Of a DNA stretch of 64,000 bases, positions 1-64,000 are shown piece after piece (position 1 is the stretch's first letter; each line of letters begins with the position of its first letter). The notes under the pieces were generated by a model. The model worked only from the letters and a program-made list of their open reading frames with translations, searched no databases and was not told where the DNA came from. Source of the stretch: Halonotius pteroides (GTDB taxonomy: Archaea > Halobacteriota > Halobacteria > Halobacteriales > Haloferacaceae); NCBI RefSeq assembly GCF_003605635.1, contig NZ_QMDW01000005.1, positions 1 through 64,000 on the forward strand, in the 5' to 3' direction. The position numbers and the translations under genes are program-made.

Positions 1-175
1 ACTCGTGGCGGTCGTGTTTGAACCAGGTTTGTGAGACTATCCGAACATCTGACTCCAGCCCGTCGAGCGAGCTTTGCTCGTACAGCGGCGTCGCATCGTA
101 TACTGGCCAATCAGCGTGTGGTCGGCGGGCAATCTGTCGGAAGACACTCCGGCGAGACTCACGAGTTGCAGTCAC
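1..175 (-). CDS. IS4-type transposase, N-terminal part (cut by window edge)
   Basis: The minus strand encodes an open frame that runs off the left edge. It matches the first 65 or so residues of the IS4-type transposase at 12289-13965: both carry WP-x-Y-(x)2-TPLY, then SL-x-GLESD-(V/I)R, then VS-x-TWF. The proteins are clearly related but not identical, so this is a different element of the same family rather than a second copy. A GTG at 173-175 is the most likely start; no ATG is available in this frame. The catalytic DDE residues lie outside the window. Its 5' end is only about 65 bp from the stop codon of the giant surface protein. Whether the element is intact cannot be judged here. Confidence 0.75.
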   Translation of the reverse strand, partial: MTATRESRRSVFRQIARRPHADWPVYDATPLYEQSSLDGLESDVRIVSQTWFKHDRHE

Positions 176-240
176 TACGAGACGCAGAACACGACTCGCT
201 CAAAAACGCGTCTTCTTCGCGACACAGCGGGGAGGCAGCG

Positions 241-3200
241 TTACGACTGGCGCCGAGCTAAGACGATGACCACCGTCAAGAGTACACCGAACGCCACAGC
301 GACGCCGAACCCGGGCCCACTCGCGTCGGTGGCCGATTCCGTGTCCCCGTTGTCACCTGCTGGCTGGGTCGATTCTCCTGTGGTCCCTGGGGTCTGTTGC
401 GGGTTCGCTTGCTCTGTTGGGGCTGGTGTCGACGCGTTCAGGACCTCATCTGACTGGACCGAGACCGTCCCAGCTACAACTGTGCCGACCGTGAGCGTGT
501 ACTCGCCAGGATCCGCTGGCGTGAACGAGAGCGACACAGTCCGCGTCGAATTCGGGGCAAGTTCGACTTCTCTGGCGGCAACGACAGTTCCGTTGGATCG
601 CAACTCGGCAGTGTAGGCCCCAGCCGCCCTGCCGAGATTACGGACTGTCGCGTCGACAGTGACCGGCTCGGAGATGGTAAGCGTGTCTGCTGGGCCGCTG
701 GCACGCTCAATGACGAACGTCGGGCCGCTGGAGCCGATAGCGAACAGCGAGAGGCCCGGTGATACCGACTCGAAGAGGTAGTAACTGCCGTTCGAACCGA
801 CGTCTTCGGTAGGGAGATGGCTCCACCCGTCGGTTTCGTTGCGATAGAGCGCAACAGTACTCGGGGCGACATCCCTCTCATCTAAGTAGACTTTCTGGAT
901 CCGGAACCGGAACGTGACGTTCTCAATGTCTGTGTCTGGGTTCGTGTGGGTCACCTCAACGTAGCCCACGGGTACTGACCCGGTTATATTGAGAAACGCT
1001 CGCGTGTCCGTGCGGCTGCTATAGTTTGCTCTCCCCTGGTTGGCGGGTGCCGTCACAACTGTCCCGGCGTCGTCGGTCTCGTTTCCGGGTTCTATGCTGT
1101 CGGCTGACCACGTCCGCACCGACAGTTCGAACTCGCGGGTAGCACTCTCCGTCGGGGTGATCGACAGGCGGTCGACCACGACTGTGTCCGTATCCACGCC
1201 ATCGTCCGCATCATTGCCGTCACTCCCGGCCGCAGACTGAGAGTCATCCGTGGCGGTCCCGCGGAGGTCAAGCGTGATGGACCCATACCCACCGGAGTCG
1301 GCCACGTTGAACGAGGCTGTGCCGTCGTCCGAGCGGGTTCCGGTGACGACGTGGGTGGTGTCCTCGTCCGCGGAAGGCTGGCCGTCATCAGTGTCGGCGG
1401 GAGCGCTACTCCCACCACTACTGTCGTCACCACCGCCGCCAGTCGATTCGACAGTGATCGTCCGGATAGCAGTTGCCTCGTTGTTTAGGGCGTCGGCGAC
1501 GGTCAATTCCACCTCATAGGTACCAGCGTTGTCGAACGTGTGTGTGGTTGTTGCGCCGATGGCCGTGTCACCGTCGTCGAAGTCCCAGTCGTGGCTGACA
1601 ATCCCGACGTTGTCGGTCGAGCCGGTCCCGTCGAAACTCACCGATTCTCCCTCGCCGACGGTCGCATCCGGGCCGACGCTTGCGGTCGGTGGCATCGAGT
1701 CGGTCGTCGTGAAGTTCACGGTAGCATTGTCACCGATGCCGCCGAAGTCGTTCGGCGACGCGGCCGTGTCGGTGAGTGTTCCCGCGTCAATTTGGACGGC
1801 ATACTCCGTACTTGAGGTAAACTCGCTTGTGGGAGTGATCGTCAGGTTGCGTCCGGAGATCGAGACCGTTCCGTCGCCGCCCCCGGTATCAGTGCTCACG
1901 TCGAACGTCTCCGAGTTGCTGAAGCCGCCGTCGTCCTCCCGCAAGATAACTGATCCCGACCCAAAGACGACATCCTCACTGAACGTGATCGTGATGTCGG
2001 TGGTCTCGCTGACACCAGTGGCGTCGTCGGCCGGCGTACTCGACGTGATGGTAGGCGCGATATCGTCGGTCACGCTGATCGTGACTGCTTTCTCGTACGT
2101 GCCACCACTGCCGTCGTCGGCTTCGAGGCGAACGTCATAGTCCCCTTCAGCGAGCGAGCCGGCGTCGTCCGCACGCAGGTCGCCGCTGTCGACGTTGAAT
2201 TCAGCATTGTCACCATCACCGCCCCCGCTGACCAGCGAGAACGTATGGCTGTTATCGTCAACGTCCGCGGCCGAAAGTCTCCCGACTACTGCGTTGGTGC
2301 CGCTGGACTGGTCGACGCTGGCACTGCTCAGGCTGATAGCCGTCGGCGCGTCGTTGACGCCAGCGATGCTGACAGTGACCGTTCCCTGGGCTGTGTCGTC
2401 GTTGCTGTCCGCGACCGTGTAAGTGAACGTATCCGTCGTGGAATCTGCACTGTCGAATGACTCGTACTGGCCGTTCGGGTCGTAGGTCCAGGATCCGTCG
2501 CTGTCGACGGTAACGGTCGCACCGGAGCCCAGCGTGACTGGTGTCCCGCTGCTGAAACTGGTGTCGTCGATGGTGTCGAACGACAGCGTGTCGCCGGCGT
2601 CGGGGTCACTCGCCAGCGTCAGCAGGTCCGCGGCATCGCCGTCGGCCACCGAGACGGTGCTGTCCTCGTCGGTGGACTGTGAACTGTCGTCGGGGGCTGT
2701 CGGGGATTCGTTTACGTCGGTTACGTCGACGGTGACCGTCTGTGTGTTGGTGTTCCCGACGCCGTCGTCAGCCTGCACGTCGACCACGTAGCTGTTGTCA
2801 ATGTTCGAGTCGGTCGGATTCTCGTAGTTCGGCGCGCTATCGAACGACAGCTCGCCCGTGTTCGAGTCGATACTGAACGCCGACTGGTCGGCACCGCCGA
2901 CGAGCGAGTACGTAACTCCGGTATCCGTGCCGCTCCCGTCGTCGGCGTTCACGTCGAGCGCGTTGACAGTGTTTTCGTCCATCGAGGGGTTCGACACCGA
3001 GTAAAACGACGGTGCTTCGGTATCGACATTGATGTCGAACGTCTTCGTCGACGAGGTGTCCTCCCCGCCGTTGGTGGTGCCGCCGTCGTCGACGACTTGG
3101 ACACTCACTGTTGCGGTTCTGTCGACGCTGTCGGCCGGCGTGTACGTGAGGTCGCCGTCGTTGCTGATGTCCGGTTGCTTAGCGAACAGCGTGTTATCGT

Positions 3201-6200
3201 CGTTCGTGACGATGAAGTCGCTGATGCCCTGGCTCTCGCCGCCGCCAGGGTCGAACCTGGTGGCGAAGTCGGTCACCGTCTGTTCGGTGGTGTCTGCGTT
3301 CGTGGTCTGGTCGCTCCCGATGGTAATCGACGGCGCGTCGTTGACGGCGGTGAGCGAGACGGTACCGAAGTCTGAGGGAGTCGTCGTGTCGTCGCCGCCG
3401 CTGGTGGTGCCGCCGTCGTCGACGAGTTTCGTAATGGTGATGATCCGGCCGCTGCCGGTCGTGGGAGCGTCGTCAGTGTTCTCGTAGGCGAGGTTATCGA
3501 TGATCGTGTTCGCGGTCGACTCACTGAATGGTCCCCCGTCGACGGTGACCGTGGCGGTACTGCCCGAGACGCTGACGCCTGCAGTGAGCCCGTTGTTGTT
3601 GGTCGACACGGAGGTGCCATCGGTCAGGGCGACACTGCTGCCGTCGACGGTCAGTCGCTCGTTGTTGCCGTCAGCAACGTTGCTGACGGTGAAGTCGAGA
3701 CGCTCGACCTGTTGGCCCTCCTCGACGGTAAACGTACTCGCCGAGGTGAACACGGTGACTGCAGCCTCATCTTCTGTAAAGGTAAGGTCGCTTGTCGAGA
3801 CCGACAGTGTCGGCGCGTCGTTGACAGCCTCAACGGTCACGTCGACGGTGATGGTGTCGGTCGAGAGGCCCGGCTTAGTATCGGATATCGTCACGTCGAA
3901 CGAGTCCCCCGAATTGAAGTCGGCATCGGGCGTGTACGTCGGTGACGTACCGAGCGTGTGCGGACTCGCACTTCCCGAGATGCCGAGTGTTTTCCCATCG
4001 ATGCCGCTGAGCGCTCCGTTACTGGGCCCACTGTCGACCGTCCACGTCAGCGTGTCACTCGGTGAAATATCTTTCACCTTCAGGGCATTCTTCAGGTCTG
4101 CCGAACCGTCCTCGTCGATTGTGAGCGAGGTCGACGTTCCCTGTGTGAAACTCGGGTCGGTATCGGCTGTCTGGAAGTTGTAATTCGTTACGGCAGCGGC
4201 GGGGTTGCTGAAGCGGTCGTAGATAACTCCCGAGAGGATTTCGACGTGGTAGGCCGTATCTGCTTCCAGATTGCTCGCCGGACTGAGGGTGACGGTGCTA
4301 CCCGAGACGGTCACGTCACCGCTGGTCACGTCGAGGGTATTGGTACTGGAGTCGTCACCGTCGTTGACGATCTTGATGTCGCCGCTCCCGAGTGTCACGT
4401 CCTCGTTGAACTTGAGGTTGATATCCTCGCTCGGGGCGTGGTCTGTTGCGCCGTCGGCTGGTGTACTGGACGCATACTCGAACGAGGGCGAAACGTCGTC
4501 AGTGACGGTGATAGTCACGTCCTGCGTATTGCTCTGACTCCCCTCGCTGGCCTCGACGCGCAGCGTGAAACTGCTCTGTGCGGATTCGTCGATATCGTCG
4601 ACGTCGTTGATGGTGATCTGGCCCGAACTATCGATGGCGAAGGCACCGCCACCGTCGTTCGCTACGTCGTCGTTGCCGCTGGTTAGCGCGTAGCTCACGC
4701 CGGTATCGGCCGGCGTCGCGCCGTTTGCGTTCACGTCGGCGTCGATGTCGATGACGTTCGTGCCAGCACCGGACGATTCGTAGACGGTCTGGTCGCCGAC
4801 GCCGGCGAAGGATGGCGTCTCGTCGACGTCTGTGATGCCGATATTGATGGTCTCTGTGGCACTCTCGGCGCCCTCGCTGGCTTTGACAGTCACACGGCGA
4901 CTGGCGGAAACCTCGTGGTCGAGTTTGCTGGCGTCGTTGATGGTAATCTGGCCACTGCTGTCGATGGCGAAAGCATTGTCGCCGTTGCCGCCGGTAAACT
5001 GATAGCTGTCGATGCCCGCATCGGCACTGCCACCGACGTTGGCGTTGATATCAATAACATTGGTGTTGTCCCGGCGGTCTTCGGCGATATTCGAGGACGT
5101 TCCAGACGTGAATATTGGAGTCTCGTCTACATCACCAATGGTGATAGTGATGTCCTGCGTGTCCGTGTTGTCCGCGTCGTCAGTGGCCATCACGGTCAGT
5201 TCGTAGTCGCTGTTGCCATCGTCGTCTGTCGGACTCTCGTGGTCCAGCTCGCTATCGAGGGAAATCTCGCCGGTGGCGCTGTCGATGCTGAACGCGCTGG
5301 CGTCAGTCCCAGCGCCGCTAGCGAGGCTGTAGTCGGACACTTCCGAGCCCGGTGTGCCGTCGTCACCGGCATCCACGTTCAGGAAGTCGCTCGCTGTGCT
5401 TTCCTCGTTGAGCGACGCACTGGTGCTGGTATCGAACCCTGGACTGGTGTTGTCGATGGTGAACGACTCGCCGCTGCTGTATGAGCCGTCGGCGCTCCCA
5501 CTGGTGCCAACTCCGCCCAGCGGCACGCCGTTGTCGTTCTGGATATTATCGTTGTCGTTGATTTTGAGGCCGAGTGTGCCGTCGCCGCTGACCCCAGTGA
5601 CGGTGACCGTCCCTGTGTCTCCGCTGCCGGTGGGGCTTTGGATGCTTGCGCCCGAGGTGACGCCACTGTCCCCAGTCAGCACGAAATCGTCTTTCGGGAC
5701 CGACAGTCCGCTCGTTGCCCCGTCGAACGTCACCGCGAAGTCGACGCTGTCGGCATTGGTGGGGTTCGATTCACCGCTCGCCCGCGTGATGGAGGCCACT
5801 TCGGGCGCGTTCTGGACGGTGACGGTCGGCGTGGTCGAGACGCTCGTATCGTCGGCCCACGCGAACTCGGGGCTGTAGGTTCCGTCGTCAGGTTCGTCGA
5901 AGGTGAAGGTGACCTCTCCGTTCGCGTCGGTGACCTTCGTGTCGTCGTCAGCGAAGCCGTCGAGGCCGTCATCGGAGACGACTTCGATGGTGACGCCCTC
6001 GCCGGTGTCGGTTCCGCTCTCCTTTGCGGTGACGGTGATGGTTCCCGATTCGTCCTCGTCGCCCGTCGGTGACGTGGCCTCGACAGTGTCGACGGTGAGT
6101 TCGGTGACTGACTCCCAGGCCAGGGCGGGGTAGCCGCTCGTGACGAGCCACGTCTCGGGGCTCTCGAAGGAGAACCCGTCCATGTTGGCGAGCGGGGCGA

Positions 6201-9200
6201 AGCGTTGAATCTCGACGGTCTGTAACCCGGCGACCCCGTCGTCGGCAGTGTTCCCGACTCCCACAGTCGTAGCCGTCGCTTTTTCGTCCCAGTACGAGTC
6301 GGTGACAGAGTCGGTGTTCACGCCGAGTACCCCACCGGTCTCACCATCTTTTCCGGGACTACCAGTTCCAGCTGGGCCGCCGTCCCCGCCAGTAAGCGTC
6401 ACGACAGCGGCATACGTCTCGGTGACAGTCCCGTCGTTTACGCCCACCAAGCCGCCTGCGGCACCACCGGCACCACCGTTCCCACCGGACGTACCGTCAC
6501 CGCCCTGTCCGCCACCACCGCCAGCGGCAGTCGTGTTGACAGCGAACGACGCGTCTATGGTGCCCGTGTTCTGTCCGACGAGTCCACCAGCGGGACCACC
6601 AGCACCGCCGTTAGGTGCAGTCTGGGGTCTATCGTGGTCGGCAGCCCCACCAGCACCGGCGGTGACGGTCGCGTTGGTGCTGAACGATTCTGTAATCCTA
6701 TGCGTGTTCGTTCCCACCAGACCGCCCGCAGTACCGCCGTTGGAACCATCTTCATCCGCGTTTGATTTGCCCCCGGGCCCGGCGGTGACAGTGACGTTAC
6801 TCGTTGAGGAAGCGCTCACGTGGCCGTTGTTGATAGCGGTTATCACGCCTGTGTGACCACCAGTCCCCCCAGTGTGGTCCGTATTTGTTTTTGTCAGGGA
6901 GTCGGGCTTGACGTCCCCACCGGCACCGGCTGTAATTGTCGTCTGTGTGACCGCACTGTCGGTTATTGTGCCGTTGTTCGTCGCGACGAGACCAGCAGCG
7001 TCACCACCATCGCCAGCGGTAGCCTCGGTATCAGTACTGGAATTGCCGCCGTCGCCAGCGGTGATCTCGGCGTCGACGAGCGTGATATCGGAGACGACAC
7101 CGCCACTGGCCAGTGTCGCTATCAGTGCGGCGTCAGTGCCGTCCATCTCGTCAGGGGCGCCGGGACGCGCTATCCGCAGCCCCGAAATCGTGTGACCTGC
7201 CCCGTCGAAGGTCCCAGTGAACTGCGAGCCAGTTTCCCAGATCGGGTCGAAGCCGTCCCCGCCGTTGGCTGTAGAGTTCGACACGAAGTCGTAGCCCGCC
7301 GTCGTCTTGTTGAGATTGGCGGTCAGTGTGAAGTTGGCGTCGAGGTTCTCCCGCACGTTGTCGAGGTGGTACCAGTTCGCGATTTCGTAGGGCGCTCCCG
7401 CGGAGCCGTCACCGCCAGCGTAGAGTGTGGCACTGGGTGCGGGCTGCTGAGTGTTGTTCTGTAGCGTCGAGTAGAAGACGCCGTAGTCATCGACGGAGCC
7501 GTCGTCTCCGGTCGTCTGCCAGGTGCTGGAGAAGTCAAACGGTCCCATGTTCCCCGCCGCGCGGTCGCCGGTCATCTCAGGGGTCGTGAGTCCGACCATG
7601 TTAGTGGCGGTGCCACCGGCATCTCTCCCGACGCCGTCGGACTGGTTGGTCCTCGCCGTGTCCCAGTAGCTGTCGCTGACTGTGCGATTGTTCACTCCGA
7701 CGAGACCACCCACGTCGTCGGTCCCAGTGACGGAACCGGCCGCGTACGATTCCGAGACTTCCGCGCTACTTATACCGCTGTTTATGCCGACGAGACCTCC
7801 AACGCCTTTGATCCCAGTGACGGACCCAGTCGCGTACGACTTGGTGACTGTTGCCCCGAAGTTTCGTGCGACAAGGCCGCCCACGACGTCGCCGGTTCCG
7901 GAGACGTTGCCGGTCGCGTACGACTCGGTGACCGTGCCGGTGTTCACTCCGACGAGGCCACCGACGAGATTGTTTCCAGAGACAATGCCGGTCGCGTTCG
8001 ACTCCGTGATCTCCCCTTCGCTAACCCCGGCGAGGCCCCCCACGTTTTTCATTCCGGTTCCGGAGACATTCCCGGTCGCGTAGGACCCACTCGTGTTGCC
8101 AACGTTGGACCCGACGAGGCCGCCCAGGTCGTTGCCCGTCCCGGAGACATCGCTGGTCGCGTAGGACGCAGTCGTGTTGCCGAAATTGAACCCGACGAGG
8201 CCGCCCACTTCCTTGTCTCCGTAGACGTTGCCGGTCGCGTAGGAGTTGCTGACTGTGCCGAAGTTCTTCCCGACGAGGCCTCCCACTCGTTCCTTACCGG
8301 TGATGTCGGCGTTCTTGACGCCGACGTTCTCGATAATGCCACCGTTGACGTACCCGAACAGTCCAACATCAAAAGTCCCCCCTCGGTCGATGGAGAGGTT
8401 CGAAATCGTGTGTCCGGTGCCGTTGAACGTGCCTGTGAACCGCGAGCTGTCGTCGCCGATGGGATCGAAGCCGTTGCCACCGTTGGCTGACGAACTCGCC
8501 ACGTCGTCGTAGCCAGCGGTGTTCGAATCGAGGCCGGCGGTCAGGATGAACTCCGCGTCGAGGTTCTCTCGGGTGTTGTTGAGGTGATACCAGTTCGCGA
8601 TTTCGTAGGGATTGTCCGTGGAGCCGTCACCGCCAGCGTAGAGGCTGACCGTGACGCTCTGGGTTGCCGTCTCGTTCTCGCTCGCGACGCTCACGTCGCC
8701 AGTTCCAGTGCTGGTGCTGGGACTGGTTTCCCACGACAGCGTCAGTTGCTGGGAGTCGCCGCTGGCGAGGGTGACGGCGCTGCTGTCCTGCTGGCTATCT
8801 GTGAAGTCGGTGTCGGTCAGGGTGATCGACTGCTGGCTGCCGTCTGTCGCCCAATTCGTGACGGTCGCGGTCACGTCGAGGGTATCGGCTACACCGACCG
8901 GCGAGGTGGTCGAGTCGATAGTCAAGCCGTAGAAGGGGTCGGTGTCCTGCCACGCGAGCGCGGGGTAGGCGTTGGTGGCGTGCCACGTTCCAGCGCCGTC
9001 GGGGAACGCGAAGGCACTCATGTTCGTGGGGGCGTCCCCGCCGGTCATCTCCGGGGCTGGGGTGGTGTCGCTAGTCGAGCCAAAGCCGATGAGACCGCTC
9101 CCGCTTCCTTCGCCGATGGCATCGGACTGGTTCGTCGTTCCCTTGTCCCAGTAGCTGTCGGTGACTGTGCCGCTGTTGCTCCCGACGAGGCCGCCCACGT

Positions 9201-10023
9201 AGCCGGTTCCGGAGACGTTACCGGTCGCGTACGACTCGGTGACATCACCGACGTTGTCCCCGACGAGGCCGCCGACGTAGCTGCTTCCGGAGACGTTGCC
9301 GGTCGCGTACGACTCCCCGACCGTGGCGGCGTTTTGCCCGACAAGGCCGCCCACGAAGTAGTTGTCTCCGGAGACGTTGGCGGTCGCGTACGAGTCGTTG
9401 ATCGTGCCAGAGTTGTACCCGACGAGGCCGCCCACGGCGCTGTCTCCGGAGACGTTGCCGGTCGCGTACGACTCGGTGACCGTGCCAAAGTTGCGACCGA
9501 CGAGGCCGCCCACCACGGTGTTGCCGGTGATGTCGGCGTTCTCGACGCCAACGTTCTCGATAGTGCCACCGTCCACCTCCCCGAACAGTCCGATATTATC
9601 AGTCCCACCCCGGTCGATGGAGAGGTCCGAAATCGTGTGGTCCGCGCCGTCGAAGGTGCCCGTGAACTGCGAGCCCGAGTCACCGATAGGGTCGAAGCCG
9701 TTGCCGCCGTTCCACTTGCTGGTCCCGCTGGCGTTGATGTCACTCGTGAGTTCGTAGTCCTTGCCCAGCCCTTTGTTCTCGATACACTGCAGTCTGTCGA
9801 CGCTATCCACGTCGAGTTTTCCGTCGTTGTCACCATCAGCGTAGCTCACTCCGCTACAGTCCGGTGCGGTGTTGCCCGCCGCGGCCGTAGCGGTCCCGAC
9901 GAACCCGGTACTAGTCGCCAGCACCGCCAGCCCCACGATGGCGACGAGATACACCGCCAGCAGTCTACGTGACCTATTGGTCACGACGACCACCGCCCTT
10001 GGGACCGCCTCACTGCCCGACAC
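241..10023 (-). CDS. Giant GLUG/cadherin/PKD surface protein with PGF-CTERM anchor
   Basis: A 3,260-residue exported protein, probably an adhesin or outer-layer protein. It starts at GTG and has a hydrophobic signal segment at about residues 20-48 ending in an ATAAA-like cleavage region. About 19 GLUG-like units (VGGLVG-x-N) follow in three clusters within residues 130-1290; the third is unusually Gly/Ala-rich. After this come a Big_1-like Ig domain, several cadherin-like repeats and SbsA-type Ig-like modules (DEVTLGSG-like strands), a PKD domain with a DWDFDDGD core near residue 2700, a PGF-pre-PGF domain near 2990-3100 and a CARDB-like domain. The tail is a Thr/Pro-rich linker followed by PGF, a hydrophobic stretch and RR. 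That is the archaeosortase A recognition architecture, so the mature protein is probably lipid-anchored and glycosylated. Strong Asp/Thr/Ser bias is seen throughout. The ligand is unknown. Confidence 0.93.
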   Translation of the reverse strand: MSGSEAVPRAVVVVTNRSRRLLAVYLVAIVGLAVLATSTGFVGTATAAAGNTAPDCSGVSYADGDNDGKLDVDSVDRLQCIENKGLGKDYELTSDINASGTSKWNGGNGFDPIGDSGSQFTGTFDGADHTISDLSIDRGGTDNIGLFGEVDGGTIENVGVENADITGNTVVGGLVGRNFGTVTESYATGNVSGDSAVGGLVGYNSGTINDSYATANVSGDNYFVGGLVGQNAATVGESYATGNVSGSSYVGGLVGDNVGDVTESYATGNVSGTGYVGGLVGSNSGTVTDSYWDKGTTNQSDAIGEGSGSGLIGFGSTSDTTPAPEMTGGDAPTNMSAFAFPDGAGTWHATNAYPALAWQDTDPFYGLTIDSTTSPVGVADTLDVTATVTNWATDGSQQSITLTDTDFTDSQQDSSAVTLASGDSQQLTLSWETSPSTSTGTGDVSVASENETATQSVTVSLYAGGDGSTDNPYEIANWYHLNNTRENLDAEFILTAGLDSNTAGYDDVASSSANGGNGFDPIGDDSSRFTGTFNGTGHTISNLSIDRGGTFDVGLFGYVNGGIIENVGVKNADITGKERVGGLVGKNFGTVSNSYATGNVYGDKEVGGLVGFNFGNTTASYATSDVSGTGNDLGGLVGSNVGNTSGSYATGNVSGTGMKNVGGLAGVSEGEITESNATGIVSGNNLVGGLVGVNTGTVTESYATGNVSGTGDVVGGLVARNFGATVTKSYATGSVTGIKGVGGLVGINSGISSAEVSESYAAGSVTGTDDVGGLVGVNNRTVSDSYWDTARTNQSDGVGRDAGGTATNMVGLTTPEMTGDRAAGNMGPFDFSSTWQTTGDDGSVDDYGVFYSTLQNNTQQPAPSATLYAGGDGSAGAPYEIANWYHLDNVRENLDANFTLTANLNKTTAGYDFVSNSTANGGDGFDPIWETGSQFTGTFDGAGHTISGLRIARPGAPDEMDGTDAALIATLASGGVVSDITLVDAEITAGDGGNSSTDTEATAGDGGDAAGLVATNNGTITDSAVTQTTITAGAGGDVKPDSLTKTNTDHTGGTGGHTGVITAINNGHVSASSTSNVTVTAGPGGKSNADEDGSNGGTAGGLVGTNTHRITESFSTNATVTAGAGGAADHDRPQTAPNGGAGGPAGGLVGQNTGTIDASFAVNTTAAGGGGGQGGDGTSGGNGGAGGAAGGLVGVNDGTVTETYAAVVTLTGGDGGPAGTGSPGKDGETGGVLGVNTDSVTDSYWDEKATATTVGVGNTADDGVAGLQTVEIQRFAPLANMDGFSFESPETWLVTSGYPALAWESVTELTVDTVEATSPTGDEDESGTITVTAKESGTDTGEGVTIEVVSDDGLDGFADDDTKVTDANGEVTFTFDEPDDGTYSPEFAWADDTSVSTTPTVTVQNAPEVASITRASGESNPTNADSVDFAVTFDGATSGLSVPKDDFVLTGDSGVTSGASIQSPTGSGDTGTVTVTGVSGDGTLGLKINDNDNIQNDNGVPLGGVGTSGSADGSYSSGESFTIDNTSPGFDTSTSASLNEESTASDFLNVDAGDDGTPGSEVSDYSLASGAGTDASAFSIDSATGEISLDSELDHESPTDDDGNSDYELTVMATDDADNTDTQDITITIGDVDETPIFTSGTSSNIAEDRRDNTNVIDINANVGGSADAGIDSYQFTGGNGDNAFAIDSSGQITINDASKLDHEVSASRRVTVKASEGAESATETINIGITDVDETPSFAGVGDQTVYESSGAGTNVIDIDADVNANGATPADTGVSYALTSGNDDVANDGGGAFAIDSSGQITINDVDDIDESAQSSFTLRVEASEGSQSNTQDVTITVTDDVSPSFEYASSTPADGATDHAPSEDINLKFNEDVTLGSGDIKIVNDGDDSSTNTLDVTSGDVTVSGSTVTLSPASNLEADTAYHVEILSGVIYDRFSNPAAAVTNYNFQTADTDPSFTQGTSTSLTIDEDGSADLKNALKVKDISPSDTLTWTVDSGPSNGALSGIDGKTLGISGSASPHTLGTSPTYTPDADFNSGDSFDVTISDTKPGLSTDTITVDVTVEAVNDAPTLSVSTSDLTFTEDEAAVTVFTSASTFTVEEGQQVERLDFTVSNVADGNNERLTVDGSSVALTDGTSVSTNNNGLTAGVSVSGSTATVTVDGGPFSESTANTIIDNLAYENTDDAPTTGSGRIITITKLVDDGGTTSGGDDTTTPSDFGTVSLTAVNDAPSITIGSDQTTNADTTEQTVTDFATRFDPGGGESQGISDFIVTNDDNTLFAKQPDISNDGDLTYTPADSVDRTATVSVQVVDDGGTTNGGEDTSSTKTFDINVDTEAPSFYSVSNPSMDENTVNALDVNADDGSGTDTGVTYSLVGGADQSAFSIDSNTGELSFDSAPNYENPTDSNIDNSYVVDVQADDGVGNTNTQTVTVDVTDVNESPTAPDDSSQSTDEDSTVSVADGDAADLLTLASDPDAGDTLSFDTIDDTSFSSGTPVTLGSGATVTVDSDGSWTYDPNGQYESFDSADSTTDTFTYTVADSNDDTAQGTVTVSIAGVNDAPTAISLSSASVDQSSGTNAVVGRLSAADVDDNSHTFSLVSGGGDGDNAEFNVDSGDLRADDAGSLAEGDYDVRLEADDGSGGTYEKAVTISVTDDIAPTITSSTPADDATGVSETTDITITFSEDVVFGSGSVILREDDGGFSNSETFDVSTDTGGGDGTVSISGRNLTITPTSEFTSSTEYAVQIDAGTLTDTAASPNDFGGIGDNATVNFTTTDSMPPTASVGPDATVGEGESVSFDGTGSTDNVGIVSHDWDFDDGDTAIGATTTHTFDNAGTYEVELTVADALNNEATAIRTITVESTGGGGDDSSGGSSAPADTDDGQPSADEDTTHVVTGTRSDDGTASFNVADSGGYGSITLDLRGTATDDSQSAAGSDGNDADDGVDTDTVVVDRLSITPTESATREFELSVRTWSADSIEPGNETDDAGTVVTAPANQGRANYSSRTDTRAFLNITGSVPVGYVEVTHTNPDTDIENVTFRFRIQKVYLDERDVAPSTVALYRNETDGWSHLPTEDVGSNGSYYLFESVSPGLSLFAIGSSGPTFVIERASGPADTLTISEPVTVDATVRNLGRAAGAYTAELRSNGTVVAAREVELAPNSTRTVSLSFTPADPGEYTLTVGTVVAGTVSVQSDEVLNASTPAPTEQANPQQTPGTTGESTQPAGDNGDTESATDASGPGFGVAVAFGVLLTVVIVLARRQS

Positions 10024-10291
10024 GGGTGCGTCCCACTGCTTGCCTGACCCGCTGCTGCGCTCACGTGACCGACGATACGACGCTGGTGTCTCTCATCGAC
10101 TTCCGCCGTCTGCCGGTGCCGGTCGCCGCCAAAACTGACTGCGCTTCCCACCTCGGCCGGGTCACAGAGGAGATATGCTAACGACTCCACGTAGGAATCT
10201 ACTACGCATCATCCCGGTGTAAAGATGGCTTGCAAATATACGCAACAATGACAACCGAACAACCAGTAGGAACGAACGATGTGCCGTCGAC

Positions 10292-11905
10292 TTAGTCGAC
10301 TCGCCCGTCGTGGAAAAAGGTCTCCTCGAAGACAGCTCGCTCGGCGTTACGCAAGTGATGGAGGAACGTCGAAGCCGAACAGTCGAGCGTTTCGGCTACG
10401 TCCTCGGCGCTGGCCTGCTGTGGGCGCTCAAAAAAGCCCGCTAGTGAGGCCGCTCGGAGTGCGTCTTCCTGTTTTCTGGTCAACTCGCCGAAGGCACTCG
10501 GGTGATCGTCGTCAACAGCCCGCTCGGTACAAGCATGCATTGTTGCTTTCGGCCAGTGGTCCTGCACGCTGTCGACTATCGCACCGACGTCGGTCCGGCG
10601 CGGGAACTCCACGGTCAGGTCCAGACGGTCGTCATGGGTGGTGATCGAGCGCAGGACCTCGCCGTGGCCACCGATGAGTTCCCTGATCGACTGTGCGTCG
10701 GTATGGAGGGACACGACCGTTGTCTCCGACTCTGTGACAACGGTCGCCTCCTGGACCGACGGGAGCCCCGCTGCAGTCGTCCGGAGCGTCTCGGCGTCAA
10801 CAGCCGCTGTTTTGATCAGGTACGGTACACCTGAGACACCACTGCCCTGCAGCTCCTCGACGACCAGTTCAGGGCTCTCGTTTTCGCTGTCGTCGGCAGC
10901 TAGCGCCGTCGAAAGGGCCACCAGGACGTGATCACCCATGTACCGGACTGTGAGTTCCGTAACCGTCTCGCCGCCAAGCGCCTCCTGCTGGCGGTGGACA
11001 TGCTGTTTGAACGCGAGCGCGGCCGCCAACTCGTCGACCAGCTCCTCCGTCACGTCGCTGCCGGCATCCGTCCGGACCACGGTGAGCGCGCCGTAGGACA
11101 GGCCCTCGTGGTCCAGGGGCACCGACCGGACCGAGGACAGTCCACATCGCTCCAGTCGGGCGACGATCTCCGACTCATCGTCGATATCAGTCGTGACCGT
11201 CACAGCGCCGTCCGTGGCGAGCGTCTGTCGTGTTGCCCCATCGATAACACGCTCTTCGTCTCCGAAGAAGCCCCGATCGTGGCCACAGTCGGCAATGACC
11301 ACCGGGTTCGGGTCCTCACCTCGTGTTCCCTGCTTCCGGACGACCCAGGCGGCCTCGTAGCCGTAGGCGTCAACGAGCAATCGGCAGACGCTCATGGCGA
11401 TTTCCCGATCGGTTGAAGTCTGCAACAGGAGTTGGCGGATGGCCTCCTTCCCGTCGCGTTCGGACTGGACCTGCTCGCGGGTCCGCTGGAGTTGCCGTTC
11501 TCGCTGTTTCCGCTCGGAGATGTCCCGGGAGTTGATGACGTAGTTCCCGTCGGTCGTCGGGTTCGAAGAGCCGGTAGTTTCGATCCACTTGTAAGAACCG
11601 TCTGCCATCTCGTGGCGGTATTCGACGGTTTCGACGTGGTTGCCGTCGTCGGAGACGATTGCGGAGAACGCTTCGACGACCCGGTCTCGATCCTCGGGAT
11701 GGAAGTACTCGGCAACCTGCTCCCCGACCAGTTCCTCCTGATCGTACCCGTAGAGGCGCTCGATAGATGGACTCTCGTACAGCACGACGCCTGACGGGTC
11801 AAGCAGCGTCAACAGATCAGTTGAGTGCAGCGGAAGCCGGTCGAGCGATGAGACATCCTCCAGTTTGGGAGTTGTCTGTGAGCTCAATCTCTCATCGCTA
11901 TCCAT
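10292..11905 (-). CDS. PAS-GAF-Bat HTH transcriptional regulator
   Basis: A soluble one-component regulator related to bacterioopsin activator (Bat). From ATG 11905 it has an N-terminal PAS domain (roughly residues 30-140, with ERLYGY and HPEDRDRV), a short coiled coil, a GAF domain (about 150-320), the bacterioopsin-activator linker region (about 330-470), and a C-terminal HTH_10 domain containing LTRKQEDALR and the recognition helix STFLHHLRNAE. The frame is open further up, to 12082. I prefer ATG 11905 because the extra 59 codons look non-coding and an AT-rich TATA-like stretch lies about 45 nt before it. It has no REC or kinase domain, so a ligand or redox cue probably acts directly on PAS/GAF. 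It lies upstream of the giant adhesin gene on the same strand, 268 bp away, which suggests the adhesin as a target; that is inference. Confidence 0.9.
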   Translation of the reverse strand: MDSDERLSSQTTPKLEDVSSLDRLPLHSTDLLTLLDPSGVVLYESPSIERLYGYDQEELVGEQVAEYFHPEDRDRVVEAFSAIVSDDGNHVETVEYRHEMADGSYKWIETTGSSNPTTDGNYVINSRDISERKQRERQLQRTREQVQSERDGKEAIRQLLLQTSTDREIAMSVCRLLVDAYGYEAAWVVRKQGTRGEDPNPVVIADCGHDRGFFGDEERVIDGATRQTLATDGAVTVTTDIDDESEIVARLERCGLSSVRSVPLDHEGLSYGALTVVRTDAGSDVTEELVDELAAALAFKQHVHRQQEALGGETVTELTVRYMGDHVLVALSTALAADDSENESPELVVEELQGSGVSGVPYLIKTAAVDAETLRTTAAGLPSVQEATVVTESETTVVSLHTDAQSIRELIGGHGEVLRSITTHDDRLDLTVEFPRRTDVGAIVDSVQDHWPKATMHACTERAVDDDHPSAFGELTRKQEDALRAASLAGFFERPQQASAEDVAETLDCSASTFLHHLRNAERAVFEETFFHDGRVD

Positions 11906-12061
11906 GCGGTTCTTTTGTGTCCGAATCCGAATGTGTCCTTCGGTTATGTCACTGGAAAATAAACGACTCTGTGAATCTGGAACCATGGGAAACAGCAGTT
12001 CCGTTTCACCGTCCAACCCATCGTCTTCGACAGACTGCTCAGATCGGTTCCATCCCGTATG

Positions 12062-12110
12062 CATTGAGAGAGCCAGTCTCAACTACTGTCAAGCCGTGGA
12101 AGTTGAGACT
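12062..12110. repeat. Palindromic element shared with 46696-46722
   Basis: TTGAGA (12064-12069) and TCTCAA (12077-12082) form an inverted repeat with a 7-bp spacer. AGTCTCAACT (12075-12084) is repeated in inverse orientation at 12101-12110. Positions 12062-12088 match 46696-46722 at 23 of 27 bases. It lies upstream of the preferred start of the Bat-like regulator. It could be an operator or the footprint of a small mobile element. Confidence 0.5.
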
Positions 12111-12288
12111 ACACCGGATTTAGCAGGTCTATGATGCGTGGTTTCGGACGAATTGATTCCCGAGAACTGAGTCAAATCGCGTCTCACCCGTCCGTTTCTG
12201 TTGCACTCCCAACTCTATCGGTGAACTTCTCAGACTCTCGGAGCGTTGCCACTCAGAAAATCGACATTAGCCCAGGCTGAGCGGCTAT

Positions 12289-13965
12289 CTACCCGATTCC
12301 GATCTCCTTCTTCAGCAGTGTGAGCGTATTGTCCGCCGTCACAATCGGTGCGTGCTCGTACTCACCAGTCAATTCGACCTGTACGAGCAAGTCGACAGCT
12401 CGCCAAATCGAGTACAACAGACACGCAAATGCGAAGTAGAAGAACCGCAACCCGAAATCCTTCGACGTGGTGGCAGCCATGAACCGCTTGATCGACTTGT
12501 ACCCGCTCTCGATTTCCCACCTGTAGCCATACTCAGTGAGGTGACCCCTCCCGCAATTCGACATGAACAGCGAGTACTGTCGATAGTCGTCGTGCTCTGC
12601 GTCCTCTTTCCGCCGATAGATCAGCGTCGTTTCGTGCCATTCGTTATTCCCGAGATGGAGTTTCCGGTCAGTTTCGTAGCGGTCCTGGTCACGCTGGAGC
12701 AATCGCTTAGCCTGAGCCTTCTCGCTGGTCTGCATCCGCTTCGGCACGACATACGACAAGCCACGCTGGCTGAGCATCTCCAGGACGTGCTGACTATCAA
12801 ACTCTCGGTCCATTAGCACGTTATCGACGTGGACGAGCTCTTCAGCAGAATCCAGCAAGTCCCCGACGATCTCCTTGCGTGACTCGCCTTTCCGCACCGG
12901 GCGGGCATCAAGGACGAGTGGGATAGCGTTGCCGACCAACTGGACTGTCGCCCACTGATAGGCGTACTCGTCGGTGTTCTCTTTCGTTCCGATGATTTCG
13001 TCCTCGTGACCCGTGCGGTCGCCTGTGAAGGGGTCGGCTTCAGTGATGTCGATGGCGACGATCCCTGCGCGGAAGAACTCCTCTGTCTCTGCGACCTCGT
13101 CGATGAGTTGTCGAATTGACTGTCGGTACATCTCTCGAACCTCCGGTATCGAGAGGTTGCGAATGTGGTCACGATGAGCGTGCCCGAGTGGTGTCCGCTC
13201 CCGAGTGGACTCGTAGACGAAACTGCGAGCCCCCTCATTTGCAGCGAGGCTCTCACGAAGTCCGAGATACGTCTGCAAATCCCAGTACGCGTTCTCGTGA
13301 ATTTCACAGCCGTCCCCACGATCCAGCGAGAATGCCGGGGAGACGACGTGACTGACGTGGTCAGTGATCTTCTCCGCCTGCTCCAGCACGGTTTGATCGT
13401 CCGGTTCTGACTCACCAGACTCGTTCCCGTGGTATCGGAGCTTTCGTTCTGGTTCACGCGGGACCGAGACACCCGCATTCTGGGCTTTGATGAGGATTGT
13501 TCGAGCCGCTGTCTCGACTGTCTCCCGGAGGTCAGCGGTGAACCGCTTGTGCCAACTTCGCCACAGTGTCGACTGGTCCGGGATCGTCTCGAAACCCAAT
13601 TGCTCGCAGAGGTCAGGACGATTCCCGAGGTAGCCGACGAGTGCGGTTTCGTGCTCCCACCCGTGGCATTCTTGCAGGACGAACACCCGGAAGAGAGTGT
13701 CCATCTGGTAGCGTGTCAGCCCCGCATATCGGTCGTGGGCGCTGAACCGGAAGTAGGCTAGCGGGAGAACACAGACGAACTCCTCGATGGAGTCGTGGCT
13801 CTCGTAGTCGAACCACGTCTTCGAGACTGTCCGGATATCTGATTCCAGTCCGGCGAGTGACGTTCGATCGTACAGTGGTGTCGAATTGTACGCCGGCCAC
13901 TCACCGTATTTCTGTTGGGCGATCCGTCGAAACGTAGTCCGACAGGACTGACTGGTGTGGGGCAT
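12289..13965 (-). CDS. IS4-type DDE transposase
   Basis: A full-length transposase of about 558 residues from ATG 13965 (the frame is open to 13992). A catalytic triad can be proposed: Asp in AIDITEAD, Asp in LMDREFD, and Glu in the signature around YRWEIESGYKSIK. That signature fits the IS4 pattern Y-(2)-R-(3)-E-(6)-K exactly. No frameshift or internal stop is seen, so the gene may be active. A short hydrophobic C-terminal stretch (FFYFAFACLLYSIW) is normal for the family. I could not identify convincing terminal inverted repeats or a target duplication by eye, so the element ends are unknown. A G-rich tract (14015-14032) lies just upstream. The transposase at the left window edge is a relative in the same orientation. 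Confidence 0.9.
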   Translation of the reverse strand: MPHTSQSCRTTFRRIAQQKYGEWPAYNSTPLYDRTSLAGLESDIRTVSKTWFDYESHDSIEEFVCVLPLAYFRFSAHDRYAGLTRYQMDTLFRVFVLQECHGWEHETALVGYLGNRPDLCEQLGFETIPDQSTLWRSWHKRFTADLRETVETAARTILIKAQNAGVSVPREPERKLRYHGNESGESEPDDQTVLEQAEKITDHVSHVVSPAFSLDRGDGCEIHENAYWDLQTYLGLRESLAANEGARSFVYESTRERTPLGHAHRDHIRNLSIPEVREMYRQSIRQLIDEVAETEEFFRAGIVAIDITEADPFTGDRTGHEDEIIGTKENTDEYAYQWATVQLVGNAIPLVLDARPVRKGESRKEIVGDLLDSAEELVHVDNVLMDREFDSQHVLEMLSQRGLSYVVPKRMQTSEKAQAKRLLQRDQDRYETDRKLHLGNNEWHETTLIYRRKEDAEHDDYRQYSLFMSNCGRGHLTEYGYRWEIESGYKSIKRFMAATTSKDFGLRFFYFAFACLLYSIWRAVDLLVQVELTGEYEHAPIVTADNTLTLLKKEIGIG

Positions 13966-14110
13966 CAGTCTATAAAGATATAACGAACTCAAAACTCGTG
14001 TTATATTTAATTAAGCGGGGGGGGTGGGGGTGAGTGTGCCTCTGACGCTTCGCTGGATACCAGTTTGAGAGGTATCCGGTTCGATTATTCTTGAGGAAGA
14101 ATATAATTCT

Positions 14111-14162
14111 GAACCCAATACATGTACCTGATCAATATTGTCAACATCTAAGTATTGGGTTC
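14111..14162. repeat. 11-bp perfect inverted repeat
   Basis: GAACCCAATAC at 14111-14121 is matched by GTATTGGGTTC at 14152-14162, with a 30-bp AT-rich loop. It could be the ends of a small non-autonomous element, a processing hairpin or a protein site. No adjacent target duplication is obvious. Confidence 0.7.
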
Positions 14163-14476
14163 ACTATTTGCAATCCAGTTTTGAGGGTGAACAGGGTTAT
14201 GAGTTAATCAGTTCAGGTGCTCCAGGGCCTACCCAGCGAGTGGCATAATTCGGATTTAAAAAAGTTTGGGAACAGTTGTTATTCTGCCCCATGCAACTGG
14301 CTATTCACTGGATTTATTGGATTTTATGAGACCCCGAGCGATCAAATCGTTATCGAAATCAGCGGTAAGTGGTTTTGATTGTGTGCTACAATAGATGTCG
14401 ACTAACAGTTGATTCTCGACGTCAAGTTTTTCATACTGCGCAGCACTGCTTCGGCACTTGAGCTTCTGTATTGACT

Positions 14477-14488
14477 CGGTAAAAACCG
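14477..14488 (-). terminator. Possible bop terminator hairpin
   Basis: On the minus strand, about 57 nt after the bop stop codon, CGGT and ACCG flank a T tract. Haloarchaeal terminators are often T-rich with little structure, so this is suggestive only. Confidence 0.3.
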
Positions 14489-14544
14489 TTTTCCGAGGGC
14501 ACGTTTCTCGTCGATGGTTACAGTTACCAGACTCACTTGCGCAA

Positions 14545-15303
14545 TTAGTCTGTGGGGTCTGCGTCTCCTAGCGCCGCACCAGTAGTATCGCCGGCTGCGT
14601 TGAGAACATCGCGGCTCGATAGCAAGATGATACCGAAGCCCACCTTCGCGACGAGGTCTAGCACCATGAACCCAGCTGTTTCGCTATAGAGGCTGATCAC
14701 TCCGAGCCCCTCCGTGCCGAGGATCCACCATACTGGGTAGACCAGCCAAACGACTACGATGAGGTTCCGAAGAGTGCTAAACGTTGATCGCGCGGCTCCC
14801 GATAATTGGCTTGCTTCTTTGGTTAGGGTGCCGAAGAGGAAGTATAGCAACACCAATAAGAAGCCCGTCGAGACTCCCCACCAAATAATGCGATCCCCGA
14901 CAGGGCTGAGCAGCACACCGGCTGTCGATAGCGTTGCCACGGCACCGGTGCCGATCATCAGCACGTCAAGGCCAACGAGTGTAGACAGTTGGTTTCGGTT
15001 TGCCCCGGCAAGCAGTCCGAGATCGATGAGTAAGAGTGGCGTTGTGAACAGCCAATCGGTATACCGTGCCCAATAAATCGGTAGCTCCTCACCGCCGATC
15101 TCGATTGTCGTCAAGCCGAATCCAAGTGCCATGCTCAGGTAGTTTACGAATGCGATAGCAGTGATGAATATCGTGACAATATAGAACTCTTGACGGCGTC
15201 TATTCTTTTCACCCCATCCGCGAGCGATGAAGTACAGCATACCAATGAGCATTCCCGCTGTCCCTAGCCACAGCCATAATGATTCGCTGCCTGGTTGGGT
15301 CAT
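14545..15303 (-). CDS. bop: Bacteriorhodopsin (light-driven proton pump)
   Basis: A 252-residue seven-helix retinal protein. The proton-pump residues are all present by alignment to bacteriorhodopsin: Arg80 (bR R82) and Asp83 (D85, Schiff-base acceptor) in [11 protein letters not shown], Asp94 (D96, donor) in LLLIDLGLL, Glu198 and Glu208 (E194/E204 release pair), Asp216 (D212) and the retinal lysine Lys220 (K216) in DLVAKVGFG. This excludes halorhodopsin and sensory rhodopsin types. No transducer gene adjoins it. It most resembles Haloarcula-type bacteriorhodopsins from memory. The protein sits in the cell membrane and exports protons in light. It has its own upstream region of about 270 bp, downstream of a DUF5658/response-regulator operon on the same strand. 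No brp/blh or crtY gene for retinal synthesis is in the window. Confidence 0.97.
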
Positions 15304-15338
15304 AGTCCATCAGAATAATTATTCATATACAGTATGTG

Positions 15339-15373
15339 TTTTATACCTCTATGTATAGTGTAACTCGTAGATT
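15339..15373 (-). promoter_or_regulatory. bop promoter: TATA box and possible Bat UAS-like site
   Basis: On the minus strand GGTATAAAA (15347-15339) lies about 40 nt before the bop ATG and fits a haloarchaeal TATA box. Upstream, at 15373-15360, AATCTACGAGTTAC resembles the bop UAS consensus ACCCNACTAGTTNG in its right half (ACNAGTT). The left half is poor and the spacing is a little longer than in Halobacterium, so the UAS call is tentative. Confidence 0.4.
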
Positions 15374-15575
15374 GCCTCTGCTAATAGGTACCAATACACT
15401 ATCCACCCAGTTTTGATCCGTGAGTTGCCGCAGGGCTAAGACATCCTCCTATACCGTTTATAAAATGAGGGTTTGGACTTTCATAGCAGAAATTAAAACA
15501 GAAAAAGCAGCATAGCAAATGATACAATTAACACAATTGAAACATACAATAATAAACCGACAAACTCGATCAATC

Positions 15576-15959
15576 TCATATCCAAATGAGTACCATATTA
15601 TGAAGCGACACAGCGCTCCATACGATCAAAACTGAAAGGTATGCTACGTTGCTCCAAAGATTGATGTTATGTCTCGATTGTGCGACTCCTGGAAGCAGGT
15701 ATTCACCAAGAAACAATAATAAAACCAGTGACACCGACGAGAGAAAGAATAGCCCGGGGATTACCCCGAGAGCCTCGATCACGCGTACGACAATGGGATT
15801 GGCTTCTCGCAGTCCGACACTCAGCCCATAGTACGTAAGGCTCGCATCTATAGCTCGTACTAAGATCAATCCGATGAGCAGCGGATATTTATTTTGTGCG
15901 AGTACTGCGATATTGCCGCTGGTAGCACAATTCGTGGCTGTCACGGTTCCTCGTTTCAT
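15576..15959 (-). CDS. DUF5658-like small membrane protein
   Basis: A 127-residue integral membrane protein with about four hydrophobic segments. The motif RAIDASLTYYGL followed by REANPIV is the hallmark I associate with haloarchaeal DUF5658 proteins (D-A-x-x-T-Y ... E-A-N-P). Biochemical function is unknown. The ATG lies one base after the stop of the upstream REC-HalX regulator, so the two are almost certainly translated from one mRNA. Its position between a response regulator and bacteriorhodopsin suggests a membrane role linked to that regulation, which is inference. Confidence 0.75.
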   Translation of the reverse strand: MKRGTVTATNCATSGNIAVLAQNKYPLLIGLILVRAIDASLTYYGLSVGLREANPIVVRVIEALGVIPGLFFLSSVSLVLLLFLGEYLLPGVAQSRHNINLWSNVAYLSVLIVWSAVSLHNMVLIWI

Positions 15960-15960
15960 A

Positions 15961-16554
15961 TCAGAACTGTTCTACAGGTTGGGAGCCGATACGCTGGTCT
16001 CTGACCAGCATATCGATCTGATAATCTGTCTCGAGACGCTGGAGTGTCGTATCAGCTTCTTCTTCCAACTCCCGTATTCTCTGGAGGAGACCGCGGTATC
16101 GCTCGTCCTTTTCCAGCTCTGTTTTGTCAAGGTTCGCTTCTAACGTGGCTTTCCTCGCGGTGAGTGAGAGAAGCTCTGTGAGTGAATCTTCGTATGTTAG
16201 AACCAGCTCCGCAGCTTCCACAGCTCGAAGAAGCTTCGTCCGGTCGATTGGTTTGAGAAGATAGTCATCCACATCGATGGACGCTAGGTCTTCCGTTGGC
16301 TGAACAGCTGTTATCATAATCACCTGCTGGTCATCGCCGCCTTCACGAATTGATTGTAGCACTTCCGTGCCAGACAGTCCCGGCATTCGACGATCTAAAA
16401 GGACAATATCAATCGGTTCCTCAGCAAAGATTTCCAGTGCATCTTCCCCGGAATAGGCCACATGAACCTCGAACTGCTCCTGTAGCCAAATACCGAACAA
16501 GTCAGCGAGATTCTCTTCGTCTTCGACGATCAGAACGGTACTGGAATGGGTCAT
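15961..16554 (-). CDS. REC-HalX response regulator
   Basis: 197 residues. Residues 1-120 are a receiver domain: the acidic pocket is VEDEEN, the phospho-acceptor Asp is in IVLLDRRMPG, and the conserved Lys is in YLLKPID. Residues about 125-195 form the helical HalX domain (LLSLTARKATLEANLD, then a coiled coil). There is no DNA-binding domain, so it probably acts by protein-protein contact, for example with the HalX-containing Bat regulator upstream. It follows the HalOD1 gene by 10 bp and precedes the DUF5658 gene by 1 bp, in one operon. Confidence 0.92.
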   Translation of the reverse strand: MTHSSTVLIVEDEENLADLFGIWLQEQFEVHVAYSGEDALEIFAEEPIDIVLLDRRMPGLSGTEVLQSIREGGDDQQVIMITAVQPTEDLASIDVDDYLLKPIDRTKLLRAVEAAELVLTYEDSLTELLSLTARKATLEANLDKTELEKDERYRGLLQRIRELEEEADTTLQRLETDYQIDMLVRDQRIGSQPVEQF

Positions 16555-16564
16555 CTGTTCTCAC

Positions 16565-16888
16565 TCACGCATCTCGTTCGACGATGACACGCACTGTTGA
16601 TCCATACAGAACCGTCACAAGTGCGTGCTGAAAGAGAAACTCCACAGAGGGCATATGGCTGGTCTCGTCGACTGCACGCGTTTTGAACAAGCCATCTAAC
16701 TTGTCTGCATCCACGAATTCGAATACCGGAGGCGATCTGTTGAGGTCCGGCCAGTCTTCGACAGCTTCCATAAGTGTCTCAATAACCGCCTCCGAGACAC
16801 AAACGGGTCTGTCAAATTCCCGTATAATGAGCGAATCCGTACTCCATCCTTTGGGTCTGGACTCTCGGTGCGGAGAGCTTTCGGCCAT
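16565..16888 (-). CDS. HalOD1 output-domain protein
   Basis: A 107-residue single-domain protein. The stretch SEAVIETLMEAVEDWPDLNRSPP, then VDADKLDGLF and a hydrophobic FLFQHALVTVLYG strand, matches the HalOD1 output domain common beside haloarchaeal two-component genes. No catalytic motif is seen and the function is unknown. It is the first gene of a three-gene operon with the REC-HalX regulator and the DUF5658 protein. The 158-bp gap upstream, with a TATA-like stretch, probably holds the operon promoter. A paralogue with a longer C-terminus is at 43806-44282. Confidence 0.8.
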   Translation of the reverse strand: MAESSPHRESRPKGWSTDSLIIREFDRPVCVSEAVIETLMEAVEDWPDLNRSPPVFEFVDADKLDGLFKTRAVDETSHMPSVEFLFQHALVTVLYGSTVRVIVERDA

Positions 16889-17046
16889 ACATAATCCACA
16901 TATTCTACAATCAAACGTCTTCTACCCTCTAATATCGGGTTGCCAAATTCAATGCCTATATGGAAAGGACCACTATTTGGAGCCAGTTCTCCGAATGTCG
17001 ACAAGCAGGACAGCCCGAGTACTGCAGAACGTGATACTGAGGCAGG

Positions 17047-19755
17047 TCACGGCTCGGTTGAATCCTGATAGAGAGTCGTCAGCAGATTAGACTCAGCAGC
17101 TCGAAGATGCTGGTTGAACGTTGACTGTGCGATATCGAGAGTCTTGGCAATCGACGTTGAATCTGCATCCCGCGGCCAATTAAAATACCCTGCGTAGAGC
17201 GCCGTCTGCAAGACTTCTTTTTGCCGGGCGGTAAGAGCTCCATCAAGACGTGCTGAGAGAGAGGTATTGGTTTCTCCCCGCTCACTATCCAGTTTGGATA
17301 ACAGGGTGAGATCGCTGTAGTCTTCCCGGAGTGAATTCAGATATTCTCCGACGTCGACTGTGAATGGCACGGTTACTGAAACCACGATCTCGTTGGACTC
17401 GGAAGCGTTTGTGATTTGATTTATCGCAACTCCTTGGTCGGTCAGTTTCTCGCAAAAGCTGCTGTTCCGCACCGGGATTTTACAGTAGATACCATTTCGA
17501 GAGTCGCTCAAAATGACCGTCTCTGGATCGAAACCAGCAGCTTCGAACGCCTCGGGAGTCACGTTTTCTCCGGTCAATCGCGCGAACAGGAGGTTATGTG
17601 GACTATCAGTCACTACATTCAACACTTCGAGATCCGTCTCTATATCCGAAACAAGAGTTCCAAGGCCAGTATCGTCCTCAAACTGGATCTCAAGGATTGT
17701 GCCCCCACCGGATAGAAGCGCTGCTTTTTGACGGAGTGCTGATATCCTGTGACCTATTATCTGACCGAGCTCTGTGAGGGCTGCCACCTCTTCTTCAGCG
17801 AAAGCGTTTGGCAGTTTGGAGTGGACTTCTAATACGCCAAGGATCGAAGCCTCGCTCTGTAGTGGTACAGCCACAATCGAGTTAGTGCCATTCTTCAGTG
17901 CGTCTTGTTCCCACTCCGTTTCGGAGCGAGCGGTCATTAAGTCGCTCTCCACGACCGAATCTCCAATCCTGTATGCCCGTTCAGCAGGTGGCAATGTAGA
18001 GTTACTCCGTTGGTTATTGTCATCTGCTGAACCGTCGTCCGCTCCCACTTTTTGATATGTGAGCGACTCCGTTTTGGCTCTGACCTCGATCGTATTCGTA
18101 TTAATATCTTTTTTTCCGACCCAGGCCCCACTAACCAGATCCAGGTGAGCTAGAGCATTACAGACCTCTTGCTCCAGTTCGTCTCGTGTATTTGCACTGA
18201 TAACCGTGGCACTTATCGACCGTATCAGTGTGTTGATGCGATCCAGTCGTGTCAGCCGTTCGTTTTGCTCGTTTAACCGCTGGTCGCGTTCCCGAAGGGC
18301 CTCCTCTTGTGCTGTTCGTTCGAATGCGCTTGCTGCGTTCGCTGCTAACGTTTTTGCCAATTTGTTCTTTCTTGAGGAAATCTCTGGCGTCGTGGTCATC
18401 CCCACCAACAGAACCCCCTCTGCTTCTAGTGAGTAGAGACGCCACGACGAGAACTCCTCTGCTAACCACTGGCTCGACCGAGTATCTGCAACGTCTTCGT
18501 CTTCGGGGCTCAACTGTTCCGTTCGAGTCACATAGGTCGTCCAGACTGGTTTGTCTCCTTCAGAGATAGAAGGAAGTTCGATTTCAGTACCATCCTCCGT
18601 GGATGCGTGTGCTAGTGGGACCAAGTGTCCCGTGTGCTCTTCTCGTGTATATATCGCGGCAAACTCGAATCCGAGTTCACTTATTGCGGCAGTGGCTACG
18701 GTCTCACCGATGCTACGTTCCGAGTCCGCTGTCATTAGCTCGCGGGAAACCGCGTGCAGATCCTCAAGCTGTTGTTCATACGCGTATCTCTCTGTAATGT
18801 TGTGGTAGTGTTCAATTCGCCCGCCTGCATAAAGACCAGTTTGAATCGGCCCGCTCCAGTACTCCAACCACTGCTGCTCTTTCGAAGCCGTCTCAGGGAT
18901 ACGGACGATGGCTTCGACTTCGGAATTCATATTCTCTAGAGAATGAGTTACGAGGTCACACAGTGTTTGCTCACCTGAGGGATATTCCTGGTACGATTCA
19001 GAAGCAATTCGACTGTAGTCAGACCCTTGGATATCGTCTCTATCAACTCCGAGTAATTCTTCGGTAGTTTCGTTAGCCCACACCACCTGTCCGTCACGAT
19101 TAATTACAACGACCCCTTCCTCTGATGTGTCCAGTACGTCTTCAGTGAGGGACTGGTACTGCTGTTGTTCCCTGCGCTCTGCTGCTGTTCGTTGCAGGCG
19201 CTCAATAGCCACTCGAAAATCCCTATCTGGCAGGTTCTGGAGATACCGTTCGACTTTATCCTCGAGTTCTGTGATTTGGTCCGTAAGTGTCTGGTATTTC
19301 GGGCTCGTTTCGAGGGTATCTGCGTCCATGACGGCTTCCAAGGTCGATTGGCGTTCTATCAGCGAGAACAACTCTTGCAGATCCTCGTTATACTCTGCAC
19401 GAGTGAGCATCTGGGAAATAACGTCTTCGAGGTCGTCAGCTTCAACGGGTTTTTCGAGATACGCATCGAATCCCATTTTGACGATATCGAAGTCCGGTGT
19501 CACCGCAGAGACAATGACCACTTGACAGTTCGACTCATATTGTCTGAGTCGCGTGAGAACCTCTCCGCCGGATAACCCGGGCATCATCCGATCCAGAAGA
19601 ACGATATCGACAGTCGCATCGAACGCTTCCAAGGCTTCTTCGCCAGAGTACGCGCTTTCGACAACATAGCGGTCTGCGAGCCACTCTGCATACAACTCAG
19701 CCAAATTTTGGTCATCCTCGACGACCAGAATTTTTGTGTTTCCGTTTTGGGTCAT
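17047..19755 (-). CDS. REC-HalX-PAS-GAF-GAF-Bat response regulator
   Basis: A 902-residue regulator that combines a phosphorylation input with a DNA-binding output. The order is REC (residues 1-120, Asp in IVLLDRMMPG, Lys in YLEKPVE), HalX (about 125-195), PAS (about 205-335), GAF (about 345-500), a short coiled coil, a second GAF (about 525-690), the bacterioopsin-activator region (about 700-830), and HTH_10 (LTARQKEVLQTALYAGYF ... QSTFNQHLRAAE). The start lies 3 bp from the stop of the nine-PAS histidine kinase, so the kinase is the obvious phosphodonor. That kinase is broken by an insertion, so this regulator may be orphaned or fed by another kinase. Likely targets are in the neighbouring bop/HalOD1 region, by analogy with Bat. 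Confidence 0.92.
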   Translation of the reverse strand: MTQNGNTKILVVEDDQNLAELYAEWLADRYVVESAYSGEEALEAFDATVDIVLLDRMMPGLSGGEVLTRLRQYESNCQVVIVSAVTPDFDIVKMGFDAYLEKPVEADDLEDVISQMLTRAEYNEDLQELFSLIERQSTLEAVMDADTLETSPKYQTLTDQITELEDKVERYLQNLPDRDFRVAIERLQRTAAERREQQQYQSLTEDVLDTSEEGVVVINRDGQVVWANETTEELLGVDRDDIQGSDYSRIASESYQEYPSGEQTLCDLVTHSLENMNSEVEAIVRIPETASKEQQWLEYWSGPIQTGLYAGGRIEHYHNITERYAYEQQLEDLHAVSRELMTADSERSIGETVATAAISELGFEFAAIYTREEHTGHLVPLAHASTEDGTEIELPSISEGDKPVWTTYVTRTEQLSPEDEDVADTRSSQWLAEEFSSWRLYSLEAEGVLLVGMTTTPEISSRKNKLAKTLAANAASAFERTAQEEALRERDQRLNEQNERLTRLDRINTLIRSISATVISANTRDELEQEVCNALAHLDLVSGAWVGKKDINTNTIEVRAKTESLTYQKVGADDGSADDNNQRSNSTLPPAERAYRIGDSVVESDLMTARSETEWEQDALKNGTNSIVAVPLQSEASILGVLEVHSKLPNAFAEEEVAALTELGQIIGHRISALRQKAALLSGGGTILEIQFEDDTGLGTLVSDIETDLEVLNVVTDSPHNLLFARLTGENVTPEAFEAAGFDPETVILSDSRNGIYCKIPVRNSSFCEKLTDQGVAINQITNASESNEIVVSVTVPFTVDVGEYLNSLREDYSDLTLLSKLDSERGETNTSLSARLDGALTARQKEVLQTALYAGYFNWPRDADSTSIAKTLDIAQSTFNQHLRAAESNLLTTLYQDSTEP

Positions 19756-19758
19756 AGT

Positions 19759-22700
19759 TTACGACACGATACCCGGTTTTTGTGACTCCTCTCGAGTCGG
19801 TCGGGTGGGAACTTCCAGTCTGATCTCACTCCCATCGCCCGAGGTTTCAATTGAAATCGACCCCCCGACACGAGTCACCAATGCCCGCACCATCCACAAT
19901 CCGAGTCCCTGCCCGTGACTTAGCGGCGTTTCTTCGCCAGTTTCGAGGAGATTTTTCTCCATTTCCGGGAGTCCAGGCCCAGTATCGGAAACACAAACCT
20001 CTACCCACTGTTCATCGGCTTGCGAGACACTGATCTGTACGGATGGATGCCCAGTATCGTTCGCTGTGATGGCGTTCTCAACGAGCTCAGAAATCGCTTT
20101 ATCAAGCTCACTCGGTATTTGTGATTCTATATCGTGGTCGGCTGTGATAGTGATGTTCGCATTAGCATGTTCGTCTTCTTTTTTGTCTTGAATATCCTCA
20201 ACTATTTGTTGAGCACTCTGGTGGGAAGCGAGAACGCTCTCGCTCGTGAGTATATTCTGGAGCTCTTGGGTCTTGTTTGCCATTCTTTCCCACTTGTCGA
20301 GAATGTCTCGGATCGTCGCAGCGCGCTGTTCACGAGTGTCTGTCTCTGTGTCCGACGCAAGCAGATCGACATACCCTCTCAGTTTCGTCAGATCATTTCG
20401 GATATTGTGCCGCATAATCCGGTGTAAGACCTGGACGTGTTGCCGACGTTGCTCCTGGGCTGTGATATCTCGTGCCTCGAATACCAGGAAGCTAAGCTCC
20501 CCGTGCTGGCTTGAGATCGGCTTGACCGAGAAGTCGAAGTTGGCGAGTCCATCAACGCCTTCTGCTTCCACGTTGAACCGAACGAATGAACCCGAAGATG
20601 CTTGAGTAACTGCCTGTCTGATTTGAGTTTGCACTTCAGACGAATGAGCGAACAGAGGGCACTCCCAGAGTGGTGTGCCTCTGCTCTCCTCGATACGTAT
20701 GCCGCCGAATTCCCTGAGGGGGTCGTTTAGCTCGAGGATTTCACCACTCTGGGTCATCAGCCCCGTCAATTGGAACGTTTGATTGAATACGGATTCGAAT
20801 TTTTTCGTTTGTTCTCGTATATTACTGATGTCACGTATATATAGCAGAAACCCACCAATTGCTTCATCGTCAAAGAGATTCCGTCCACGTGCCTCTACGG
20901 TAATCCACTCGTCATCCGCATCCCTTGCTTGGAACTCTAGCTGAACACTTGAATCGGGATCCTCCACGGCGGCGAAAAACGCTTCCATTAGACGTTCCCG
21001 ATCCTCAGGATGGATATAATCAAAGACACTCTCTTGATTTAGCTGAGTTGGATCATATCCAAGAACCCGTTCAGCAGAGCCACTAAGATAGGTGAAACAC
21101 CCATCGCGATCTAAGATAGACACGACGTCGACTGATTCCTCAACGAACCGCTCTGTTCTACGCCGCTGTTGACGCTGGTTCGTAAGATCTCTGATGACCA
21201 TCCCGTATCCCAGGAACACTCCATCTTCAGTTTGAAGGGGGGCATATGAGACTTCTGCAGGAAACGACGATCCATCTTGACGGACTCTCTTTCCTTCGTG
21301 AGTACTTTCTCCTGCGAGTGATGCCTGTTTTAATAACCGATCAGCAATCCCACGTATTTGATCCTGTTCAGGGTGTAACTCTGCTGCTGGCATACCAATT
21401 GCAGCTTCTTTGTCATATCCAAATATGGCGGCTGCTCCATCGTTCCAGCTGTCGATCTGTCCATCGTCATCGAGAAGTACAAAGGCATATTCTTCGAGAC
21501 TTTCCGAGAGGATATCAAATCGCTTCCGCTCCTGTTGAATCTGCCGAATCCGTCGTTTTTGCTCCGTTATGTCCGTGGCAATCGCGACAAGTCTCTCTCC
21601 AGTTTCGTCATCGGGTATCAGAACAGCATCTGTGTGTATCCATCGCATTTGTTCGTTGGCATCAATAACTCTGAAATCCGCAGACAAGTCGTTGATCTCC
21701 CCGACTTGTTCTAGTGACTCACGAACACGATCTCTATCTTCTGGCGCGACGATCTGTATGAAGTCTTCATACTTGTCCGGATCATGGCCAAGTAAATCGA
21801 CAAGCGTGTCGTCGAATGATATCTGATCCGTCTCAAGACTCCACTCTGCAATACCAGTGTCCGTTCCAGAAAGAACCAATTCGAGTTTCCGGTTCTGTTC
21901 TGCCAGGCTCCGAGTCCGTCGCCTCCGACCTGTTACGTCCTGCTGTATGCCAATAAACTTCGAAAGCGTCCCATCTGCATCAGTGACTGGCGTGACAGAC
22001 AATCGATTCCAGTATTCACTCCCGTCTTTTCGGTAGTTTTTCAGCTCTACTGTTACCGGTTCACCGGCCGCAATCGCCTCTCGAAGCTTCGATAGTTCCT
22101 CTGGGTCTGTCTCGGGTCCCTGGAGGAAACGTGGATTACGACCTAAAGCGTCGTCTTCCTGGTAGCCAGTAATGTCGGTGAATCCTTTATTTACGTACTC
22201 GATCGGGTTGTCATCTCGCTGTGGGTCGGTGATCATGACCCCAACATTCGAGGAGTCGATCGCTTGCTCCTTGAGTTCGAGTTCACGTTCCCGTTGCTGC
22301 CTTGCAGTTTCATCGCGCACAGTACAAACGAGGGGACCATCATCGATGATAGTCAGAGAGATCTCGGCCGGGAACGTCGTTCCGTCCGGTTGGGATCCGG
22401 TTACTTTGCCCCGCCAGTGCCCCTCCGACTCAAGAACAGGGAAGGCTTCCGACTCGAGACGCTCTACCTCATCTTCGTCATAGAGCATCCGCCAGGAGTT
22501 CCCGATGAGTTGGTCAGTATCATCGAATCCATACATATCCACGTGTGTCTCGTCGATGTAGGTGTATTCTCCATCCTTGAGAATAGCAAAGCCGTCTTTC
22601 GCATCCTCGACAGCCTGCTGGAACGTCTCTAATTCGCGACGGCGCTGCTCACGGGGCGTAATATCACGACTGGAAATAACGAGCGATTCGACTCCTGATC

Positions 22701-23907
22701 CCCCTATAACAGGGCGGATGGTCCCAGTAAAGAACCGAATCTCACCATCCGGTGTTGGGAATTCGGATTGGAAACTGACGTACTCGCCTGACGCCGCTCG
22801 ATCGATCCAGTCTTTTAGATCGTCCTGTAGAGTCTGAGAATGTGACCACCACTCCCCCTCCCAAATCGGTTCCCCCAACATCTCATCTTTAGCGTGCGAA
22901 ACGTACTCCAGGGCTGTTTCATTCACATCGATCACTTCACCAGTGGTTTCCAGTAATCCGACCAGCATCTCAGGATCTTCGAACACCGACTCGAAACGCC
23001 GCTCGTTCTCCCGAAGTTCCGCTTGACGCCGATATTTTTCAGACACGTCACGGACAACACAGACGATTCGATCGTCTTCCAAGCGTGTCAGCGATAGTTC
23101 GGTCGGAAATTCTCCCTTGCCTTCTGGAGATGCAGTTACAGTACCTCTCCACTCTCCATCGGACCAGAGGGCTGAAAGCGCCTCATCCTCTATGCGCTCG
23201 ACCTCGACGGGATCGGTGTACAACTCATGCCAGGTTTGCCCGAGTAACTCGTTTTTGTCCTCGAACCCGTATATGTCGGCATGCGTTTGATCAACGTACG
23301 TGTATTCCTCGTTCTCCAAAATAGCAATCCCATCACTCGCGTTCTCGATAGCCGATTTAAATGACTCCAGACGACGTCGGCGTTCCCGCTGTTCCGTCAC
23401 ATCTCTCGCAACGGTGTGCATATAGGCCGCCCCACCGCGTTCAATCCGACGGTTCGAGAACTCCACATCGATTTTACTGTCGTCGCTCCGAAGCAGTTTC
23501 GCTTCAGTGGTTGCTGGTTCGCCGGCTAAAATTTGGTCGTGGTAGTCCCGATAGGCATGTAAGTCGATCTCTTCGTGAAGATCGGGAATACGCATCGAGA
23601 GGAGTTCCTCTCGCTCATAGCCAGTTAACTCGCAAGCAGCCTGATTTACTTGGACGAAATTCGCATCTGAATCACTAATAAAAATGGCATCGTTGGAGCC
23701 TTCAAACAACGTGTGTGTCCAATCGCGTTCAGCCTGTAGCTCCTCGTGTCGTTGGATTCGTGAGATTGCAGCTTCAAGATTCGAGGCAACGAGTTTTGCC
23801 AGTTCTGAGTCTTTCTCGGTAAACGCATCCACTTCGGTGGCTCCGACACTCAAGACGCCGAAATCTGAGATTGGCACAAGAATTTCGCTCCGAATCGGGG
23901 TGTCTGA
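19759..23907 (-). pseudogene. Nine-PAS histidine kinase, 3' part of IS-interrupted gene
   Basis: The larger part of a sensor kinase whose 5' part is at 25030-25356. It begins inside a GAF domain (DTPIRSEILVP ... GVLSVGA) and can start only at an internal GTG (23877). Nine PAS domains follow. The fifth is LOV-like (YVNKGFTDITGY, then GRNPRFLQG at 22143-22117, then NYRKDGSEYWNR) but has Pro where LOV photoreceptors have the flavin-adduct Cys. The C-terminal kinase core has the H-box in RIMRHNIRNDL, the N-box in SELVENAITAND, DTGPGLPE and HGQGLGLWMV. It is predicted to be soluble, with no membrane segments. The gene is directly upstream of, and 3 bp from, the REC-HalX-PAS-GAF-Bat regulator. The kinase core is intact, so a shortened kinase could still be made from the internal start. 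Confidence 0.9.
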
Positions 23908-23913
23908 TACTGA

Positions 23914-24477
23914 TTAGGACGAATCATTACCAGTTAGATACGGCCAAATATCTGGCTCGCTAACCGCTTTCGCTCCTCGTGGAATATACTCCTCCAGCGT
24001 TTCGAGGTCTGGAATCAGCCGGTACTTGAACCATTCTTGCAGTTGATCCCAGCATCCTTCGACAGCGTTCAATTCAGGGAGTTTCGGCGGGAAATACCAG
24101 ACTTCGAGGTCATCTCCACGTACGCACAAGACCGAACTGTCTCCGACAGTTTCGGTCTCGCGCTCTCCGCTCACATGTTCCCAGAGATCTCTCGCGTAGA
24201 AGTAACTCGCCCGATCCAAGAAGACTACTAATTCTTCGCCAAATCGCTCTTTTAGTGCTTCTAACAACCGAATTCCGTGGTGTCGTGTGAGGTTCTCTTC
24301 CGTCCAAGTGTAGAAACTCTCACCGTCGTCGGTGACAGCACCAAGTACTGTCACCGAATCCCAAGAGCTGGCTGTCTCTATCGTTGGGTTCGAGCCGATT
24401 GGGAACCAACCATTTCGCTGAACAGTACCAACGTGCTTAGTGAACTGATCGACGACAGCAACCGTTTTTTCGCTCAA
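23914..24477 (-). CDS. IS630-type transposase, catalytic half (orfB)
   Basis: 187 residues with the DDE catalytic region: Asp in TVAVVDQFTK, Asp in VVFLDRASYF, and the later acidic residue in PPKLPELNAVEGCWDQL, as in IS630/Tc1-mariner transposases. It lies one frame back from the upstream half and overlaps its end. Its only start is TTG at 24477, so it is probably made by -1 frameshifting at the slippery site rather than on its own. The stop codon lies a few bases inside the element's inverted repeat, as is common for compact elements. Confidence 0.85.
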   Translation of the reverse strand: MSEKTVAVVDQFTKHVGTVQRNGWFPIGSNPTIETASSWDSVTVLGAVTDDGESFYTWTEENLTRHHGIRLLEALKERFGEELVVFLDRASYFYARDLWEHVSGERETETVGDSSVLCVRGDDLEVWYFPPKLPELNAVEGCWDQLQEWFKYRLIPDLETLEEYIPRGAKAVSEPDIWPYLTGNDSS

Positions 24478-24983
24478 CTCAGGCCGTTTTTTTCGACTGT
24501 CCCTTCGAACTCTGCCTTCTCTTCTGGGTCAGCTTCGTGATGACGTGGCCGTGCTGTCCGCAAGGACAGCCCGGCCTTTTCCAACAGCTCGTACGCGTAT
24601 GCCTTACTGTACTCAACATCGTACTCCTCTTTGACGTAGTGAAGCAGGAGCTTTGGAAACCACGCTTGCTGTTCGTAGCCAAATTCAGTCGGTGGCTGTT
24701 GCAATTCTTCGAACAACTGTTCGCGTTCTTCGGCTTCAATCTTAGCTGGCCCTCCCGGCCGAGGAGCATCAAAGGGAGCCTGCTCAAGCGGTTGTTCCTC
24801 AAACTGATCGAGCCAGTTACGGATCGTCTTCTCGACAACGCCGTGACGGTCAGCCAGCGTATACAAATAATCGCCCTGCTTGCGCCCAATCGCCGCGAGA
24901 ACACGTTCTCGCGGCTTCCCTTCGTCTATTTCCTCCTTCAGATCTTGGAGCTCCTCAACTGTGATATCGTCAAGCCTACTCAT
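24474..24983 (-). CDS. IS630-type transposase, DNA-binding half (orfA)
   Basis: 169 residues from ATG 24983; the open frame extends further upstream but out of the element. It has a homeodomain-like N-terminal HTH (RERVLAAIGRKQGDYLYTLA ... KTIRNWLDQF) and a second helix-turn-helix-like region, PTEFGYEQQAWFPKLL, followed by YSKAYAYELLEKAGLS, typical of the winged-helix part of IS630 transposases. It ends just after the A AAA AAC heptamer. Continuous reading by -1 slippage gives a protein of about 355 residues, the normal size for this family. Confidence 0.85.
   Translation of the reverse strand: MSRLDDITVEELQDLKEEIDEGKPRERVLAAIGRKQGDYLYTLADRHGVVEKTIRNWLDQFEEQPLEQAPFDAPRPGGPAKIEAEEREQLFEELQQPPTEFGYEQQAWFPKLLLHYVKEEYDVEYSKAYAYELLEKAGLSLRTARPRHHEADPEEKAEFEGTVEKNGLS
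24486..24492 (-). promoter_or_regulatory. Slippery heptamer for -1 ribosomal frameshift
   Basis: On the minus strand the codons GAA AAA AAC contain the canonical slippery heptamer A AAA AAC in the correct register. The orfA stop lies 9 nt further on, and a -1 shift enters orfB. The joined peptide reads VEKN-RPELSEKTVAVVDQ, which fits uninterrupted IS630 proteins. Confidence 0.75.
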
Positions 24984-25029
24984 TACCGTCCATAGTGTGT
25001 GGTCTGGTAAATTACTTACCCAAACCGTA

Positions 25030-25356
25030 TGAATTATACGTGCCATCGGCCTCGTGGACATCGTCGAACGCTTCCGGACGATTCTGTCTGTACACACGCC
25101 CGGCGAGAGAATCAAGTGGAAGGATAGGTGCATCGCCGATCACCTCTTGTGCCTCAGTTGATTCGGCGATTGGGCGGAGTTCGTTTCCTTCCTCATCGTA
25201 TTCCCAGATCGCCGAAAGAGGCGCATCAAAATTGAGATCCAACATTCGGACCGCAACGACAGAGACGTCCTCAATAGAACCAGCTTGATTCAGTTCCGAA
25301 GACAACTCAAGAAGTCCCGCAGGTGTGTGTTCCGTATACGCGTCTCCATCGCTCAT
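25030..25356 (-). pseudogene. 5' part of the IS-interrupted histidine kinase
   Basis: It encodes the N-terminal 109 residues of the kinase at 19759-23907: a short leader and the first half of a GAF domain (AGSIEDVSVVAVRMLDLN, then SAIWEYDEEGNELRPIA and LAGRVYRQNRPEAFDDV). The true sequence ends at TYNS; the frame then runs into the element for five codons and stops. Translation therefore yields a useless GAF fragment unless the element excises. The start ATG 25356 faces the divergent winged-helix regulator, whose start is 130 bp away, so the shared intergenic region should hold both promoters. Confidence 0.85.
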
Positions 25357-25486
25357 ACATCCGATTTTGTTGTTCCGCTGTATTATGTTTTCGATTAGAG
25401 AACCATTTCATATCGGCCCCAATAGAATTAGTTCGATAGATATAGGGTACAACTATTCAGCCTTGAGAATCAATCGTAATAACAAG

Positions 25487-26188
25487 ATGTCGACGGAAGC
25501 AGTTGAGGTCCTCGGGCGGAAATACAGCGTTGATATACTGCGGGCGGCAAGGGAACCGCGATCAGTTAGCTGGCTGAGTCAAGAGCTAGATATTCCGATT
25601 GCCACCTGTTACAGACGTGTGAAGGAACTCTCTGAGAATATGTATTTAGAAGAGGTCACTGCCGACGAGAGCAGGGATAGAACACAGTACTGTCGAACAG
25701 CGGATAGTATTGAGGTCAACTTCGCATCTGATCTATTACTTACTGACTCACGATCTGGACATACTCGAGAACTACCAAGGAATACTATACCGTTAGATTC
25801 CGTTACGCTCAATGAGTTCTCCCAAACGATTGATATTGTCGAAGCTTACTTTGGGAGTTTGATCGACGATGTTGCTGTTCATGCACCCATTTCACGCCGG
25901 CAGCTTGTGGCGGTGCTGGCACGAGCCCAGCTCTCGGGTAGCCAACTCGCCAGCGGGAGACTCACTGATAACGGCGAAATCATTCATCAGTCGGACGACG
26001 AGACACTCTTTTGGCTTGACGGTGATTTCTGGAAGAATTTGGGCGGGGTCCACTGCTTGAACGCAGACGAGGGACGAACGGCCAGAGAAGTCCATCGCCG
26101 ACTCATCGAGGCTATCGGCGGCGGTGTCGCCGACTACAATCGCGAGCGCGATCCGTTTATTCTCATTAACGGAACTCCTGGCTGTTGA
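25487..26188 (+). CDS. Winged-helix (ArsR-like) transcriptional regulator
   Basis: 233 residues from ATG 25487; the frame is open to 25325 but the upstream part overlaps the divergent kinase promoter. Residues about 1-85 are a winged helix: LGRKYSVDILRAAREPRSVSWLSQEL (helices 1-2), then ATCYRRVKELSE as recognition helix, and a wing (YLEEVTADESRDRTQYCR). Residues about 100-233 form an unrecognised domain. It may bind the divergent promoter of the kinase operon, as is common for this arrangement, but no operator is evident. The coding region is AT-richer than the genes to its right. Confidence 0.75.
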   Translation: MSTEAVEVLGRKYSVDILRAAREPRSVSWLSQELDIPIATCYRRVKELSENMYLEEVTADESRDRTQYCRTADSIEVNFASDLLLTDSRSGHTRELPRNTIPLDSVTLNEFSQTIDIVEAYFGSLIDDVAVHAPISRRQLVAVLARAQLSGSQLASGRLTDNGEIIHQSDDETLFWLDGDFWKNLGGVHCLNADEGRTAREVHRRLIEAIGGGVADYNRERDPFILINGTPGC

Positions 26189-26861
26189 CTTCGATATATC
26201 TGCTCTGTCTAATCGGACAGGACAGACCATCGATCGGGCATAACTGTCCTCACTTCTGGGCGGAGTGGTTGCCGACACTCCGCGGCAAGGGTTGTCGCCG
26301 GCGATAGATCAATTCTCACTCAACGCAGTACGCACCCACGCCATTTGCATTCTGGGAGGGTCTTATACACACTGTCATTCATCACTCGTCTGCTGTAATT
26401 GATTCGCTTCGTAGCGTTTTGAGACACAAAGATCATCGCGGCAGTGGTGAGATGCAGCCGACGTATCTGCAGCCGACGTATCTGTACGCACGCTACCGTT
26501 CGCGAATGACGCGAATGACGTGAACCGCCCTGGGGTCAGCCTCCGAGGCACCTGGCTTGCTCCACCTGTCGAATGGAGTTCGGGTCCGGTAGCTCGGCAT
26601 ACCACCGAGTGCTGGTATCCTGCCTTTACCCCCGCATCCACATCAACCCCGTATGAGTGCCTACGGACGCAGTCTTTCGGCACGCCGGATCGGGAGTGGC
26701 GTCGGATCGACAACGAGTCGACCTCCCATCGACGTGCTGACGGCAGGGAACCGGGCGGCGAACTCTCGATACGGGGGAATATCCTCTACAGTGGGTGCGT
26801 CTCCGCATCGACACGGAGAACGTGTCCTCGGTGGTCGAACGACTCGGGAGGGTGAGTCGGC
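26189..26861. other. Intergenic region upstream of second giant surface protein
   Basis: No convincing gene on either strand. It contains a perfect 15-bp tandem duplication (26454-26468 and 26469-26483, unit GCAGCCGACGTATCT) and, 19 bp later, a 9-bp tandem duplication (26502-26510 and 26511-26519, unit GCGAATGAC). The GC content rises sharply towards 26862. A long leader or a decayed gene is possible. Confidence 0.5.
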
Positions 26862-29800
26862 GTGAGACGCTCGCTGGTGTGGCTCGCTGTCGTCCTCGTC
26901 GCCGTCGTGGGCCTCACGAGCAGTGGACTCGTGGGTGTCGCGGCGGCACAGGACACGGCACCGACGTGTTCCGCGGTGTCGTTTTCTGGCGGTAACGGTA
27001 GCGCAGACGATCCCTACGAGATCGAGAACGTGAGCCAGTTGCAGTGTATCGAGAAAGATCTCGATGCACACTACGAACTCGTCTCCGACGTCGATGCCTC
27101 GGCGACGAGCGGGTGGAACGACGAGAAGGGATTTGAGCCGATCGGTAGCTGCACCGAAGTGGGTGAGGCGGATCCGTGGGAGGAATGTTCTGGCCAGCAA
27201 TTCACCGGGACGTTCGACGGTAACAGTCACACCGTGTCCGGGCTCACAATTGACCGCCCTGATACGAACGGAGTGGGGCTGTTTGCCGCTGCTGACGAAG
27301 CACGGTTCACAAACCTGCGGCTCGCGTCAGTGAACATCACTGGTGGCGAGAATACCGGCGGATTGGCCGGACAGCTAGTATCCGATAAAATCAATACCAA
27401 GGATGGATTCGTCGGGAACGTCTCGGTCAACGGGATCGTAACCGGCGAACTCGATACGGCCGGTGTCGTGGGGCACGGGCTTGACATCACCCTCGAGGAC
27501 CAGATCGTGTTCATCGGCACAGTCGTTGGCTCCGACGAGGTCGGTGGAATCCTCGGTCGCTCGTCGGAGGCGACGGCGGTGAGCACGAGTTACGTCAGAG
27601 CGACGGTGGAAGCGAAAGGAGATGAGCTAGGACGGGTGTACGGAGATGAAGCCGTTGCTGGGGGTCTCGTCGGAAACAGTGGTAATCCATCCGACTTCAC
27701 GAACGTCTACACTGTTGGGTCTGTCAGTGGAGACGTGGCCGGTTCGATCGTTGGAGGCGGGAACGCCCCCTCAAAGTTCGAAGACGTGTACTGGGACACC
27801 GACAAGGGTCCAAACGATGCCGTCGGGGGATACGAACCTGATGGTGTCGTTACCCCACTATCCACAGCCGAGATGCAGGGCGTCACCGCCGAGGAGAATA
27901 TGGATTTCGACTGGGCTGGAACGTGGCAGAGCGTCGCCGGCGACTATCCGGTGTTTCAGTGGGAAGCCGCTGCCGTCGGAGAGTCGTCGATCGCCGGTAT
28001 CGATGCAACGGACGTGACTGCGGTAGTAAATGAGACCGGCGGAGTGACCGTCGTCGCTACCGACGAGTTCGGTAACCGCCTCGAGTCGATGTCCATCTCT
28101 GTCGACGCCACAGACGGACTCTCTGGGATCGCCACTGACGACACGGAAACGACCGATTCGAACGGTCAAGCTACGTTTACGTTCACCGAGGAAACGGCTG
28201 GGACCTACGATCTAACCTTTTCAGCGGACGAATCGATAACCGATACTGCGACAGTGACCATTCGGGAAGGGGTCAATTGCGCAGTGGTAGAGTACAGCGG
28301 TGACGGGTCCACTGATGATCCATACGAAATCGACTCGCTGGCGAAACTCCAGTGCATCAACCAAGATCTTGATGCGCACTACGAACTCGTCTCCGACGTC
28401 GACGCCTCGGCGACGAGCGGGTGGAACGATGAGAAGGGGTTCGAGCCGATCGGGAACTCCAGCCAGCCGTTCACCGGCACGTTCGACGGAAACGACTCGA
28501 CGATTTCGGAGCTCGTAATCGACCGACCGCAGACGGAAGGTATTGGCCTCTTCGGTCACGTCGGCACCGATGGGGAGGTACGAAACGCCACGTTGGAAGC
28601 GGCGGAAGTCACCGGGGGAGATGAGGTCGGCGTCGTAGTCGGAGACAGTGCCGGATCGGTGACGAACGTGACGGCCTCTGGGAACGTCACTGGTGACGAG
28701 TACGTTGGCGGGGTGGTCGGATACGCGGATAGTGGCGTTATATCCGACTCGCATGGCTCTGTAACCGTGAACGCGACCAACTCTGTCGGTGGATTGGTCG
28801 GACAGGGGTGGTCCAACGCTGCGATACGAGAGTCTGTTGCGACCGGATCAGTGAATGCATCGGGATCTTGGGCCGGTGGACTCGTTGGCGATATCTACGG
28901 TGACAGTAGTATCAAGAACTCCATGGCGAGCGGCAACGTCACTGGTTCTGGTGACGTTGGCGGATTGATCGGCTACAGTGAGGGAGTCGTGACGAACGCG
29001 ACTGCTGCCGGGACTGTCTCAGGTTCCGATAATGATGTCGGTGGGCTGATCGGGTATACTGCCAGTGGGGAACTGGCGAATGTAACTGCGTTCGGGGACG
29101 TCTCGGGCGAAGCTAATGATGTCGGCGGGCTAGTTGGTGATAACTCAGTCACAGTTACAAACGCTACGGCGTCTGGAAACGTTTCAGGAGAATATGATGA
29201 AATCGGTGGCCTAGTCGGTAATAATTCTGGATTGGTAACGAATGTAGCTGCTTCCGGAACTGTCACTGGCGACGATGAAGTCGGGGGGCTGATCGGTGAT
29301 GATGATGCATCGGTAGTGCGGAATGCAACTGCCTCTGGGAACGTCACTGGTGACACTGAAGCCGGTGGGTTGATCGGTGTGAGTTCTGGAACGGTGAGAG
29401 ACGTCACGGCGTCTGGGAGTGTCACTGGTACCACTGATGTCGGCGGGCTGATCGGTGATAGTTCCGAATCGGTAGTGCAGAATGCAACCGCCTCTGGCAA
29501 TGTCACTGGTGACGAAGAAGCAGTCGGTGGACTAATCGGTGACGTAGACGAGGGGGGGAAGATCCTCAACTCGTACGCAACCGGTGATGTTTCCAGTAGC
29601 GCGAGTTGGGCAGTTGTCGGCGGGCTCGTTGGCGACAGCTCTGGCGAGAGAATCGCTGATTCGTTTGCAACTGGCAACGTCACGACCGATGGTGAAAACG
29701 TCGGCGGACTGGTCGGTATCCATCGTAGCGGAAACATCACGAACGTGACTTCGTCCGGAGCCGTCTCGGGCACGAGTAACGTCGGGGGACTCATAGGAAA

Positions 29801-32800
29801 AGTTGCATACAGTCCAGACACGGTCATTCGCAATGCCTCCGCAACGGGCAACGTGACTGCCAGTGGCACGAAAATCGGAGGATTCGTCGGGCTCAGCGCG
29901 AGCGGAAGCGGCACCGTCATCGACTCAGTTGCCCGCGGCGATGTGAACGTAACAGAAGGGTATTCACGTTCTACAGCCCTCGCGGGGGGATTCATCGGCA
30001 AGAACCAGTTCACCACGCTGACCAACGTCAGTGCAAGTGGTGACGTTTATGTGCCTGATGCAAACCGCGTCGGTGGGCTCATCGGCGAAAACAATGGAGA
30101 GAGTCTCACCGATGCTATCGCACGTGGTAATGTTAGTGGAGAGGGCGACGTTGGTGGGCTTATCGGGCGGGATGTGGGCCGTAGCGAGCTGATTGTTAAC
30201 GCAACTGCGACGGGTCAGGTCACTGCGACAGGTGATGACGTTGGTGGACTTATCGGCTTCTCTGCGCGTCCAAAAACGTTGGAAAACATACGCGCAACGG
30301 GACATGTGACGGGTAATAAAGAAGTCGGTGGGCTCGTTGGTGATGTCCGTAGTGGAATTGAGCTTACCAACGCCACCGCAAGCGGCGACGTCGAGGGAAC
30401 CCAATACGTCGGCGGCTTGGCCGGTGAACTTTACCAACCGACTATTACTGATGCCACGGCGACTGGGGACGTGACCAGCACCGCTACAGCCGGCAGTAGT
30501 TACGCAGGGGGGCTAATCGGAGAAATGCCTGCCGGCACAATCTCCGCCTCCGCCGCTACAGGAAACGTGACTGCCGCTGGGAGCCATGTTGGCGGGCTGG
30601 TCGGTTTGCTACAAGACTCGGAGTTCTCCGATGAGCCAGCACAGATCAACGAGTCCTACGCGACCGGTGACGTCACTGGCAACCAATCCGTGGGCGGACT
30701 CGCAGGTAAAGCAATACGGACCAACATCACGAACGCCTACGCGACCGGGAGCGTCGACGGCAATGCATCGCTCGGTGGCCTCGTTGGGAACGTTTCCGGC
30801 GGTAACGTCACCCTCTCGTACGCGGTCGGTGCTGTCGCCGACGAACCTGCTGCTGGCGGTCTGATCGGCACAGTCCACAACTCGCCAACGGTGCAAAACA
30901 CGTACTGGGACAACCAGACCACCGAGCGGACCTCTTCGGCTGGCGCTGGAGCGCAATCGCTTCTCACTGTCGGGTTGAAGGGCGACAATGCGAAGACAAA
31001 CGCGACCGGCTTCGACTTCCAGAACACGTGGGATATCCGCAGTGGGGCGGCAGTTTCCTACCCGTATCTGCGGAACAACACCCAATCGCCGCCACCGGGG
31101 CTTGAGAGTCCGTTTGCTGGCGGCACTGGATCTGAATCGTCTCCGTTCGAGATCAAAAACTGGTATCATCTTGACAACGTAAGTCGGCTCCCGGGTGCGA
31201 ACTACACGCTTGTTGCCGATCTTGATTCGAATACGACAGGCTACGACGAGGTGGCTAATGCGAGTGCGAACGACGAGAAGGGGTTCGAGCCGATCGGAAG
31301 CAGCGAGCAGCGATTTGTCGGAACGTTCGACGGACGCAACCGAACTATCTCGAACTTATATATAAATAGGAACTTAAATTATGTTGGACTATTCTCTTAT
31401 GTTGGCGAAGGCGGAGACATATATAATCTTACAGTTGTAGACGTGAACATCACCGCAGAGCTCCATGTCGGCGGAGTTGCCGGGACTAACGGCGGCACAC
31501 TTCGTAACATCTCGGTAGGTGGAACAGTCAGGTCCACCTCTGAGGGGTATTCAAACAGTGGTGGTCTTGTCGGTGAGAACACGGGTACGGTCAGAAGAGC
31601 GACCGCTGACGTGACAACTAGTGGTACAAAGACCGTCGGCGGTCTCGTTGGAATTAACGGTGGTACGATCAAGTACTCGAGTGCGAACGGAAACGTATCT
31701 GGTTCCCAATCCGTCGGTGGACTCGTCGGTGTCAATTTTGCGAGAGGAAAGACCGCTACTATCGAACAGTCCTCTGTGAGTGGCGATGTAACAGGGGACG
31801 AGTTCGTGGGAGGGCTCGCTGGCCAAAATTTCAATAGCGTATTAAATACCTCTTCGGCAAACGGAACGGTAACTGGCGATAGCTATGTCGGGGGCCTCGC
31901 CGGAGTCGCTGTTGGCGGGCAAATAACCGACGCAAGCGCCAATGCGACCGTTGAGGGTACCACGTCCGTGGGCGGCTTGGTCGGAACGACCCGCAACGAG
32001 ACGGTCGTCCACAGCTACGCGGTCGGCAACGTCACCGGCGACACGGCCGTCGGCGGACTCGTCGGCAATCACACCGGAGCGAACGCCAACGTAACCGAGG
32101 CGTATGCCGCCGGGACAGTCTCCGGGGGAACCGATGTCGGCGGTCTGATAGGCACGACGCAGGCGTCGCCGACGGTCGAGAGCGCCTACTGGGACACCGA
32201 GACGACGGCCCAATCGTCCTCGGAGGCCGGCACCGGTCTCAACACCAGCCAACTCAAGGCCAACGAGAGTCTGGCCGGCTTCGACTTCCAGCACACGTGG
32301 GATGTCGTGGACAACGAGACCCACAGCTCCTACCCGTATCTGCGGAACAACACCCAATCGCCGCCACCGGGAATACACGAGCTTGCTCCCACACCCGGGG
32401 CGGGCGGCGATGGCAACGACGATCGCGACAGCGGTCAAAGCAACGAGGAAAGCAGCGACAGTAATGACAACAGCGGCAACGGCGCCAGTACCAGCGGTGG
32501 TAGTGATAGCGACGATGGCGACAACGGTCGTCCGAGCGTGAGCGTCCGCTCGATGGCACAACCCGACGCCGCGGGAGCGCAGGACGGTGAGTCCGATGTG
32601 GCCCCGACTTCGACCACCGGGTTCGTCGTCTCGATGCGGAACGTCGACGCTGGCGAGCAGATTGCCGTCGACTTCACCGAACAGCGCCGACCGACGGCTA
32701 GCCAACCCACAGACGAGGAGGCGCCGTCGACGGAGAACGAGGAGACACCATCTGGGGAGTCGGCGCCCCGCAACGTCCAATCAGACGGCCTCGTGCTCAC

Positions 32801-33722
32801 CGTCAGCGAGGAGGGCGACTACGAACTTACCGTGACCGCACGCGACGTCGATGTCTTCGCCACGGCCGCCGAATCGAGTGATGGCGACGCCGAGCCTTCC
32901 GACGGAGAGGACACGGATCGTGGCGAGGGCGAGTCATCCGGCGAGGTGGACCTCTCGACGGACGCCTTCGACGAAGAGAGCACACGGTTCGTCGAGGCGA
33001 CTTCCGCTCGACCCGTCGGCTTTATCACCGTCGAACACACCTTCGATTCGGACGACCTCGAGACGGCGACACACCGGTTCCGTGTTCGCAAGAGCTACTT
33101 GGCGGCCACTGGCGCGACCGCCGAGAGTGTCGCCCTGTACCGCGAGGAGCCGGAGGGCTACCGCGCGCTGTCGACACGGCGCGTTGGCGAAGACGACGCG
33201 TACTACTACTTCGAGGCGGACACGCCGGGCTTCTCGACGTTCGTGATCGGCACAGAGGCCCCGATATTCGACCTCGGAGGGCCAACGCTCGAGCAAGCCG
33301 ATGTGGAGACCGGTGTGATCGACGCGAGCGTCCCGGTCGAGAACATCGGGACCGAGCCGGGGACGTACACGGTTCGACTGCGCGGTGACGGTGTCGTCCT
33401 CGCAGAGACCGAGGTGTCGGTGCCGGCGGGTGAGACCGTCGAGGCAACCGTGCGAGCGACCGTCCCCGACGCCGATGGGCTGGCGCTTACCGTCGCAGGA
33501 GAATCGTTGGGAGAGTTCACCGTCGAAGACAGCGATGCCGATGGGTCCGAACGCACGACAGACGCGGGAGTACAATCGACCGCGGACGCCGAAGATGCCA
33601 CCGATGAGCCCTCCGACACAGCCGACGGATCGGCCCCTGGTGGACGATTCCTCGTCCTACTGGTAGCTGCTGTGCTGGTCGTGGTCGCCGTGTGGGCACT
33701 GCGGCGAAGGGACGAGCCGTGA
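26862..33722 (+). CDS. Giant GLUG-repeat surface protein, second copy type
   Basis: A 2,286-residue exported protein. GTG start; signal segment at residues 5-30 ending GVAAAQ. Two early halves share the block YEI-x5-LQCI ... DLDAHYELVSDVDASATSGWN, followed by GLUG units. About forty GLUG units (VGGLIG/VGGLVG every 25-35 residues) fill residues 150-1800 and should form a long beta-solenoid. A Big_1-like Ig domain sits at about 390-470. After a Ser/Asp/Gly linker comes a PGF-pre-PGF domain (about 2030-2134), then a CARDB-like domain and a C-terminal membrane helix with RRRDEP. Unlike the 241-10023 protein there is no PGF tripeptide before the helix (APGGRF instead), so it is probably a membrane-spanning protein and not an archaeosortase substrate. 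Role: adhesion or cell contact, by inference. Confidence 0.92.
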   Translation: MRRSLVWLAVVLVAVVGLTSSGLVGVAAAQDTAPTCSAVSFSGGNGSADDPYEIENVSQLQCIEKDLDAHYELVSDVDASATSGWNDEKGFEPIGSCTEVGEADPWEECSGQQFTGTFDGNSHTVSGLTIDRPDTNGVGLFAAADEARFTNLRLASVNITGGENTGGLAGQLVSDKINTKDGFVGNVSVNGIVTGELDTAGVVGHGLDITLEDQIVFIGTVVGSDEVGGILGRSSEATAVSTSYVRATVEAKGDELGRVYGDEAVAGGLVGNSGNPSDFTNVYTVGSVSGDVAGSIVGGGNAPSKFEDVYWDTDKGPNDAVGGYEPDGVVTPLSTAEMQGVTAEENMDFDWAGTWQSVAGDYPVFQWEAAAVGESSIAGIDATDVTAVVNETGGVTVVATDEFGNRLESMSISVDATDGLSGIATDDTETTDSNGQATFTFTEETAGTYDLTFSADESITDTATVTIREGVNCAVVEYSGDGSTDDPYEIDSLAKLQCINQDLDAHYELVSDVDASATSGWNDEKGFEPIGNSSQPFTGTFDGNDSTISELVIDRPQTEGIGLFGHVGTDGEVRNATLEAAEVTGGDEVGVVVGDSAGSVTNVTASGNVTGDEYVGGVVGYADSGVISDSHGSVTVNATNSVGGLVGQGWSNAAIRESVATGSVNASGSWAGGLVGDIYGDSSIKNSMASGNVTGSGDVGGLIGYSEGVVTNATAAGTVSGSDNDVGGLIGYTASGELANVTAFGDVSGEANDVGGLVGDNSVTVTNATASGNVSGEYDEIGGLVGNNSGLVTNVAASGTVTGDDEVGGLIGDDDASVVRNATASGNVTGDTEAGGLIGVSSGTVRDVTASGSVTGTTDVGGLIGDSSESVVQNATASGNVTGDEEAVGGLIGDVDEGGKILNSYATGDVSSSASWAVVGGLVGDSSGERIADSFATGNVTTDGENVGGLVGIHRSGNITNVTSSGAVSGTSNVGGLIGKVAYSPDTVIRNASATGNVTASGTKIGGFVGLSASGSGTVIDSVARGDVNVTEGYSRSTALAGGFIGKNQFTTLTNVSASGDVYVPDANRVGGLIGENNGESLTDAIARGNVSGEGDVGGLIGRDVGRSELIVNATATGQVTATGDDVGGLIGFSARPKTLENIRATGHVTGNKEVGGLVGDVRSGIELTNATASGDVEGTQYVGGLAGELYQPTITDATATGDVTSTATAGSSYAGGLIGEMPAGTISASAATGNVTAAGSHVGGLVGLLQDSEFSDEPAQINESYATGDVTGNQSVGGLAGKAIRTNITNAYATGSVDGNASLGGLVGNVSGGNVTLSYAVGAVADEPAAGGLIGTVHNSPTVQNTYWDNQTTERTSSAGAGAQSLLTVGLKGDNAKTNATGFDFQNTWDIRSGAAVSYPYLRNNTQSPPPGLESPFAGGTGSESSPFEIKNWYHLDNVSRLPGANYTLVADLDSNTTGYDEVANASANDEKGFEPIGSSEQRFVGTFDGRNRTISNLYINRNLNYVGLFSYVGEGGDIYNLTVVDVNITAELHVGGVAGTNGGTLRNISVGGTVRSTSEGYSNSGGLVGENTGTVRRATADVTTSGTKTVGGLVGINGGTIKYSSANGNVSGSQSVGGLVGVNFARGKTATIEQSSVSGDVTGDEFVGGLAGQNFNSVLNTSSANGTVTGDSYVGGLAGVAVGGQITDASANATVEGTTSVGGLVGTTRNETVVHSYAVGNVTGDTAVGGLVGNHTGANANVTEAYAAGTVSGGTDVGGLIGTTQASPTVESAYWDTETTAQSSSEAGTGLNTSQLKANESLAGFDFQHTWDVVDNETHSSYPYLRNNTQSPPPGIHELAPTPGAGGDGNDDRDSGQSNEESSDSNDNSGNGASTSGGSDSDDGDNGRPSVSVRSMAQPDAAGAQDGESDVAPTSTTGFVVSMRNVDAGEQIAVDFTEQRRPTASQPTDEEAPSTENEETPSGESAPRNVQSDGLVLTVSEEGDYELTVTARDVDVFATAAESSDGDAEPSDGEDTDRGEGESSGEVDLSTDAFDEESTRFVEATSARPVGFITVEHTFDSDDLETATHRFRVRKSYLAATGATAESVALYREEPEGYRALSTRRVGEDDAYYYFEADTPGFSTFVIGTEAPIFDLGGPTLEQADVETGVIDASVPVENIGTEPGTYTVRLRGDGVVLAETEVSVPAGETVEATVRATVPDADGLALTVAGESLGEFTVEDSDADGSERTTDAGVQSTADAEDATDEPSDTADGSAPGGRFLVLLVAAVLVVVAVWALRRRDEP

Positions 33723-33774
33723 GCCCTCCGGGGGGCATGCCCTAAGACGCTGACCGGCACAATCGAACTGAAAT

Positions 33775-33782
33775 TATATAAT
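33775..33782 (+). promoter_or_regulatory. TATA box of the membrane histidine kinase
   Basis: TATATAAT centred about 28 nt before ATG 33806, the spacing expected for a leaderless haloarchaeal transcript. It supports the chosen start and shows that the kinase is transcribed separately from the surface protein gene. Confidence 0.6.
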
Positions 33783-33805
33783 ATCTCTACTGCGTTTCGT
33801 CTTGT

Positions 33806-35575
33806 ATGATCAGCGAGGTTCAAGCAGTCCTCCTCGTTCTCATCGTGAATCTCTTCGCGTACGTGGCCGTCACCCTCGTGGCGTGGTGGAATCGCCACAA
33901 GCCCGGCGTCTGGTACTTCGTGTTCGGAGCTGTCTTTATGATCCTCTTTTCACTGTCGGATATCGCCGTCCTCACCACACGCAGCGTCGCACTCATCGAA
34001 CGGATACAGGTACTCACGACAGGGCTCGCCCCGGCAGCAACGGCGACCTGGGTGTTGTTCGTTCTCGGATATCTCGGCTATCTCGCGGACGTCTCGCGGT
34101 GGCAGCAAGCGGCGGTGATGGGGGGAATAGTCGGGCTCCCACTGCTATTGGCGGCTATTCCGGGCATATACGTCGAGCCGAGCGTCGCACCGCTTTGGGG
34201 GACGCCGAGTTCGAGCCCGCGTTTCGACGCGGTCGGCTCGGTCGTTCTGCTATCGACACTCGCTGCGTTGTTGATGGGGAGTCTCCTCTTATTTCGAGCC
34301 GCACTCGCCCAGCGCGTCGTCAAAGTGCGAACCGCAGCCGTGCTCGCCGTTCCCGCGCTGGTGTTTTTCCTCGCTGCGACGGTCGGCATCGTCGGCATTG
34401 TCCCCCGAACACTTCCGTTGCCACGAGTCGTCGGACCGTTCGCCGCTGCGGCCTATTTGTATTTTTTCGCGGTCGCAGAAGGGTTCAGCGTGCTGCCCGC
34501 AACAGGGAACCTCGGAGTCGATCAGGCCTTCGACCAACTGGACGCCGGTGTCGTCGTCGTCGAGGACGATACCATCATCCGCTGTAATCCGACTGCTACG
34601 GAGTATCTCGGTCTTGAGCGTCCAAACGTAGCCACAGGTGAATCAGCGGCGGCTGTTCTTGACGAGTTCGTAGGCCGCCCAATCGACGACCCGGTGGTCA
34701 CCGTCAAGCAAAACGATCGCGTCTACGAGGTCACCCGCTCACAGATCCACTCCAGCGGGGTTGTACTGTTAATCCAAGACGTGACGACCCGGCGGGAGCG
34801 GCTGGAATTACAGCGGCAGAACGAACAGCTCGAACGGCTCGCCCACATTGTCTCACACGACTTTCAAACGCCGCTATCGACCGCGAATAAACTGACAACG
34901 CTACTCCGTCTCGATGAGGGCGTATCCGGCACAGAAGCCGCCCAAACCATTGACGATCTGGAGGCGGTCCACGACCGTCTGACCACCTTTGCCGACCAGT
35001 TACCGACGCTGGCACGCGAGAGTGCATCGATCGGCGACCCCACAGACTGCGAGCTGGCAGACGTCGCGGCGTCGGCGTGGGACGTTGTCGAAACCGGACC
35101 ATTGAAACTCGACATCGTGTCGTCGCGCCAGCTCATCGGTGACGACACCCGTCTCGAACAGGCCTTTCAGAATCTCTTCGAGAACGTCGTTATGCACGGT
35201 AACGTCCCTACCGAGTGGCCAAGGAATCGACCGGACTCGTCGACTGCGTCTGCTACGCCGCCGACCGACGTCTCGAACGCAGTCCAGCGTGAAACAAGCG
35301 CGTCGACGGTCACTGTCGGACGAACGGAATCGGGGTTCTACGTTGCCGACGACGGGCCGGGATTCGTTGCGACACAAGATGCGAAAATCTTCGACTACGG
35401 TATGAGTACCGGCTCCGGGTCGGGGCTCGGACTTGCGATCGTCCGCACCATCTTCGAGGCCCACGGCTGGGAGATCTCCGCGACCGAGAGTGCGAGTGGT
35501 GGGGCCCGATTCGACGTCCACATCGAAACAGGACCACCCGAAATCGAGACCGAAAATGTACATGTTAGTGGCTGA
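33806..35575 (+). CDS. 7TM-PAS histidine kinase
   Basis: 589 residues. Residues 1-235 have about seven hydrophobic helices and match the histidine kinase N-terminal 7TM region found in haloarchaea. Residues about 240-330 form a PAS-like domain (LDAGVVVVEDDTIIRCNPTATEYLG). The H-box is AHIVSHDFQTPLSTA (His near 352). The ATPase domain has the N-box QNLFENVVMHG, the G1 box VADDGPGF and G2 GSGSGLGLAIV. A stretch of roughly 40 Ser/Thr/Pro-rich residues is inserted between N-box and G1, longer than usual. The REC-GAF-Bat regulator 72 bp downstream is its likely partner, and the giant surface protein upstream is a plausible target. Confidence 0.92.
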   Translation: MISEVQAVLLVLIVNLFAYVAVTLVAWWNRHKPGVWYFVFGAVFMILFSLSDIAVLTTRSVALIERIQVLTTGLAPAATATWVLFVLGYLGYLADVSRWQQAAVMGGIVGLPLLLAAIPGIYVEPSVAPLWGTPSSSPRFDAVGSVVLLSTLAALLMGSLLLFRAALAQRVVKVRTAAVLAVPALVFFLAATVGIVGIVPRTLPLPRVVGPFAAAAYLYFFAVAEGFSVLPATGNLGVDQAFDQLDAGVVVVEDDTIIRCNPTATEYLGLERPNVATGESAAAVLDEFVGRPIDDPVVTVKQNDRVYEVTRSQIHSSGVVLLIQDVTTRRERLELQRQNEQLERLAHIVSHDFQTPLSTANKLTTLLRLDEGVSGTEAAQTIDDLEAVHDRLTTFADQLPTLARESASIGDPTDCELADVAASAWDVVETGPLKLDIVSSRQLIGDDTRLEQAFQNLFENVVMHGNVPTEWPRNRPDSSTASATPPTDVSNAVQRETSASTVTVGRTESGFYVADDGPGFVATQDAKIFDYGMSTGSGSGLGLAIVRTIFEAHGWEISATESASGGARFDVHIETGPPEIETENVHVSG

Positions 35576-35647
35576 GCGGTGTCACATACCAGCGCTTGAA
35601 GGTATACAGCTTATATTCACGTCTATGATACAACCGAAACAAGAGCC

Positions 35648-37297
35648 GTGAACGGACGAACCGATGGGCGAGATGTAGCAACTGAGCCACTACTCGGCCC
35701 TATGCCGGTACTTCTCGTGGACGACGACCCGCAGTGGGCCCGAGCGACGGCTCGATTGCTCGAGACCACCGAGCCGAAGCTAGAGGTGACAATCGCGAAT
35801 AGTCTCACAGCCGGACGCGAGGTGCTCGATGCGGAACCATGGCGCTGCATCATCTGTGATTATCAGCTGGGCGATGGGACTGGCTTCGATTTGCTGGAGG
35901 ACGTCCAAGAGGAGACGCAGGACTGCCCGTTCCTCCTCGTTACAGGCAGGGGTGACGAACAGATTGCGAGTCAGGCGATCAGTCGGGGTGTCACCGACTA
36001 TATCATCAAGAATCACGACGACAGCGAGGCAACGCTGATTGGCAACCGGGTGCGGAACGCCATCGCCTCCGCTAACTTCCAGCGGCAGTTGAGCCGGGAG
36101 TACCAGAGCAAGACGGCGATACTGGATCTGCTCCGCTCTACGACGCTGTCTGAGGGGCTTTTGGGACAGTTCTGTCGGATTCTGGTCGAGGAGAATCAGT
36201 ATACCGGCGCGTGGATCGGCGCAGTTGACACGGATTCGGAACGTGCGGTCGTTCCACGAGCAGTCACAGGGTGTCAGGCGTATCTCGAGGCAGTAACTGG
36301 TTCGGCGGGCATTCGATCGGATAGTGCTGATCCAGCAACGCAAGTCCTCTCTCGGGACGAACCGGTTGTCGTTTCTGTGCCCGAGAGCCAAGACAGCGAG
36401 GGAGTCCCCACAGCGTACAAACTCGTCTCCGAGCGCTGGGCCGAACTCGCGCGTGAGCATGGATTTACTACTGCCGCTGCCCTCCCGATAACCTACGACG
36501 ACGTTCGAATCGGAACGCTTTGTGTGTATCTCACCCCAAACGATCCGCCGTTAACCGGACGCCGCTGGAAAACGCTCACCGAGTACGCAGACGTAATCGG
36601 CCACGCACAACACAACGAGGAATTGGCACAGTCACTGCTCGGCGACCCCAGCCAGTGGGTAGAACTCGAGATAACCGATCCGTCACTTCCTCTAGCCGAG
36701 CTCACGTCTACCCTCGGTGGCTCCACCTGCGCTCGTGTGCTCTCGACGCGCAGACAAGACGATGGAACCCTGCAGTACCTGACGATGATTGCAGATAGCT
36801 CGATTGAGGAAATTGAGGCGGCTGCTGAGGAATCGGGCACGTTCGAGCTGAAGTCGCCAGTCGAAACCGCAGCTGGTATTCGCTGTGACGTCTACAGCGC
36901 CGTCTTCCCGCCCGAAGCTACGCTGGTGATTCATTCGGCAAGAGTCGAGGAGATTACCGCGACCAACGGGACGGTCCACCTCATATCAGCAGTGCCTGAC
37001 CACGCTACTGCGACCACGATCATTGACACGCTGAAAGAACAGTTCGAGACCGTCACGATGACCGCGTTGTGGAACACTGAGAGAGAATCACCCGAGGAGC
37101 TATCGTCCCCGCTCGCCTCCCTCACTGACAAACAGGAATCTGTCCTCCGCCAAGCGTACTTCCGTGGGTACTTCGAGCGGCCCCGCCAGGTGTCCGCGTC
37201 CGAATTAGCCCAGACGCTCGGTATCGCTCGTGCAACGATGACACAACACCTCCGGGCTGCACAACAGAAGGTCTTCGACGAACTACTAGACGAGTAA
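35648..37297 (+). CDS. REC-GAF-Bat response regulator
   Basis: 549 residues from GTG 35648; an in-frame ATG at 35702 is an alternative and starts right at the receiver core (MPVLLVDDD). A TATA-like stretch near 35608 favours the upstream start. REC covers about 18-145 with the phospho-acceptor Asp in CIICDYQLGDG and Lys in YIIKNHDD. A GAF domain occupies about 160-320, then the bacterioopsin-activator region, then C-terminal HTH_10 (LTDKQESVLRQAYFRGYF ... RATMTQHLRAAQQ). It probably receives phosphate from the 7TM-PAS kinase just upstream and acts on DNA. It is the third Bat-type regulator along this window. Confidence 0.92.
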   Translation: MNGRTDGRDVATEPLLGPMPVLLVDDDPQWARATARLLETTEPKLEVTIANSLTAGREVLDAEPWRCIICDYQLGDGTGFDLLEDVQEETQDCPFLLVTGRGDEQIASQAISRGVTDYIIKNHDDSEATLIGNRVRNAIASANFQRQLSREYQSKTAILDLLRSTTLSEGLLGQFCRILVEENQYTGAWIGAVDTDSERAVVPRAVTGCQAYLEAVTGSAGIRSDSADPATQVLSRDEPVVVSVPESQDSEGVPTAYKLVSERWAELAREHGFTTAAALPITYDDVRIGTLCVYLTPNDPPLTGRRWKTLTEYADVIGHAQHNEELAQSLLGDPSQWVELEITDPSLPLAELTSTLGGSTCARVLSTRRQDDGTLQYLTMIADSSIEEIEAAAEESGTFELKSPVETAAGIRCDVYSAVFPPEATLVIHSARVEEITATNGTVHLISAVPDHATATTIIDTLKEQFETVTMTALWNTERESPEELSSPLASLTDKQESVLRQAYFRGYFERPRQVSASELAQTLGIARATMTQHLRAAQQKVFDELLDE

Positions 37298-37344
37298 TGG
37301 GCTGCGCATACGAGGCTAAACAGGGCAGATTTTCACAACAGATT

Positions 37345-37716
37345 TCATATCTGCTCTATTTTCGCACCGTGTCTGTAATCTTCTATTTCATCTGCTATCG
37401 TTTCGGGTATGGAGATGTCCGCATTGGTTGGTCGGACAATATGCCCTTCAACGTGTAGCGCAGTAAGCTTGCAACCATCTTCGTTATCCACACACTGATA
37501 GAGGTAGTGCCGACATCGCTGGTCAATCGCCAATACAATCAGTTCCGTAATCGATCGTTCTGTAGCCGCATTAGAACCCACTATCGACAGCTCGCCCGCT
37601 GGACTAACACAGTATGAGTCACATTTCGGACAGCGGCCTAAATGTACCTTTTTCCCAATATACCAGTAACTGTGCCCGCAGGCATAGCACTGGATATCTC
37701 CAGAATCTTCACCCAT
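37345..37716 (-). CDS. Zinc-ribbon protein overlapping tfb
   Basis: 123 residues from ATG 37716, which lies inside the last codons of tfb (ATGGGTGA overlap, 37716-37709), so the two are translationally coupled. The N-terminus is a zinc ribbon: CYACGHSYWYIGKKVHLGRC, then PKCDSYCVSPAGELSIV. The remaining 75 residues are an unknown alpha/beta domain. It is a paralogue of the protein at 40632-41021, with the shared pattern CY-x-CG-x2-Y-x-Y-x-GK-x2-H-x-G-x-CP-x-C. The longer open frame (to 37893) is an overlap with tfb and not real. Function unknown; coupling to a TFB suggests a role in transcription. Confidence 0.8.
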   Translation of the reverse strand: MGEDSGDIQCYACGHSYWYIGKKVHLGRCPKCDSYCVSPAGELSIVGSNAATERSITELIVLAIDQRCRHYLYQCVDNEDGCKLTALHVEGHIVRPTNADISIPETIADEIEDYRHGAKIEQI

Positions 37717-38671
37717 TTTGACGCTCTTCGTAGGCGTTGAGGACCTCACGATACCGGTTCCGAATAGTGACCTTACTGACGTCAGCAACCTCGGACACAT
37801 CGTCTTGAGTGATATTTTCACCACAGAGCTTCCCCGCCGCATAGACGGCACTCGCAGCAATACCGACTGGGCTTTTGCCACTGTGGACACCATGAGCCGT
37901 GGCCGCTTCGATCAGTTGGCGGGCTTGTCGCGTCGTGTCATCGCTACAATCCAGTTCGGAGACGATACGACCAACGTATTCTATTGGATCCGTCGGCGGA
38001 ATCTGTACGTCGAGTTCCCGAACGACGTATTTGTAGGTGCGTTTGATCTCCAGCGAGTCGACACGGCTGACGACAGCGATTTCGTCAATCGTCCGCGCAA
38101 CTCCATCAAGCCGTGCCGCGGCATACAGAACCGCGGTTGCAACCCCCTCGATCGAACGCCCTGGGAGGAGACCTTCCTCTAACGCGCGTCGGTACATCAC
38201 GCTTGCACTCTCGCGTGTCGGCTTGTGTACCCCCAACGCAGAGGCCATCCGCTCAATCTCGCCGAGTGCATGCTTGAGGTTGCGCTCTTTCGAATCCCGT
38301 GTTCGGAAGCGTTCGTTCCACGTCCGTAGTCGCTGGAGTCGCTGGCGCTTTCGTGGCGACACTAGATTTCCGTATGTATCTTTATTCTGCCAGCCAATAT
38401 TGGTCGAAAGCCCTTTATTGTGCATCATTTGTGTCGTCGGCGCGCCAACGCGTGATTTCGCCGCCTTTTCAGCCGAATCGAAGGCCCGCCACTCCGGACC
38501 GCGGTCGATACGTTGCTCATCAAGGACCAATCCGCAGGCAGTACACGCCTTCTCACCCGTGTCACCCTCTGCAAGTACTTCTTCACCACACTCAGGGCAT
38601 CGCTGCTCCTGTGCTTGCTCTGTTTTTGACTCTGAGGGTGGGGCAGTCGTCTCGCGAGTCCGGTGGTTCAT
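37709..38671 (-). CDS. tfb: Transcription initiation factor TFB
   Basis: 320 residues, the full length for archaeal TFB. The N-terminal zinc ribbon has CPECGEEV and CTACGLVLDE (residues about 24-48). The B-finger/linker region is GPEWRAFDS, with MMHNKGLSTNIGW following. Two cyclin-fold repeats follow (about 120-210 and 220-310): SASVMYRRALEEGLLPGRSI and KSPVGIAASAVYAAGKLCGE. The C-terminal helix VSKVTIRNRYREVLN contacts the BRE in this family. It recruits RNA polymerase to TBP-bound promoters. Haloarchaea have many TFB paralogues with distinct regulons. Here it is divergent from sufB across 138 bp, so its product may drive that cassette. The shared region has repeated TTGTAGT motifs. Confidence 0.96.
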   Translation of the reverse strand: MNHRTRETTAPPSESKTEQAQEQRCPECGEEVLAEGDTGEKACTACGLVLDEQRIDRGPEWRAFDSAEKAAKSRVGAPTTQMMHNKGLSTNIGWQNKDTYGNLVSPRKRQRLQRLRTWNERFRTRDSKERNLKHALGEIERMASALGVHKPTRESASVMYRRALEEGLLPGRSIEGVATAVLYAAARLDGVARTIDEIAVVSRVDSLEIKRTYKYVVRELDVQIPPTDPIEYVGRIVSELDCSDDTTRQARQLIEAATAHGVHSGKSPVGIAASAVYAAGKLCGENITQDDVSEVADVSKVTIRNRYREVLNAYEERQNG

Positions 38672-38744
38672 ACCTCCCGTTTTATTTCACCAACAGTAAA
38701 CTTTTGTGACCACAAATAGTTCCTATAGACTATGTAAGAAACCT

Positions 38745-38799
38745 ATTGTAGTTACAAATTGTAGTTTAGGGACCCTAGCTTTATTCTCTCATACTACAA
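38745..38799. promoter_or_regulatory. Repeated TTGTAGT motifs between tfb and sufB
   Basis: ATTGTAGTT occurs at 38745-38753 and again at 38758-38766, and the inverse ACTACAA is at 38793-38799, just before the sufB start. The three copies lie in the divergent intergenic region and could be an operator controlling both directions. Confidence 0.45.
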
Positions 38800-38809
38800 A
38801 CCTCGATTG

Positions 38810-40610
<1,801 letters not shown>

Positions 40611-40631
40611 GGGGTGATTGAGGAACCGCTT

Positions 40632-41021
40632 ATGACCCTACAACTTCAGTGCTACCGGTGCGGGGCAGAGTATACCTATCTTGGTAAGAGTCCACATCCC
40701 GGTCAGTGCCCAGCATGTGGGTCGTCGTGCGTCCCGCCGGCTGGCTCTCTTACCGTCGTCAACAGCGTTCACTGGGAGAGTGCAAACGGGCTCGCGAAAG
40801 TCTGGGTCCACAGCGCCGATGAACGTGGCCGACCGTTCGAATTCGAAGTCGCTGCACACGGTCGCCGTGGGAAACTAGTTGCGATCAAAGTTGACGGTGT
40901 GTCGATTAACCCACAAGTTGACGAGACACTGGAAACGCTCCCACCAGCAGTGAGAGCCGAAATCGAAGCACAGGGAATAACAGACATCGAGATTGCGACA
41001 GTCACGAACTCGAAAGCATGA
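40632..41021 (+). CDS. Zinc-ribbon protein, paralogue of the tfb-coupled one
   Basis: 129 residues from ATG 40632; GAGG about 9 nt upstream serves as ribosome binding site. A zinc ribbon covers residues about 7-32 (CYRCGAEYTYLGKSPHPGQC, then PACGSSCVPPAGSLTVV). The C-terminal part, about 90 residues, is a predicted alpha/beta domain without a known motif. The ribbon and the following PAG-x-L segment align closely with the 37345-37716 protein, so the two genes come from a duplication and now sit on either side of sufB on opposite strands. It lies 21 bp after the ferredoxin. Function is unknown; metal or cluster handling or a transcription role are both possible. Confidence 0.85.
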   Translation: MTLQLQCYRCGAEYTYLGKSPHPGQCPACGSSCVPPAGSLTVVNSVHWESANGLAKVWVHSADERGRPFEFEVAAHGRRGKLVAIKVDGVSINPQVDETLETLPPAVRAEIEAQGITDIEIATVTNSKA

Positions 41022-41111
41022 TACCAAACCAGATTACCCAACGACCGACACCAGCGAGCATCGGCTCGAAGCATGAACGCTGGCGTACGGTCGGAAGCGG
41101 CCAGTAAGAAG

Positions 41112-41975
41112 ATGAGCACTGACATCAGATTCACCGACTTCAAATCCGATAAGCAGCCAACGTGGTGTCCCGGTTGCGGTGACTTCGGCACAATGAACGG
41201 GATGATGAAAGCGCTCGCGAACACCGGGAACGACCCGGACAACACGTTCGTCGTCGCGGGTATTGGCTGTTCCGGGAAGATCGGGACCTACATGCACAGC
41301 TACGCGCTCCACGGCATCCACGGTCGCGCCCTTCCCGTGGGAATCGGGGCGAAGCTGGCGAATCCGAACCTCGAAGTGATGGTCGCCGGCGGCGACGGAG
41401 ATGGCTACTCGATTGGCGCTGGCCATTTCATCCACGCCGTCCGCCGCAACGTCGATATGACATATATCGTGATGGACAACCGCATCTACGGCCTCACGAA
41501 GGGACAAGCCTCGCCGACATCGCGTGAGGACTTCGAAACCTCGACGACGCCCGAGGGGCCGAAACAGCCGCCGGTCAACCCACTCGCGCTCGCGCTGGCT
41601 GCTGGCGGGACGTTCATTGCCCAGTCGTTCAGTTCAGACAGCCAGCGCCACACCGAGATCGTTCAGAAAGCCGTCGAACACGACGGGTTCGGCTTCGTCA
41701 ACGTCTACAGCCCCTGTGTGACGTTCAACGACGTCGATACCTACGACTACTTCCGAGACACGATTGTCGATCTCGCCGAGGCAGATCACGATCCGACGGC
41801 TTACGATGACGCTGCGGACGCCATTATGGATGGAGATAAAGAGTACCAGGGTGTACTCTATCAGGACGAACACTCGGTTGCCTACGAAGAGCGTGAAGGG
41901 CTCTCAGAGAATATGGCTGTCATACCCGACAGAGCGCCGGACAATGCAACGGATCTCGTTCGGGAGTTCTACTGA
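41112..41975 (+). CDS. korB: 2-oxoacid:ferredoxin oxidoreductase, beta subunit, without alpha
   Basis: 287 residues from ATG 41112 (frame open to 41073). It has the TPP-binding beta-subunit core: GGDGDGYSIG ... MDNRIYGLTKGQ (GDG-x-N pattern), with cluster-binding cysteines in WCPGCGDFG, GIGCSGKIG and YSPCVTFND. It matches the haloarchaeal KorB type, which oxidatively decarboxylates 2-oxoglutarate or a related 2-oxoacid to the acyl-CoA and reduces ferredoxin. The enzyme needs an alpha subunit (korA), and none is in the window. It must either pair with the housekeeping KorA or be part of something new. A ferredoxin and a SufB copy upstream form a matching redox set. The substrate cannot be read from the sequence. 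Confidence 0.92.
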   Translation: MSTDIRFTDFKSDKQPTWCPGCGDFGTMNGMMKALANTGNDPDNTFVVAGIGCSGKIGTYMHSYALHGIHGRALPVGIGAKLANPNLEVMVAGGDGDGYSIGAGHFIHAVRRNVDMTYIVMDNRIYGLTKGQASPTSREDFETSTTPEGPKQPPVNPLALALAAGGTFIAQSFSSDSQRHTEIVQKAVEHDGFGFVNVYSPCVTFNDVDTYDYFRDTIVDLAEADHDPTAYDDAADAIMDGDKEYQGVLYQDEHSVAYEEREGLSENMAVIPDRAPDNATDLVREFY

Positions 41976-41980
41976 TACCT

Positions 41981-42130
41981 ATGCCTGATTGTGCTACTTG
42001 TGGCGGGCATATTTCTGCTCAGTTCGCACGAGTGTTCGGCGACAAGGACGGCGTCGTTCTTGCGTGCCCGTCCTGCTCGCCCAATGCTGGTATTGGAAAA
42101 GAAATACAACAGCGAACGGACTATATATAG
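41981..42130 (+). CDS. 49-residue zinc-finger protein
   Basis: ATG 41981 lies 5 bp after korB and the frame ends at TAG 42130. The peptide has two CxxC pairs, CATCGGHISAQFARVF and then ACPSCSPNAG, with a linker that resembles the very small haloarchaeal zinc fingers grouped as DUF7563 (CxxCG ... VRVF ... CPxC). Four cysteines could bind one zinc. These proteins are usually about 50 residues and of unknown role. Tight spacing suggests co-transcription with the redox cassette. A TATA-like string overlaps its end. Confidence 0.75.
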   Translation: MPDCATCGGHISAQFARVFGDKDGVVLACPSCSPNAGIGKEIQQRTDYI

Positions 42131-42263
42131 GGCTTCTCTCTATCAGGCCCTAACTCAATTGTATTGTCATGCCCGAGAGCGTGATGAGCCGTACAAATTA
42201 TTAGAATGTACCTTCGTTTATTGAGTATACCACGGCTACAATTACCACTCATCAAGATCGTAT

Positions 42264-43718
42264 ATGAGCAGTAATGACAAACCCAACCAATCGAGGTATC
42301 GTGCTCTGTTTGAGAACAGTCGTGATGCGCTGTTGTTGTTCGACCGTGACGGGTATTTTGACTGCAATACACGCGCAGTCGAACTCTTCGGCCTCAATTC
42401 AAAAAAAGAGGCACTCACGTATGCACCGTGGGACCTTGCACCGCCAACCCAACCTGATGGCGCCAACTCGAAAGAGATCGCACAGGCACACATCGAAACG
42501 GCATTTCAGCAGAGCGGTGCGTTCTTCGAATACACCCATCAGACCGTAGGCGGGACGACATTTCCAGCCGAGGTGAAGTTGACCCGGTTTGAAGACAACG
42601 GCCGGCCAGTCCTGCACTCCCTCGTCAGAGACATCACCGAGCGGAAAGAACGAGAACGCGAACTCACAGAAAGCGAGGCCAAATACCGGAACCTCTTCGA
42701 GAGCACTCAGGACGCTCTCATGTTACTGGACAGGCAGGGATTTTTTGATTGCAACGAACACACCTTGGACCTATTCCACATCGAGTCTTTAGATACGTTT
42801 GCTGAGTATACTCCGTGGGATCTTGCACCGCCAACGCAACCGGACGGGAGAGACTCGGAGGAAGCAGCCCAAGAGCACATCGAGACCGCTTTCGAGACAG
42901 GGACCGCCTTGTTCGAGTGGGTACATCGACGCCCCGACGGGACTGAGTTCCCCGCAGAGGTCAAGCTTAGCCGATTCGATCATCGTGGAGAACCACGTTT
43001 GCACGCATTAGTCCGGAACATCTCTGACCGGAAAGCGTACGAACGGCAGATACGGGAACAACGGGATAATCTCGAAATCCTTAATCAGGTGCTTCGCCAC
43101 GACATCCGCAACGACATCCAATTGATAATGGCATATGCAGAGTTAGCTGCCGACCAATCGGAGTCCGACTCTATTCAAGAACACCTAGATATTGTCTTAG
43201 AAAACGCAGAACACGCTGTCGAAATTACGACGACTGCTCGGCAAATGGCAAAAGTGATGCTCTCAGATACTGAAAATATCGCTCCGACTCCTCTTGGCCC
43301 GTCGCTTTCCAGCGCAGTCGAAGAAGTACAGAATACCTACCCGGCCGCCGTGGTCACGCCTACTGCGGCCGTGCCGGAGACACCGGTTCAGGCAAACGAT
43401 ATGCTCGAGGCGGTCTTTCGCAATCTTCTGAAGAACGCGATCCAGCACAATGACAAGGAGGTCCCGGAGGTGGATATCTCGGCACGTGAACGGACAGACT
43501 CTGTTCTGGTCCAGATTGCGGATAACGGACCCGGAATCCCGGATACAGAGAAGGAGACCATATTTGGGAAGGGTGAAACGGGCCTCGACAGCTCCGGCAC
43601 CGGGCTCGGCTTGTATCTGGTCAAGACGCTCGTAGAATCTTACGGCGGGGTAATCGAGATATATGACAACGAGCCTGTCGGGACGATTTTCAGTGTCACA
43701 GTTCCGAAAGCGGGCTAA
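42264..43718 (+). CDS. PAS-PAS histidine kinase
   Basis: 484 residues, soluble. Two tandem PAS domains (about 10-125 and 135-250) are clear internal duplicates: both contain DCN and then YAPWDLAPPTQPDG or YTPWDLAPPTQPDG, followed by FPAEVKL. That shared sequence suggests a recent duplication. The kinase core has the H-box VLRHDIRNDI (His near 278), N-box RNLLKNAIQHND, DNGPGIPD and SGTGLGLYLV. No transmembrane segment is present. It is divergent in role but not in strand from the HalOD1 and Bat genes that converge on it. Its cognate regulator is not adjacent. Confidence 0.93.
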   Translation: MSSNDKPNQSRYRALFENSRDALLLFDRDGYFDCNTRAVELFGLNSKKEALTYAPWDLAPPTQPDGANSKEIAQAHIETAFQQSGAFFEYTHQTVGGTTFPAEVKLTRFEDNGRPVLHSLVRDITERKERERELTESEAKYRNLFESTQDALMLLDRQGFFDCNEHTLDLFHIESLDTFAEYTPWDLAPPTQPDGRDSEEAAQEHIETAFETGTALFEWVHRRPDGTEFPAEVKLSRFDHRGEPRLHALVRNISDRKAYERQIREQRDNLEILNQVLRHDIRNDIQLIMAYAELAADQSESDSIQEHLDIVLENAEHAVEITTTARQMAKVMLSDTENIAPTPLGPSLSSAVEEVQNTYPAAVVTPTAAVPETPVQANDMLEAVFRNLLKNAIQHNDKEVPEVDISARERTDSVLVQIADNGPGIPDTEKETIFGKGETGLDSSGTGLGLYLVKTLVESYGGVIEIYDNEPVGTIFSVTVPKAG

Positions 43719-43805
43719 CGGCTATAGCCGCATTGCACGTGGCTTCAGTTAGAGTACAGAATAAAACAAGTTTGTGTGTCGATATGGCTGGGAATGTCAC
43801 AGCAG

Positions 43806-44282
43806 TTAGTCACTGCGTTGCTCAACTAGCGCCGGATCAAAATTCTCTCCCTTCCTCACAACGTTCTCATTTCTGTCCAAGACAGCCAGCCCTTCCTTTT
43901 CTAACTCAGACAGGGAAAGATGGCTTAACCGGAGACGGAGTTTCGCCACTTCCTCGTTTGCAGATGGAGGATCGGTATGGAGCATATCCGCTCCAGAGAT
44001 GACGATCTCACCAGAACCCGCAACCTCTACATCGTACTCCTCGAAAACGAACGAGATCGTCACAGTATCGTCACCGCCAAGCAATCGGTCCATCGCATCT
44101 GGGTCAATTACGTCTGCTACTGGGTCACTGTCAAGCGGGTCTTGATTCGTCACGAACGCAATCGCTTCAATCATAGCGACGGATGGGGGGCGCTCACCAA
44201 TCTGGAAATGCCACTCGTTGGGTGCCGAGTTGTCTTGATTCGCTCTCACAATGTTTTGTGCCACCTCATACCATATGAACAC
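43806..44282 (-). CDS. HalOD1-domain protein with C-terminal extension
   Basis: 158 residues from GTG 44282. Residues about 30-100 are a HalOD1 output domain (SVAMIEAIAFVTNQDPLDSDP ... DPDAMDRLLGG ... ISFVFEEYDVEV). The last 45 residues (HLSLSELEKEGLAVLDRNENVVR) resemble the wing end of the DUF7344 HTH often seen with HalOD1, but the rest of that domain is absent. It follows the Bat-type regulator by 9 bp on the same strand and is likely co-transcribed. It differs from the compact paralogue at 16565-16888. Function unknown. Confidence 0.8.
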   Translation of the reverse strand: MFIWYEVAQNIVRANQDNSAPNEWHFQIGERPPSVAMIEAIAFVTNQDPLDSDPVADVIDPDAMDRLLGGDDTVTISFVFEEYDVEVAGSGEIVISGADMLHTDPPSANEEVAKLRLRLSHLSLSELEKEGLAVLDRNENVVRKGENFDPALVEQRSD

Positions 44283-44291
44283 AGACTCTGA

Positions 44292-46175
44292 CTAGTCTGA
44301 CGGTGGGGCGGCTGCCTGTTCGAACAAATGACAGAATACTGTAAACTCCGCTCGTCGCAAGTGATAGTGGAACGTCTGTCGCGAAATGCCGAGTTCCGCC
44401 GCTAGTTCCTCACCCGTTTTGAGCCGTGGCCGCTCATAGTATCCCCCCGAATACGCTAACTGCAGCGCCGCTTGTTGTCGATCAGTCAGCTTCTCGTCGA
44501 CAAACTGTCGGAGATACGTCGGAGTCAACAGTCGTCGTTGAGCGACGAGTTCGATATCCGAATACTGTTCTCGAATCGCCTGTACGACAGTCGTTGAATC
44601 GACCGTTTCTGGGAATCTCCCAATCACTCTCGCCGTGTCGTCTTTGATCGTCACCGTTTGGAGTTCGCCGTCGAAGGTATCGAAGATAGCGGCAATTGAC
44701 TGGTCAGTGGCAGTTATGTGGAAACGAGCACTCTCCTCCACGTCTTTCAGGAGTCTGAAATCGGAGGCGGATGGAAAACCGCTCTCAACGAGACTCCGAA
44801 CAATCTGGGGTGACAGCCCGTTTACTGTCCAGAAATGGCGCTCTCTTCCGTCAGAGAACGAAACAGTCGAATCAAGAGCCAGCTCGAAGTCTGCGTCTGT
44901 CTCTGTACGGCAGAGTCGAGCAATCTCCGCGGACCTGAACTCCAGTTCTGCGGTGGGATCAAGCACGTCCCTGCGTTCAAGAGCGTACAATGCGTACCCG
45001 ATGATCTCGCCAAGTTCTGTGAGGATGCGCCGTTTCTCTTGATCGAATGCTTCGGTGCGATCAGCGTACACTCCAAGCACACCGTATACCGTTCCTTGGT
45101 GCCTCAAAGGAACAGAAGCGTACGATTGAATCCCGTGGGTATCGGCAAGGTGTCGCCAATAGTCGTAGGGAAGATCAGCGAGATCATTTTGAACGTGCAA
45201 TTCACCGGTTCGTACGGCGTGGGCAGCAGGACCCTCGCTGAGCGGAGGTGACTGTTGATCCAAGATTCCATCAAGATAGGTTTCCATATCTCCAGCCATC
45301 GTCCAAGGTTCGAAATCAACGAACGGTGGCGATAGCTCACCCATCACTGTCGATTGGTACGCATCGAACTCCAAGAGCGTGTCACAGACAGCCTGTGCAA
45401 TCTCCTCGCGCGTCTCGGCCCGCGCGACGGTCTGGACGATTGCCCGAATTACGGTATTGAGTCGATTGACGCGTTGGAGGTGTTGCTTGCGCTCTTTGAG
45501 TTCGGTGATATCCTGCCCCTCCGGCACAAGCAATAGTATTTCGCCGTATTCGTTCGACACAGGGCGGAGTGAAAAGTCGATGACTGCGGTGCGGTCGGCA
45601 CCCTGAACTTCAACCTCGAACCGAACGAATTCACCGTCGGCTGCCCGGTCGATAGCGTCTCTCAGCTGGGCTTGCGTCCCATCGGAGAGCTGCCACCAGT
45701 AGGTCTCCCAGAACGGCTCCCCAACGACGTCCTCTCGGGTCAGGCCTCCGAAAGAGAGTGCAGCCTCGTTTGCATCGATAAGCGTGCCGTCGGGCTCCAG
45801 AACACCGATAAAATGGAACGTCTGGTTGAATATTAGCTCATAGAGGGTCTCTCGGTCGATATTTTCCATCGATAGCTGGAATGAATCCTCCCGCTCTCGG
45901 AGTCGACTATGCGCCGACGGTGACCGAGAGTGAGCAGCACTGGATAGCTCATCGAATGACTGTTCCGCGGGTCGCCACCACACTCGACCTCTAGCCCCGA
46001 CTTTCTTTGTCTCAAGAGCTCCTCGATTGACCAAGATGTCTAACTTGTTGTAAATCGTGCGCGCTGTACAGTCAAACTCGGTTGCGACCTCCGTCGTTGT
46101 CACCGGCGTGCCAGCAGGTGCGAGCGCGTCGACAGCATTCAACACGGTGGATGGCGAGGGCGTCGCAGAACTCAT
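44292..46175 (-). CDS. HTH-PAS-GAF-Bat transcriptional regulator
   Basis: 627 residues with an HTH at both ends. Residues 1-72 are a winged helix (VTTTEVATEFDCTARTIYNKLDIL). A PAS domain follows (about 108-225), with sequence close to the last PAS of the nine-PAS kinase (QTFHFIGVLEPDG, FEVEVQGADR). A GAF domain spans about 235-385, then the bacterioopsin-activator region, then HTH_10 (LTDRQQAALQLAYSGGYY, then RQTFHYHLRRAE). There is no REC, so the signal enters through PAS/GAF. The paired HTHs suggest it bridges two sites or binds a long operator. It is the fourth Bat-type protein here. Confidence 0.92.
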   Translation of the reverse strand: MSSATPSPSTVLNAVDALAPAGTPVTTTEVATEFDCTARTIYNKLDILVNRGALETKKVGARGRVWWRPAEQSFDELSSAAHSRSPSAHSRLREREDSFQLSMENIDRETLYELIFNQTFHFIGVLEPDGTLIDANEAALSFGGLTREDVVGEPFWETYWWQLSDGTQAQLRDAIDRAADGEFVRFEVEVQGADRTAVIDFSLRPVSNEYGEILLLVPEGQDITELKERKQHLQRVNRLNTVIRAIVQTVARAETREEIAQAVCDTLLEFDAYQSTVMGELSPPFVDFEPWTMAGDMETYLDGILDQQSPPLSEGPAAHAVRTGELHVQNDLADLPYDYWRHLADTHGIQSYASVPLRHQGTVYGVLGVYADRTEAFDQEKRRILTELGEIIGYALYALERRDVLDPTAELEFRSAEIARLCRTETDADFELALDSTVSFSDGRERHFWTVNGLSPQIVRSLVESGFPSASDFRLLKDVEESARFHITATDQSIAAIFDTFDGELQTVTIKDDTARVIGRFPETVDSTTVVQAIREQYSDIELVAQRRLLTPTYLRQFVDEKLTDRQQAALQLAYSGGYYERPRLKTGEELAAELGISRQTFHYHLRRAEFTVFCHLFEQAAAPPSD

Positions 46176-46205
46176 ACATTTTAACTAAACGCGAATGTCA
46201 AAATG

Positions 46206-46648
46206 GTTCCGTCAAAAGAAATGTGCTCATCGAGAATGAGCACGGATTCGATCCACGTGAAATCCTGTTGCCGACTGCTGGTGGTTACTCTTCAGACCTG
46301 TCCGCGGAGGTTGCAAAGGCGATCCAAGCGACAGTTAGCGCGAACGTCTGGGTGCTGCACGTGGCCGATAATCTGACCTCGGGTCGAGAGTTTCTTGAGA
46401 ACTAGGTTGCCGATCACGATTTGGAAGAGGCCGAATTGTTGGTTGATCCAGGTGATGTCGGAACTGCAACCGAGAACGCATCAGCCGGTCGGACACAGGT
46501 CATCATGGGAGCAACAGAGCGTGGTTTGCTCTCTCGAGTTGTGGGCGGATCACTAGATATATCCGCTCTTGATGATCTCGATACGACGGTTTTACTCGCC
46601 GAACGGCCACACACTCGCTCGTTCCGACAGCGTCTGTTAGGTCGATAG
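46206..46648 (+). pseudogene. UspA-domain pseudogene (transporter C-terminus)
   Basis: One frame reads FDPREILLPTAGGYSSDLSA ... VWVLHVADN, then hits TAG at 46403-46405. It resumes in the same frame as VADHDLEEAELLVDPGDVGTA ... VIMGATERGLLSRVVGGS and ends RSFRQRLLGR. This is the C-terminal universal-stress-protein domain that haloarchaeal cation/amino-acid transporters carry. The transporter part is missing and the domain has an internal stop, so this is a decayed remnant. It sits between the sensory block and the defence island and may mark an integration or deletion junction. Confidence 0.85.
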
Positions 46649-46695
46649 GGTCCCATAATTCTCTTTCTGGAGCTGCAAAGAATACGTTCCATATC

Positions 46696-46722
46696 CATTG
46701 AGATGATCAGTCTCAACTACTG
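46696..46722. repeat. Palindromic element shared with 12062-12088
   Basis: TTGAGA (46698-46703), a 7-bp spacer and TCTCAA (46711-46716), then CTACTG, match the 12062-12088 element at 23 of 27 bases. Here it lies between the UspA pseudogene and mcrB, about 65 bp before the mcrB TATA box. Confidence 0.5.
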
Positions 46723-46782
46723 GCGGCGCGGATGTTGCGAGTGCTGGGTCTTCATACCTACCGGCGTGTTTCTGAACGGGAA

Positions 46783-46790
46783 TTTAAATA
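46783..46790 (+). promoter_or_regulatory. TATA box of the mcrBC operon
   Basis: TTTAAATA lies about 27-30 nt before ATG 46814, which fits a nearly leaderless transcript and supports that start over the upstream codons of the frame. Confidence 0.6.
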
Positions 46791-46813
46791 CCCGCCATCA
46801 CTTCCATTGCATA

Positions 46814-48043
46814 ATGAGTGACTCGTCGGACGATTACACACTTGAGGATGCGAAAGACGAAGTCGGAATTCTCCGCCGTGTAACCGACGACGTCGTTGAA
46901 GCGATTCAAAATGCTGAGAATGAAGATGTTTTGCAGTTCTTGATCGAGGACGAGAAGCTCGACGTGATTCACGACGGGAAGCGGGGGTTGGGTCGAGTCC
47001 GACATGCCGTGCTTGAGTCGCCGCTGGCCTCAGACCGCCTCAAGCGAGTCGTGAGTCTCCGCGGTGACGAAACGCCCGAAGAGATACTCGTCCCCAATAA
47101 CGTGGAGCGCAACGCCAAAGTCGCGCTCGAAGCCGGGAAGCCTGTTGTACTGTATGGGCCCACTGGAACTGGGAAGACGACATTCGCGAAGCAACTCGCT
47201 CGTGAGACCGGTATCGGCTACGCGCTCAACACTGCGACACCTTCGTGGACGCCGTCGGACATCATCGGGGGAATCAGCCCGGACTACACCGGTGACTCAC
47301 TAAGTTACCGAACGAAACTTGGGTGTGTGTCCGAAGCTGTTCAGCGTGCTCGCCGGTTCGATGTCGAGTATGGCGTCATCCTCGACGAGATCACGCGAGC
47401 CGATATCTCGAAGATCTTCGGCCCACTGTATACCGCCATCGAGAACCCCCATCAGACCATCTTCGAGACCGACGAGGGGGAGACTATCGAACTGGACGAG
47501 CGGGTGAACATCATCTGTACGATGAATATGTCCGACCGAACGGTGAACGAACTCGACAACGCGATCACCCGCCGGTTCGCCATGATCGAGCTCGACGAGT
47601 ACGAGGAGGACAAGCGCCGACAGCTGTTCAAAGACTGGATCACCACACACGTCACCGACCACACAGACCTCGGAGAAAACGAGATCCTCCGTCTGTTCGA
47701 GCGGGACTACCAAGGAATCAACCACGGCCACGAATCGACGTCACAAGGGTCGATTATGCGCTTCGGCCCGATGCATTATCGCGACGTCGCCGTCTTCCTT
47801 GGCGTCGGCTGTCGAGAAGGCGGAGAGTACGAGTATGACCAGAAAGATGCGGTCGGACAGGCGTTCCGAACGTACATCGTTCCGCGACTCCTGAACGCCG
47901 CCGCATTCCCGCAGATCGAGCGAATCGCGGAACACTACCGCGCGATGAACGGCGAGTTCGAGGAGTTCGATCTCGCTCCTGCTGCCGAGCTCGCTGAACG
48001 GGAACTCGAGCAGGAACGACGCCAGATGGGCTCCTACGAGTAA
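46814..48043 (+). CDS. mcrB: McrB-like AAA+ NTPase
   Basis: 409 residues from ATG 46814 (frame open to 46703, but the TATA box lies between). The Walker A motif is GPTGTGKTT (about 115-123), Walker B is GVILDEITRAD, and the MNMSDRTV segment corresponds to the NxxD signature that McrB uses for nucleotide choice. The arginine finger region is AITRRF. About 100 N-terminal residues form an unrecognised helical region where McrB proteins carry a variable DNA-binding domain; no YTH/PUA/EVE-like domain is recognisable, so the recognised modification is unknown. The stop overlaps the start of the nuclease subunit (TAATG). Together they form a modification-dependent restriction pair. Confidence 0.9.
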   Translation: MSDSSDDYTLEDAKDEVGILRRVTDDVVEAIQNAENEDVLQFLIEDEKLDVIHDGKRGLGRVRHAVLESPLASDRLKRVVSLRGDETPEEILVPNNVERNAKVALEAGKPVVLYGPTGTGKTTFAKQLARETGIGYALNTATPSWTPSDIIGGISPDYTGDSLSYRTKLGCVSEAVQRARRFDVEYGVILDEITRADISKIFGPLYTAIENPHQTIFETDEGETIELDERVNIICTMNMSDRTVNELDNAITRRFAMIELDEYEEDKRRQLFKDWITTHVTDHTDLGENEILRLFERDYQGINHGHESTSQGSIMRFGPMHYRDVAVFLGVGCREGGEYEYDQKDAVGQAFRTYIVPRLLNAAAFPQIERIAEHYRAMNGEFEEFDLAPAAELAERELEQERRQMGSYE

Positions 48044-49803
48044 TGAGCACCGTTGACGAAGTCTACGAGTACGGGCAGGATACCTTCAACGTCCCCGAGC
48101 GCGGGGAAATCCGGATAGAGGGCTGTCCGTCGTCCATCGGGGACCAGCTTCGTCGCGCGTCTTTCACACAGGAGAGTCCCGGCGTCTTCACGAAGAGTCA
48201 AGCAGCACTCGACGGCGAGCAGGAGTACGAAGTCGTCACGGTCACCGTAGATGGCGACGAGAACGAGGTACTCCACGTCGAAGCGACGGACATCATCGGC
48301 GTCGTGAGCCTCACACCGTCGTCGAAGGTCCAGGTCGATCCGAAGATCGACTGGGAGCACATCTTCGATATGCTGCTGGCCGTCTACGACCAGAACCGCT
48401 CCATCGAGTACCACGGAATTCCGCTCCAAGACTTCCTCTCCGACGACATTCATCTCGACGACGTCTTCGTGGTGCTGGCGATCAACTACCTCGACGGGTT
48501 GGAGACGATCCACCGTCAGGGATACATCCGCGACCTCATCATCCGACGTGTTGACAGCCTCGATGGTCGGGGTGAGATCGATGTCGAACAGACACTCCTG
48601 AACCACGCCCGCGGGACGCTGGAGCCACACTGGATCCGCAACGAGACCGAGTACGACAACGCCGCAAACTCGCTGCTCCACTTCGCTGGAAAGACACTGC
48701 TTCGGCTCTTTCGGCAGAACTCCCACGAGAACGACCATCCTGCGTACGACCGCATCTTCTCGGAAGTTCACCGAGAGGTGGAGCGCCTGGAGAGTATGGG
48801 CGTCGGTAGTGGGTTGGACCGGATGGACGAGTATCGACGCCTCTCGCTCCACGATCTCCCGAAGCAGCGTCGGTACTACCAGAAGGCGTTCGACGTCGCC
48901 AAAGCCATCATGTCGTCGTCGCTCGGCCAGCAACTCCGCGACGGTCCGCGAGAACTGGTCGTGGACTACGTCCTGAATATGGAGTCGCTGTTCGAGCAGT
49001 ACTCCCAGGTCGTCATCGAGCGCGAACTCTCGTACATCAAGTCCTACGACCACCTCGGCGACCTCGACGACGTGACGCCCGTCCGATCACCGTCCGTGAA
49101 TCCGTTCGAAGGTGAGGGCCAGATCTACCACGAACCGGACCACGCGCTACAGGAGGGCGACGAGACACTGGCTGTGTTGGACTCCAAGTACTACGCGGAA
49201 GGCCACGATCCGGTGAAGGAATCACCGTCCCGGTCGCGGCTGTTCAGCTACGCCTACCTCCTCCACTCAGACAGGCTCGCATTCCTGTGTCCGCTTCTCG
49301 AACCAAAGCGTCGTCGGGTCGCCCAGACTGGAGCCGAACTGCAGATCGTCTCACCCGAGCAGGAGTTCACGCTGGACGGATACGGCGACGTCATCCACAG
49401 CTATCTACACGACGTACTCGTTACGAGATCTCCCGAACTCGAAGCCTTCCGCGCCGTCGCGGAGAACCGACTGTGCCTCGACGGTGTCGAAGAATCGGCC
49501 CTGAGCGACGCGAAGTCGATGAGCGGTCCGTTCACGTTCAAGGACACGCGGGATTTCTCGCTCCGTGTCCTCAAGGCTGCTGCCGATGAGCATTCGTGGG
49601 AAGTCCGCAATCGGTACGACTTAGAGCAAGACGGCGACTGGACACGAGAACAGATCGAGACGCGCTGTGAACAGCGCTACGAGCATACGACGACGTGCGT
49701 GCCGGTGTTTTGTCGTGACCACGGGCAAGAGTGGATCGACCTCTACTTCCTTCAGAATGGAAGTGGTGAGATCGAGAAAGAGGGGCCGTTGAAGCTCCTG
49801 TAG
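48043..49803 (+). CDS. mcrC: McrC-like restriction nuclease subunit
   Basis: 586 residues, longer than typical Escherichia coli McrC. The N-terminal and central parts match the McrC family (VVSLTPSSKVQVDPKIDW, NYLDGLETIHRQGYIRD, HFAGKTLLRLF). A PD-(D/E)xK nuclease core is visible: Asp in YHEPDHAL (about 365) and LAVLDSKYY (about 378-383). The last 140 residues are an extension of unknown fold. The start overlaps the McrB stop by one base, so translation is coupled. McrC cuts DNA when the McrB ring translocates; in this island it would attack modified foreign DNA. Confidence 0.9.
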   Translation: MSTVDEVYEYGQDTFNVPERGEIRIEGCPSSIGDQLRRASFTQESPGVFTKSQAALDGEQEYEVVTVTVDGDENEVLHVEATDIIGVVSLTPSSKVQVDPKIDWEHIFDMLLAVYDQNRSIEYHGIPLQDFLSDDIHLDDVFVVLAINYLDGLETIHRQGYIRDLIIRRVDSLDGRGEIDVEQTLLNHARGTLEPHWIRNETEYDNAANSLLHFAGKTLLRLFRQNSHENDHPAYDRIFSEVHREVERLESMGVGSGLDRMDEYRRLSLHDLPKQRRYYQKAFDVAKAIMSSSLGQQLRDGPRELVVDYVLNMESLFEQYSQVVIERELSYIKSYDHLGDLDDVTPVRSPSVNPFEGEGQIYHEPDHALQEGDETLAVLDSKYYAEGHDPVKESPSRSRLFSYAYLLHSDRLAFLCPLLEPKRRRVAQTGAELQIVSPEQEFTLDGYGDVIHSYLHDVLVTRSPELEAFRAVAENRLCLDGVEESALSDAKSMSGPFTFKDTRDFSLRVLKAAADEHSWEVRNRYDLEQDGDWTREQIETRCEQRYEHTTTCVPVFCRDHGQEWIDLYFLQNGSGEIEKEGPLKLL

Positions 49804-49814
49804 GTGGCCAAAGT

Positions 49815-50453
49815 ATGTATCAAACCCCGCATCAATGGACGACGAAAGAGGGACAGACCCACGTCTTCTACGATAACAACCAGCCTCCGAGTGGGGGGTT
49901 CGGCTGGACGAGCCTCTGCGACGAATGGAGAGTTCCCATCGAAGGAGAGCACTTTGAACTTCAAGAAGACGTAGCTGAAGATTCCATAACGTGTGAACAC
50001 TGCCGCGACCGACTCGATAAGGCGTATATCGAACTTGAGGACGATGATATCGTGTGTATGCGAAGTTGTTTGATCAGGATTCGTCGAGACGGAGATGGGG
50101 GAATTATCGAGGCTCGCCGACTTTGTCGTGGCAAACCCCTTCATTACGAGATTGCGTTCGAACCTGAGTCGTTCACCGGTGACCTGCACGACCATGCTGA
50201 CGATGTCTGTGAAGAATGCTGGCAGAATTACGTCAATCATCAGTGGAGCGGTGACGTTGAAGGCGGGGAACTTCAGATTGAGTACTGGACAAACGAGGGG
50301 AAGAAGACGTACTATGCAGCGTCCGCTGAAGCAGTAAACACCGGACCAGAAGCGAAGCTTCGATTGACTAGTGAGAATGGTCTCCAACAGGAGCTTGCGC
50401 GGGACAAAATCGAGTCAGTCACACTAACTCCGGCACAGATCGTAGATTACTAA
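49815..50453 (+). CDS. Unknown Cys-rich protein linked to mcrBC
   Basis: 212 residues starting 11 bp after mcrC, so likely in the same operon. Two CxxC pairs (CEHCRDRLDKAY near 60 and CEECWQNYVNHQ near 137) could form zinc sites. There are no catalytic motifs that I recognise. The C-terminal half, with IEYWTNEGKKTYYAA followed by TLTPAQIVDY, may be a small beta domain. It converges on the methylase operon with only about 75 bp between them. It could be a DNA- or modification-reading accessory of McrBC; that is inference from position. Confidence 0.75.
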   Translation: MYQTPHQWTTKEGQTHVFYDNNQPPSGGFGWTSLCDEWRVPIEGEHFELQEDVAEDSITCEHCRDRLDKAYIELEDDDIVCMRSCLIRIRRDGDGGIIEARRLCRGKPLHYEIAFEPESFTGDLHDHADDVCEECWQNYVNHQWSGDVEGGELQIEYWTNEGKKTYYAASAEAVNTGPEAKLRLTSENGLQQELARDKIESVTLTPAQIVDY

Positions 50454-50529
50454 CCCGCGACGATTGGATGGGTGGACCTCTACTGACGCCTTGTTGAACT
50501 CGGAGTCATCTGCCCTCGTCGTCGCACAC

Positions 50530-50913
50530 TTAGAACGGTGCGACGAGCCAGTCTCCCTCTTCCTTCCGTTCGAGTTGTGGGCCGAAGACCTGTTGCAGGG
50601 AGTGCAGCGCGTCGTTGTAGCGAAGGTCGTAGGTCTTCCCGCTTCGGTGGAACGTTCCTTCGACGACGAACTGGACAGTCGGGCTTTGATACTCCAAGTC
50701 GTTCGCTCGTCGATCCATTGCACGAGCGATTTCGTCTGCTACATCACCGTCTTCGAACGCGTCACTCAGTCCAACGACGCTGACCTTGTCTGGCACGTCG
50801 TCGTCTTCGAGACGCTTGATGAACTCCTCGACCGGCATCTGATGGTCGAACACGTCGTACTCCCCTTCGACGATGATGTTGTATCGTCCGGGGATTTGGC
50901 CTGGTCCTGCCAT
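50530..50913 (-). CDS. Unknown small acidic protein in methylase operon
   Basis: 127 residues. It starts 2 bp after the stop of the DUF1156-type methylase, so it belongs to that operon as the third gene. No known domain is recognised. The predicted pattern is beta-alpha-beta with a charged middle (VEEFIKRLEDDDVPDKVSVV) and a C-terminal beta part (PTVQFVVEGTFHRSGKTYDL). Being conserved in position with an ATPase and a methylase would make it a candidate subunit, inhibitor or specificity factor. High GC and acidic residues look like normal coding in this organism. Confidence 0.8.
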   Translation of the reverse strand: MAGPGQIPGRYNIIVEGEYDVFDHQMPVEEFIKRLEDDDVPDKVSVVGLSDAFEDGDVADEIARAMDRRANDLEYQSPTVQFVVEGTFHRSGKTYDLRYNDALHSLQQVFGPQLERKEEGDWLVAPF

Positions 50914-50915
50914 GG

Positions 50916-53600
50916 TTAGTAACTCGTGATGTCCCGATCTCCGAGTACTCGCGTGTACGTGTCGTCGCCGGTCACGTCGGCGAGTCGGCCGGCGAGTTCG
51001 CGCATGTCGTCATCGACGTCCCACTTCTCGACGTAGTTCTGGACCGCCTGCCCCTTCTCGTAGCGGTAACGCAGGAACTGGAGCTTGTCGAGGTTCGAGA
51101 GGTGATCTCCGCCGTCGCCGTTGACGCGCTCCTGAATGTACGCCTGGCGCTTCTCGTTGTCCCAGGTTCCGAGCTCGAAGCCGTCGTCTTGGTTGTACAG
51201 GCGCGTACTCTTGAGGTCCTCCGGCGTGGCGTTCGTCCCGCGGCAGAGCTTGTTGACATCGTCGAACGATGGGTTCGACGAGTCAAGCAAATCGACGAAT
51301 ACGTCCTCGACGCCGATATCGCTAGCCTCCTGGATGATGCCATAAATCTCTTGCACCACTTCCTTTGCGGACATGATCTCGCCGTCACGCTGTACCTTCC
51401 CGTGGTGTTTGGAGTACTCGCGGAAACACTCACCCATCTCCATCACGCCGATGTCGCCACGGGATATGTCACGACTCTCTTCCAGCCTCTGACGAGTCCG
51501 TCTAGCTGTTCTGTAAATTTCTCTCCGCAACGAATTCCATGAAATGGGAACAGTTTCGTCCCGCGGGCGAGCGACAACAATGATATCAAACGATACAGAT
51601 TCGCCAGCTTCCAACTTGTCAAGATCAGCAGTAATCGGATAAGATGCAGTTATTTCGAACCCGACATGACAGAGAGCTTCAAGTAGTTCTCCCCAAGATT
51701 CGGAGTCGCTATGATGGTATGTGAACGTGAGTATTCCATCATCTTTTAATGCGCGCTTAATATTTCTGAAAGCATCCCTGAGTTCTTGCTCAAATGTCTC
51801 AGCATCCTTCTGCTCGGCAGGATTGGAGACAATACTCTCTTTTCTGGGTGAGTGCTTAGGTTCGAAGAATTCATATTTGTCCTTCAGGATCAGCCGCTGC
51901 CAGACATAGAAATAGTCGGCCAGCTCAGAATACATAACATTATGATAATAAGGTGGATCAGTAATGACCGCATCAAATTCATCTTCGTATTCGATATCCC
52001 TAATATCTCCTTGATATATTTCGGCGTCTTCACCTACAGGCTTACCGAACGGTGGTGATTTAATTATTTCATCCCCGTCTGGGTAGCGGTCGTATGGGGC
52101 GTTTCCGTATTCTATCCCTTTTTTCAGACGCTCATAAGCGCGTTCGAAGTTACGCGATCCTTCCGACGCTCCCCATGGATTATTTTCGGCAGGACGTTTG
52201 GGCGGGTCAAATGAATTCGATTTAAATATATGATCAATTGCGTTCGATCCAGTTTGATATGTAGTCATTAGTGTTGAGCCCCGAAGCGCATCACTAAAGC
52301 TCAACAATAGGAATTCTTTCGCTGTCTCATCAGACAATTCGGATATACCCTTAAGCATCTGACTAAGGCAGAGCAGTTGGCGTTCATTAAACATCTCATC
52401 CCAGGAGCTAATCCCATGAATTGACAAATTCCCTCCACCAGGGGCCGAACCCTCGAAATCTGTCGCAGCGGTTTTCCAACCCGGACGGATTTCATGATTA
52501 GGCGTATATTGCTTTAACTCATCTTCGTTCGCCCACCGATTCACTGCTTCTTCATATAAATCCAAGTCCTCCTGTCTGGTCGCTCTATATCCCTTGATAT
52601 CTCCCTTGTCTAGTCTGGGGTTGTCCTTACACTCTTCACAATAATATTCTAGTCCGACAAGCCGCTGGTTATATCCATTTTGCTCCTCAACGGCATCAGT
52701 TATTCCATATTTTTGACCGCATTTGCCGCAGCTATATTTCGTGCCATTAGAAGTGATGTTCCCTGTCTTTGGGGAGAATTCATTACCACAGTTGGTACAA
52801 GTACACTCACTCTGCCAATTGTCCACATATACGAATTCTTGACAATCTGGACACAAAACAATTTGTTGCCCCTTACGATCTCCGTATCTACCTTTTGCCA
52901 CACGATAGTCATTAAACAACGAGACAGTGTTATCACAAGAAACACAATCTAACTCTTTTACCCAGAAGTAGCAGATGACTTCGGCATGATGATCACCGTG
53001 TGGACAAGGTGTTTTGTAGTATTGTCTCACCTCCTCTTCCATCTTAGAACTAAGCTCTTCATACGCATCCTCAATCTCATCAAGATCGGTACTGCCTGTT
53101 TCAAGTTCTTTCTTGCTAATGAACCAAGATACTGGATTCAAGTCACCACCAGTCACGCTAGCTCCAAATCTCGATGCTTCAACTAGAGATGTGCCACCTC
53201 CCATGAATGGATCCAATATTTTCTTATCTTGGATTCTAACATCTTTTGGATAAAGTTCCCACAAAGTATCTGGGTTAGACATATCTACTTGATTAATTAG
53301 GTTCGCTATCGTGTCTGTGTCTGTTGAAAAGTCATCCAGCGATGAATTTTCCCCAGGCTCAAACACCTCCACCTTTTCGGGTGAATCTAATAGTGTATAA
53401 AGAGAGATTGTTCTGAACACACAGCCAAGGCGGCGAGCCCACCATTTATGCATGGTATATATAGGGCGGTAATACCGCTTTGCGATACCTCTTGCCTCTT
53501 TTTCTGCTAACTGGTTTACTTGTTCAATAGGAAAACCTCGCTCAATCGGAAGTTCCTCCTGCTCGTTACTACTTGTAGAATTCTGTGATTCCTGAGACAT
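50916..53600 (-). CDS. DUF1156-type adenine-specific DNA methylase
   Basis: 894 residues. The N-terminus is typical of DUF1156 (PIERGFPIEQVNQLAEKEAR, then MHKWWARRLG). SAM-binding motif I is DPFMGGGTSLVEA (about 129) and the catalytic motif IV is DPPYYHN (about 548), which indicates an N6-adenine or N4-cytosine amino-methylase. Between them lie several CxxC pairs (CVSCDN, CPDCQE, CTNCGN, CGKCGQ, CEECKD) that should form zinc ribbons. The start overlaps the ATPase stop (TAATG). The first 700 or so codons are AT-rich with different codon use, whereas the last 190 or so are GC-rich like the flanks, so the gene is a mosaic. It probably marks self DNA for the helicase-ATPase machinery. Confidence 0.92.
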   Translation of the reverse strand: MSQESQNSTSSNEQEELPIERGFPIEQVNQLAEKEARGIAKRYYRPIYTMHKWWARRLGCVFRTISLYTLLDSPEKVEVFEPGENSSLDDFSTDTDTIANLINQVDMSNPDTLWELYPKDVRIQDKKILDPFMGGGTSLVEASRFGASVTGGDLNPVSWFISKKELETGSTDLDEIEDAYEELSSKMEEEVRQYYKTPCPHGDHHAEVICYFWVKELDCVSCDNTVSLFNDYRVAKGRYGDRKGQQIVLCPDCQEFVYVDNWQSECTCTNCGNEFSPKTGNITSNGTKYSCGKCGQKYGITDAVEEQNGYNQRLVGLEYYCEECKDNPRLDKGDIKGYRATRQEDLDLYEEAVNRWANEDELKQYTPNHEIRPGWKTAATDFEGSAPGGGNLSIHGISSWDEMFNERQLLCLSQMLKGISELSDETAKEFLLLSFSDALRGSTLMTTYQTGSNAIDHIFKSNSFDPPKRPAENNPWGASEGSRNFERAYERLKKGIEYGNAPYDRYPDGDEIIKSPPFGKPVGEDAEIYQGDIRDIEYEDEFDAVITDPPYYHNVMYSELADYFYVWQRLILKDKYEFFEPKHSPRKESIVSNPAEQKDAETFEQELRDAFRNIKRALKDDGILTFTYHHSDSESWGELLEALCHVGFEITASYPITADLDKLEAGESVSFDIIVVARPRDETVPISWNSLRREIYRTARRTRQRLEESRDISRGDIGVMEMGECFREYSKHHGKVQRDGEIMSAKEVVQEIYGIIQEASDIGVEDVFVDLLDSSNPSFDDVNKLCRGTNATPEDLKSTRLYNQDDGFELGTWDNEKRQAYIQERVNGDGGDHLSNLDKLQFLRYRYEKGQAVQNYVEKWDVDDDMRELAGRLADVTGDDTYTRVLGDRDITSY

Positions 53601-56600
53601 TATTTCTGGAAACTAATTTCGATTTTTATGCTTGACGCCTCGTCTGGCATATGTTCGAACAGATCCTGTACCTTGGTGTAATCCTGTTCTGAACGCAATG
53701 TCAAACTCACCTGTGTTCGCTCGACATCAGCGGTCCCTTGTAATGCACTGGGAATGCCTTCTCTATCAGGTAACATGAAGGTGATGTCCCCGTATTCGAC
53801 ACTACCTGTTTGATGATTGTTCCTCCACTTACTCCGCATCGCGGCGACGTCGTCGCCGTTGAACTCGAAGCGCCACGTATCGGCCTCCGTGTCGGCCTTC
53901 CGGAACGGATAGCCGGGCACCCAGTCGGACGCTTTCTCCGAGCCGGTCGTGTTGACCACGTACTCTGGCTCCTCGTCTTTCCCGATGTTCTCCAGCAGGT
54001 ACGTCCGCACCATGTACTCGGTGACGCTGCTGTCGAACCGGTCAGTGACCTTGTTGACCGTGAACTGGTCGCCCGGATCTAGGTCTTCAATGTACGACAG
54101 GATCTGATCGCCGATCCGGTCCGACACCGTCGGGACGATCTTCACCGTCGTCGGGTCGCGGTCGCCGAGCGATCCGAGGTACCGACCGCCGGCTTCCAAT
54201 ACGTAGTCGTCTACGAGGAACTCGTTGACCGCTTCACGAGCGACCGATTCGGTCTCGTCCGGCGGCAGGAACACTGCTTCATCCGACCGTACCTCCCCGA
54301 TAATCGTGCCGAGATTCGCGTACCCGTCGTCGTCGATGTGCGCCTCGATACGGTCCACGAGGGACGATGCGCCGACGACCTCCGCCCCGCCGACATCGCG
54401 GAGCGTCGCGTCAGACTGCGGCTTGTCGAGGATCTCATTCCCTTTTACGATGACATACTGGTCCTCCCGGGCGAGCCGACCGATGGCCCGCATCACGACG
54501 TCGTGGCTGTCGCCGTCGATCCAGATCTCGCCGTCCTCAACGAGCTCCAGCTCGAAGTCACCGATATCAACTGCAGTCGTTCCGCTCCCGAAGCGCTGGC
54601 GGAGTTCCTGCTCGGCATCATCGACACCCCACACGTCCACGTCGTCCTGCTGAACGAGTACAGTGTCCAGCGAGCTTCCCGAAAGGTCGTCGCGGAACCC
54701 GCCGGTGTCACGGGCAAGCACCGGCTTGCCGTCGAGCGCTTCAACAGTCGCGTTCAACACGTCGTTCGCGCTGCCGGGAATCGGGAGCTCCGGGTCACGG
54801 AGGAACTGTTCATAGATGTCCTCGACCGATATCTCTCCACGTCGTTCCAGCAGGTCCTCGGCAATGTCCCAGACGTGCGACTGGAGGTCGAACGGGTCAG
54901 CTGCCGCAGAGTCCGCAATGTTCGAGGCGTCGAGTTCCGCCTCGTCGAGGACGAAGACATCGAGGTCCATCGGCTCCACTTTCGCCCACTCGTCGTCGTC
55001 CATCAGATTGTCCCCGTCGATCACATCGCCGTACAGGAGTTGGAGTTCCTCACGGAGTTCATTCTCCTCCTGCTCCTTCATACTGCGAATCGACGTGCGG
55101 ATTTCGTCGTCGAGAGACTCGTCGGCGAGTACCTGCCGCGCGCCCTCAATGTATCGTGCTTTGTCGATGTACCGTGTACCCGACTCGATGGCCTTGTCTC
55201 CCGAGGGCTGGACGAACACGAGCGTGTTGCGCCACTCGCGGCCGCGACCGTCGTTCGTGATGACCTTCTTCACCTCTGCTTGGGTCCACTGGCCGTCCTT
55301 CACGACGACCTTCACCTCACGGTCGTCCGGAATGTCCCGCATATCGTTGGTCCTGAATCCGACTGGGTGCGCGTTCGATCCGAAGATGTCGGTGATGAAG
55401 TCCGCGATCTCGGCCTTCGCCGCCGTCTCCGACACGTCAACGGCTGCGTTCCGGATGAGCGCGTTGGGGTTCTGTCGGTCCCGGATGGCGTACTTCCCGT
55501 TCAGCTTGTGGAGGTGCCACGCGACGCCGTGCAATCGTTCGAGGTTGAGAACGACGTCAGAGACGAGGTCACCCGTCTGGTAAGCACCCATCACGATCTC
55601 CGAAACCTCTGCGCCCTCGCCTTCGCTCGGCTTCAGAGAGTAGAGTAGAATCGTGTTCAGAATGCGGCGACCGTGAGGCACTTCATCCGTGTCAACACGA
55701 CTCTTGATATCTCCGGTGGCAGCGTTCAGGCGTTCATAGTTGATCTTCGCCAGTTCGTCTTCGAACTCGATGGCATCGATGTCGCCGTGAGTGATCAGGT
55801 CCGTCTGATCCTGCATCTGCAAGAGAACTTTAGAGAAGAGGTAGATCATCCCCCGCGTGTTCTGGTTCCCTTCATCGGCGTAGTAGCGTGTCTCAAGCGC
55901 GTCCAGAAGCACGGGGTGGAATGGGTAGAGGTCGTGCATCTCCGACAGCAGGTCGTCCGGAAGATCGACGTGCCCCTCTGCCTGATCGTACGCGTCGAAG
56001 TATCCATTGACGATTTCTCGGGCAGCGCTCTCGTCTACGGAGTCGATCAGGCGGTGGCGAAGGACTTCGCGCTTGTCCACCTGGTTGTTCATATTGACCT
56101 CGACCGCTTGTTCCCGATTCAGAATGTCGTGAACCTCGGACCCCTCACGGAGCACCGAGACGATGGTGTAGAGTTCGAGGTCAGAGAGTGCAGTCGATTC
56201 GAGCAGCGACTGAAGGAACGCCTTGTTCGCGCTCTTGCGGTCGCCCTGCAGCGTGTCGAACCAGTCCTCCAGCTCGTCCACAAAAAATGCGATCGCGTCG
56301 TCGCCGACGGCCTCCTGAATCGTCTGCATATCGGGATACCCGCCCGACTCGAACGTCCCGGGATCGTAATCGAGGGACTCGAAGAACGGTTCCCAGAGGT
56401 ACTCGTACTGTTCGTTCTGCATCGCAACCGTGATCGGCGTCGCCGACTCTGGAAGTGCAGCGTCGAATCCTTCGACTGAATCACTCGCCCACGCACCTGC
56501 TGCCGTGGGATCGTCGAAACAGTGGTACAGCGCCACCATCTGGTGAGACTTCCCACTGCCGTACGGACCGTAGAGGATGTGCGTCCCACGTGGATCATCA

Positions 56601-56815
56601 CCAGTCAACGAATCACGGAGGATCGAAAGGGCCTCTCGAAGGCCCTGCGTCATCAGTGTCCGCTCGAAGAAGAGTTCCGCGTCAGACTCGAACTCGTCGT
56701 CGTCGTCAACGTTGTAGAGTTTTACCTGCCCGTCGATCTGGCCCTCTTCCCGAAGCTCCCGGCTGAGGGTCACCGTGTCTTCGAGAGTATTCGATAAGGA
56801 TCCCGTCTGTACCAT
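53600..56815 (-). CDS. DUF499-type AAA+ ATPase
   Basis: 1,071 residues from ATG 56815 (the upstream TTG frame is less likely). Walker A is GPYGSGKSH (about 83-91), Walker B is IAFFVDELEDW, followed by sensor-like YTIVSVLREGSE. The architecture matches DUF499/COG1483 ATPases, which occur next to DUF1156 methylases in archaeal defence islands. The C-terminal half contains several winged-helix-like repeats (RGEISVEDIYEQFL, DGYANLGTIIGEV, VTEYMVRTYLLEN). The last 70 or so codons fall inside the AT-rich block that continues into the methylase. It is transcribed divergently from the helicase gene; a TTTATT stretch near 56852 may be its TATA box. Confidence 0.9.
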   Translation of the reverse strand: MVQTGSLSNTLEDTVTLSRELREEGQIDGQVKLYNVDDDDEFESDAELFFERTLMTQGLREALSILRDSLTGDDPRGTHILYGPYGSGKSHQMVALYHCFDDPTAAGAWASDSVEGFDAALPESATPITVAMQNEQYEYLWEPFFESLDYDPGTFESGGYPDMQTIQEAVGDDAIAFFVDELEDWFDTLQGDRKSANKAFLQSLLESTALSDLELYTIVSVLREGSEVHDILNREQAVEVNMNNQVDKREVLRHRLIDSVDESAAREIVNGYFDAYDQAEGHVDLPDDLLSEMHDLYPFHPVLLDALETRYYADEGNQNTRGMIYLFSKVLLQMQDQTDLITHGDIDAIEFEDELAKINYERLNAATGDIKSRVDTDEVPHGRRILNTILLYSLKPSEGEGAEVSEIVMGAYQTGDLVSDVVLNLERLHGVAWHLHKLNGKYAIRDRQNPNALIRNAAVDVSETAAKAEIADFITDIFGSNAHPVGFRTNDMRDIPDDREVKVVVKDGQWTQAEVKKVITNDGRGREWRNTLVFVQPSGDKAIESGTRYIDKARYIEGARQVLADESLDDEIRTSIRSMKEQEENELREELQLLYGDVIDGDNLMDDDEWAKVEPMDLDVFVLDEAELDASNIADSAAADPFDLQSHVWDIAEDLLERRGEISVEDIYEQFLRDPELPIPGSANDVLNATVEALDGKPVLARDTGGFRDDLSGSSLDTVLVQQDDVDVWGVDDAEQELRQRFGSGTTAVDIGDFELELVEDGEIWIDGDSHDVVMRAIGRLAREDQYVIVKGNEILDKPQSDATLRDVGGAEVVGASSLVDRIEAHIDDDGYANLGTIIGEVRSDEAVFLPPDETESVAREAVNEFLVDDYVLEAGGRYLGSLGDRDPTTVKIVPTVSDRIGDQILSYIEDLDPGDQFTVNKVTDRFDSSVTEYMVRTYLLENIGKDEEPEYVVNTTGSEKASDWVPGYPFRKADTEADTWRFEFNGDDVAAMRSKWRNNHQTGSVEYGDITFMLPDREGIPSALQGTADVERTQVSLTLRSEQDYTKVQDLFEHMPDEASSIKIEISFQK

Positions 56816-56930
56816 CTTGATACTTAAACAAACCTCGGTGGCACCCAATAAACACTATGGTCCCGTTGAACACAGCCCGAGACGCGACAACAGTACAGCG
56901 TGAAGATCTGTGGCTCTCGGTCACCAAATG

Positions 56931-56935
56931 TATAT
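56931..56935 (+). promoter_or_regulatory. TATA box of the helicase gene
   Basis: TATAT centred about 28 nt before ATG 56961, inside the longer open frame. This indicates that the helicase begins at MSGYDL and that the mRNA is leaderless. Confidence 0.6.
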
Positions 56936-56960
56936 CACGCACACCTGTCTCTACGAACGT

Positions 56961-58715
56961 ATGAGCGGGTACGACCTCGTCGATATCGAGGTCACACACG
57001 AATCTGCTGACGATCTGTTTGATTCGTTGTCTGAGGACAGCAATAGAGGAGACCATCTACAGAGTATCCAAGCTGTCCGTCTCCAAGCCGGGCAACCTGA
57101 CTCCGAACTGCGGTCGTTGAAAGAGTTGGACGAGAACTCCGTCAAGCTACTGGAACACCAGGTGGACGCGGCCTATCGGGCCCTCTTCGAGATGGACGGA
57201 AAGGCACTCCTCGCTGACGAGGTCGGGCTCGGAAAGACCATCGAGGTCGGGATGATCCTCAAGGAGATGCACTTCCGACAGACGGACGAATCCGTCCTTA
57301 TTCTCACCCCTGCACAGTTGGCCAAACAGTGGCAGGCGGAACTCCGTGAGAAATTTGGACTTGACTTCGTCTGCAACTACGACGACGAGTTCGAGGACTT
57401 CGATGCGCACGACTACATCATCGCAAGCATCGACACTGCGAAGAGCGAGAGACACCGTGAAACGGTCCTCAAGCGCAACTGGGACGTTCTGGTGCTTGAC
57501 GAGGCTCACTACGTCAAGAACGAAGAGACGGACCGCTACGACCTGATAGACCAGCTCTCGTACAATTACGCCTTCTTCCTGACAGCGACGCCCATTCAGA
57601 ACGAGCTGACGGATCTGTACAACGTCGTCTCGTTACTCCGACCCGGACTGTTCGGCACACGCGACGTCTTTCACCACTACTTCGTGAACAGCAATCAGGA
57701 GACGCTGGTGAATCGGGACGAACTACAAGACAGACTGAATAAGGTGATGGTTCGGAATCGACGGGAAGACACGGACATCGATTTTACGGATCGGACTATC
57801 GACACACGGACGTTCGACCCCACGCCGAAGGAACGCGAGCTCTATCAAGCGGTCTCTAACTACGTGAAAGGGGCCTACAGCCAGGACCAGGGCCAGAAGC
57901 TGGTACTAATGCTCTTACAAAAGGAGGTCGTCAGCAGCCCAGTCGCTCTCAAGCAGACTATTGAGAAGCGACTCTACGAGCAGTCGGAGCTCACACACGC
58001 GGACGAACTGGAATCCATTCTGGATCTGATCGATGAGATTGATACGGTGACCAAACAGGAGCGACTTTTGGACATCGTTGAGGAAGCCCGTGATACCGTC
58101 GAAATGGGGAGGGTAATCGTCTTCACGCAGTTCCGAGCGACCCAACAGCAGATCCTCGACAGACTTGCCTCAGAGGGATACACGGTTCACGCGTTCCACG
58201 GTGGGCACTCAAGCAGCGAGAAGGAGCAAATTGTCGAGGACTTCGAAGAAGAGGGCGGAATCCTCGTTTCAACCGACGCAATGAGCGAAGGGCGTAATCT
58301 CCAGTTCTGTAACATATTGGTTAACTTAGACTTGCCGTGGAATCCGATGCGCGTTGAACAGCGTATCGGGCGTGTACACCGGATCGGGCAGAAACGAGAC
58401 GTATTCATCTTCAATATGGCGTTGAATGATACGGTCGAAGAGTACGTACTGGAACGGTTGTACCACAAGATCGATCTGTTCCAGCAGAGCGTCGGGGAAC
58501 TGAGCTCGATCCTGAGCCGCTTGGAAGAGTCGGGGACGAGCTTCGAAGACGAGATTTTCGAACGCCTAGTGAACGCTGGTTCCGAGGTCGATCTTGAGAA
58601 CGACTTCGATGCGATGGCCGTTGATCTTCAGGAGCAGCGTGATCTCGCTAATAAACTTGAGGAGTTCAACAGCGGCGTGTTCGAAGGGTTTGATCTAGGG
58701 GAGAGCGATGACTGA
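56961..58715 (+). CDS. SNF2-family helicase/translocase
   Basis: 584 residues from ATG 56961. The helicase motifs are in order: LLADEVGLGKTIEVGM (motif I, about 83-98), TPAQLAKQW (Ia), VLDEAHYVKN (II, about 178-187), LTATPIQN (III), VIVFTQFRATQQQIL (IV), STDAMSEGRNLQFCN (V) and QRIGRVHRIGQ (VI, about 466-476). This is a RapA/HepA-like SNF2 translocase that would move along duplex DNA by ATP hydrolysis. It lacks a nuclease domain. Its end overlaps the next gene by 8 bp (ATGACTGA). With the divergent ATPase and methylase it forms a helicase-methylase-ATPase set. Confidence 0.94.
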   Translation: MSGYDLVDIEVTHESADDLFDSLSEDSNRGDHLQSIQAVRLQAGQPDSELRSLKELDENSVKLLEHQVDAAYRALFEMDGKALLADEVGLGKTIEVGMILKEMHFRQTDESVLILTPAQLAKQWQAELREKFGLDFVCNYDDEFEDFDAHDYIIASIDTAKSERHRETVLKRNWDVLVLDEAHYVKNEETDRYDLIDQLSYNYAFFLTATPIQNELTDLYNVVSLLRPGLFGTRDVFHHYFVNSNQETLVNRDELQDRLNKVMVRNRREDTDIDFTDRTIDTRTFDPTPKERELYQAVSNYVKGAYSQDQGQKLVLMLLQKEVVSSPVALKQTIEKRLYEQSELTHADELESILDLIDEIDTVTKQERLLDIVEEARDTVEMGRVIVFTQFRATQQQILDRLASEGYTVHAFHGGHSSSEKEQIVEDFEEEGGILVSTDAMSEGRNLQFCNILVNLDLPWNPMRVEQRIGRVHRIGQKRDVFIFNMALNDTVEEYVLERLYHKIDLFQQSVGELSSILSRLEESGTSFEDEIFERLVNAGSEVDLENDFDAMAVDLQEQRDLANKLEEFNSGVFEGFDLGESDD

Positions 58716-59871
58716 CGCCGCCGTTCCTGTTACCCAATCCGCAGTAGAGCAGTTCACGGAACGATATCTCCGCTCTCTCGGCTGTTCCATTGAGCACAGC
58801 GATGACTATTGGGTGGTGTCTGTACCCGATACAACCGACACCGAGATTCCCCACGGGAAACACACGCTCGTTCGTGGGGAAGGCGCTCCAGACGGCGACG
58901 ATGATAGCACGAAACGGCTACACCCAGAGAGTGCGTTCTTTCAACGGCTCCTCCGTGAGGCAGCAGAACGGTCACCTACCGGCAAGCTATCGATAGAGAG
59001 TGAATCCGACATTGAGACTCCAAAGTGGATCCAACGCAGCGATGTTGAAGTACAAAACGCGCAATTCGTCCCGTACTACGACCGTACAGCCGCCGTGGTG
59101 CTCTTTCGTGTCGGCATCGAGACCGTCAGTGAATATCAAAAAGAGTTCCTCCGCGCCGTCGCCGTGGATTCCCGGTCAGAGGAGCACCTACCGAGATTGG
59201 CCGAATCCTTTCTCGAACTGACCTCGGTAGAGTCCAGCGAAGCCCCCAGTGGCAGCGCGGAATTGACACAGACAGAGGCGCGACCGCTTCTGGATACGGC
59301 TCGTGAGTTGGTAATCAACGAGATACAGGACCGACTCGACGAGATCCATCGAGAAGCCTCCCGTGCGGCAGATTCTGAAGTTGAAGAGTACCGCCAGCTG
59401 CAAGAGCACCGCATCACCGAACTACAGGAAGAACACTCGAACTTGTCGGCAAAGATTAACGACCTGAGCGAGCAAATCAACACCGGGGACGAGGACTCGC
59501 GCGTTCAGGCGCTGCGGGAACGGAAGGAACTCAAATCGGAGTATGAAGAACTCAACGAAACGCTCAACGAGCTACGGGAGCGTCGAGACGGTGGATTTCC
59601 CGAGCGCCAGCGAGAAATCCGAGAACGGCACTCACTCGATGTACAGGTCACGCCGCTCACTCTGACGGAGGTCGAATACGAGCGGGGGGAGGTCGATTTC
59701 GAGCTTACTAATGGGAGCAGAGGTCAAACCGTTACTCTCGGATACGGGAGCGGGATTGGGGTGACTGAGACCGTTCGATGTGCGTCATGTGATCAGGAGC
59801 TCTCTGAACAGGACCCAGTTCAAAAGATTTCGAACGGTCTCGAATGCCAGAGGTGTGCTAAAGAGCGCTAA
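58708..59871 (+). CDS. Coiled-coil/zinc-ribbon partner of the SNF2 helicase
   Basis: 387 residues, translationally coupled to the helicase by the ATGACTGA overlap. Residues about 1-180 form an alpha/beta domain without a known motif. Residues about 190-300 form a long coiled coil (RLDEIHREASRAADSEVEEY, QEEHSNLSAKINDLSEQINT). The C-terminus is a zinc ribbon, CASCDQELSEQDPVQK ... CQRC. The layout resembles the C-terminal parts that follow the motor in single-chain RapA-like proteins, so here the motor and its accessory region may have been split into two genes. No catalytic residues are seen. Confidence 0.8.
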   Translation: MTDAAVPVTQSAVEQFTERYLRSLGCSIEHSDDYWVVSVPDTTDTEIPHGKHTLVRGEGAPDGDDDSTKRLHPESAFFQRLLREAAERSPTGKLSIESESDIETPKWIQRSDVEVQNAQFVPYYDRTAAVVLFRVGIETVSEYQKEFLRAVAVDSRSEEHLPRLAESFLELTSVESSEAPSGSAELTQTEARPLLDTARELVINEIQDRLDEIHREASRAADSEVEEYRQLQEHRITELQEEHSNLSAKINDLSEQINTGDEDSRVQALRERKELKSEYEELNETLNELRERRDGGFPERQREIRERHSLDVQVTPLTLTEVEYERGEVDFELTNGSRGQTVTLGYGSGIGVTETVRCASCDQELSEQDPVQKISNGLECQRCAKER

Positions 59872-60229
59872 GATGGCTGCTCTGACACGAACAATCAGAA
59901 TCGAAGGGATTCAGACGGAGTCGAACGCGTGTTCGCGCCGTGGGAGTACGACGCTCCGCCGGCCGAGCTCGTTGTGGCAGCCCGATGCCGGGACACCTAC
60001 CTCCGAGAGATGGATCTCCGAAGGCCCTGAGAAGCGGGGGTTTCCGACAAACGGTGGAGCTCAAGAGCGCCGGAGTCGACTGTCCGTACAAACTCTCCGG
60101 TCCAGCGGGTAAGCGGGACGAGATTTTTCGATGATTCAGCTCATCGGGAGGGCCCCCTAACTGTGAATGGTCACCCCCGTGCTCTGGTTTATATACCAAA
60201 ATGAGGGAAGGGGTGCGTGTATAATCAAA
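59872..60229. other. Intergenic region after the defence locus
   Basis: No gene with a credible start is seen. One plus-strand frame near 59910-60030 reads like coding sequence (VFAPWEYDAPPAELVVAARC, then RDTYLREMDL) but has no start codon and stops soon, so it may be a gene remnant. A TATA-like TTTATATA at 60187-60194 probably belongs to the next gene. Confidence 0.45.
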
Positions 60230-61015
60230 ATGACTGTACCTCCCAATGGGAACGAGTCTCCATTCGACACGACCCCAGACGCACCCTCCAGCGAACCGAA
60301 GTACTCGCCGATCTCTGTCTCTGCACTCCACGCTGCTGTCGGGCAGCGCGGCCTCCCACCCGAATACCTGCCACTCTCCGTCCGAGCCCTCGACGAGCTC
60401 CAACTCGCGCTCTTGGCCGAGTACAACGGGAACTTCCTCACACGCCAGCTCACCGAACAGGCAGACCGCTCGAAGTACCTCAATGTACAACGCTACAGCC
60501 CGAGTAATAGCGACGCTGATGAATCGGTCGGCTCCGAGCTCGACGCGGTGGACGACGTCGACGTGGGCAATCCATCAGCCGATCGTGGCCCTACCCACTT
60601 CGACGACATTCTCTTCCTGAGTGGACCGTACGTGCGAACGCTCTTGGAGGAGTCACTGGGATATGCCGTCCCCGAATTCGTCGGCCCAGTCGACCGCTTT
60701 ACGCACACGCCGTGGGCCGAACCGTCGCACCCGCCCGAGGAAGACATCCGAATTGAGTTCGTCCCCGCCGGCTCCAAGCCCACGCCCGAGGAGGAACTCA
60801 TCGCGGGAATCGACACCTATCCCGTTCGCGACGAACTCGTCAGGGTCGTCATCGACGCCTTCGCCATCTACAGCAGTGAACCCGGATTCATGGATGCGAT
60901 TGGTTCGGTCTCCGGTCCGTCACTCGCCGTCCGTACAGCTCCCCACGACGAGCTTGTGATGGAAGAACCAGGGCCGTACTCAGCGCCGATCCCCGGCGCG
61001 GTGAGACACCGATAG
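60230..61015 (+). CDS. Unknown acidic protein
   Basis: 261 residues from ATG 60230 (the frame is open to 60167, but a TATA-like element lies in the extension). I recognise no domain. The N-terminus is Pro/Ser-rich. A helical region follows (VSALHAAVGQRGLPPEYLPL, LDELQLALLAEYNGNFLTR), which could be a winged helix because TRQLTEQADRSKYLNV resembles the recognition part. The C-terminal half is charged, with a DELVRVVIDAFAIY helix. It stands alone between the defence locus and nuclease remnants and may be a small regulator or part of a mobile element. Confidence 0.65.
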   Translation: MTVPPNGNESPFDTTPDAPSSEPKYSPISVSALHAAVGQRGLPPEYLPLSVRALDELQLALLAEYNGNFLTRQLTEQADRSKYLNVQRYSPSNSDADESVGSELDAVDDVDVGNPSADRGPTHFDDILFLSGPYVRTLLEESLGYAVPEFVGPVDRFTHTPWAEPSHPPEEDIRIEFVPAGSKPTPEEELIAGIDTYPVRDELVRVVIDAFAIYSSEPGFMDAIGSVSGPSLAVRTAPHDELVMEEPGPYSAPIPGAVRHR

Positions 61016-61128
61016 GCCGGTCGGGTGTTGATCAACGAAGACAGGATGACTCCCGGCCGGACTTCGAGCTAGCAACCAGCGGTGACTACCTCCCGACCCT
61101 GATGTCGCTCCCGACCACACGGGTGGAT

Positions 61129-61419
61129 ATGAACACGACCGTCGACCCCAACCGTAGTGCCGGCGCCCTGCTCGGCCTGGCCGGCGGCAACGCGCGCGGC
61201 CGTCCGGTGGGGGGACTGCCCGTGCAGGCCATCAACGAGGCGCACGATCGACTCACCGAGATGGTTGGTGGTGGTGTCCACCACCAGCTGCCGGACACGC
61301 TGACAGACGATACCGACCTCGCGTGCTGTATCGCCCGGAGTCTTGTCGCACGGGGCGAATTCGCGCCGACGATGCCGGATCCCCGAAGTCGTCAGGGGTC
61401 CACGATCCACACGGTGTAG
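61129..61419 (+). pseudogene. Truncated ADP-ribosylglycohydrolase
   Basis: The first 75 or so residues match the N-terminus of the DraG/ADP-ribosylglycohydrolase family: RSAGALLGLAGGNARGRPV (usually GLAxGDAxG) and later LTDDTDLACCIARSLVARGE, the first metal-binding TDDT motif. Full-length members have about 250-350 residues. Here the frame ends after 96 codons in unrelated sequence and overlaps the end of the VRR-NUC-like gene on the other strand. The Asp of GDA is Asn. It is most likely a non-functional 5' fragment left by a deletion or insertion. Confidence 0.75.
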
Positions 61420-62024
61420 TTGTCGAAGTAGTCGTACTCGGCGAACCACTGTGCCTGGCTCCGTAGAATCCCCTCGTCTGCCGACTTGACCTCAACGAAC
61501 TTCTCCGTCTCGGCCCTGGGGCACTCCTCGTTCCACACCAGCAGGTCGGGGACTCCCGTCATGTACGGTACCTTGGCGTAATCCGTCCAGTGAATATCAG
61601 TGGTGGAGTCCTCGTTCATCTTCGAGACCAGCCCGCGCTTGTACCACGGGGAGAGGTTACGCTCGACTCTCTTGGCGATCCGTTCTGCCACGGGGTTCGG
61701 GGGCTTCGAGACGTAATCGTTGTTATCGAGGAACTCGAAATCCTCGTGTCCCGGTGGCGGGTCCGGTTGGGAGCTGTTATTCTGCTGTGGATAGACGAAC
61801 GACGCGTCGTCAGCCTTGTTGTCCGGCGTATTGAAGTGGTCGTACACCGCGTCACCCCATCGACCGTCGTGGTTGTCGTCGTCAAACCAGTGTTCGACGA
61901 ACTTCTCGCTGGCACCCCTCCCCGTGAGCTTCTTGCCCGAATAGTCGTAGAGAAACACCTCGAGGTCGTTCCGGTTCTCGTCTCTGAGATGAATCTCGTA
62001 CGTCCCAGAGTCGTATTCAGCCAT
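61392..62024 (-). CDS. VRR-NUC-like PD-(D/E)xK nuclease
   Basis: 210 residues. The C-terminal 70 residues contain a nuclease core: TGVPDLLVWNEE (G-x-PD), then KFVEVKSADEG (E-x-K) and LRSQAQWFAEYD (conserved Gln), the pattern of VRR-NUC domains. The N-terminal 130 residues are charged and have no recognised motif. These nucleases act on branched or foreign DNA in repair and in phage or restriction contexts. It overlaps the truncated glycohydrolase by 28 bp, convergently. It lies between the defence locus and the rpa genes and could serve in either defence or repair. Confidence 0.8.
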   Translation of the reverse strand: MAEYDSGTYEIHLRDENRNDLEVFLYDYSGKKLTGRGASEKFVEHWFDDDNHDGRWGDAVYDHFNTPDNKADDASFVYPQQNNSSQPDPPPGHEDFEFLDNNDYVSKPPNPVAERIAKRVERNLSPWYKRGLVSKMNEDSTTDIHWTDYAKVPYMTGVPDLLVWNEECPRAETEKFVEVKSADEGILRSQAQWFAEYDYFDNYTVWIVDP

Positions 62025-62118
62025 GCCCTCAGTTGTGACGTCGAGTTGTTAACTGTGTTCACGGGAGGGGCCCGATGCCGTGCCTTTCTTATCTCACATC
62101 CGGGCGTCTCCGTTCCAA

Positions 62119-62499
62119 TCAGATAATGATCGACTGGTGATGAGAAGAGCCAGTATTCGCTCTGTGAACTGAAGCGACGAGTCCACGCCCGCTTCGAAAT
62201 CTCCTCACCTGCTCGCCGTCGGCCTTACCTCGCAAGGCGCCCATCGCCTCGCCTATGAGCACCGAAAACACACCCATACCCTCTTCCTCGGCTTGTTCGG
62301 CGTTGCGCTCAACAACTTCAGCGACCGTTTCCCGCACCTCGTCGTCGCCGACGCCAGCGAGTCCGGCCTCTCCGACCGCCTCCTCGGCGGTCAGGATGGG
62401 CTGTTCCGCCAGAACAGGAAGAACGTCGCCGATACCCTCCATCGCCAATTCGCCCGACTCGACGAGGAGCGGCACGTCCATGACTACCGGATTACCCAT
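62119..62499 (-). pseudogene. Remnant of GatE C-terminal (YqeY-like) domain
   Basis: 126 residues. Residues about 8-100 align with the C-terminal tail of archaeal glutamyl-tRNA(Gln) amidotransferase subunit E: LVESGELAMEGIGDVLPVLA, TAEEAVGEAGLAGVGDDEVR, then EEGMGVFSVLIGEAMGALRG and KADGE. The full enzyme has about 620 residues; the catalytic and tRNA-handling parts are missing and the last 25 residues no longer match. It is too short to act as the amidotransferase. It overlaps the end of the HNH gene by 16 bp on the same strand. It probably records a recombination between this locus and a gatE gene. Confidence 0.7.
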
Positions 62500-62861
62500 C
62501 TGAGACCGCGTACGACTGCCCGACCGACCACTCGAAGGACCCGTAAGGCATTATGTTCGCCGGCACCGTACTGGCTCCCAGTCGGGTGGCCGTGGATCCC
62601 GTCGTGACAGTACTGACAGACCGTCACGAGATTCCCCAAGTGGTTCCACCCACCGTCGCGGAGTGAGGTCAGGTGGTGCGCGTGGAGAATCGCCCCGCTG
62701 TCGCCAGCGTGGGGCCCACTCCGCAATCCACAATCCTGGCACGTGTAGTTGTCGCGTTCGTAGACGGCTTTCCGGCGGGCGTCCCAGTCCGGTGGGTACG
62801 TTCTGTCGTAGGTGCTGGGATCGTCATATTTCGAGTTGATTCCAGAACTACGCCCGAACAT
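62484..62861 (-). CDS. HNH endonuclease
   Basis: 125 residues. The HNH core is complete: RDNYTCQDCG (first zinc pair), LHAHHLTSLRDGGWNHLGNL (catalytic HH and Asn), and VCQYCHDGIHGH (second zinc pair and final His). The N-terminus has DWDARRKAVYERD, the usual lead-in. It is a stand-alone HNH protein of restriction/homing type. It lies 74 bp downstream of the RPA-associated gene on the same strand, so it may be co-transcribed with it. Confidence 0.92.
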   Translation of the reverse strand: MFGRSSGINSKYDDPSTYDRTYPPDWDARRKAVYERDNYTCQDCGLRSGPHAGDSGAILHAHHLTSLRDGGWNHLGNLVTVCQYCHDGIHGHPTGSQYGAGEHNALRVLRVVGRAVVRGLRWVIR

Positions 62862-62935
62862 CGCTCGTTAGTCCTTTCCCGACGTGTCGGCGGTCGAGTC
62901 CTCGTTCGTGGAGGGACAGTCTCTCGACCCGGGCG

Positions 62936-63646
62936 TCATTTCGATTCCTGTTCAGGTTTTTTGCCGTCGACGTCGTAACCCTTGGCTTCGGCCTCCTCGA
63001 GGCGCTCCTCAATCGTCTCTTCGTCGAGGTTCGCCGCCGAGTCGTCACCATCGAGGAGGTTTTGGAGCGCAAACGCCGCGACATGCGCGAAGTACGACCC
63101 ATCGTGGCCGTACTGTTCGCGAGCGAGTGCGGCCACCTTCGGTGAGGTCTCCCGTGCCGATCCGACGCGCTCGAGTGTTCGCCGCGCCGCCTCGAATACC
63201 CAGCTGTTGCGCGTCTTGACATCGACGATACCGACGTCCTCGGGAACGAGTGAAACGTTAATCGTTCCATCGTCGGTCTTGTACGTCCGGGGCTTGCCGA
63301 TGACCGTGAGGAACTCGGGAGGCTGAATCTTCTTCAACTTCTTGAGCGCCTCATGCTGGTACTGCCCGGCGTACACCCAGAACGTCCCGGTTGGGTCGAC
63401 GACACGCACTCGGAGGTACTCTTGATCGTCGGTTCCAACATCCTCGACGTCCGTGACCGTTCCCATAACACACACCCGATTCGCTCGCTCCCCGGTGGGG
63501 AGGGCAAGATAAACCGGGGCACGCTCGTCTTGCGAGGTCTTGAACGTGTAGGTCGCTTCGTTCAGCTCGGCGGCAAAGACGTGCTTCGCCACCTCGCGGT
63601 CTGGGACGGTCGCCCCCTGCCGTGTTTGAGAGTCGCTTGTTGCCAT
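62936..63646 (-). CDS. RPA-associated protein (OB-fold)
   Basis: 236 residues from ATG 63646; the open frame runs further upstream but overlaps the rpa gene. It has an OB-fold-like region (NRVCVMGTVTDVEDVGTDDQ, then RVRVVDPTGTFWVYAGQYQ, then FLTVIGKPRTYKTDDG), as in haloarchaeal RPA-associated proteins (COG3390). The C-terminal half is helical and ends in Lys/Glu-rich residues. It begins 4 bp after the stop of the RPA large-subunit gene, as in the rpa-rpap operons of haloarchaea. It should bind single-stranded DNA together with RPA in replication and repair. Its size is closer to the short type (Rpap3). Confidence 0.9.
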   Translation of the reverse strand: MATSDSQTRQGATVPDREVAKHVFAAELNEATYTFKTSQDERAPVYLALPTGERANRVCVMGTVTDVEDVGTDDQEYLRVRVVDPTGTFWVYAGQYQHEALKKLKKIQPPEFLTVIGKPRTYKTDDGTINVSLVPEDVGIVDVKTRNSWVFEAARRTLERVGSARETSPKVAALAREQYGHDGSYFAHVAAFALQNLLDGDDSAANLDEETIEERLEEAEAKGYDVDGKKPEQESK

Positions 63647-63650
63647 GCTT

Positions 63651-64000
63651 TCAGTCGCCTCCCACACCGCCCGCCTGTACATCGTACGAACGCGGGAGAT
63701 CTTCGATGGACGCAGCCGTGAGCCCCGGCCCATCGTAGTTGTGTTCTGCGAGCAATTCCACGACGGCCTCCTGGTAGCCTTCCGAGAATGCTCTCTCCGG
63801 TGTCTCTCCGACCTCGTCGACGAGCAGATACCGCCCGAGCAGCGGGCCTTCAACAGTGAAACGCCGCCCGATCAGAAGGTCGGTGAAGCGGTCGGAGACG
63901 ACAGTGAAATCCAGCGTGTCGGCCGCCATCTTCTTGGCCTCCTCCAGGTCGATCTCCGTGATCTCCTCGGTGACGCCGCGAGTGAACAGACACTCCTGGG
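63651..64000 (-). CDS. Replication protein A subunit, C-terminal part (cut by edge)
   Basis: The C-terminal 115 or so codons of a minus-strand gene that starts beyond the right edge. The frame reads CLFTRGVTEEITEIDLEEAK, then MAADTLDFTVVSDRFTDLLI, then GPLLGRYLLVDEV. This matches the end of haloarchaeal RPA, the main single-stranded DNA-binding protein, and the RPA-associated gene follows 4 bp later. The apparent ATG at 63929 is internal and not the start. This pair marks return to core genome. Confidence 0.88.
   Translation of the reverse strand, partial: QECLFTRGVTEEITEIDLEEAKKMAADTLDFTVVSDRFTDLLIGRRFTVEGPLLGRYLLVDEVGETPERAFSEGYQEAVVELLAEHNYDGPGLTAASIEDLPRSYDVQAGGVGGD

Follow-up and report, generated by a model that had tools for sequence, protein, structure and literature searches.

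The locus lies on the minus strand of the window, the whole 64,000-nucleotide stretch of Halonotius pteroides DNA that was analysed. A histidine kinase gene is divided there into two open reading frames by an IS630-related insertion sequence of 1122 bp (23908-25029, minus strand). The 5' kinase fragment (25012-25356, minus) is an ORF of 114 amino acids, in which 109 kinase codons, including those for the N-terminal half of a GAF domain, are followed by five codons of the element and a stop. The 3' kinase part (19759-23904, minus) specifies the second GAF half, nine PAS stretches (TIGR00229), HisKA and HATPase; its ORF, counted from a GTG at 23877 as the first start codon to the end at 19759, has 1372 amino acids. 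The Pfam GAF_2 profile is matched from position 13 to 76 by the 5' piece and from 86 to 135 by the 3' piece; thus, one GAF domain is cut in its middle. The core of a haloarchaeal histidine kinase is present: HATPase_c is intact (E = 2e-17) and the H-box, MRHNIRND, can be read directly, the HisKA match being weak (E = 7e-5). The sequence-only reading had described this same ORF layout, with a GAF domain cut by an IS630-type element and an undamaged H-box, ATPase and set of nine PAS domains. One of the PAS domains (21880-22272, minus) is LOV-like, with the YtvA family as its best match; in its motif, GRNPRFLQ, a proline replaces the photoactive cysteine, the remaining LOV motifs are kept, and the proline is conserved across all of the kinase alleles that were read. 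A flavin-binding proline LOV domain has been described in a halobacterial Bat protein (PMC4682037).

The kinase gene belongs to a conserved module. Three base pairs downstream of its stop begins a Bat-type response regulator (17047-19755, minus) in which all parts of the REC-PAS-GAF-BAT-HTH_10 architecture are found, together with a HalX domain (REC-HalX-PAS-GAF-BAT-HTH_10); cotranscription is therefore likely, and a polar effect of the insertion is possible. Domain searches and gene order in relatives add a HalOD1-domain protein (16565-16888), a REC-HalX response regulator (15961-16554) and a DUF5658 protein (15576-15959), all on the minus strand, and a divergent HTH protein beside the kinase start (25325-26188, plus) is also kept in relatives. 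The order divergent HTH, kinase, Bat-type regulator, HalOD1, REC-HalX, DUF5658 recurs with near-constant spacing in several genera, which makes the kinase and the regulator plausible partners. A bacteriorhodopsin-type gene (14545-15303, minus; closest solved structures bacteriorhodopsin 4pxk and cruxrhodopsin-3) sits beside the module. Among the relatives examined it is found there only in Haloplanus rallus, 99.6% identical; the others have transposase genes, TnpB genes or nothing at that position. On the other side lies a very large ORF (26862-33722, plus; 2286 amino acids) with many GGLVG/GGLIG-type repeats and a C-terminal hydrophobic stretch, resembling a surface protein.

When 170 genomes of the family were searched with the DNA sequence, the whole 3' kinase part was found in nine other genomes, at 93-96% identity in seven and at 83% in two. 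In all nine, the 5' part is joined directly to the 3' part in the single continuous reading frame that the window kinase lacks. Excising the element and one TGA (TCA on the minus strand) from the window regenerates their arrangement. The two ORFs are parts of one kinase gene, to which the element has been added, and an origin of the halves in different kinases is ruled out by these uninterrupted orthologues. The junction TYNSDTPIRSE, predicted from the window alone for relatives lacking the element, is read in seven of the nine alleles (six of the seven at 93-96% and one of the two at 83%). A further allele of the 93-96% set has TYNSGTPIRSE, a point change, and the most distant one has THNPDSPIRSE. 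The sequence-only reading, which held that the halves come from one kinase and rejoin in frame, is borne out by the nine genomes; the outcome by which it stood to fall, a differing junction sequence in element-free relatives, did not occur.

The comparison alleles come from other genera because genomes of the same genus yielded no comparable kinase at the DNA level, short PAS matches apart. The gene is thus patchily distributed and probably moves between genera. It is found at 93-95% identity on plasmid records of Halorubrum, Halorientalis and Haloplanus, and identities of 93-96% across genera on records annotated as plasmids indicate that the module has spread on megaplasmids of several haloarchaeal genera. 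Two further copies may be recorded here. The kinase on a Haloplanus rallus plasmid (L158) is annotated in two pieces, with one extra T in a T5 run; it was considered as a second natural knock-out and set aside, since the added base falls in a homopolymer and could be an error of sequencing. The Haloglomus irregulare kinase (L057) is 741 bp (247 codons) shorter, with overlapping matches, as if PAS repeats had recombined.

The insertion looks recent. With the element and one TCA removed, the kinase gene comprises 1491 codons (stop included), free of frameshifts and internal stops. dN/dS between the window allele and its closest intact counterparts is ~0.2, the same as between intact alleles, and of the codon changes found in the window allele alone, 13 are synonymous and 3 nonsynonymous. 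The earlier suggestion of a recent disruption agrees with these values and with the existence of uninterrupted alleles: the gene bears no apparent sign of decay since the insertion.

What the insertion does to signalling can be judged from the reading frames. The window allele no longer offers a continuous reading of the full-length kinase. The 5' piece would give at most a half-GAF peptide of 114 residues, from which a complete GAF domain could not be made; from the 3' part there may come a nine-PAS kinase without GAF, or no product at all. The kinase could have been lost, or only its GAF input; the regulator could be lost through polarity, or expression could be driven by the insertion sequence. 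That the regulator at 17047-19755 is deprived of its input, as had been proposed, is one possible outcome among several. It is conceivable, if rather unlikely, that signalling is altered instead of lost, the Bat-type regulator still being phosphorylated by a nine-PAS kinase that lacks GAF and is made by transcription from the element or by read-through. The kinase is oriented as the transposase is, its PAS, HisKA and HATPase domains are all intact, and the first GTG of the 3' ORF (23877) lies 37 bp past orfB, the distal transposase frame, with GGAG 10 nt upstream. The orfB stop, moreover, shares the frame of the kinase remainder and precedes the first residue of that remainder by three codons (TAA TCA GTA TCA GAC ACC). 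However, translation of orfB, which needs frameshifting, is probably low. A scan for consensus promoters, made with a bacterial model, was uninformative and gave no more matches than shuffled sequence. An equally tentative proposition is that the kinase is becoming a pseudogene and that the whole module is no longer under selection in this lineage. The window kinase is broken, the H. rallus copy has its +1 T frameshift and the H. irregulare copy is shortened; against this stand the 1491 codons without further decay, the excess of synonymous over nonsynonymous private changes, and the homopolymer setting of the H. rallus frameshift.

An artefact of assembly or strain mixture, with the element really located elsewhere or present in only part of the population, is very improbable. 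The assembly is a draft of 115 contigs with an estimated contamination of 3.9%, but the element occurs in full only once in it, well within a contig of 152 kb, and has on its flanks an exact duplication of 3 bp like those seen at its relatives elsewhere; no intact (empty) kinase junction was found in the rest of the assembly. A relative of the element with 77% identity, truncated at its ends, lies on another contig of the same genome (L002, contig C29). With one full copy and one truncated relative at that distance, a repeat-induced misjoin is unlikely.

The element carries two overlapping transposase frames on the minus strand. orfA (24474-24983) holds the helix-turn-helix region (HTH_33/HTH_32) and matches positions 5-134 of NF033545 (E = 9e-27); orfB (23914-24477) matches NF033545 (E = 5e-22) and contains DDE_3 (E = 5e-34). 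Each frame alone stays under the 100-bit cut-off of NF033545, as is expected of a split ORF, and together they possess the HTH and DDE_3 homology of IS630 transposases. The terminal inverted repeats are TAGTG..CACTA in relatives; those of the window copy, which read TACGG..CAGTA on the minus strand, are imperfect. Directly before the orfA stop, and in the orfA frame, lies the heptamer A_AAA_AAC (24492-24486), a putative site of -1 frameshifting from orfA into orfB. Most related elements have a run of A followed by C at the same place, and one of them (L130) has an additional A in the run, its two ORFs forming a single frame of 368 amino acids. From these features we infer that orfB is expressed by -1 frameshifting; frameshifted transposases have been recorded for IS630 (PMC5009743). 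Other IS630-annotated haloarchaeal elements (L191-L194, L219-L220, L205-L208), with ends TAATGAG..CATTA and GAGTGGTC..GACCACTC, are often placed centrally within palindromes, and several of them lack an evident direct repeat; they are possible hairpin-targeting groups.

Duplication of TA counts as a hallmark of IS630/Tc1/mariner elements. IS630-type elements are described as duplicating TA (PMC2170065). The window element instead lies between two copies of TCA (25030-25032 and 23905-23907; TGA on the plus strand), where uninterrupted alleles have a single TCA and no TA. The sequence-only reading gave the TGA repeat but did not remark that three bases are anomalous for an IS630-type element. 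Ends were determined for 25 haloarchaeal copies, made up of the window element and its relatives: 23 have identical 3-bp TNA flanks (14 TCA, 8 TGA, 1 TAA), and the unequal flanks of the other two (L145 and L155) may be explained by later recombination. For empty sites, 392 genomes were searched with sequences in which the flanks of another copy had been joined around a single TNA. Unoccupied counterparts turned up in many genomes for two more insertions, L021 (TGA) and L011 (TCA). The nine of these sites that were retrieved show no gaps close to the junction when aligned with the joined flanks, and the triplet is that of the insertion in seven, TAA in one and TGG in one. Empty sites are thus known for three independent insertions (kinase, L021 and L011). 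As a control, comparison of multi-copy elements by the same method gave TA for four other haloarchaeal IS630 groups (C_G216, D_G066, F2_G226 and H_G260); it gave TNA for B_G216 and F1_G226.

The TA duplication of the IS630 family was looked for and is absent, and for this reason the element is called IS630-related and is not placed as a standard member of that family. That it really duplicates TA, the outer TNA repeats being due to chance or part of a longer terminal repeat, is hardly credible even though TA does stand at both of its ends, since the three independent empty sites have TNA once and no TA at the junction, and since TNA varies among copies (TCA, TGA or TAA) and agrees within a copy, as a duplication must; the same empty sites rule out element ends placed inside the terminal TA. 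Formally, one could read the 3-bp repeat as a 1-bp duplication flanking longer ends (ATAG..CTAT), which no DDE enzyme is known to make. A 3-bp TNA duplication is at odds with how the IS630 family has been described in print. Searches of a mainly open-access literature found no IS630 element with a 3-bp or TNA duplication.

A tree of the DDE domain, built without three poorly covered rows, places L209, a TA element, with the window clade (19 rows), and L198, also a TA element, with L195 and L211, which are TNA rows; both groupings have starred support. In this small sample, well-supported branches force at least two changes between TA and TNA, in one direction or the other. The DDE triad is present in the window clade, but the distance between its second D and its E is not the ~34 residues of the IS630 family: it is 51 in the window element and in most members of its clade (42-56 in three) and 34 in other haloarchaeal groups. 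The DD51E arrangement of L209 and the window clade corresponds to about 17 extra residues between D2 and E. Catalytic spacing is not supported as the cause of the TNA duplication, because L209, a TA element, has the longer spacing according to the alignment, and L195 and L211, which are TNA elements, have the short one. We lean towards the view that haloarchaeal IS630-type transposases differ in how far strand transfer is staggered (2 bp at TA or 3 bp at TNA), with at least two changes, one in a DD51E clade and one in a DD34E clade. If this is so, transposases that differ in stagger are natural pairs for finding what sets duplication length in the superfamily.

These facts combine into a reading to which we assign a probability of about 0.9: a young 1122-bp IS630-related insertion at a TCA in the GAF-coding part of a plasmid-type kinase gene, with a 3-bp duplication, by a member of a clade that staggers at TNA. 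Apart from the insertion, this haloarchaeal histidine kinase gene of the plasmid type is normal; the element would have entered at its TCA and duplicated the 3-bp target, using a transposase probably made as an orfA-orfB fusion through -1 frameshifting. The chemistry of the clade is probably cut-and-paste of the IS630/Tc1/mariner kind, with strand transfer presumably staggered by 3 bp at TNA instead of by 2 bp at TA.

The split kinase is itself an ordinary, well-documented type of disruption by an insertion sequence, useful mainly as an intact/broken allele pair of a widely shared plasmid signalling module. Haloarchaea commonly have kinases with multiple PAS and GAF domains (PMC5847659), and the window kinase (GAF, nine PAS, HisKA, HATPase) is like the cytoplasmic ones among them, differing only in its large number of PAS domains and in the insertion. 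The downstream gene shares the REC-PAS-GAF-BAT-HTH_10 architecture of halobacterial Bat (bacterio-opsin activator) regulators (PMC5847659). What sets it apart from them is an additional HalX domain and its pairing with a giant kinase.

The element matters more than the kinase that it splits: related haloarchaeal elements that differ in using TA or TNA would make it possible to test what determines target choice and stagger. The IS1031 group of the IS5 family also duplicates a 3-bp TNA. Its transposase belongs to an unrelated family, and its likeness to the window element is confined to the target. The window element is also like IS630/Tc1/mariner elements (IS630, ISY100), which share the NF033545/DDE_3 transposase, HTH_33/HTH_32, a length of about 1.1 kb, imperfect inverted repeats and, within the IS630 family, known frameshifting of the transposase (PMC5009743). 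What separates the window element from the IS630 family is a 3-bp TNA duplication in place of TA (PMC2170065), and from the other haloarchaeal IS630 groups, a D2-E spacing of 51 residues against 34.

What the first reader, a model, noticed from the sequence alone, without database searches (positions are those of the whole stretch)
46814..59871. McrBC plus helicase-methylase-ATPase defence island with three unassigned embedded proteins
DUF1156-type methylase, DUF499-type ATPase and SNF2 helicase form a set reported in archaeal defence islands (I recall the name Hma, helicase-methylase-ATPase). Here it adjoins a modification-dependent McrBC pair and includes unassigned genes at 49815, 50530 and 58708 in operon positions. 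A system that modifies DNA beside one that attacks modified DNA needs compatible specificities, so they probably co-evolve.
Basis: partly seen in the sequence, partly recalled or inferred. Interest (0 to 1): 0.78.

Follow-up and report, generated by a model that had tools for sequence, protein, structure and literature searches.

The report
BREX-related defence locus with McrBC nuclease
This salt-loving archaeon carries a seven-gene anti-virus cassette in which a DNA-marking enzyme, a scanning ATPase and a helicase are permanently coupled to a McrBC-type DNA cutter; the cassette spreads between distant relatives while only the marking enzyme's target-reading part is swapped, which suggests one integrated system rather than two neighbouring ones.

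Summary
They are not two neighbouring systems but one conserved, mobile cassette: McrB-McrC> <P127-DUF1156 methylase-DUF499 ATPase< SNF2 helicase-P387>. In 293 genomes of the order, 46 of 48 McrC homologues of this family (>=42% identity) lie within 9 kb of this methylase family. Identities of McrB, McrC, ATPase and helicase rise and fall together across loci (rho 0.75-0.90), but the methylase's recognition region is exchanged freely (median 50% identity; no correlation with McrB's N-terminus, McrC or ATPase). The nearest relatives are DUF499-centred BREX-related systems (Hma; Rakesh & Krishnan 2026). Sister loci carry a standalone PglZ and a P127 homologue but no McrC of this family; McrBC-type loci carry no PglZ. 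I infer that McrBC replaces PglZ as nuclease: an apparently undescribed fourth subtype. Of the 'unassigned' genes, P127 (perhaps a degenerate P-loop subunit, weakly supported) and P387 (helicase partner) are core; P212 is optional cargo. In relatives, slots around the methylase hold GmrSD and Hma-embedded candidate genes. That McrBC cuts unmodified DNA is inferred (LlaJI precedent), not shown.

The parts
46814..48043 (+). McrB-like AAA+ NTPase (409 aa from ATG 46814): Walker A GPTGTGKT, DEITRAD, McrB signature MNMSDR
   Evidence: motifs 100% conserved in 37 relatives
48043..49803 (+). McrC-like nuclease subunit (586 aa), PD-(D/E)xK residues D366, D380-S-K382
   Evidence: PF10117; residues invariant in 43 relatives
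49815..50453 (+). P212: Cys-rich small protein, optional cargo of the McrC/P127 slot; not core
   Evidence: present in 6 cassettes only, copies also at unrelated loci
50530..50913 (-). P127: core small protein; AF2 model weakly resembles a P-loop (RecA/AAA+) domain, no Walker A; candidate iSTAND (BrxB/BrxF-like) subunit; homologous to the ~130-aa protein of PglZ-type loci
   Evidence: (hhalign E 2e-11, 1.6e-12)
50916..53600 (-). DUF1156 amino-methyltransferase (DPFMGGGT, DPPY); recognition region ~326-525 exchangeable, C-terminal ~200 aa conserved
53600..56815 (-). DUF499 (HmaC/BrxC-like) ATPase, Walker A GPYGSGKSH, Walker B DELED; likely ATG start at 56815 (ORF open from 56848)
56910..58715 (+). 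SNF2 helicase without any fused nuclease (601 aa as ORF; real start probably 56928 or 56961)
58708..59871 (+). P387: helicase partner (N-terminal alpha/beta domain, long coiled coil, Zn ribbon), overlaps the helicase gene by 8 nt
   Evidence: homologues elsewhere also lie next to a helicase homologue

Best explanation
One integrated restriction-modification-like defence system of the DUF499-centred BREX-related (Hma) kind in which McrBC is the nuclease. Proposed working: the DUF1156 methylase marks a host motif set by its recognition region; the DUF499 ATPase, the helicase with P387, and P127 form a scanning complex with the methylase's constant C-terminal part; unmarked incoming DNA makes the complex load or license McrBC, which translocates and cuts. 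Shown by sequence: gene set, linkage, intact catalytic motifs, alternation with PglZ between sister types, exchange of the methylase recognition region only. Inferred: that McrBC attacks unmodified DNA, that specificity comes from the methylase, and that the proteins form a complex.
For: (1) Linkage: 46 of 48 McrC homologues >=42% lie within 9 kb of this methylase family; the exceptions are a contig fragment and a decayed locus; same in 49 named haloarchaeal loci apart from six distant stand-alone McrBCs and short or decayed contigs. (2) Fixed architecture. (3) Core genes co-vary: McrC-ATPase rho 0.90, McrB-McrC 0.81, ATPase-helicase 0.81. (4) The methylase recognition region is swapped on a constant chassis: in 81 pairs with McrC >=94% and ATPase >=91% its median identity is 51%; window vs L055: ATPase 97, McrC 96, P127 95, recognition region 32, last 100 aa of the methylase 98-100%; no significant correlation with McrB N-terminus, McrC or ATPase. 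(5) PglZ in 15 sister loci with a P127 homologue, 0 in the McrBC-type loci. (6) No other nuclease domain recognised in the conserved core; McrC active-site residues invariant. (7) Precedent: LlaJI, where McrBC homologues restrict unmethylated DNA next to methylases (PMC1459862); McrC 'linked' and 'alone' are split by one fully supported branch.
Against: No experiment. The related stand-alone McrBC has the same size, so a retained modification-dependent activity is not excluded. Co-variation of core genes may reflect linkage alone. That PglZ and McrBC exclude each other is partly by clade. P127's fold matches are weak (Z <= 4.6) and were not compared with BrxB/BrxF sequences. A nuclease role of P387 or of cargo proteins cannot be fully excluded.
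Confidence: 0.68

Rival explanations
1. Companion model: a BREX-related system without its own nuclease (blocking replication rather than cutting) plus a permanently attached type IV McrBC that destroys virus DNA carrying foreign modifications, so that the two cover unmodified and modified invaders.
For: Stand-alone McrBC relatives of the same size exist with no conserved partner; GmrSD, a type IV enzyme, is frequent cargo in the same loci, and Rakesh & Krishnan 2026 list GmrSD as auxiliary effector of BREX/BR.
Against: Unlike cargo, McrBC is fixed in place and near-invariably present, takes turns with PglZ between sister types, and co-varies with the ATPase and helicase.
Confidence: 0.2
2. 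One reading: separate Hma and modification-dependent McrBC with matched, co-evolving specificities.
For: Both gene sets are present side by side.
Against: Methylase recognition region changes while McrB N-terminus and McrC do not follow; the rest of the set moves as one cassette.
Confidence: 0.05
3. McrBC as a guard that kills the cell when the methylase or other core parts are inhibited or lost (abortive infection or addiction).
For: E. coli McrBC can cause host death on genome methylation (PMC2614495 abstract); the cassette is mobile and on plasmids.
Against: No sequence feature argues for it specifically.
Confidence: 0.07

Closest known systems
Type-3 DUF499-centred BREX-related system (Rakesh & Krishnan 2026, PMC12839542)
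   Same: DUF499 ATPase, DUF1156 methylase, helicase without nuclease, plus a small extra subunit; the PglZ-type haloarchaeal loci L084, L086-L099 have a homologue of P127
   Different: PglZ absent here and McrBC present; helicase carries a separate partner gene P387; ATPase only 28-30% identical to that of the PglZ-type loci; the paper's main text never mentions McrB or McrC
Hma (PADLOC; Payne 2021, PMC8565338) = Type-1 BREX-related
   Same: helicase, methylase, ATPase trio; embedded candidate genes HEC-05/HEC-06/HEC-02A in the loci
   Different: the ~1200-1300-aa helicase of Hma-type loci is replaced by a 601-aa helicase plus P387; no fused nuclease; all scores far below curated cut-offs
LlaJI-type restriction-modification (PMC1459862)
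   Same: McrBC homologues next to methylases, restricting unmethylated DNA
   Different: LlaJI's McrB-like subunit binds LlaJI-site DNA itself; no DUF499 ATPase, SNF2 helicase or P127; here McrB does not follow the methylase's recognition region
Stand-alone McrBC (type IV), incl. L185-L189 and L194
   Same: McrB and McrC homologous (51-57% and 35-41%)
   Different: no linked core genes; separate fully supported branch in the McrC tree
DISARM
   Same: helicase's best model is DrmD (285 bits)
   Different: below DrmD cut-offs (610, 950); no DrmB or DrmC among the scanned genes, DrmA model hit only by the helicase itself

Membership tests
Hma (PADLOC) | helicase HmaA, methylase HmaB, ATPase HmaC together | tested here: inconclusive
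   homologues of all three adjacent, but partial matches and far below NCBIfam cut-offs
BREX-related Type-1 | helicase fused to PD-(D/E)xK nuclease | tested here: not met
   helicase 601 aa, only SNF2 and Helicase_C type domains
BREX-related Type-2 | DUF3780 gene and HKD-helicase | tested here: not met
   no DUF3780 or PLD/HKD match in any core protein
BREX-related Type-3 | standalone PglZ in the locus | tested here: not met
   PglZ profile hits 15 sister loci and none of the McrBC-type loci or the window
BREX-related Type-3 | iSTAND subunit | tested here: inconclusive
   P127 homologous to the small protein of PglZ-type loci; model weakly P-loop-like; not compared with BrxB/BrxF
DUF499-centred BREX-related systems (broad) | DUF499 ATPase + DUF1156 N6-methylase + SNF2 helicase in one locus | tested here: met
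   PF04465 and PF06634 above cut-off, PF00176; conserved linkage
McrBC | McrB AAA+ with MNxxDR motif and McrC PD-(D/E)xK nuclease | tested here: met
McrBC | cleavage dependent on modified cytosine | not testable with these tools
   needs biochemistry
LlaJI-type R-M | McrBC-like restriction subunits linked to methylase, restricting unmethylated DNA | not testable with these tools
   linkage met; activity untested
DISARM | DrmA, DrmB, DrmC | tested here: not met
   no DrmB or DrmC model hit among the scanned window genes; DrmA model hit only by the helicase

The most novel reading that the evidence does not exclude
A fourth subtype of DUF499-centred BREX-related systems in which McrBC, elsewhere a modification-dependent nuclease, has been reprogrammed into a specificity-free effector: it cuts unmarked DNA chosen by the exchangeable methylase and the scanning complex, in the slot that PglZ fills in the sister type.
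Probability: 0.5. Interest if true: 0.75.

Novelty: new variant of a known kind. Interest (0 to 1): 0.62.

Why it matters
How BREX-type systems cut DNA is still debated. A clade in which the putative nuclease PglZ is replaced by a well-understood motor nuclease offers a direct test: the swap argues that PglZ is the effector, and McrBC's activity is easy to assay. It also shows McrBC recruited into a self-marking system without a matching recognition domain, and it names two conserved core proteins without a family (P127, P387) plus insertion slots that can be mined for new defence genes in haloarchaea.

Tried and rejected
Reading the cassette as two neighbouring systems: rejected by linkage and co-variation. 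P387 as a split-off C-terminus of the HmaA helicase: profile comparison gave nothing; instead P387 homologues head 690-1270-aa proteins next to another helicase homologue. P387 fold search: no significant match, mostly coiled-coil look-alikes. The '1 TAA' flags in one methylase subgroup: alignment running over the normal stop; the reading frames are complete. Methylase in viruses as counter-defence: nothing in viral contigs and only a distant Sulfolobus virus methylase among phages. Orphan methylases (8 loci) as provirus genes: most of the neighbourhoods read hold metabolic or transport genes, not phage genes. McrC outside the order: none in 295 genomes drawn from the phylum. DISARM membership: failed.

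Full report
Observation. All eight ORFs are present at the stated coordinates. Family searches confirm McrB, McrC, DUF1156 methylase, DUF499 ATPase and SNF2 helicase, and give no confident family for the proteins at 49815, 50530 and 58708. Gene ends overlap or nearly touch within McrB-McrC, ATPase-methylase-P127 and helicase-P387, as in operons.

One cassette, not two systems. I searched 293 genomes of the order with the methylase and fetched 80 neighbourhoods. tblastn with all eight proteins and gene calling show one recurring set: McrB+ McrC+ P127- methylase- ATPase- helicase+ P387+, with variable genes only in certain gaps. The exact order occurs in 19 loci (window included), and in 6 more whose stretch does not show P387; deeper relatives have moved, inverted or multiplied methylase genes. 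A search with McrC over the same 293 genomes found 48 homologues of at least 42% identity, 46 of them within 9 kb of the methylase family; the exceptions are a short contig and a frameshifted, decayed locus. A scan of named genomes gave 49 haloarchaeal loci with the same picture. Six distant McrBC pairs (McrC 35-41%) stand alone; they form the other side of a fully supported branch in the McrC tree. No McrC of this family was found outside the order in a phylum sample. The cassette's McrC is on plasmids or secondary replicons of 11 listed haloarchaea, and close relatives belong to different families, so the cassette moves horizontally.

What varies. In 24 close cassettes the median pairwise identity is 89-91% for McrB, McrC, ATPase and helicase, 78% for P127, 54% for P387 and 74% for the methylase. 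Within the methylase the region ~326-525 is variable while the C-terminal 200 residues are nearly constant. Against L055 the window has ATPase 97%, McrC 96%, P127 95%, but recognition region 32% and the last 100 methylase residues 98-100%. Identities of core proteins rise and fall together (McrC-ATPase rho 0.90); the recognition region does not follow McrB's N-terminus (0.12, p 0.22), McrC (0.22, p 0.10) or ATPase (0.07, p 0.30). That the variable region is the target recognition domain is inferred from its position between the two catalytic motifs and its variability, and from the TRD insert described for these methylases in PMC12839542. If McrBC had its own matched specificity for or against the methylase's mark, it should follow these exchanges.

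Relation to known systems. PMC12839542 groups Hma and relatives as DUF499-centred BREX-related systems of three types, by nuclease: helicase-fused REase, helicase-fused HKD, or standalone PglZ with an iSTAND subunit. Its main text never mentions McrB or McrC. A search for DUF499 with McrBC gave three papers; the one of them that I opened describes no such system in the passages found, the other two I did not read. The haloarchaeal loci L084 and L086-L099 consist of ATPase, a ~300-aa PglZ (weak Pfam, PADLOC PglZ E down to 1e-8), methylase and a ~130-aa protein homologous to P127 (hhalign E 2e-11 and 1.6e-12). PglZ is in all 15 of these and in none of the McrBC-type loci. P127's model (pLDDT 88) has only weak matches, but they are dominated by P-loop domains of RecA and AAA+ type (Z at most 4.6), and P127 lacks a Walker A motif: this fits, but does not prove, an inactive STAND subunit. 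P387 is the helicase's partner: its homologues elsewhere open longer proteins that lie next to a helicase 51-57% identical to this one.

Mechanism. The conserved core holds one recognisable nuclease, McrC, with invariant active-site residues. Together with the PglZ/McrBC alternation and the LlaJI precedent this makes McrBC the likely effector. The marking and reading of self is probably set by the methylase, as inferred for BREX. The step from unmarked DNA to McrBC activation is unknown.

Cargo. Of 46 loci scored, 41 carry extra genes (154 in all), mostly in the gaps beside the methylase. They include GmrSD, Hma-embedded candidates HEC-05, HEC-06 and HEC-02A, and Fic, Mrr, Schlafen and OLD-type (GajA/AriA model) ATPase proteins. 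The window's only cargo is P212, found in six cassettes and also elsewhere. Several deep relatives carry two or three methylases.

Limits. Everything is sequence-based. Core co-variation can arise from linkage. Effector exclusivity is between two clades. My confidence in 'one integrated system' is about 0.9, in 'McrBC is its nuclease against unmarked DNA' about 0.65.

Noticed in passing
L076:5003-11350; L044, L054, L058, L080: A second, unrelated McrB-like/McrC-like pair (clusters c3/c9, PD..ExK) sits next to an extra copy of the same methylase family; in L076 it forms a compact methylase-McrB-McrC operon without the other core genes.
   Followed up: partly
L134-L141, L144, L145: Helicase homologue (51-57%) followed by a 690-1270-aa protein whose N-terminal ~400 aa match P387 and whose long C-terminal part has no family: possibly another undescribed two-gene system.
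   Followed up: partly
L043, L079, L081, L083: Orphan copies of the DUF1156 methylase among apparent housekeeping genes, without the other core genes.
   Followed up: partly
L110 (G180:C1:372000-391900): Methylase gene broken into three pieces, one gap holding a transposase-like gene, while ATPase, P127, McrC and McrB look intact.
   Followed up: no
L143 (G067:C4): Decayed cassette: frameshifted McrC, truncated McrB, no methylase of this family found in the genome.
   Followed up: no
window 44292-46175: PAS-GAF-HTH10 (Bat-type) regulator directly upstream of McrB; cluster not seen next to McrB in the listed relatives.
   Followed up: no
window 14545-25133: Lower-GC stretch with a bacteriorhodopsin-like gene, two response regulators, a 1372-aa multi-PAS histidine kinase and a transposase.
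   Followed up: no
window 241-10023 and 26862-33722: Two very long ORFs (3260 and 2286 aa), not identified.
   Followed up: no
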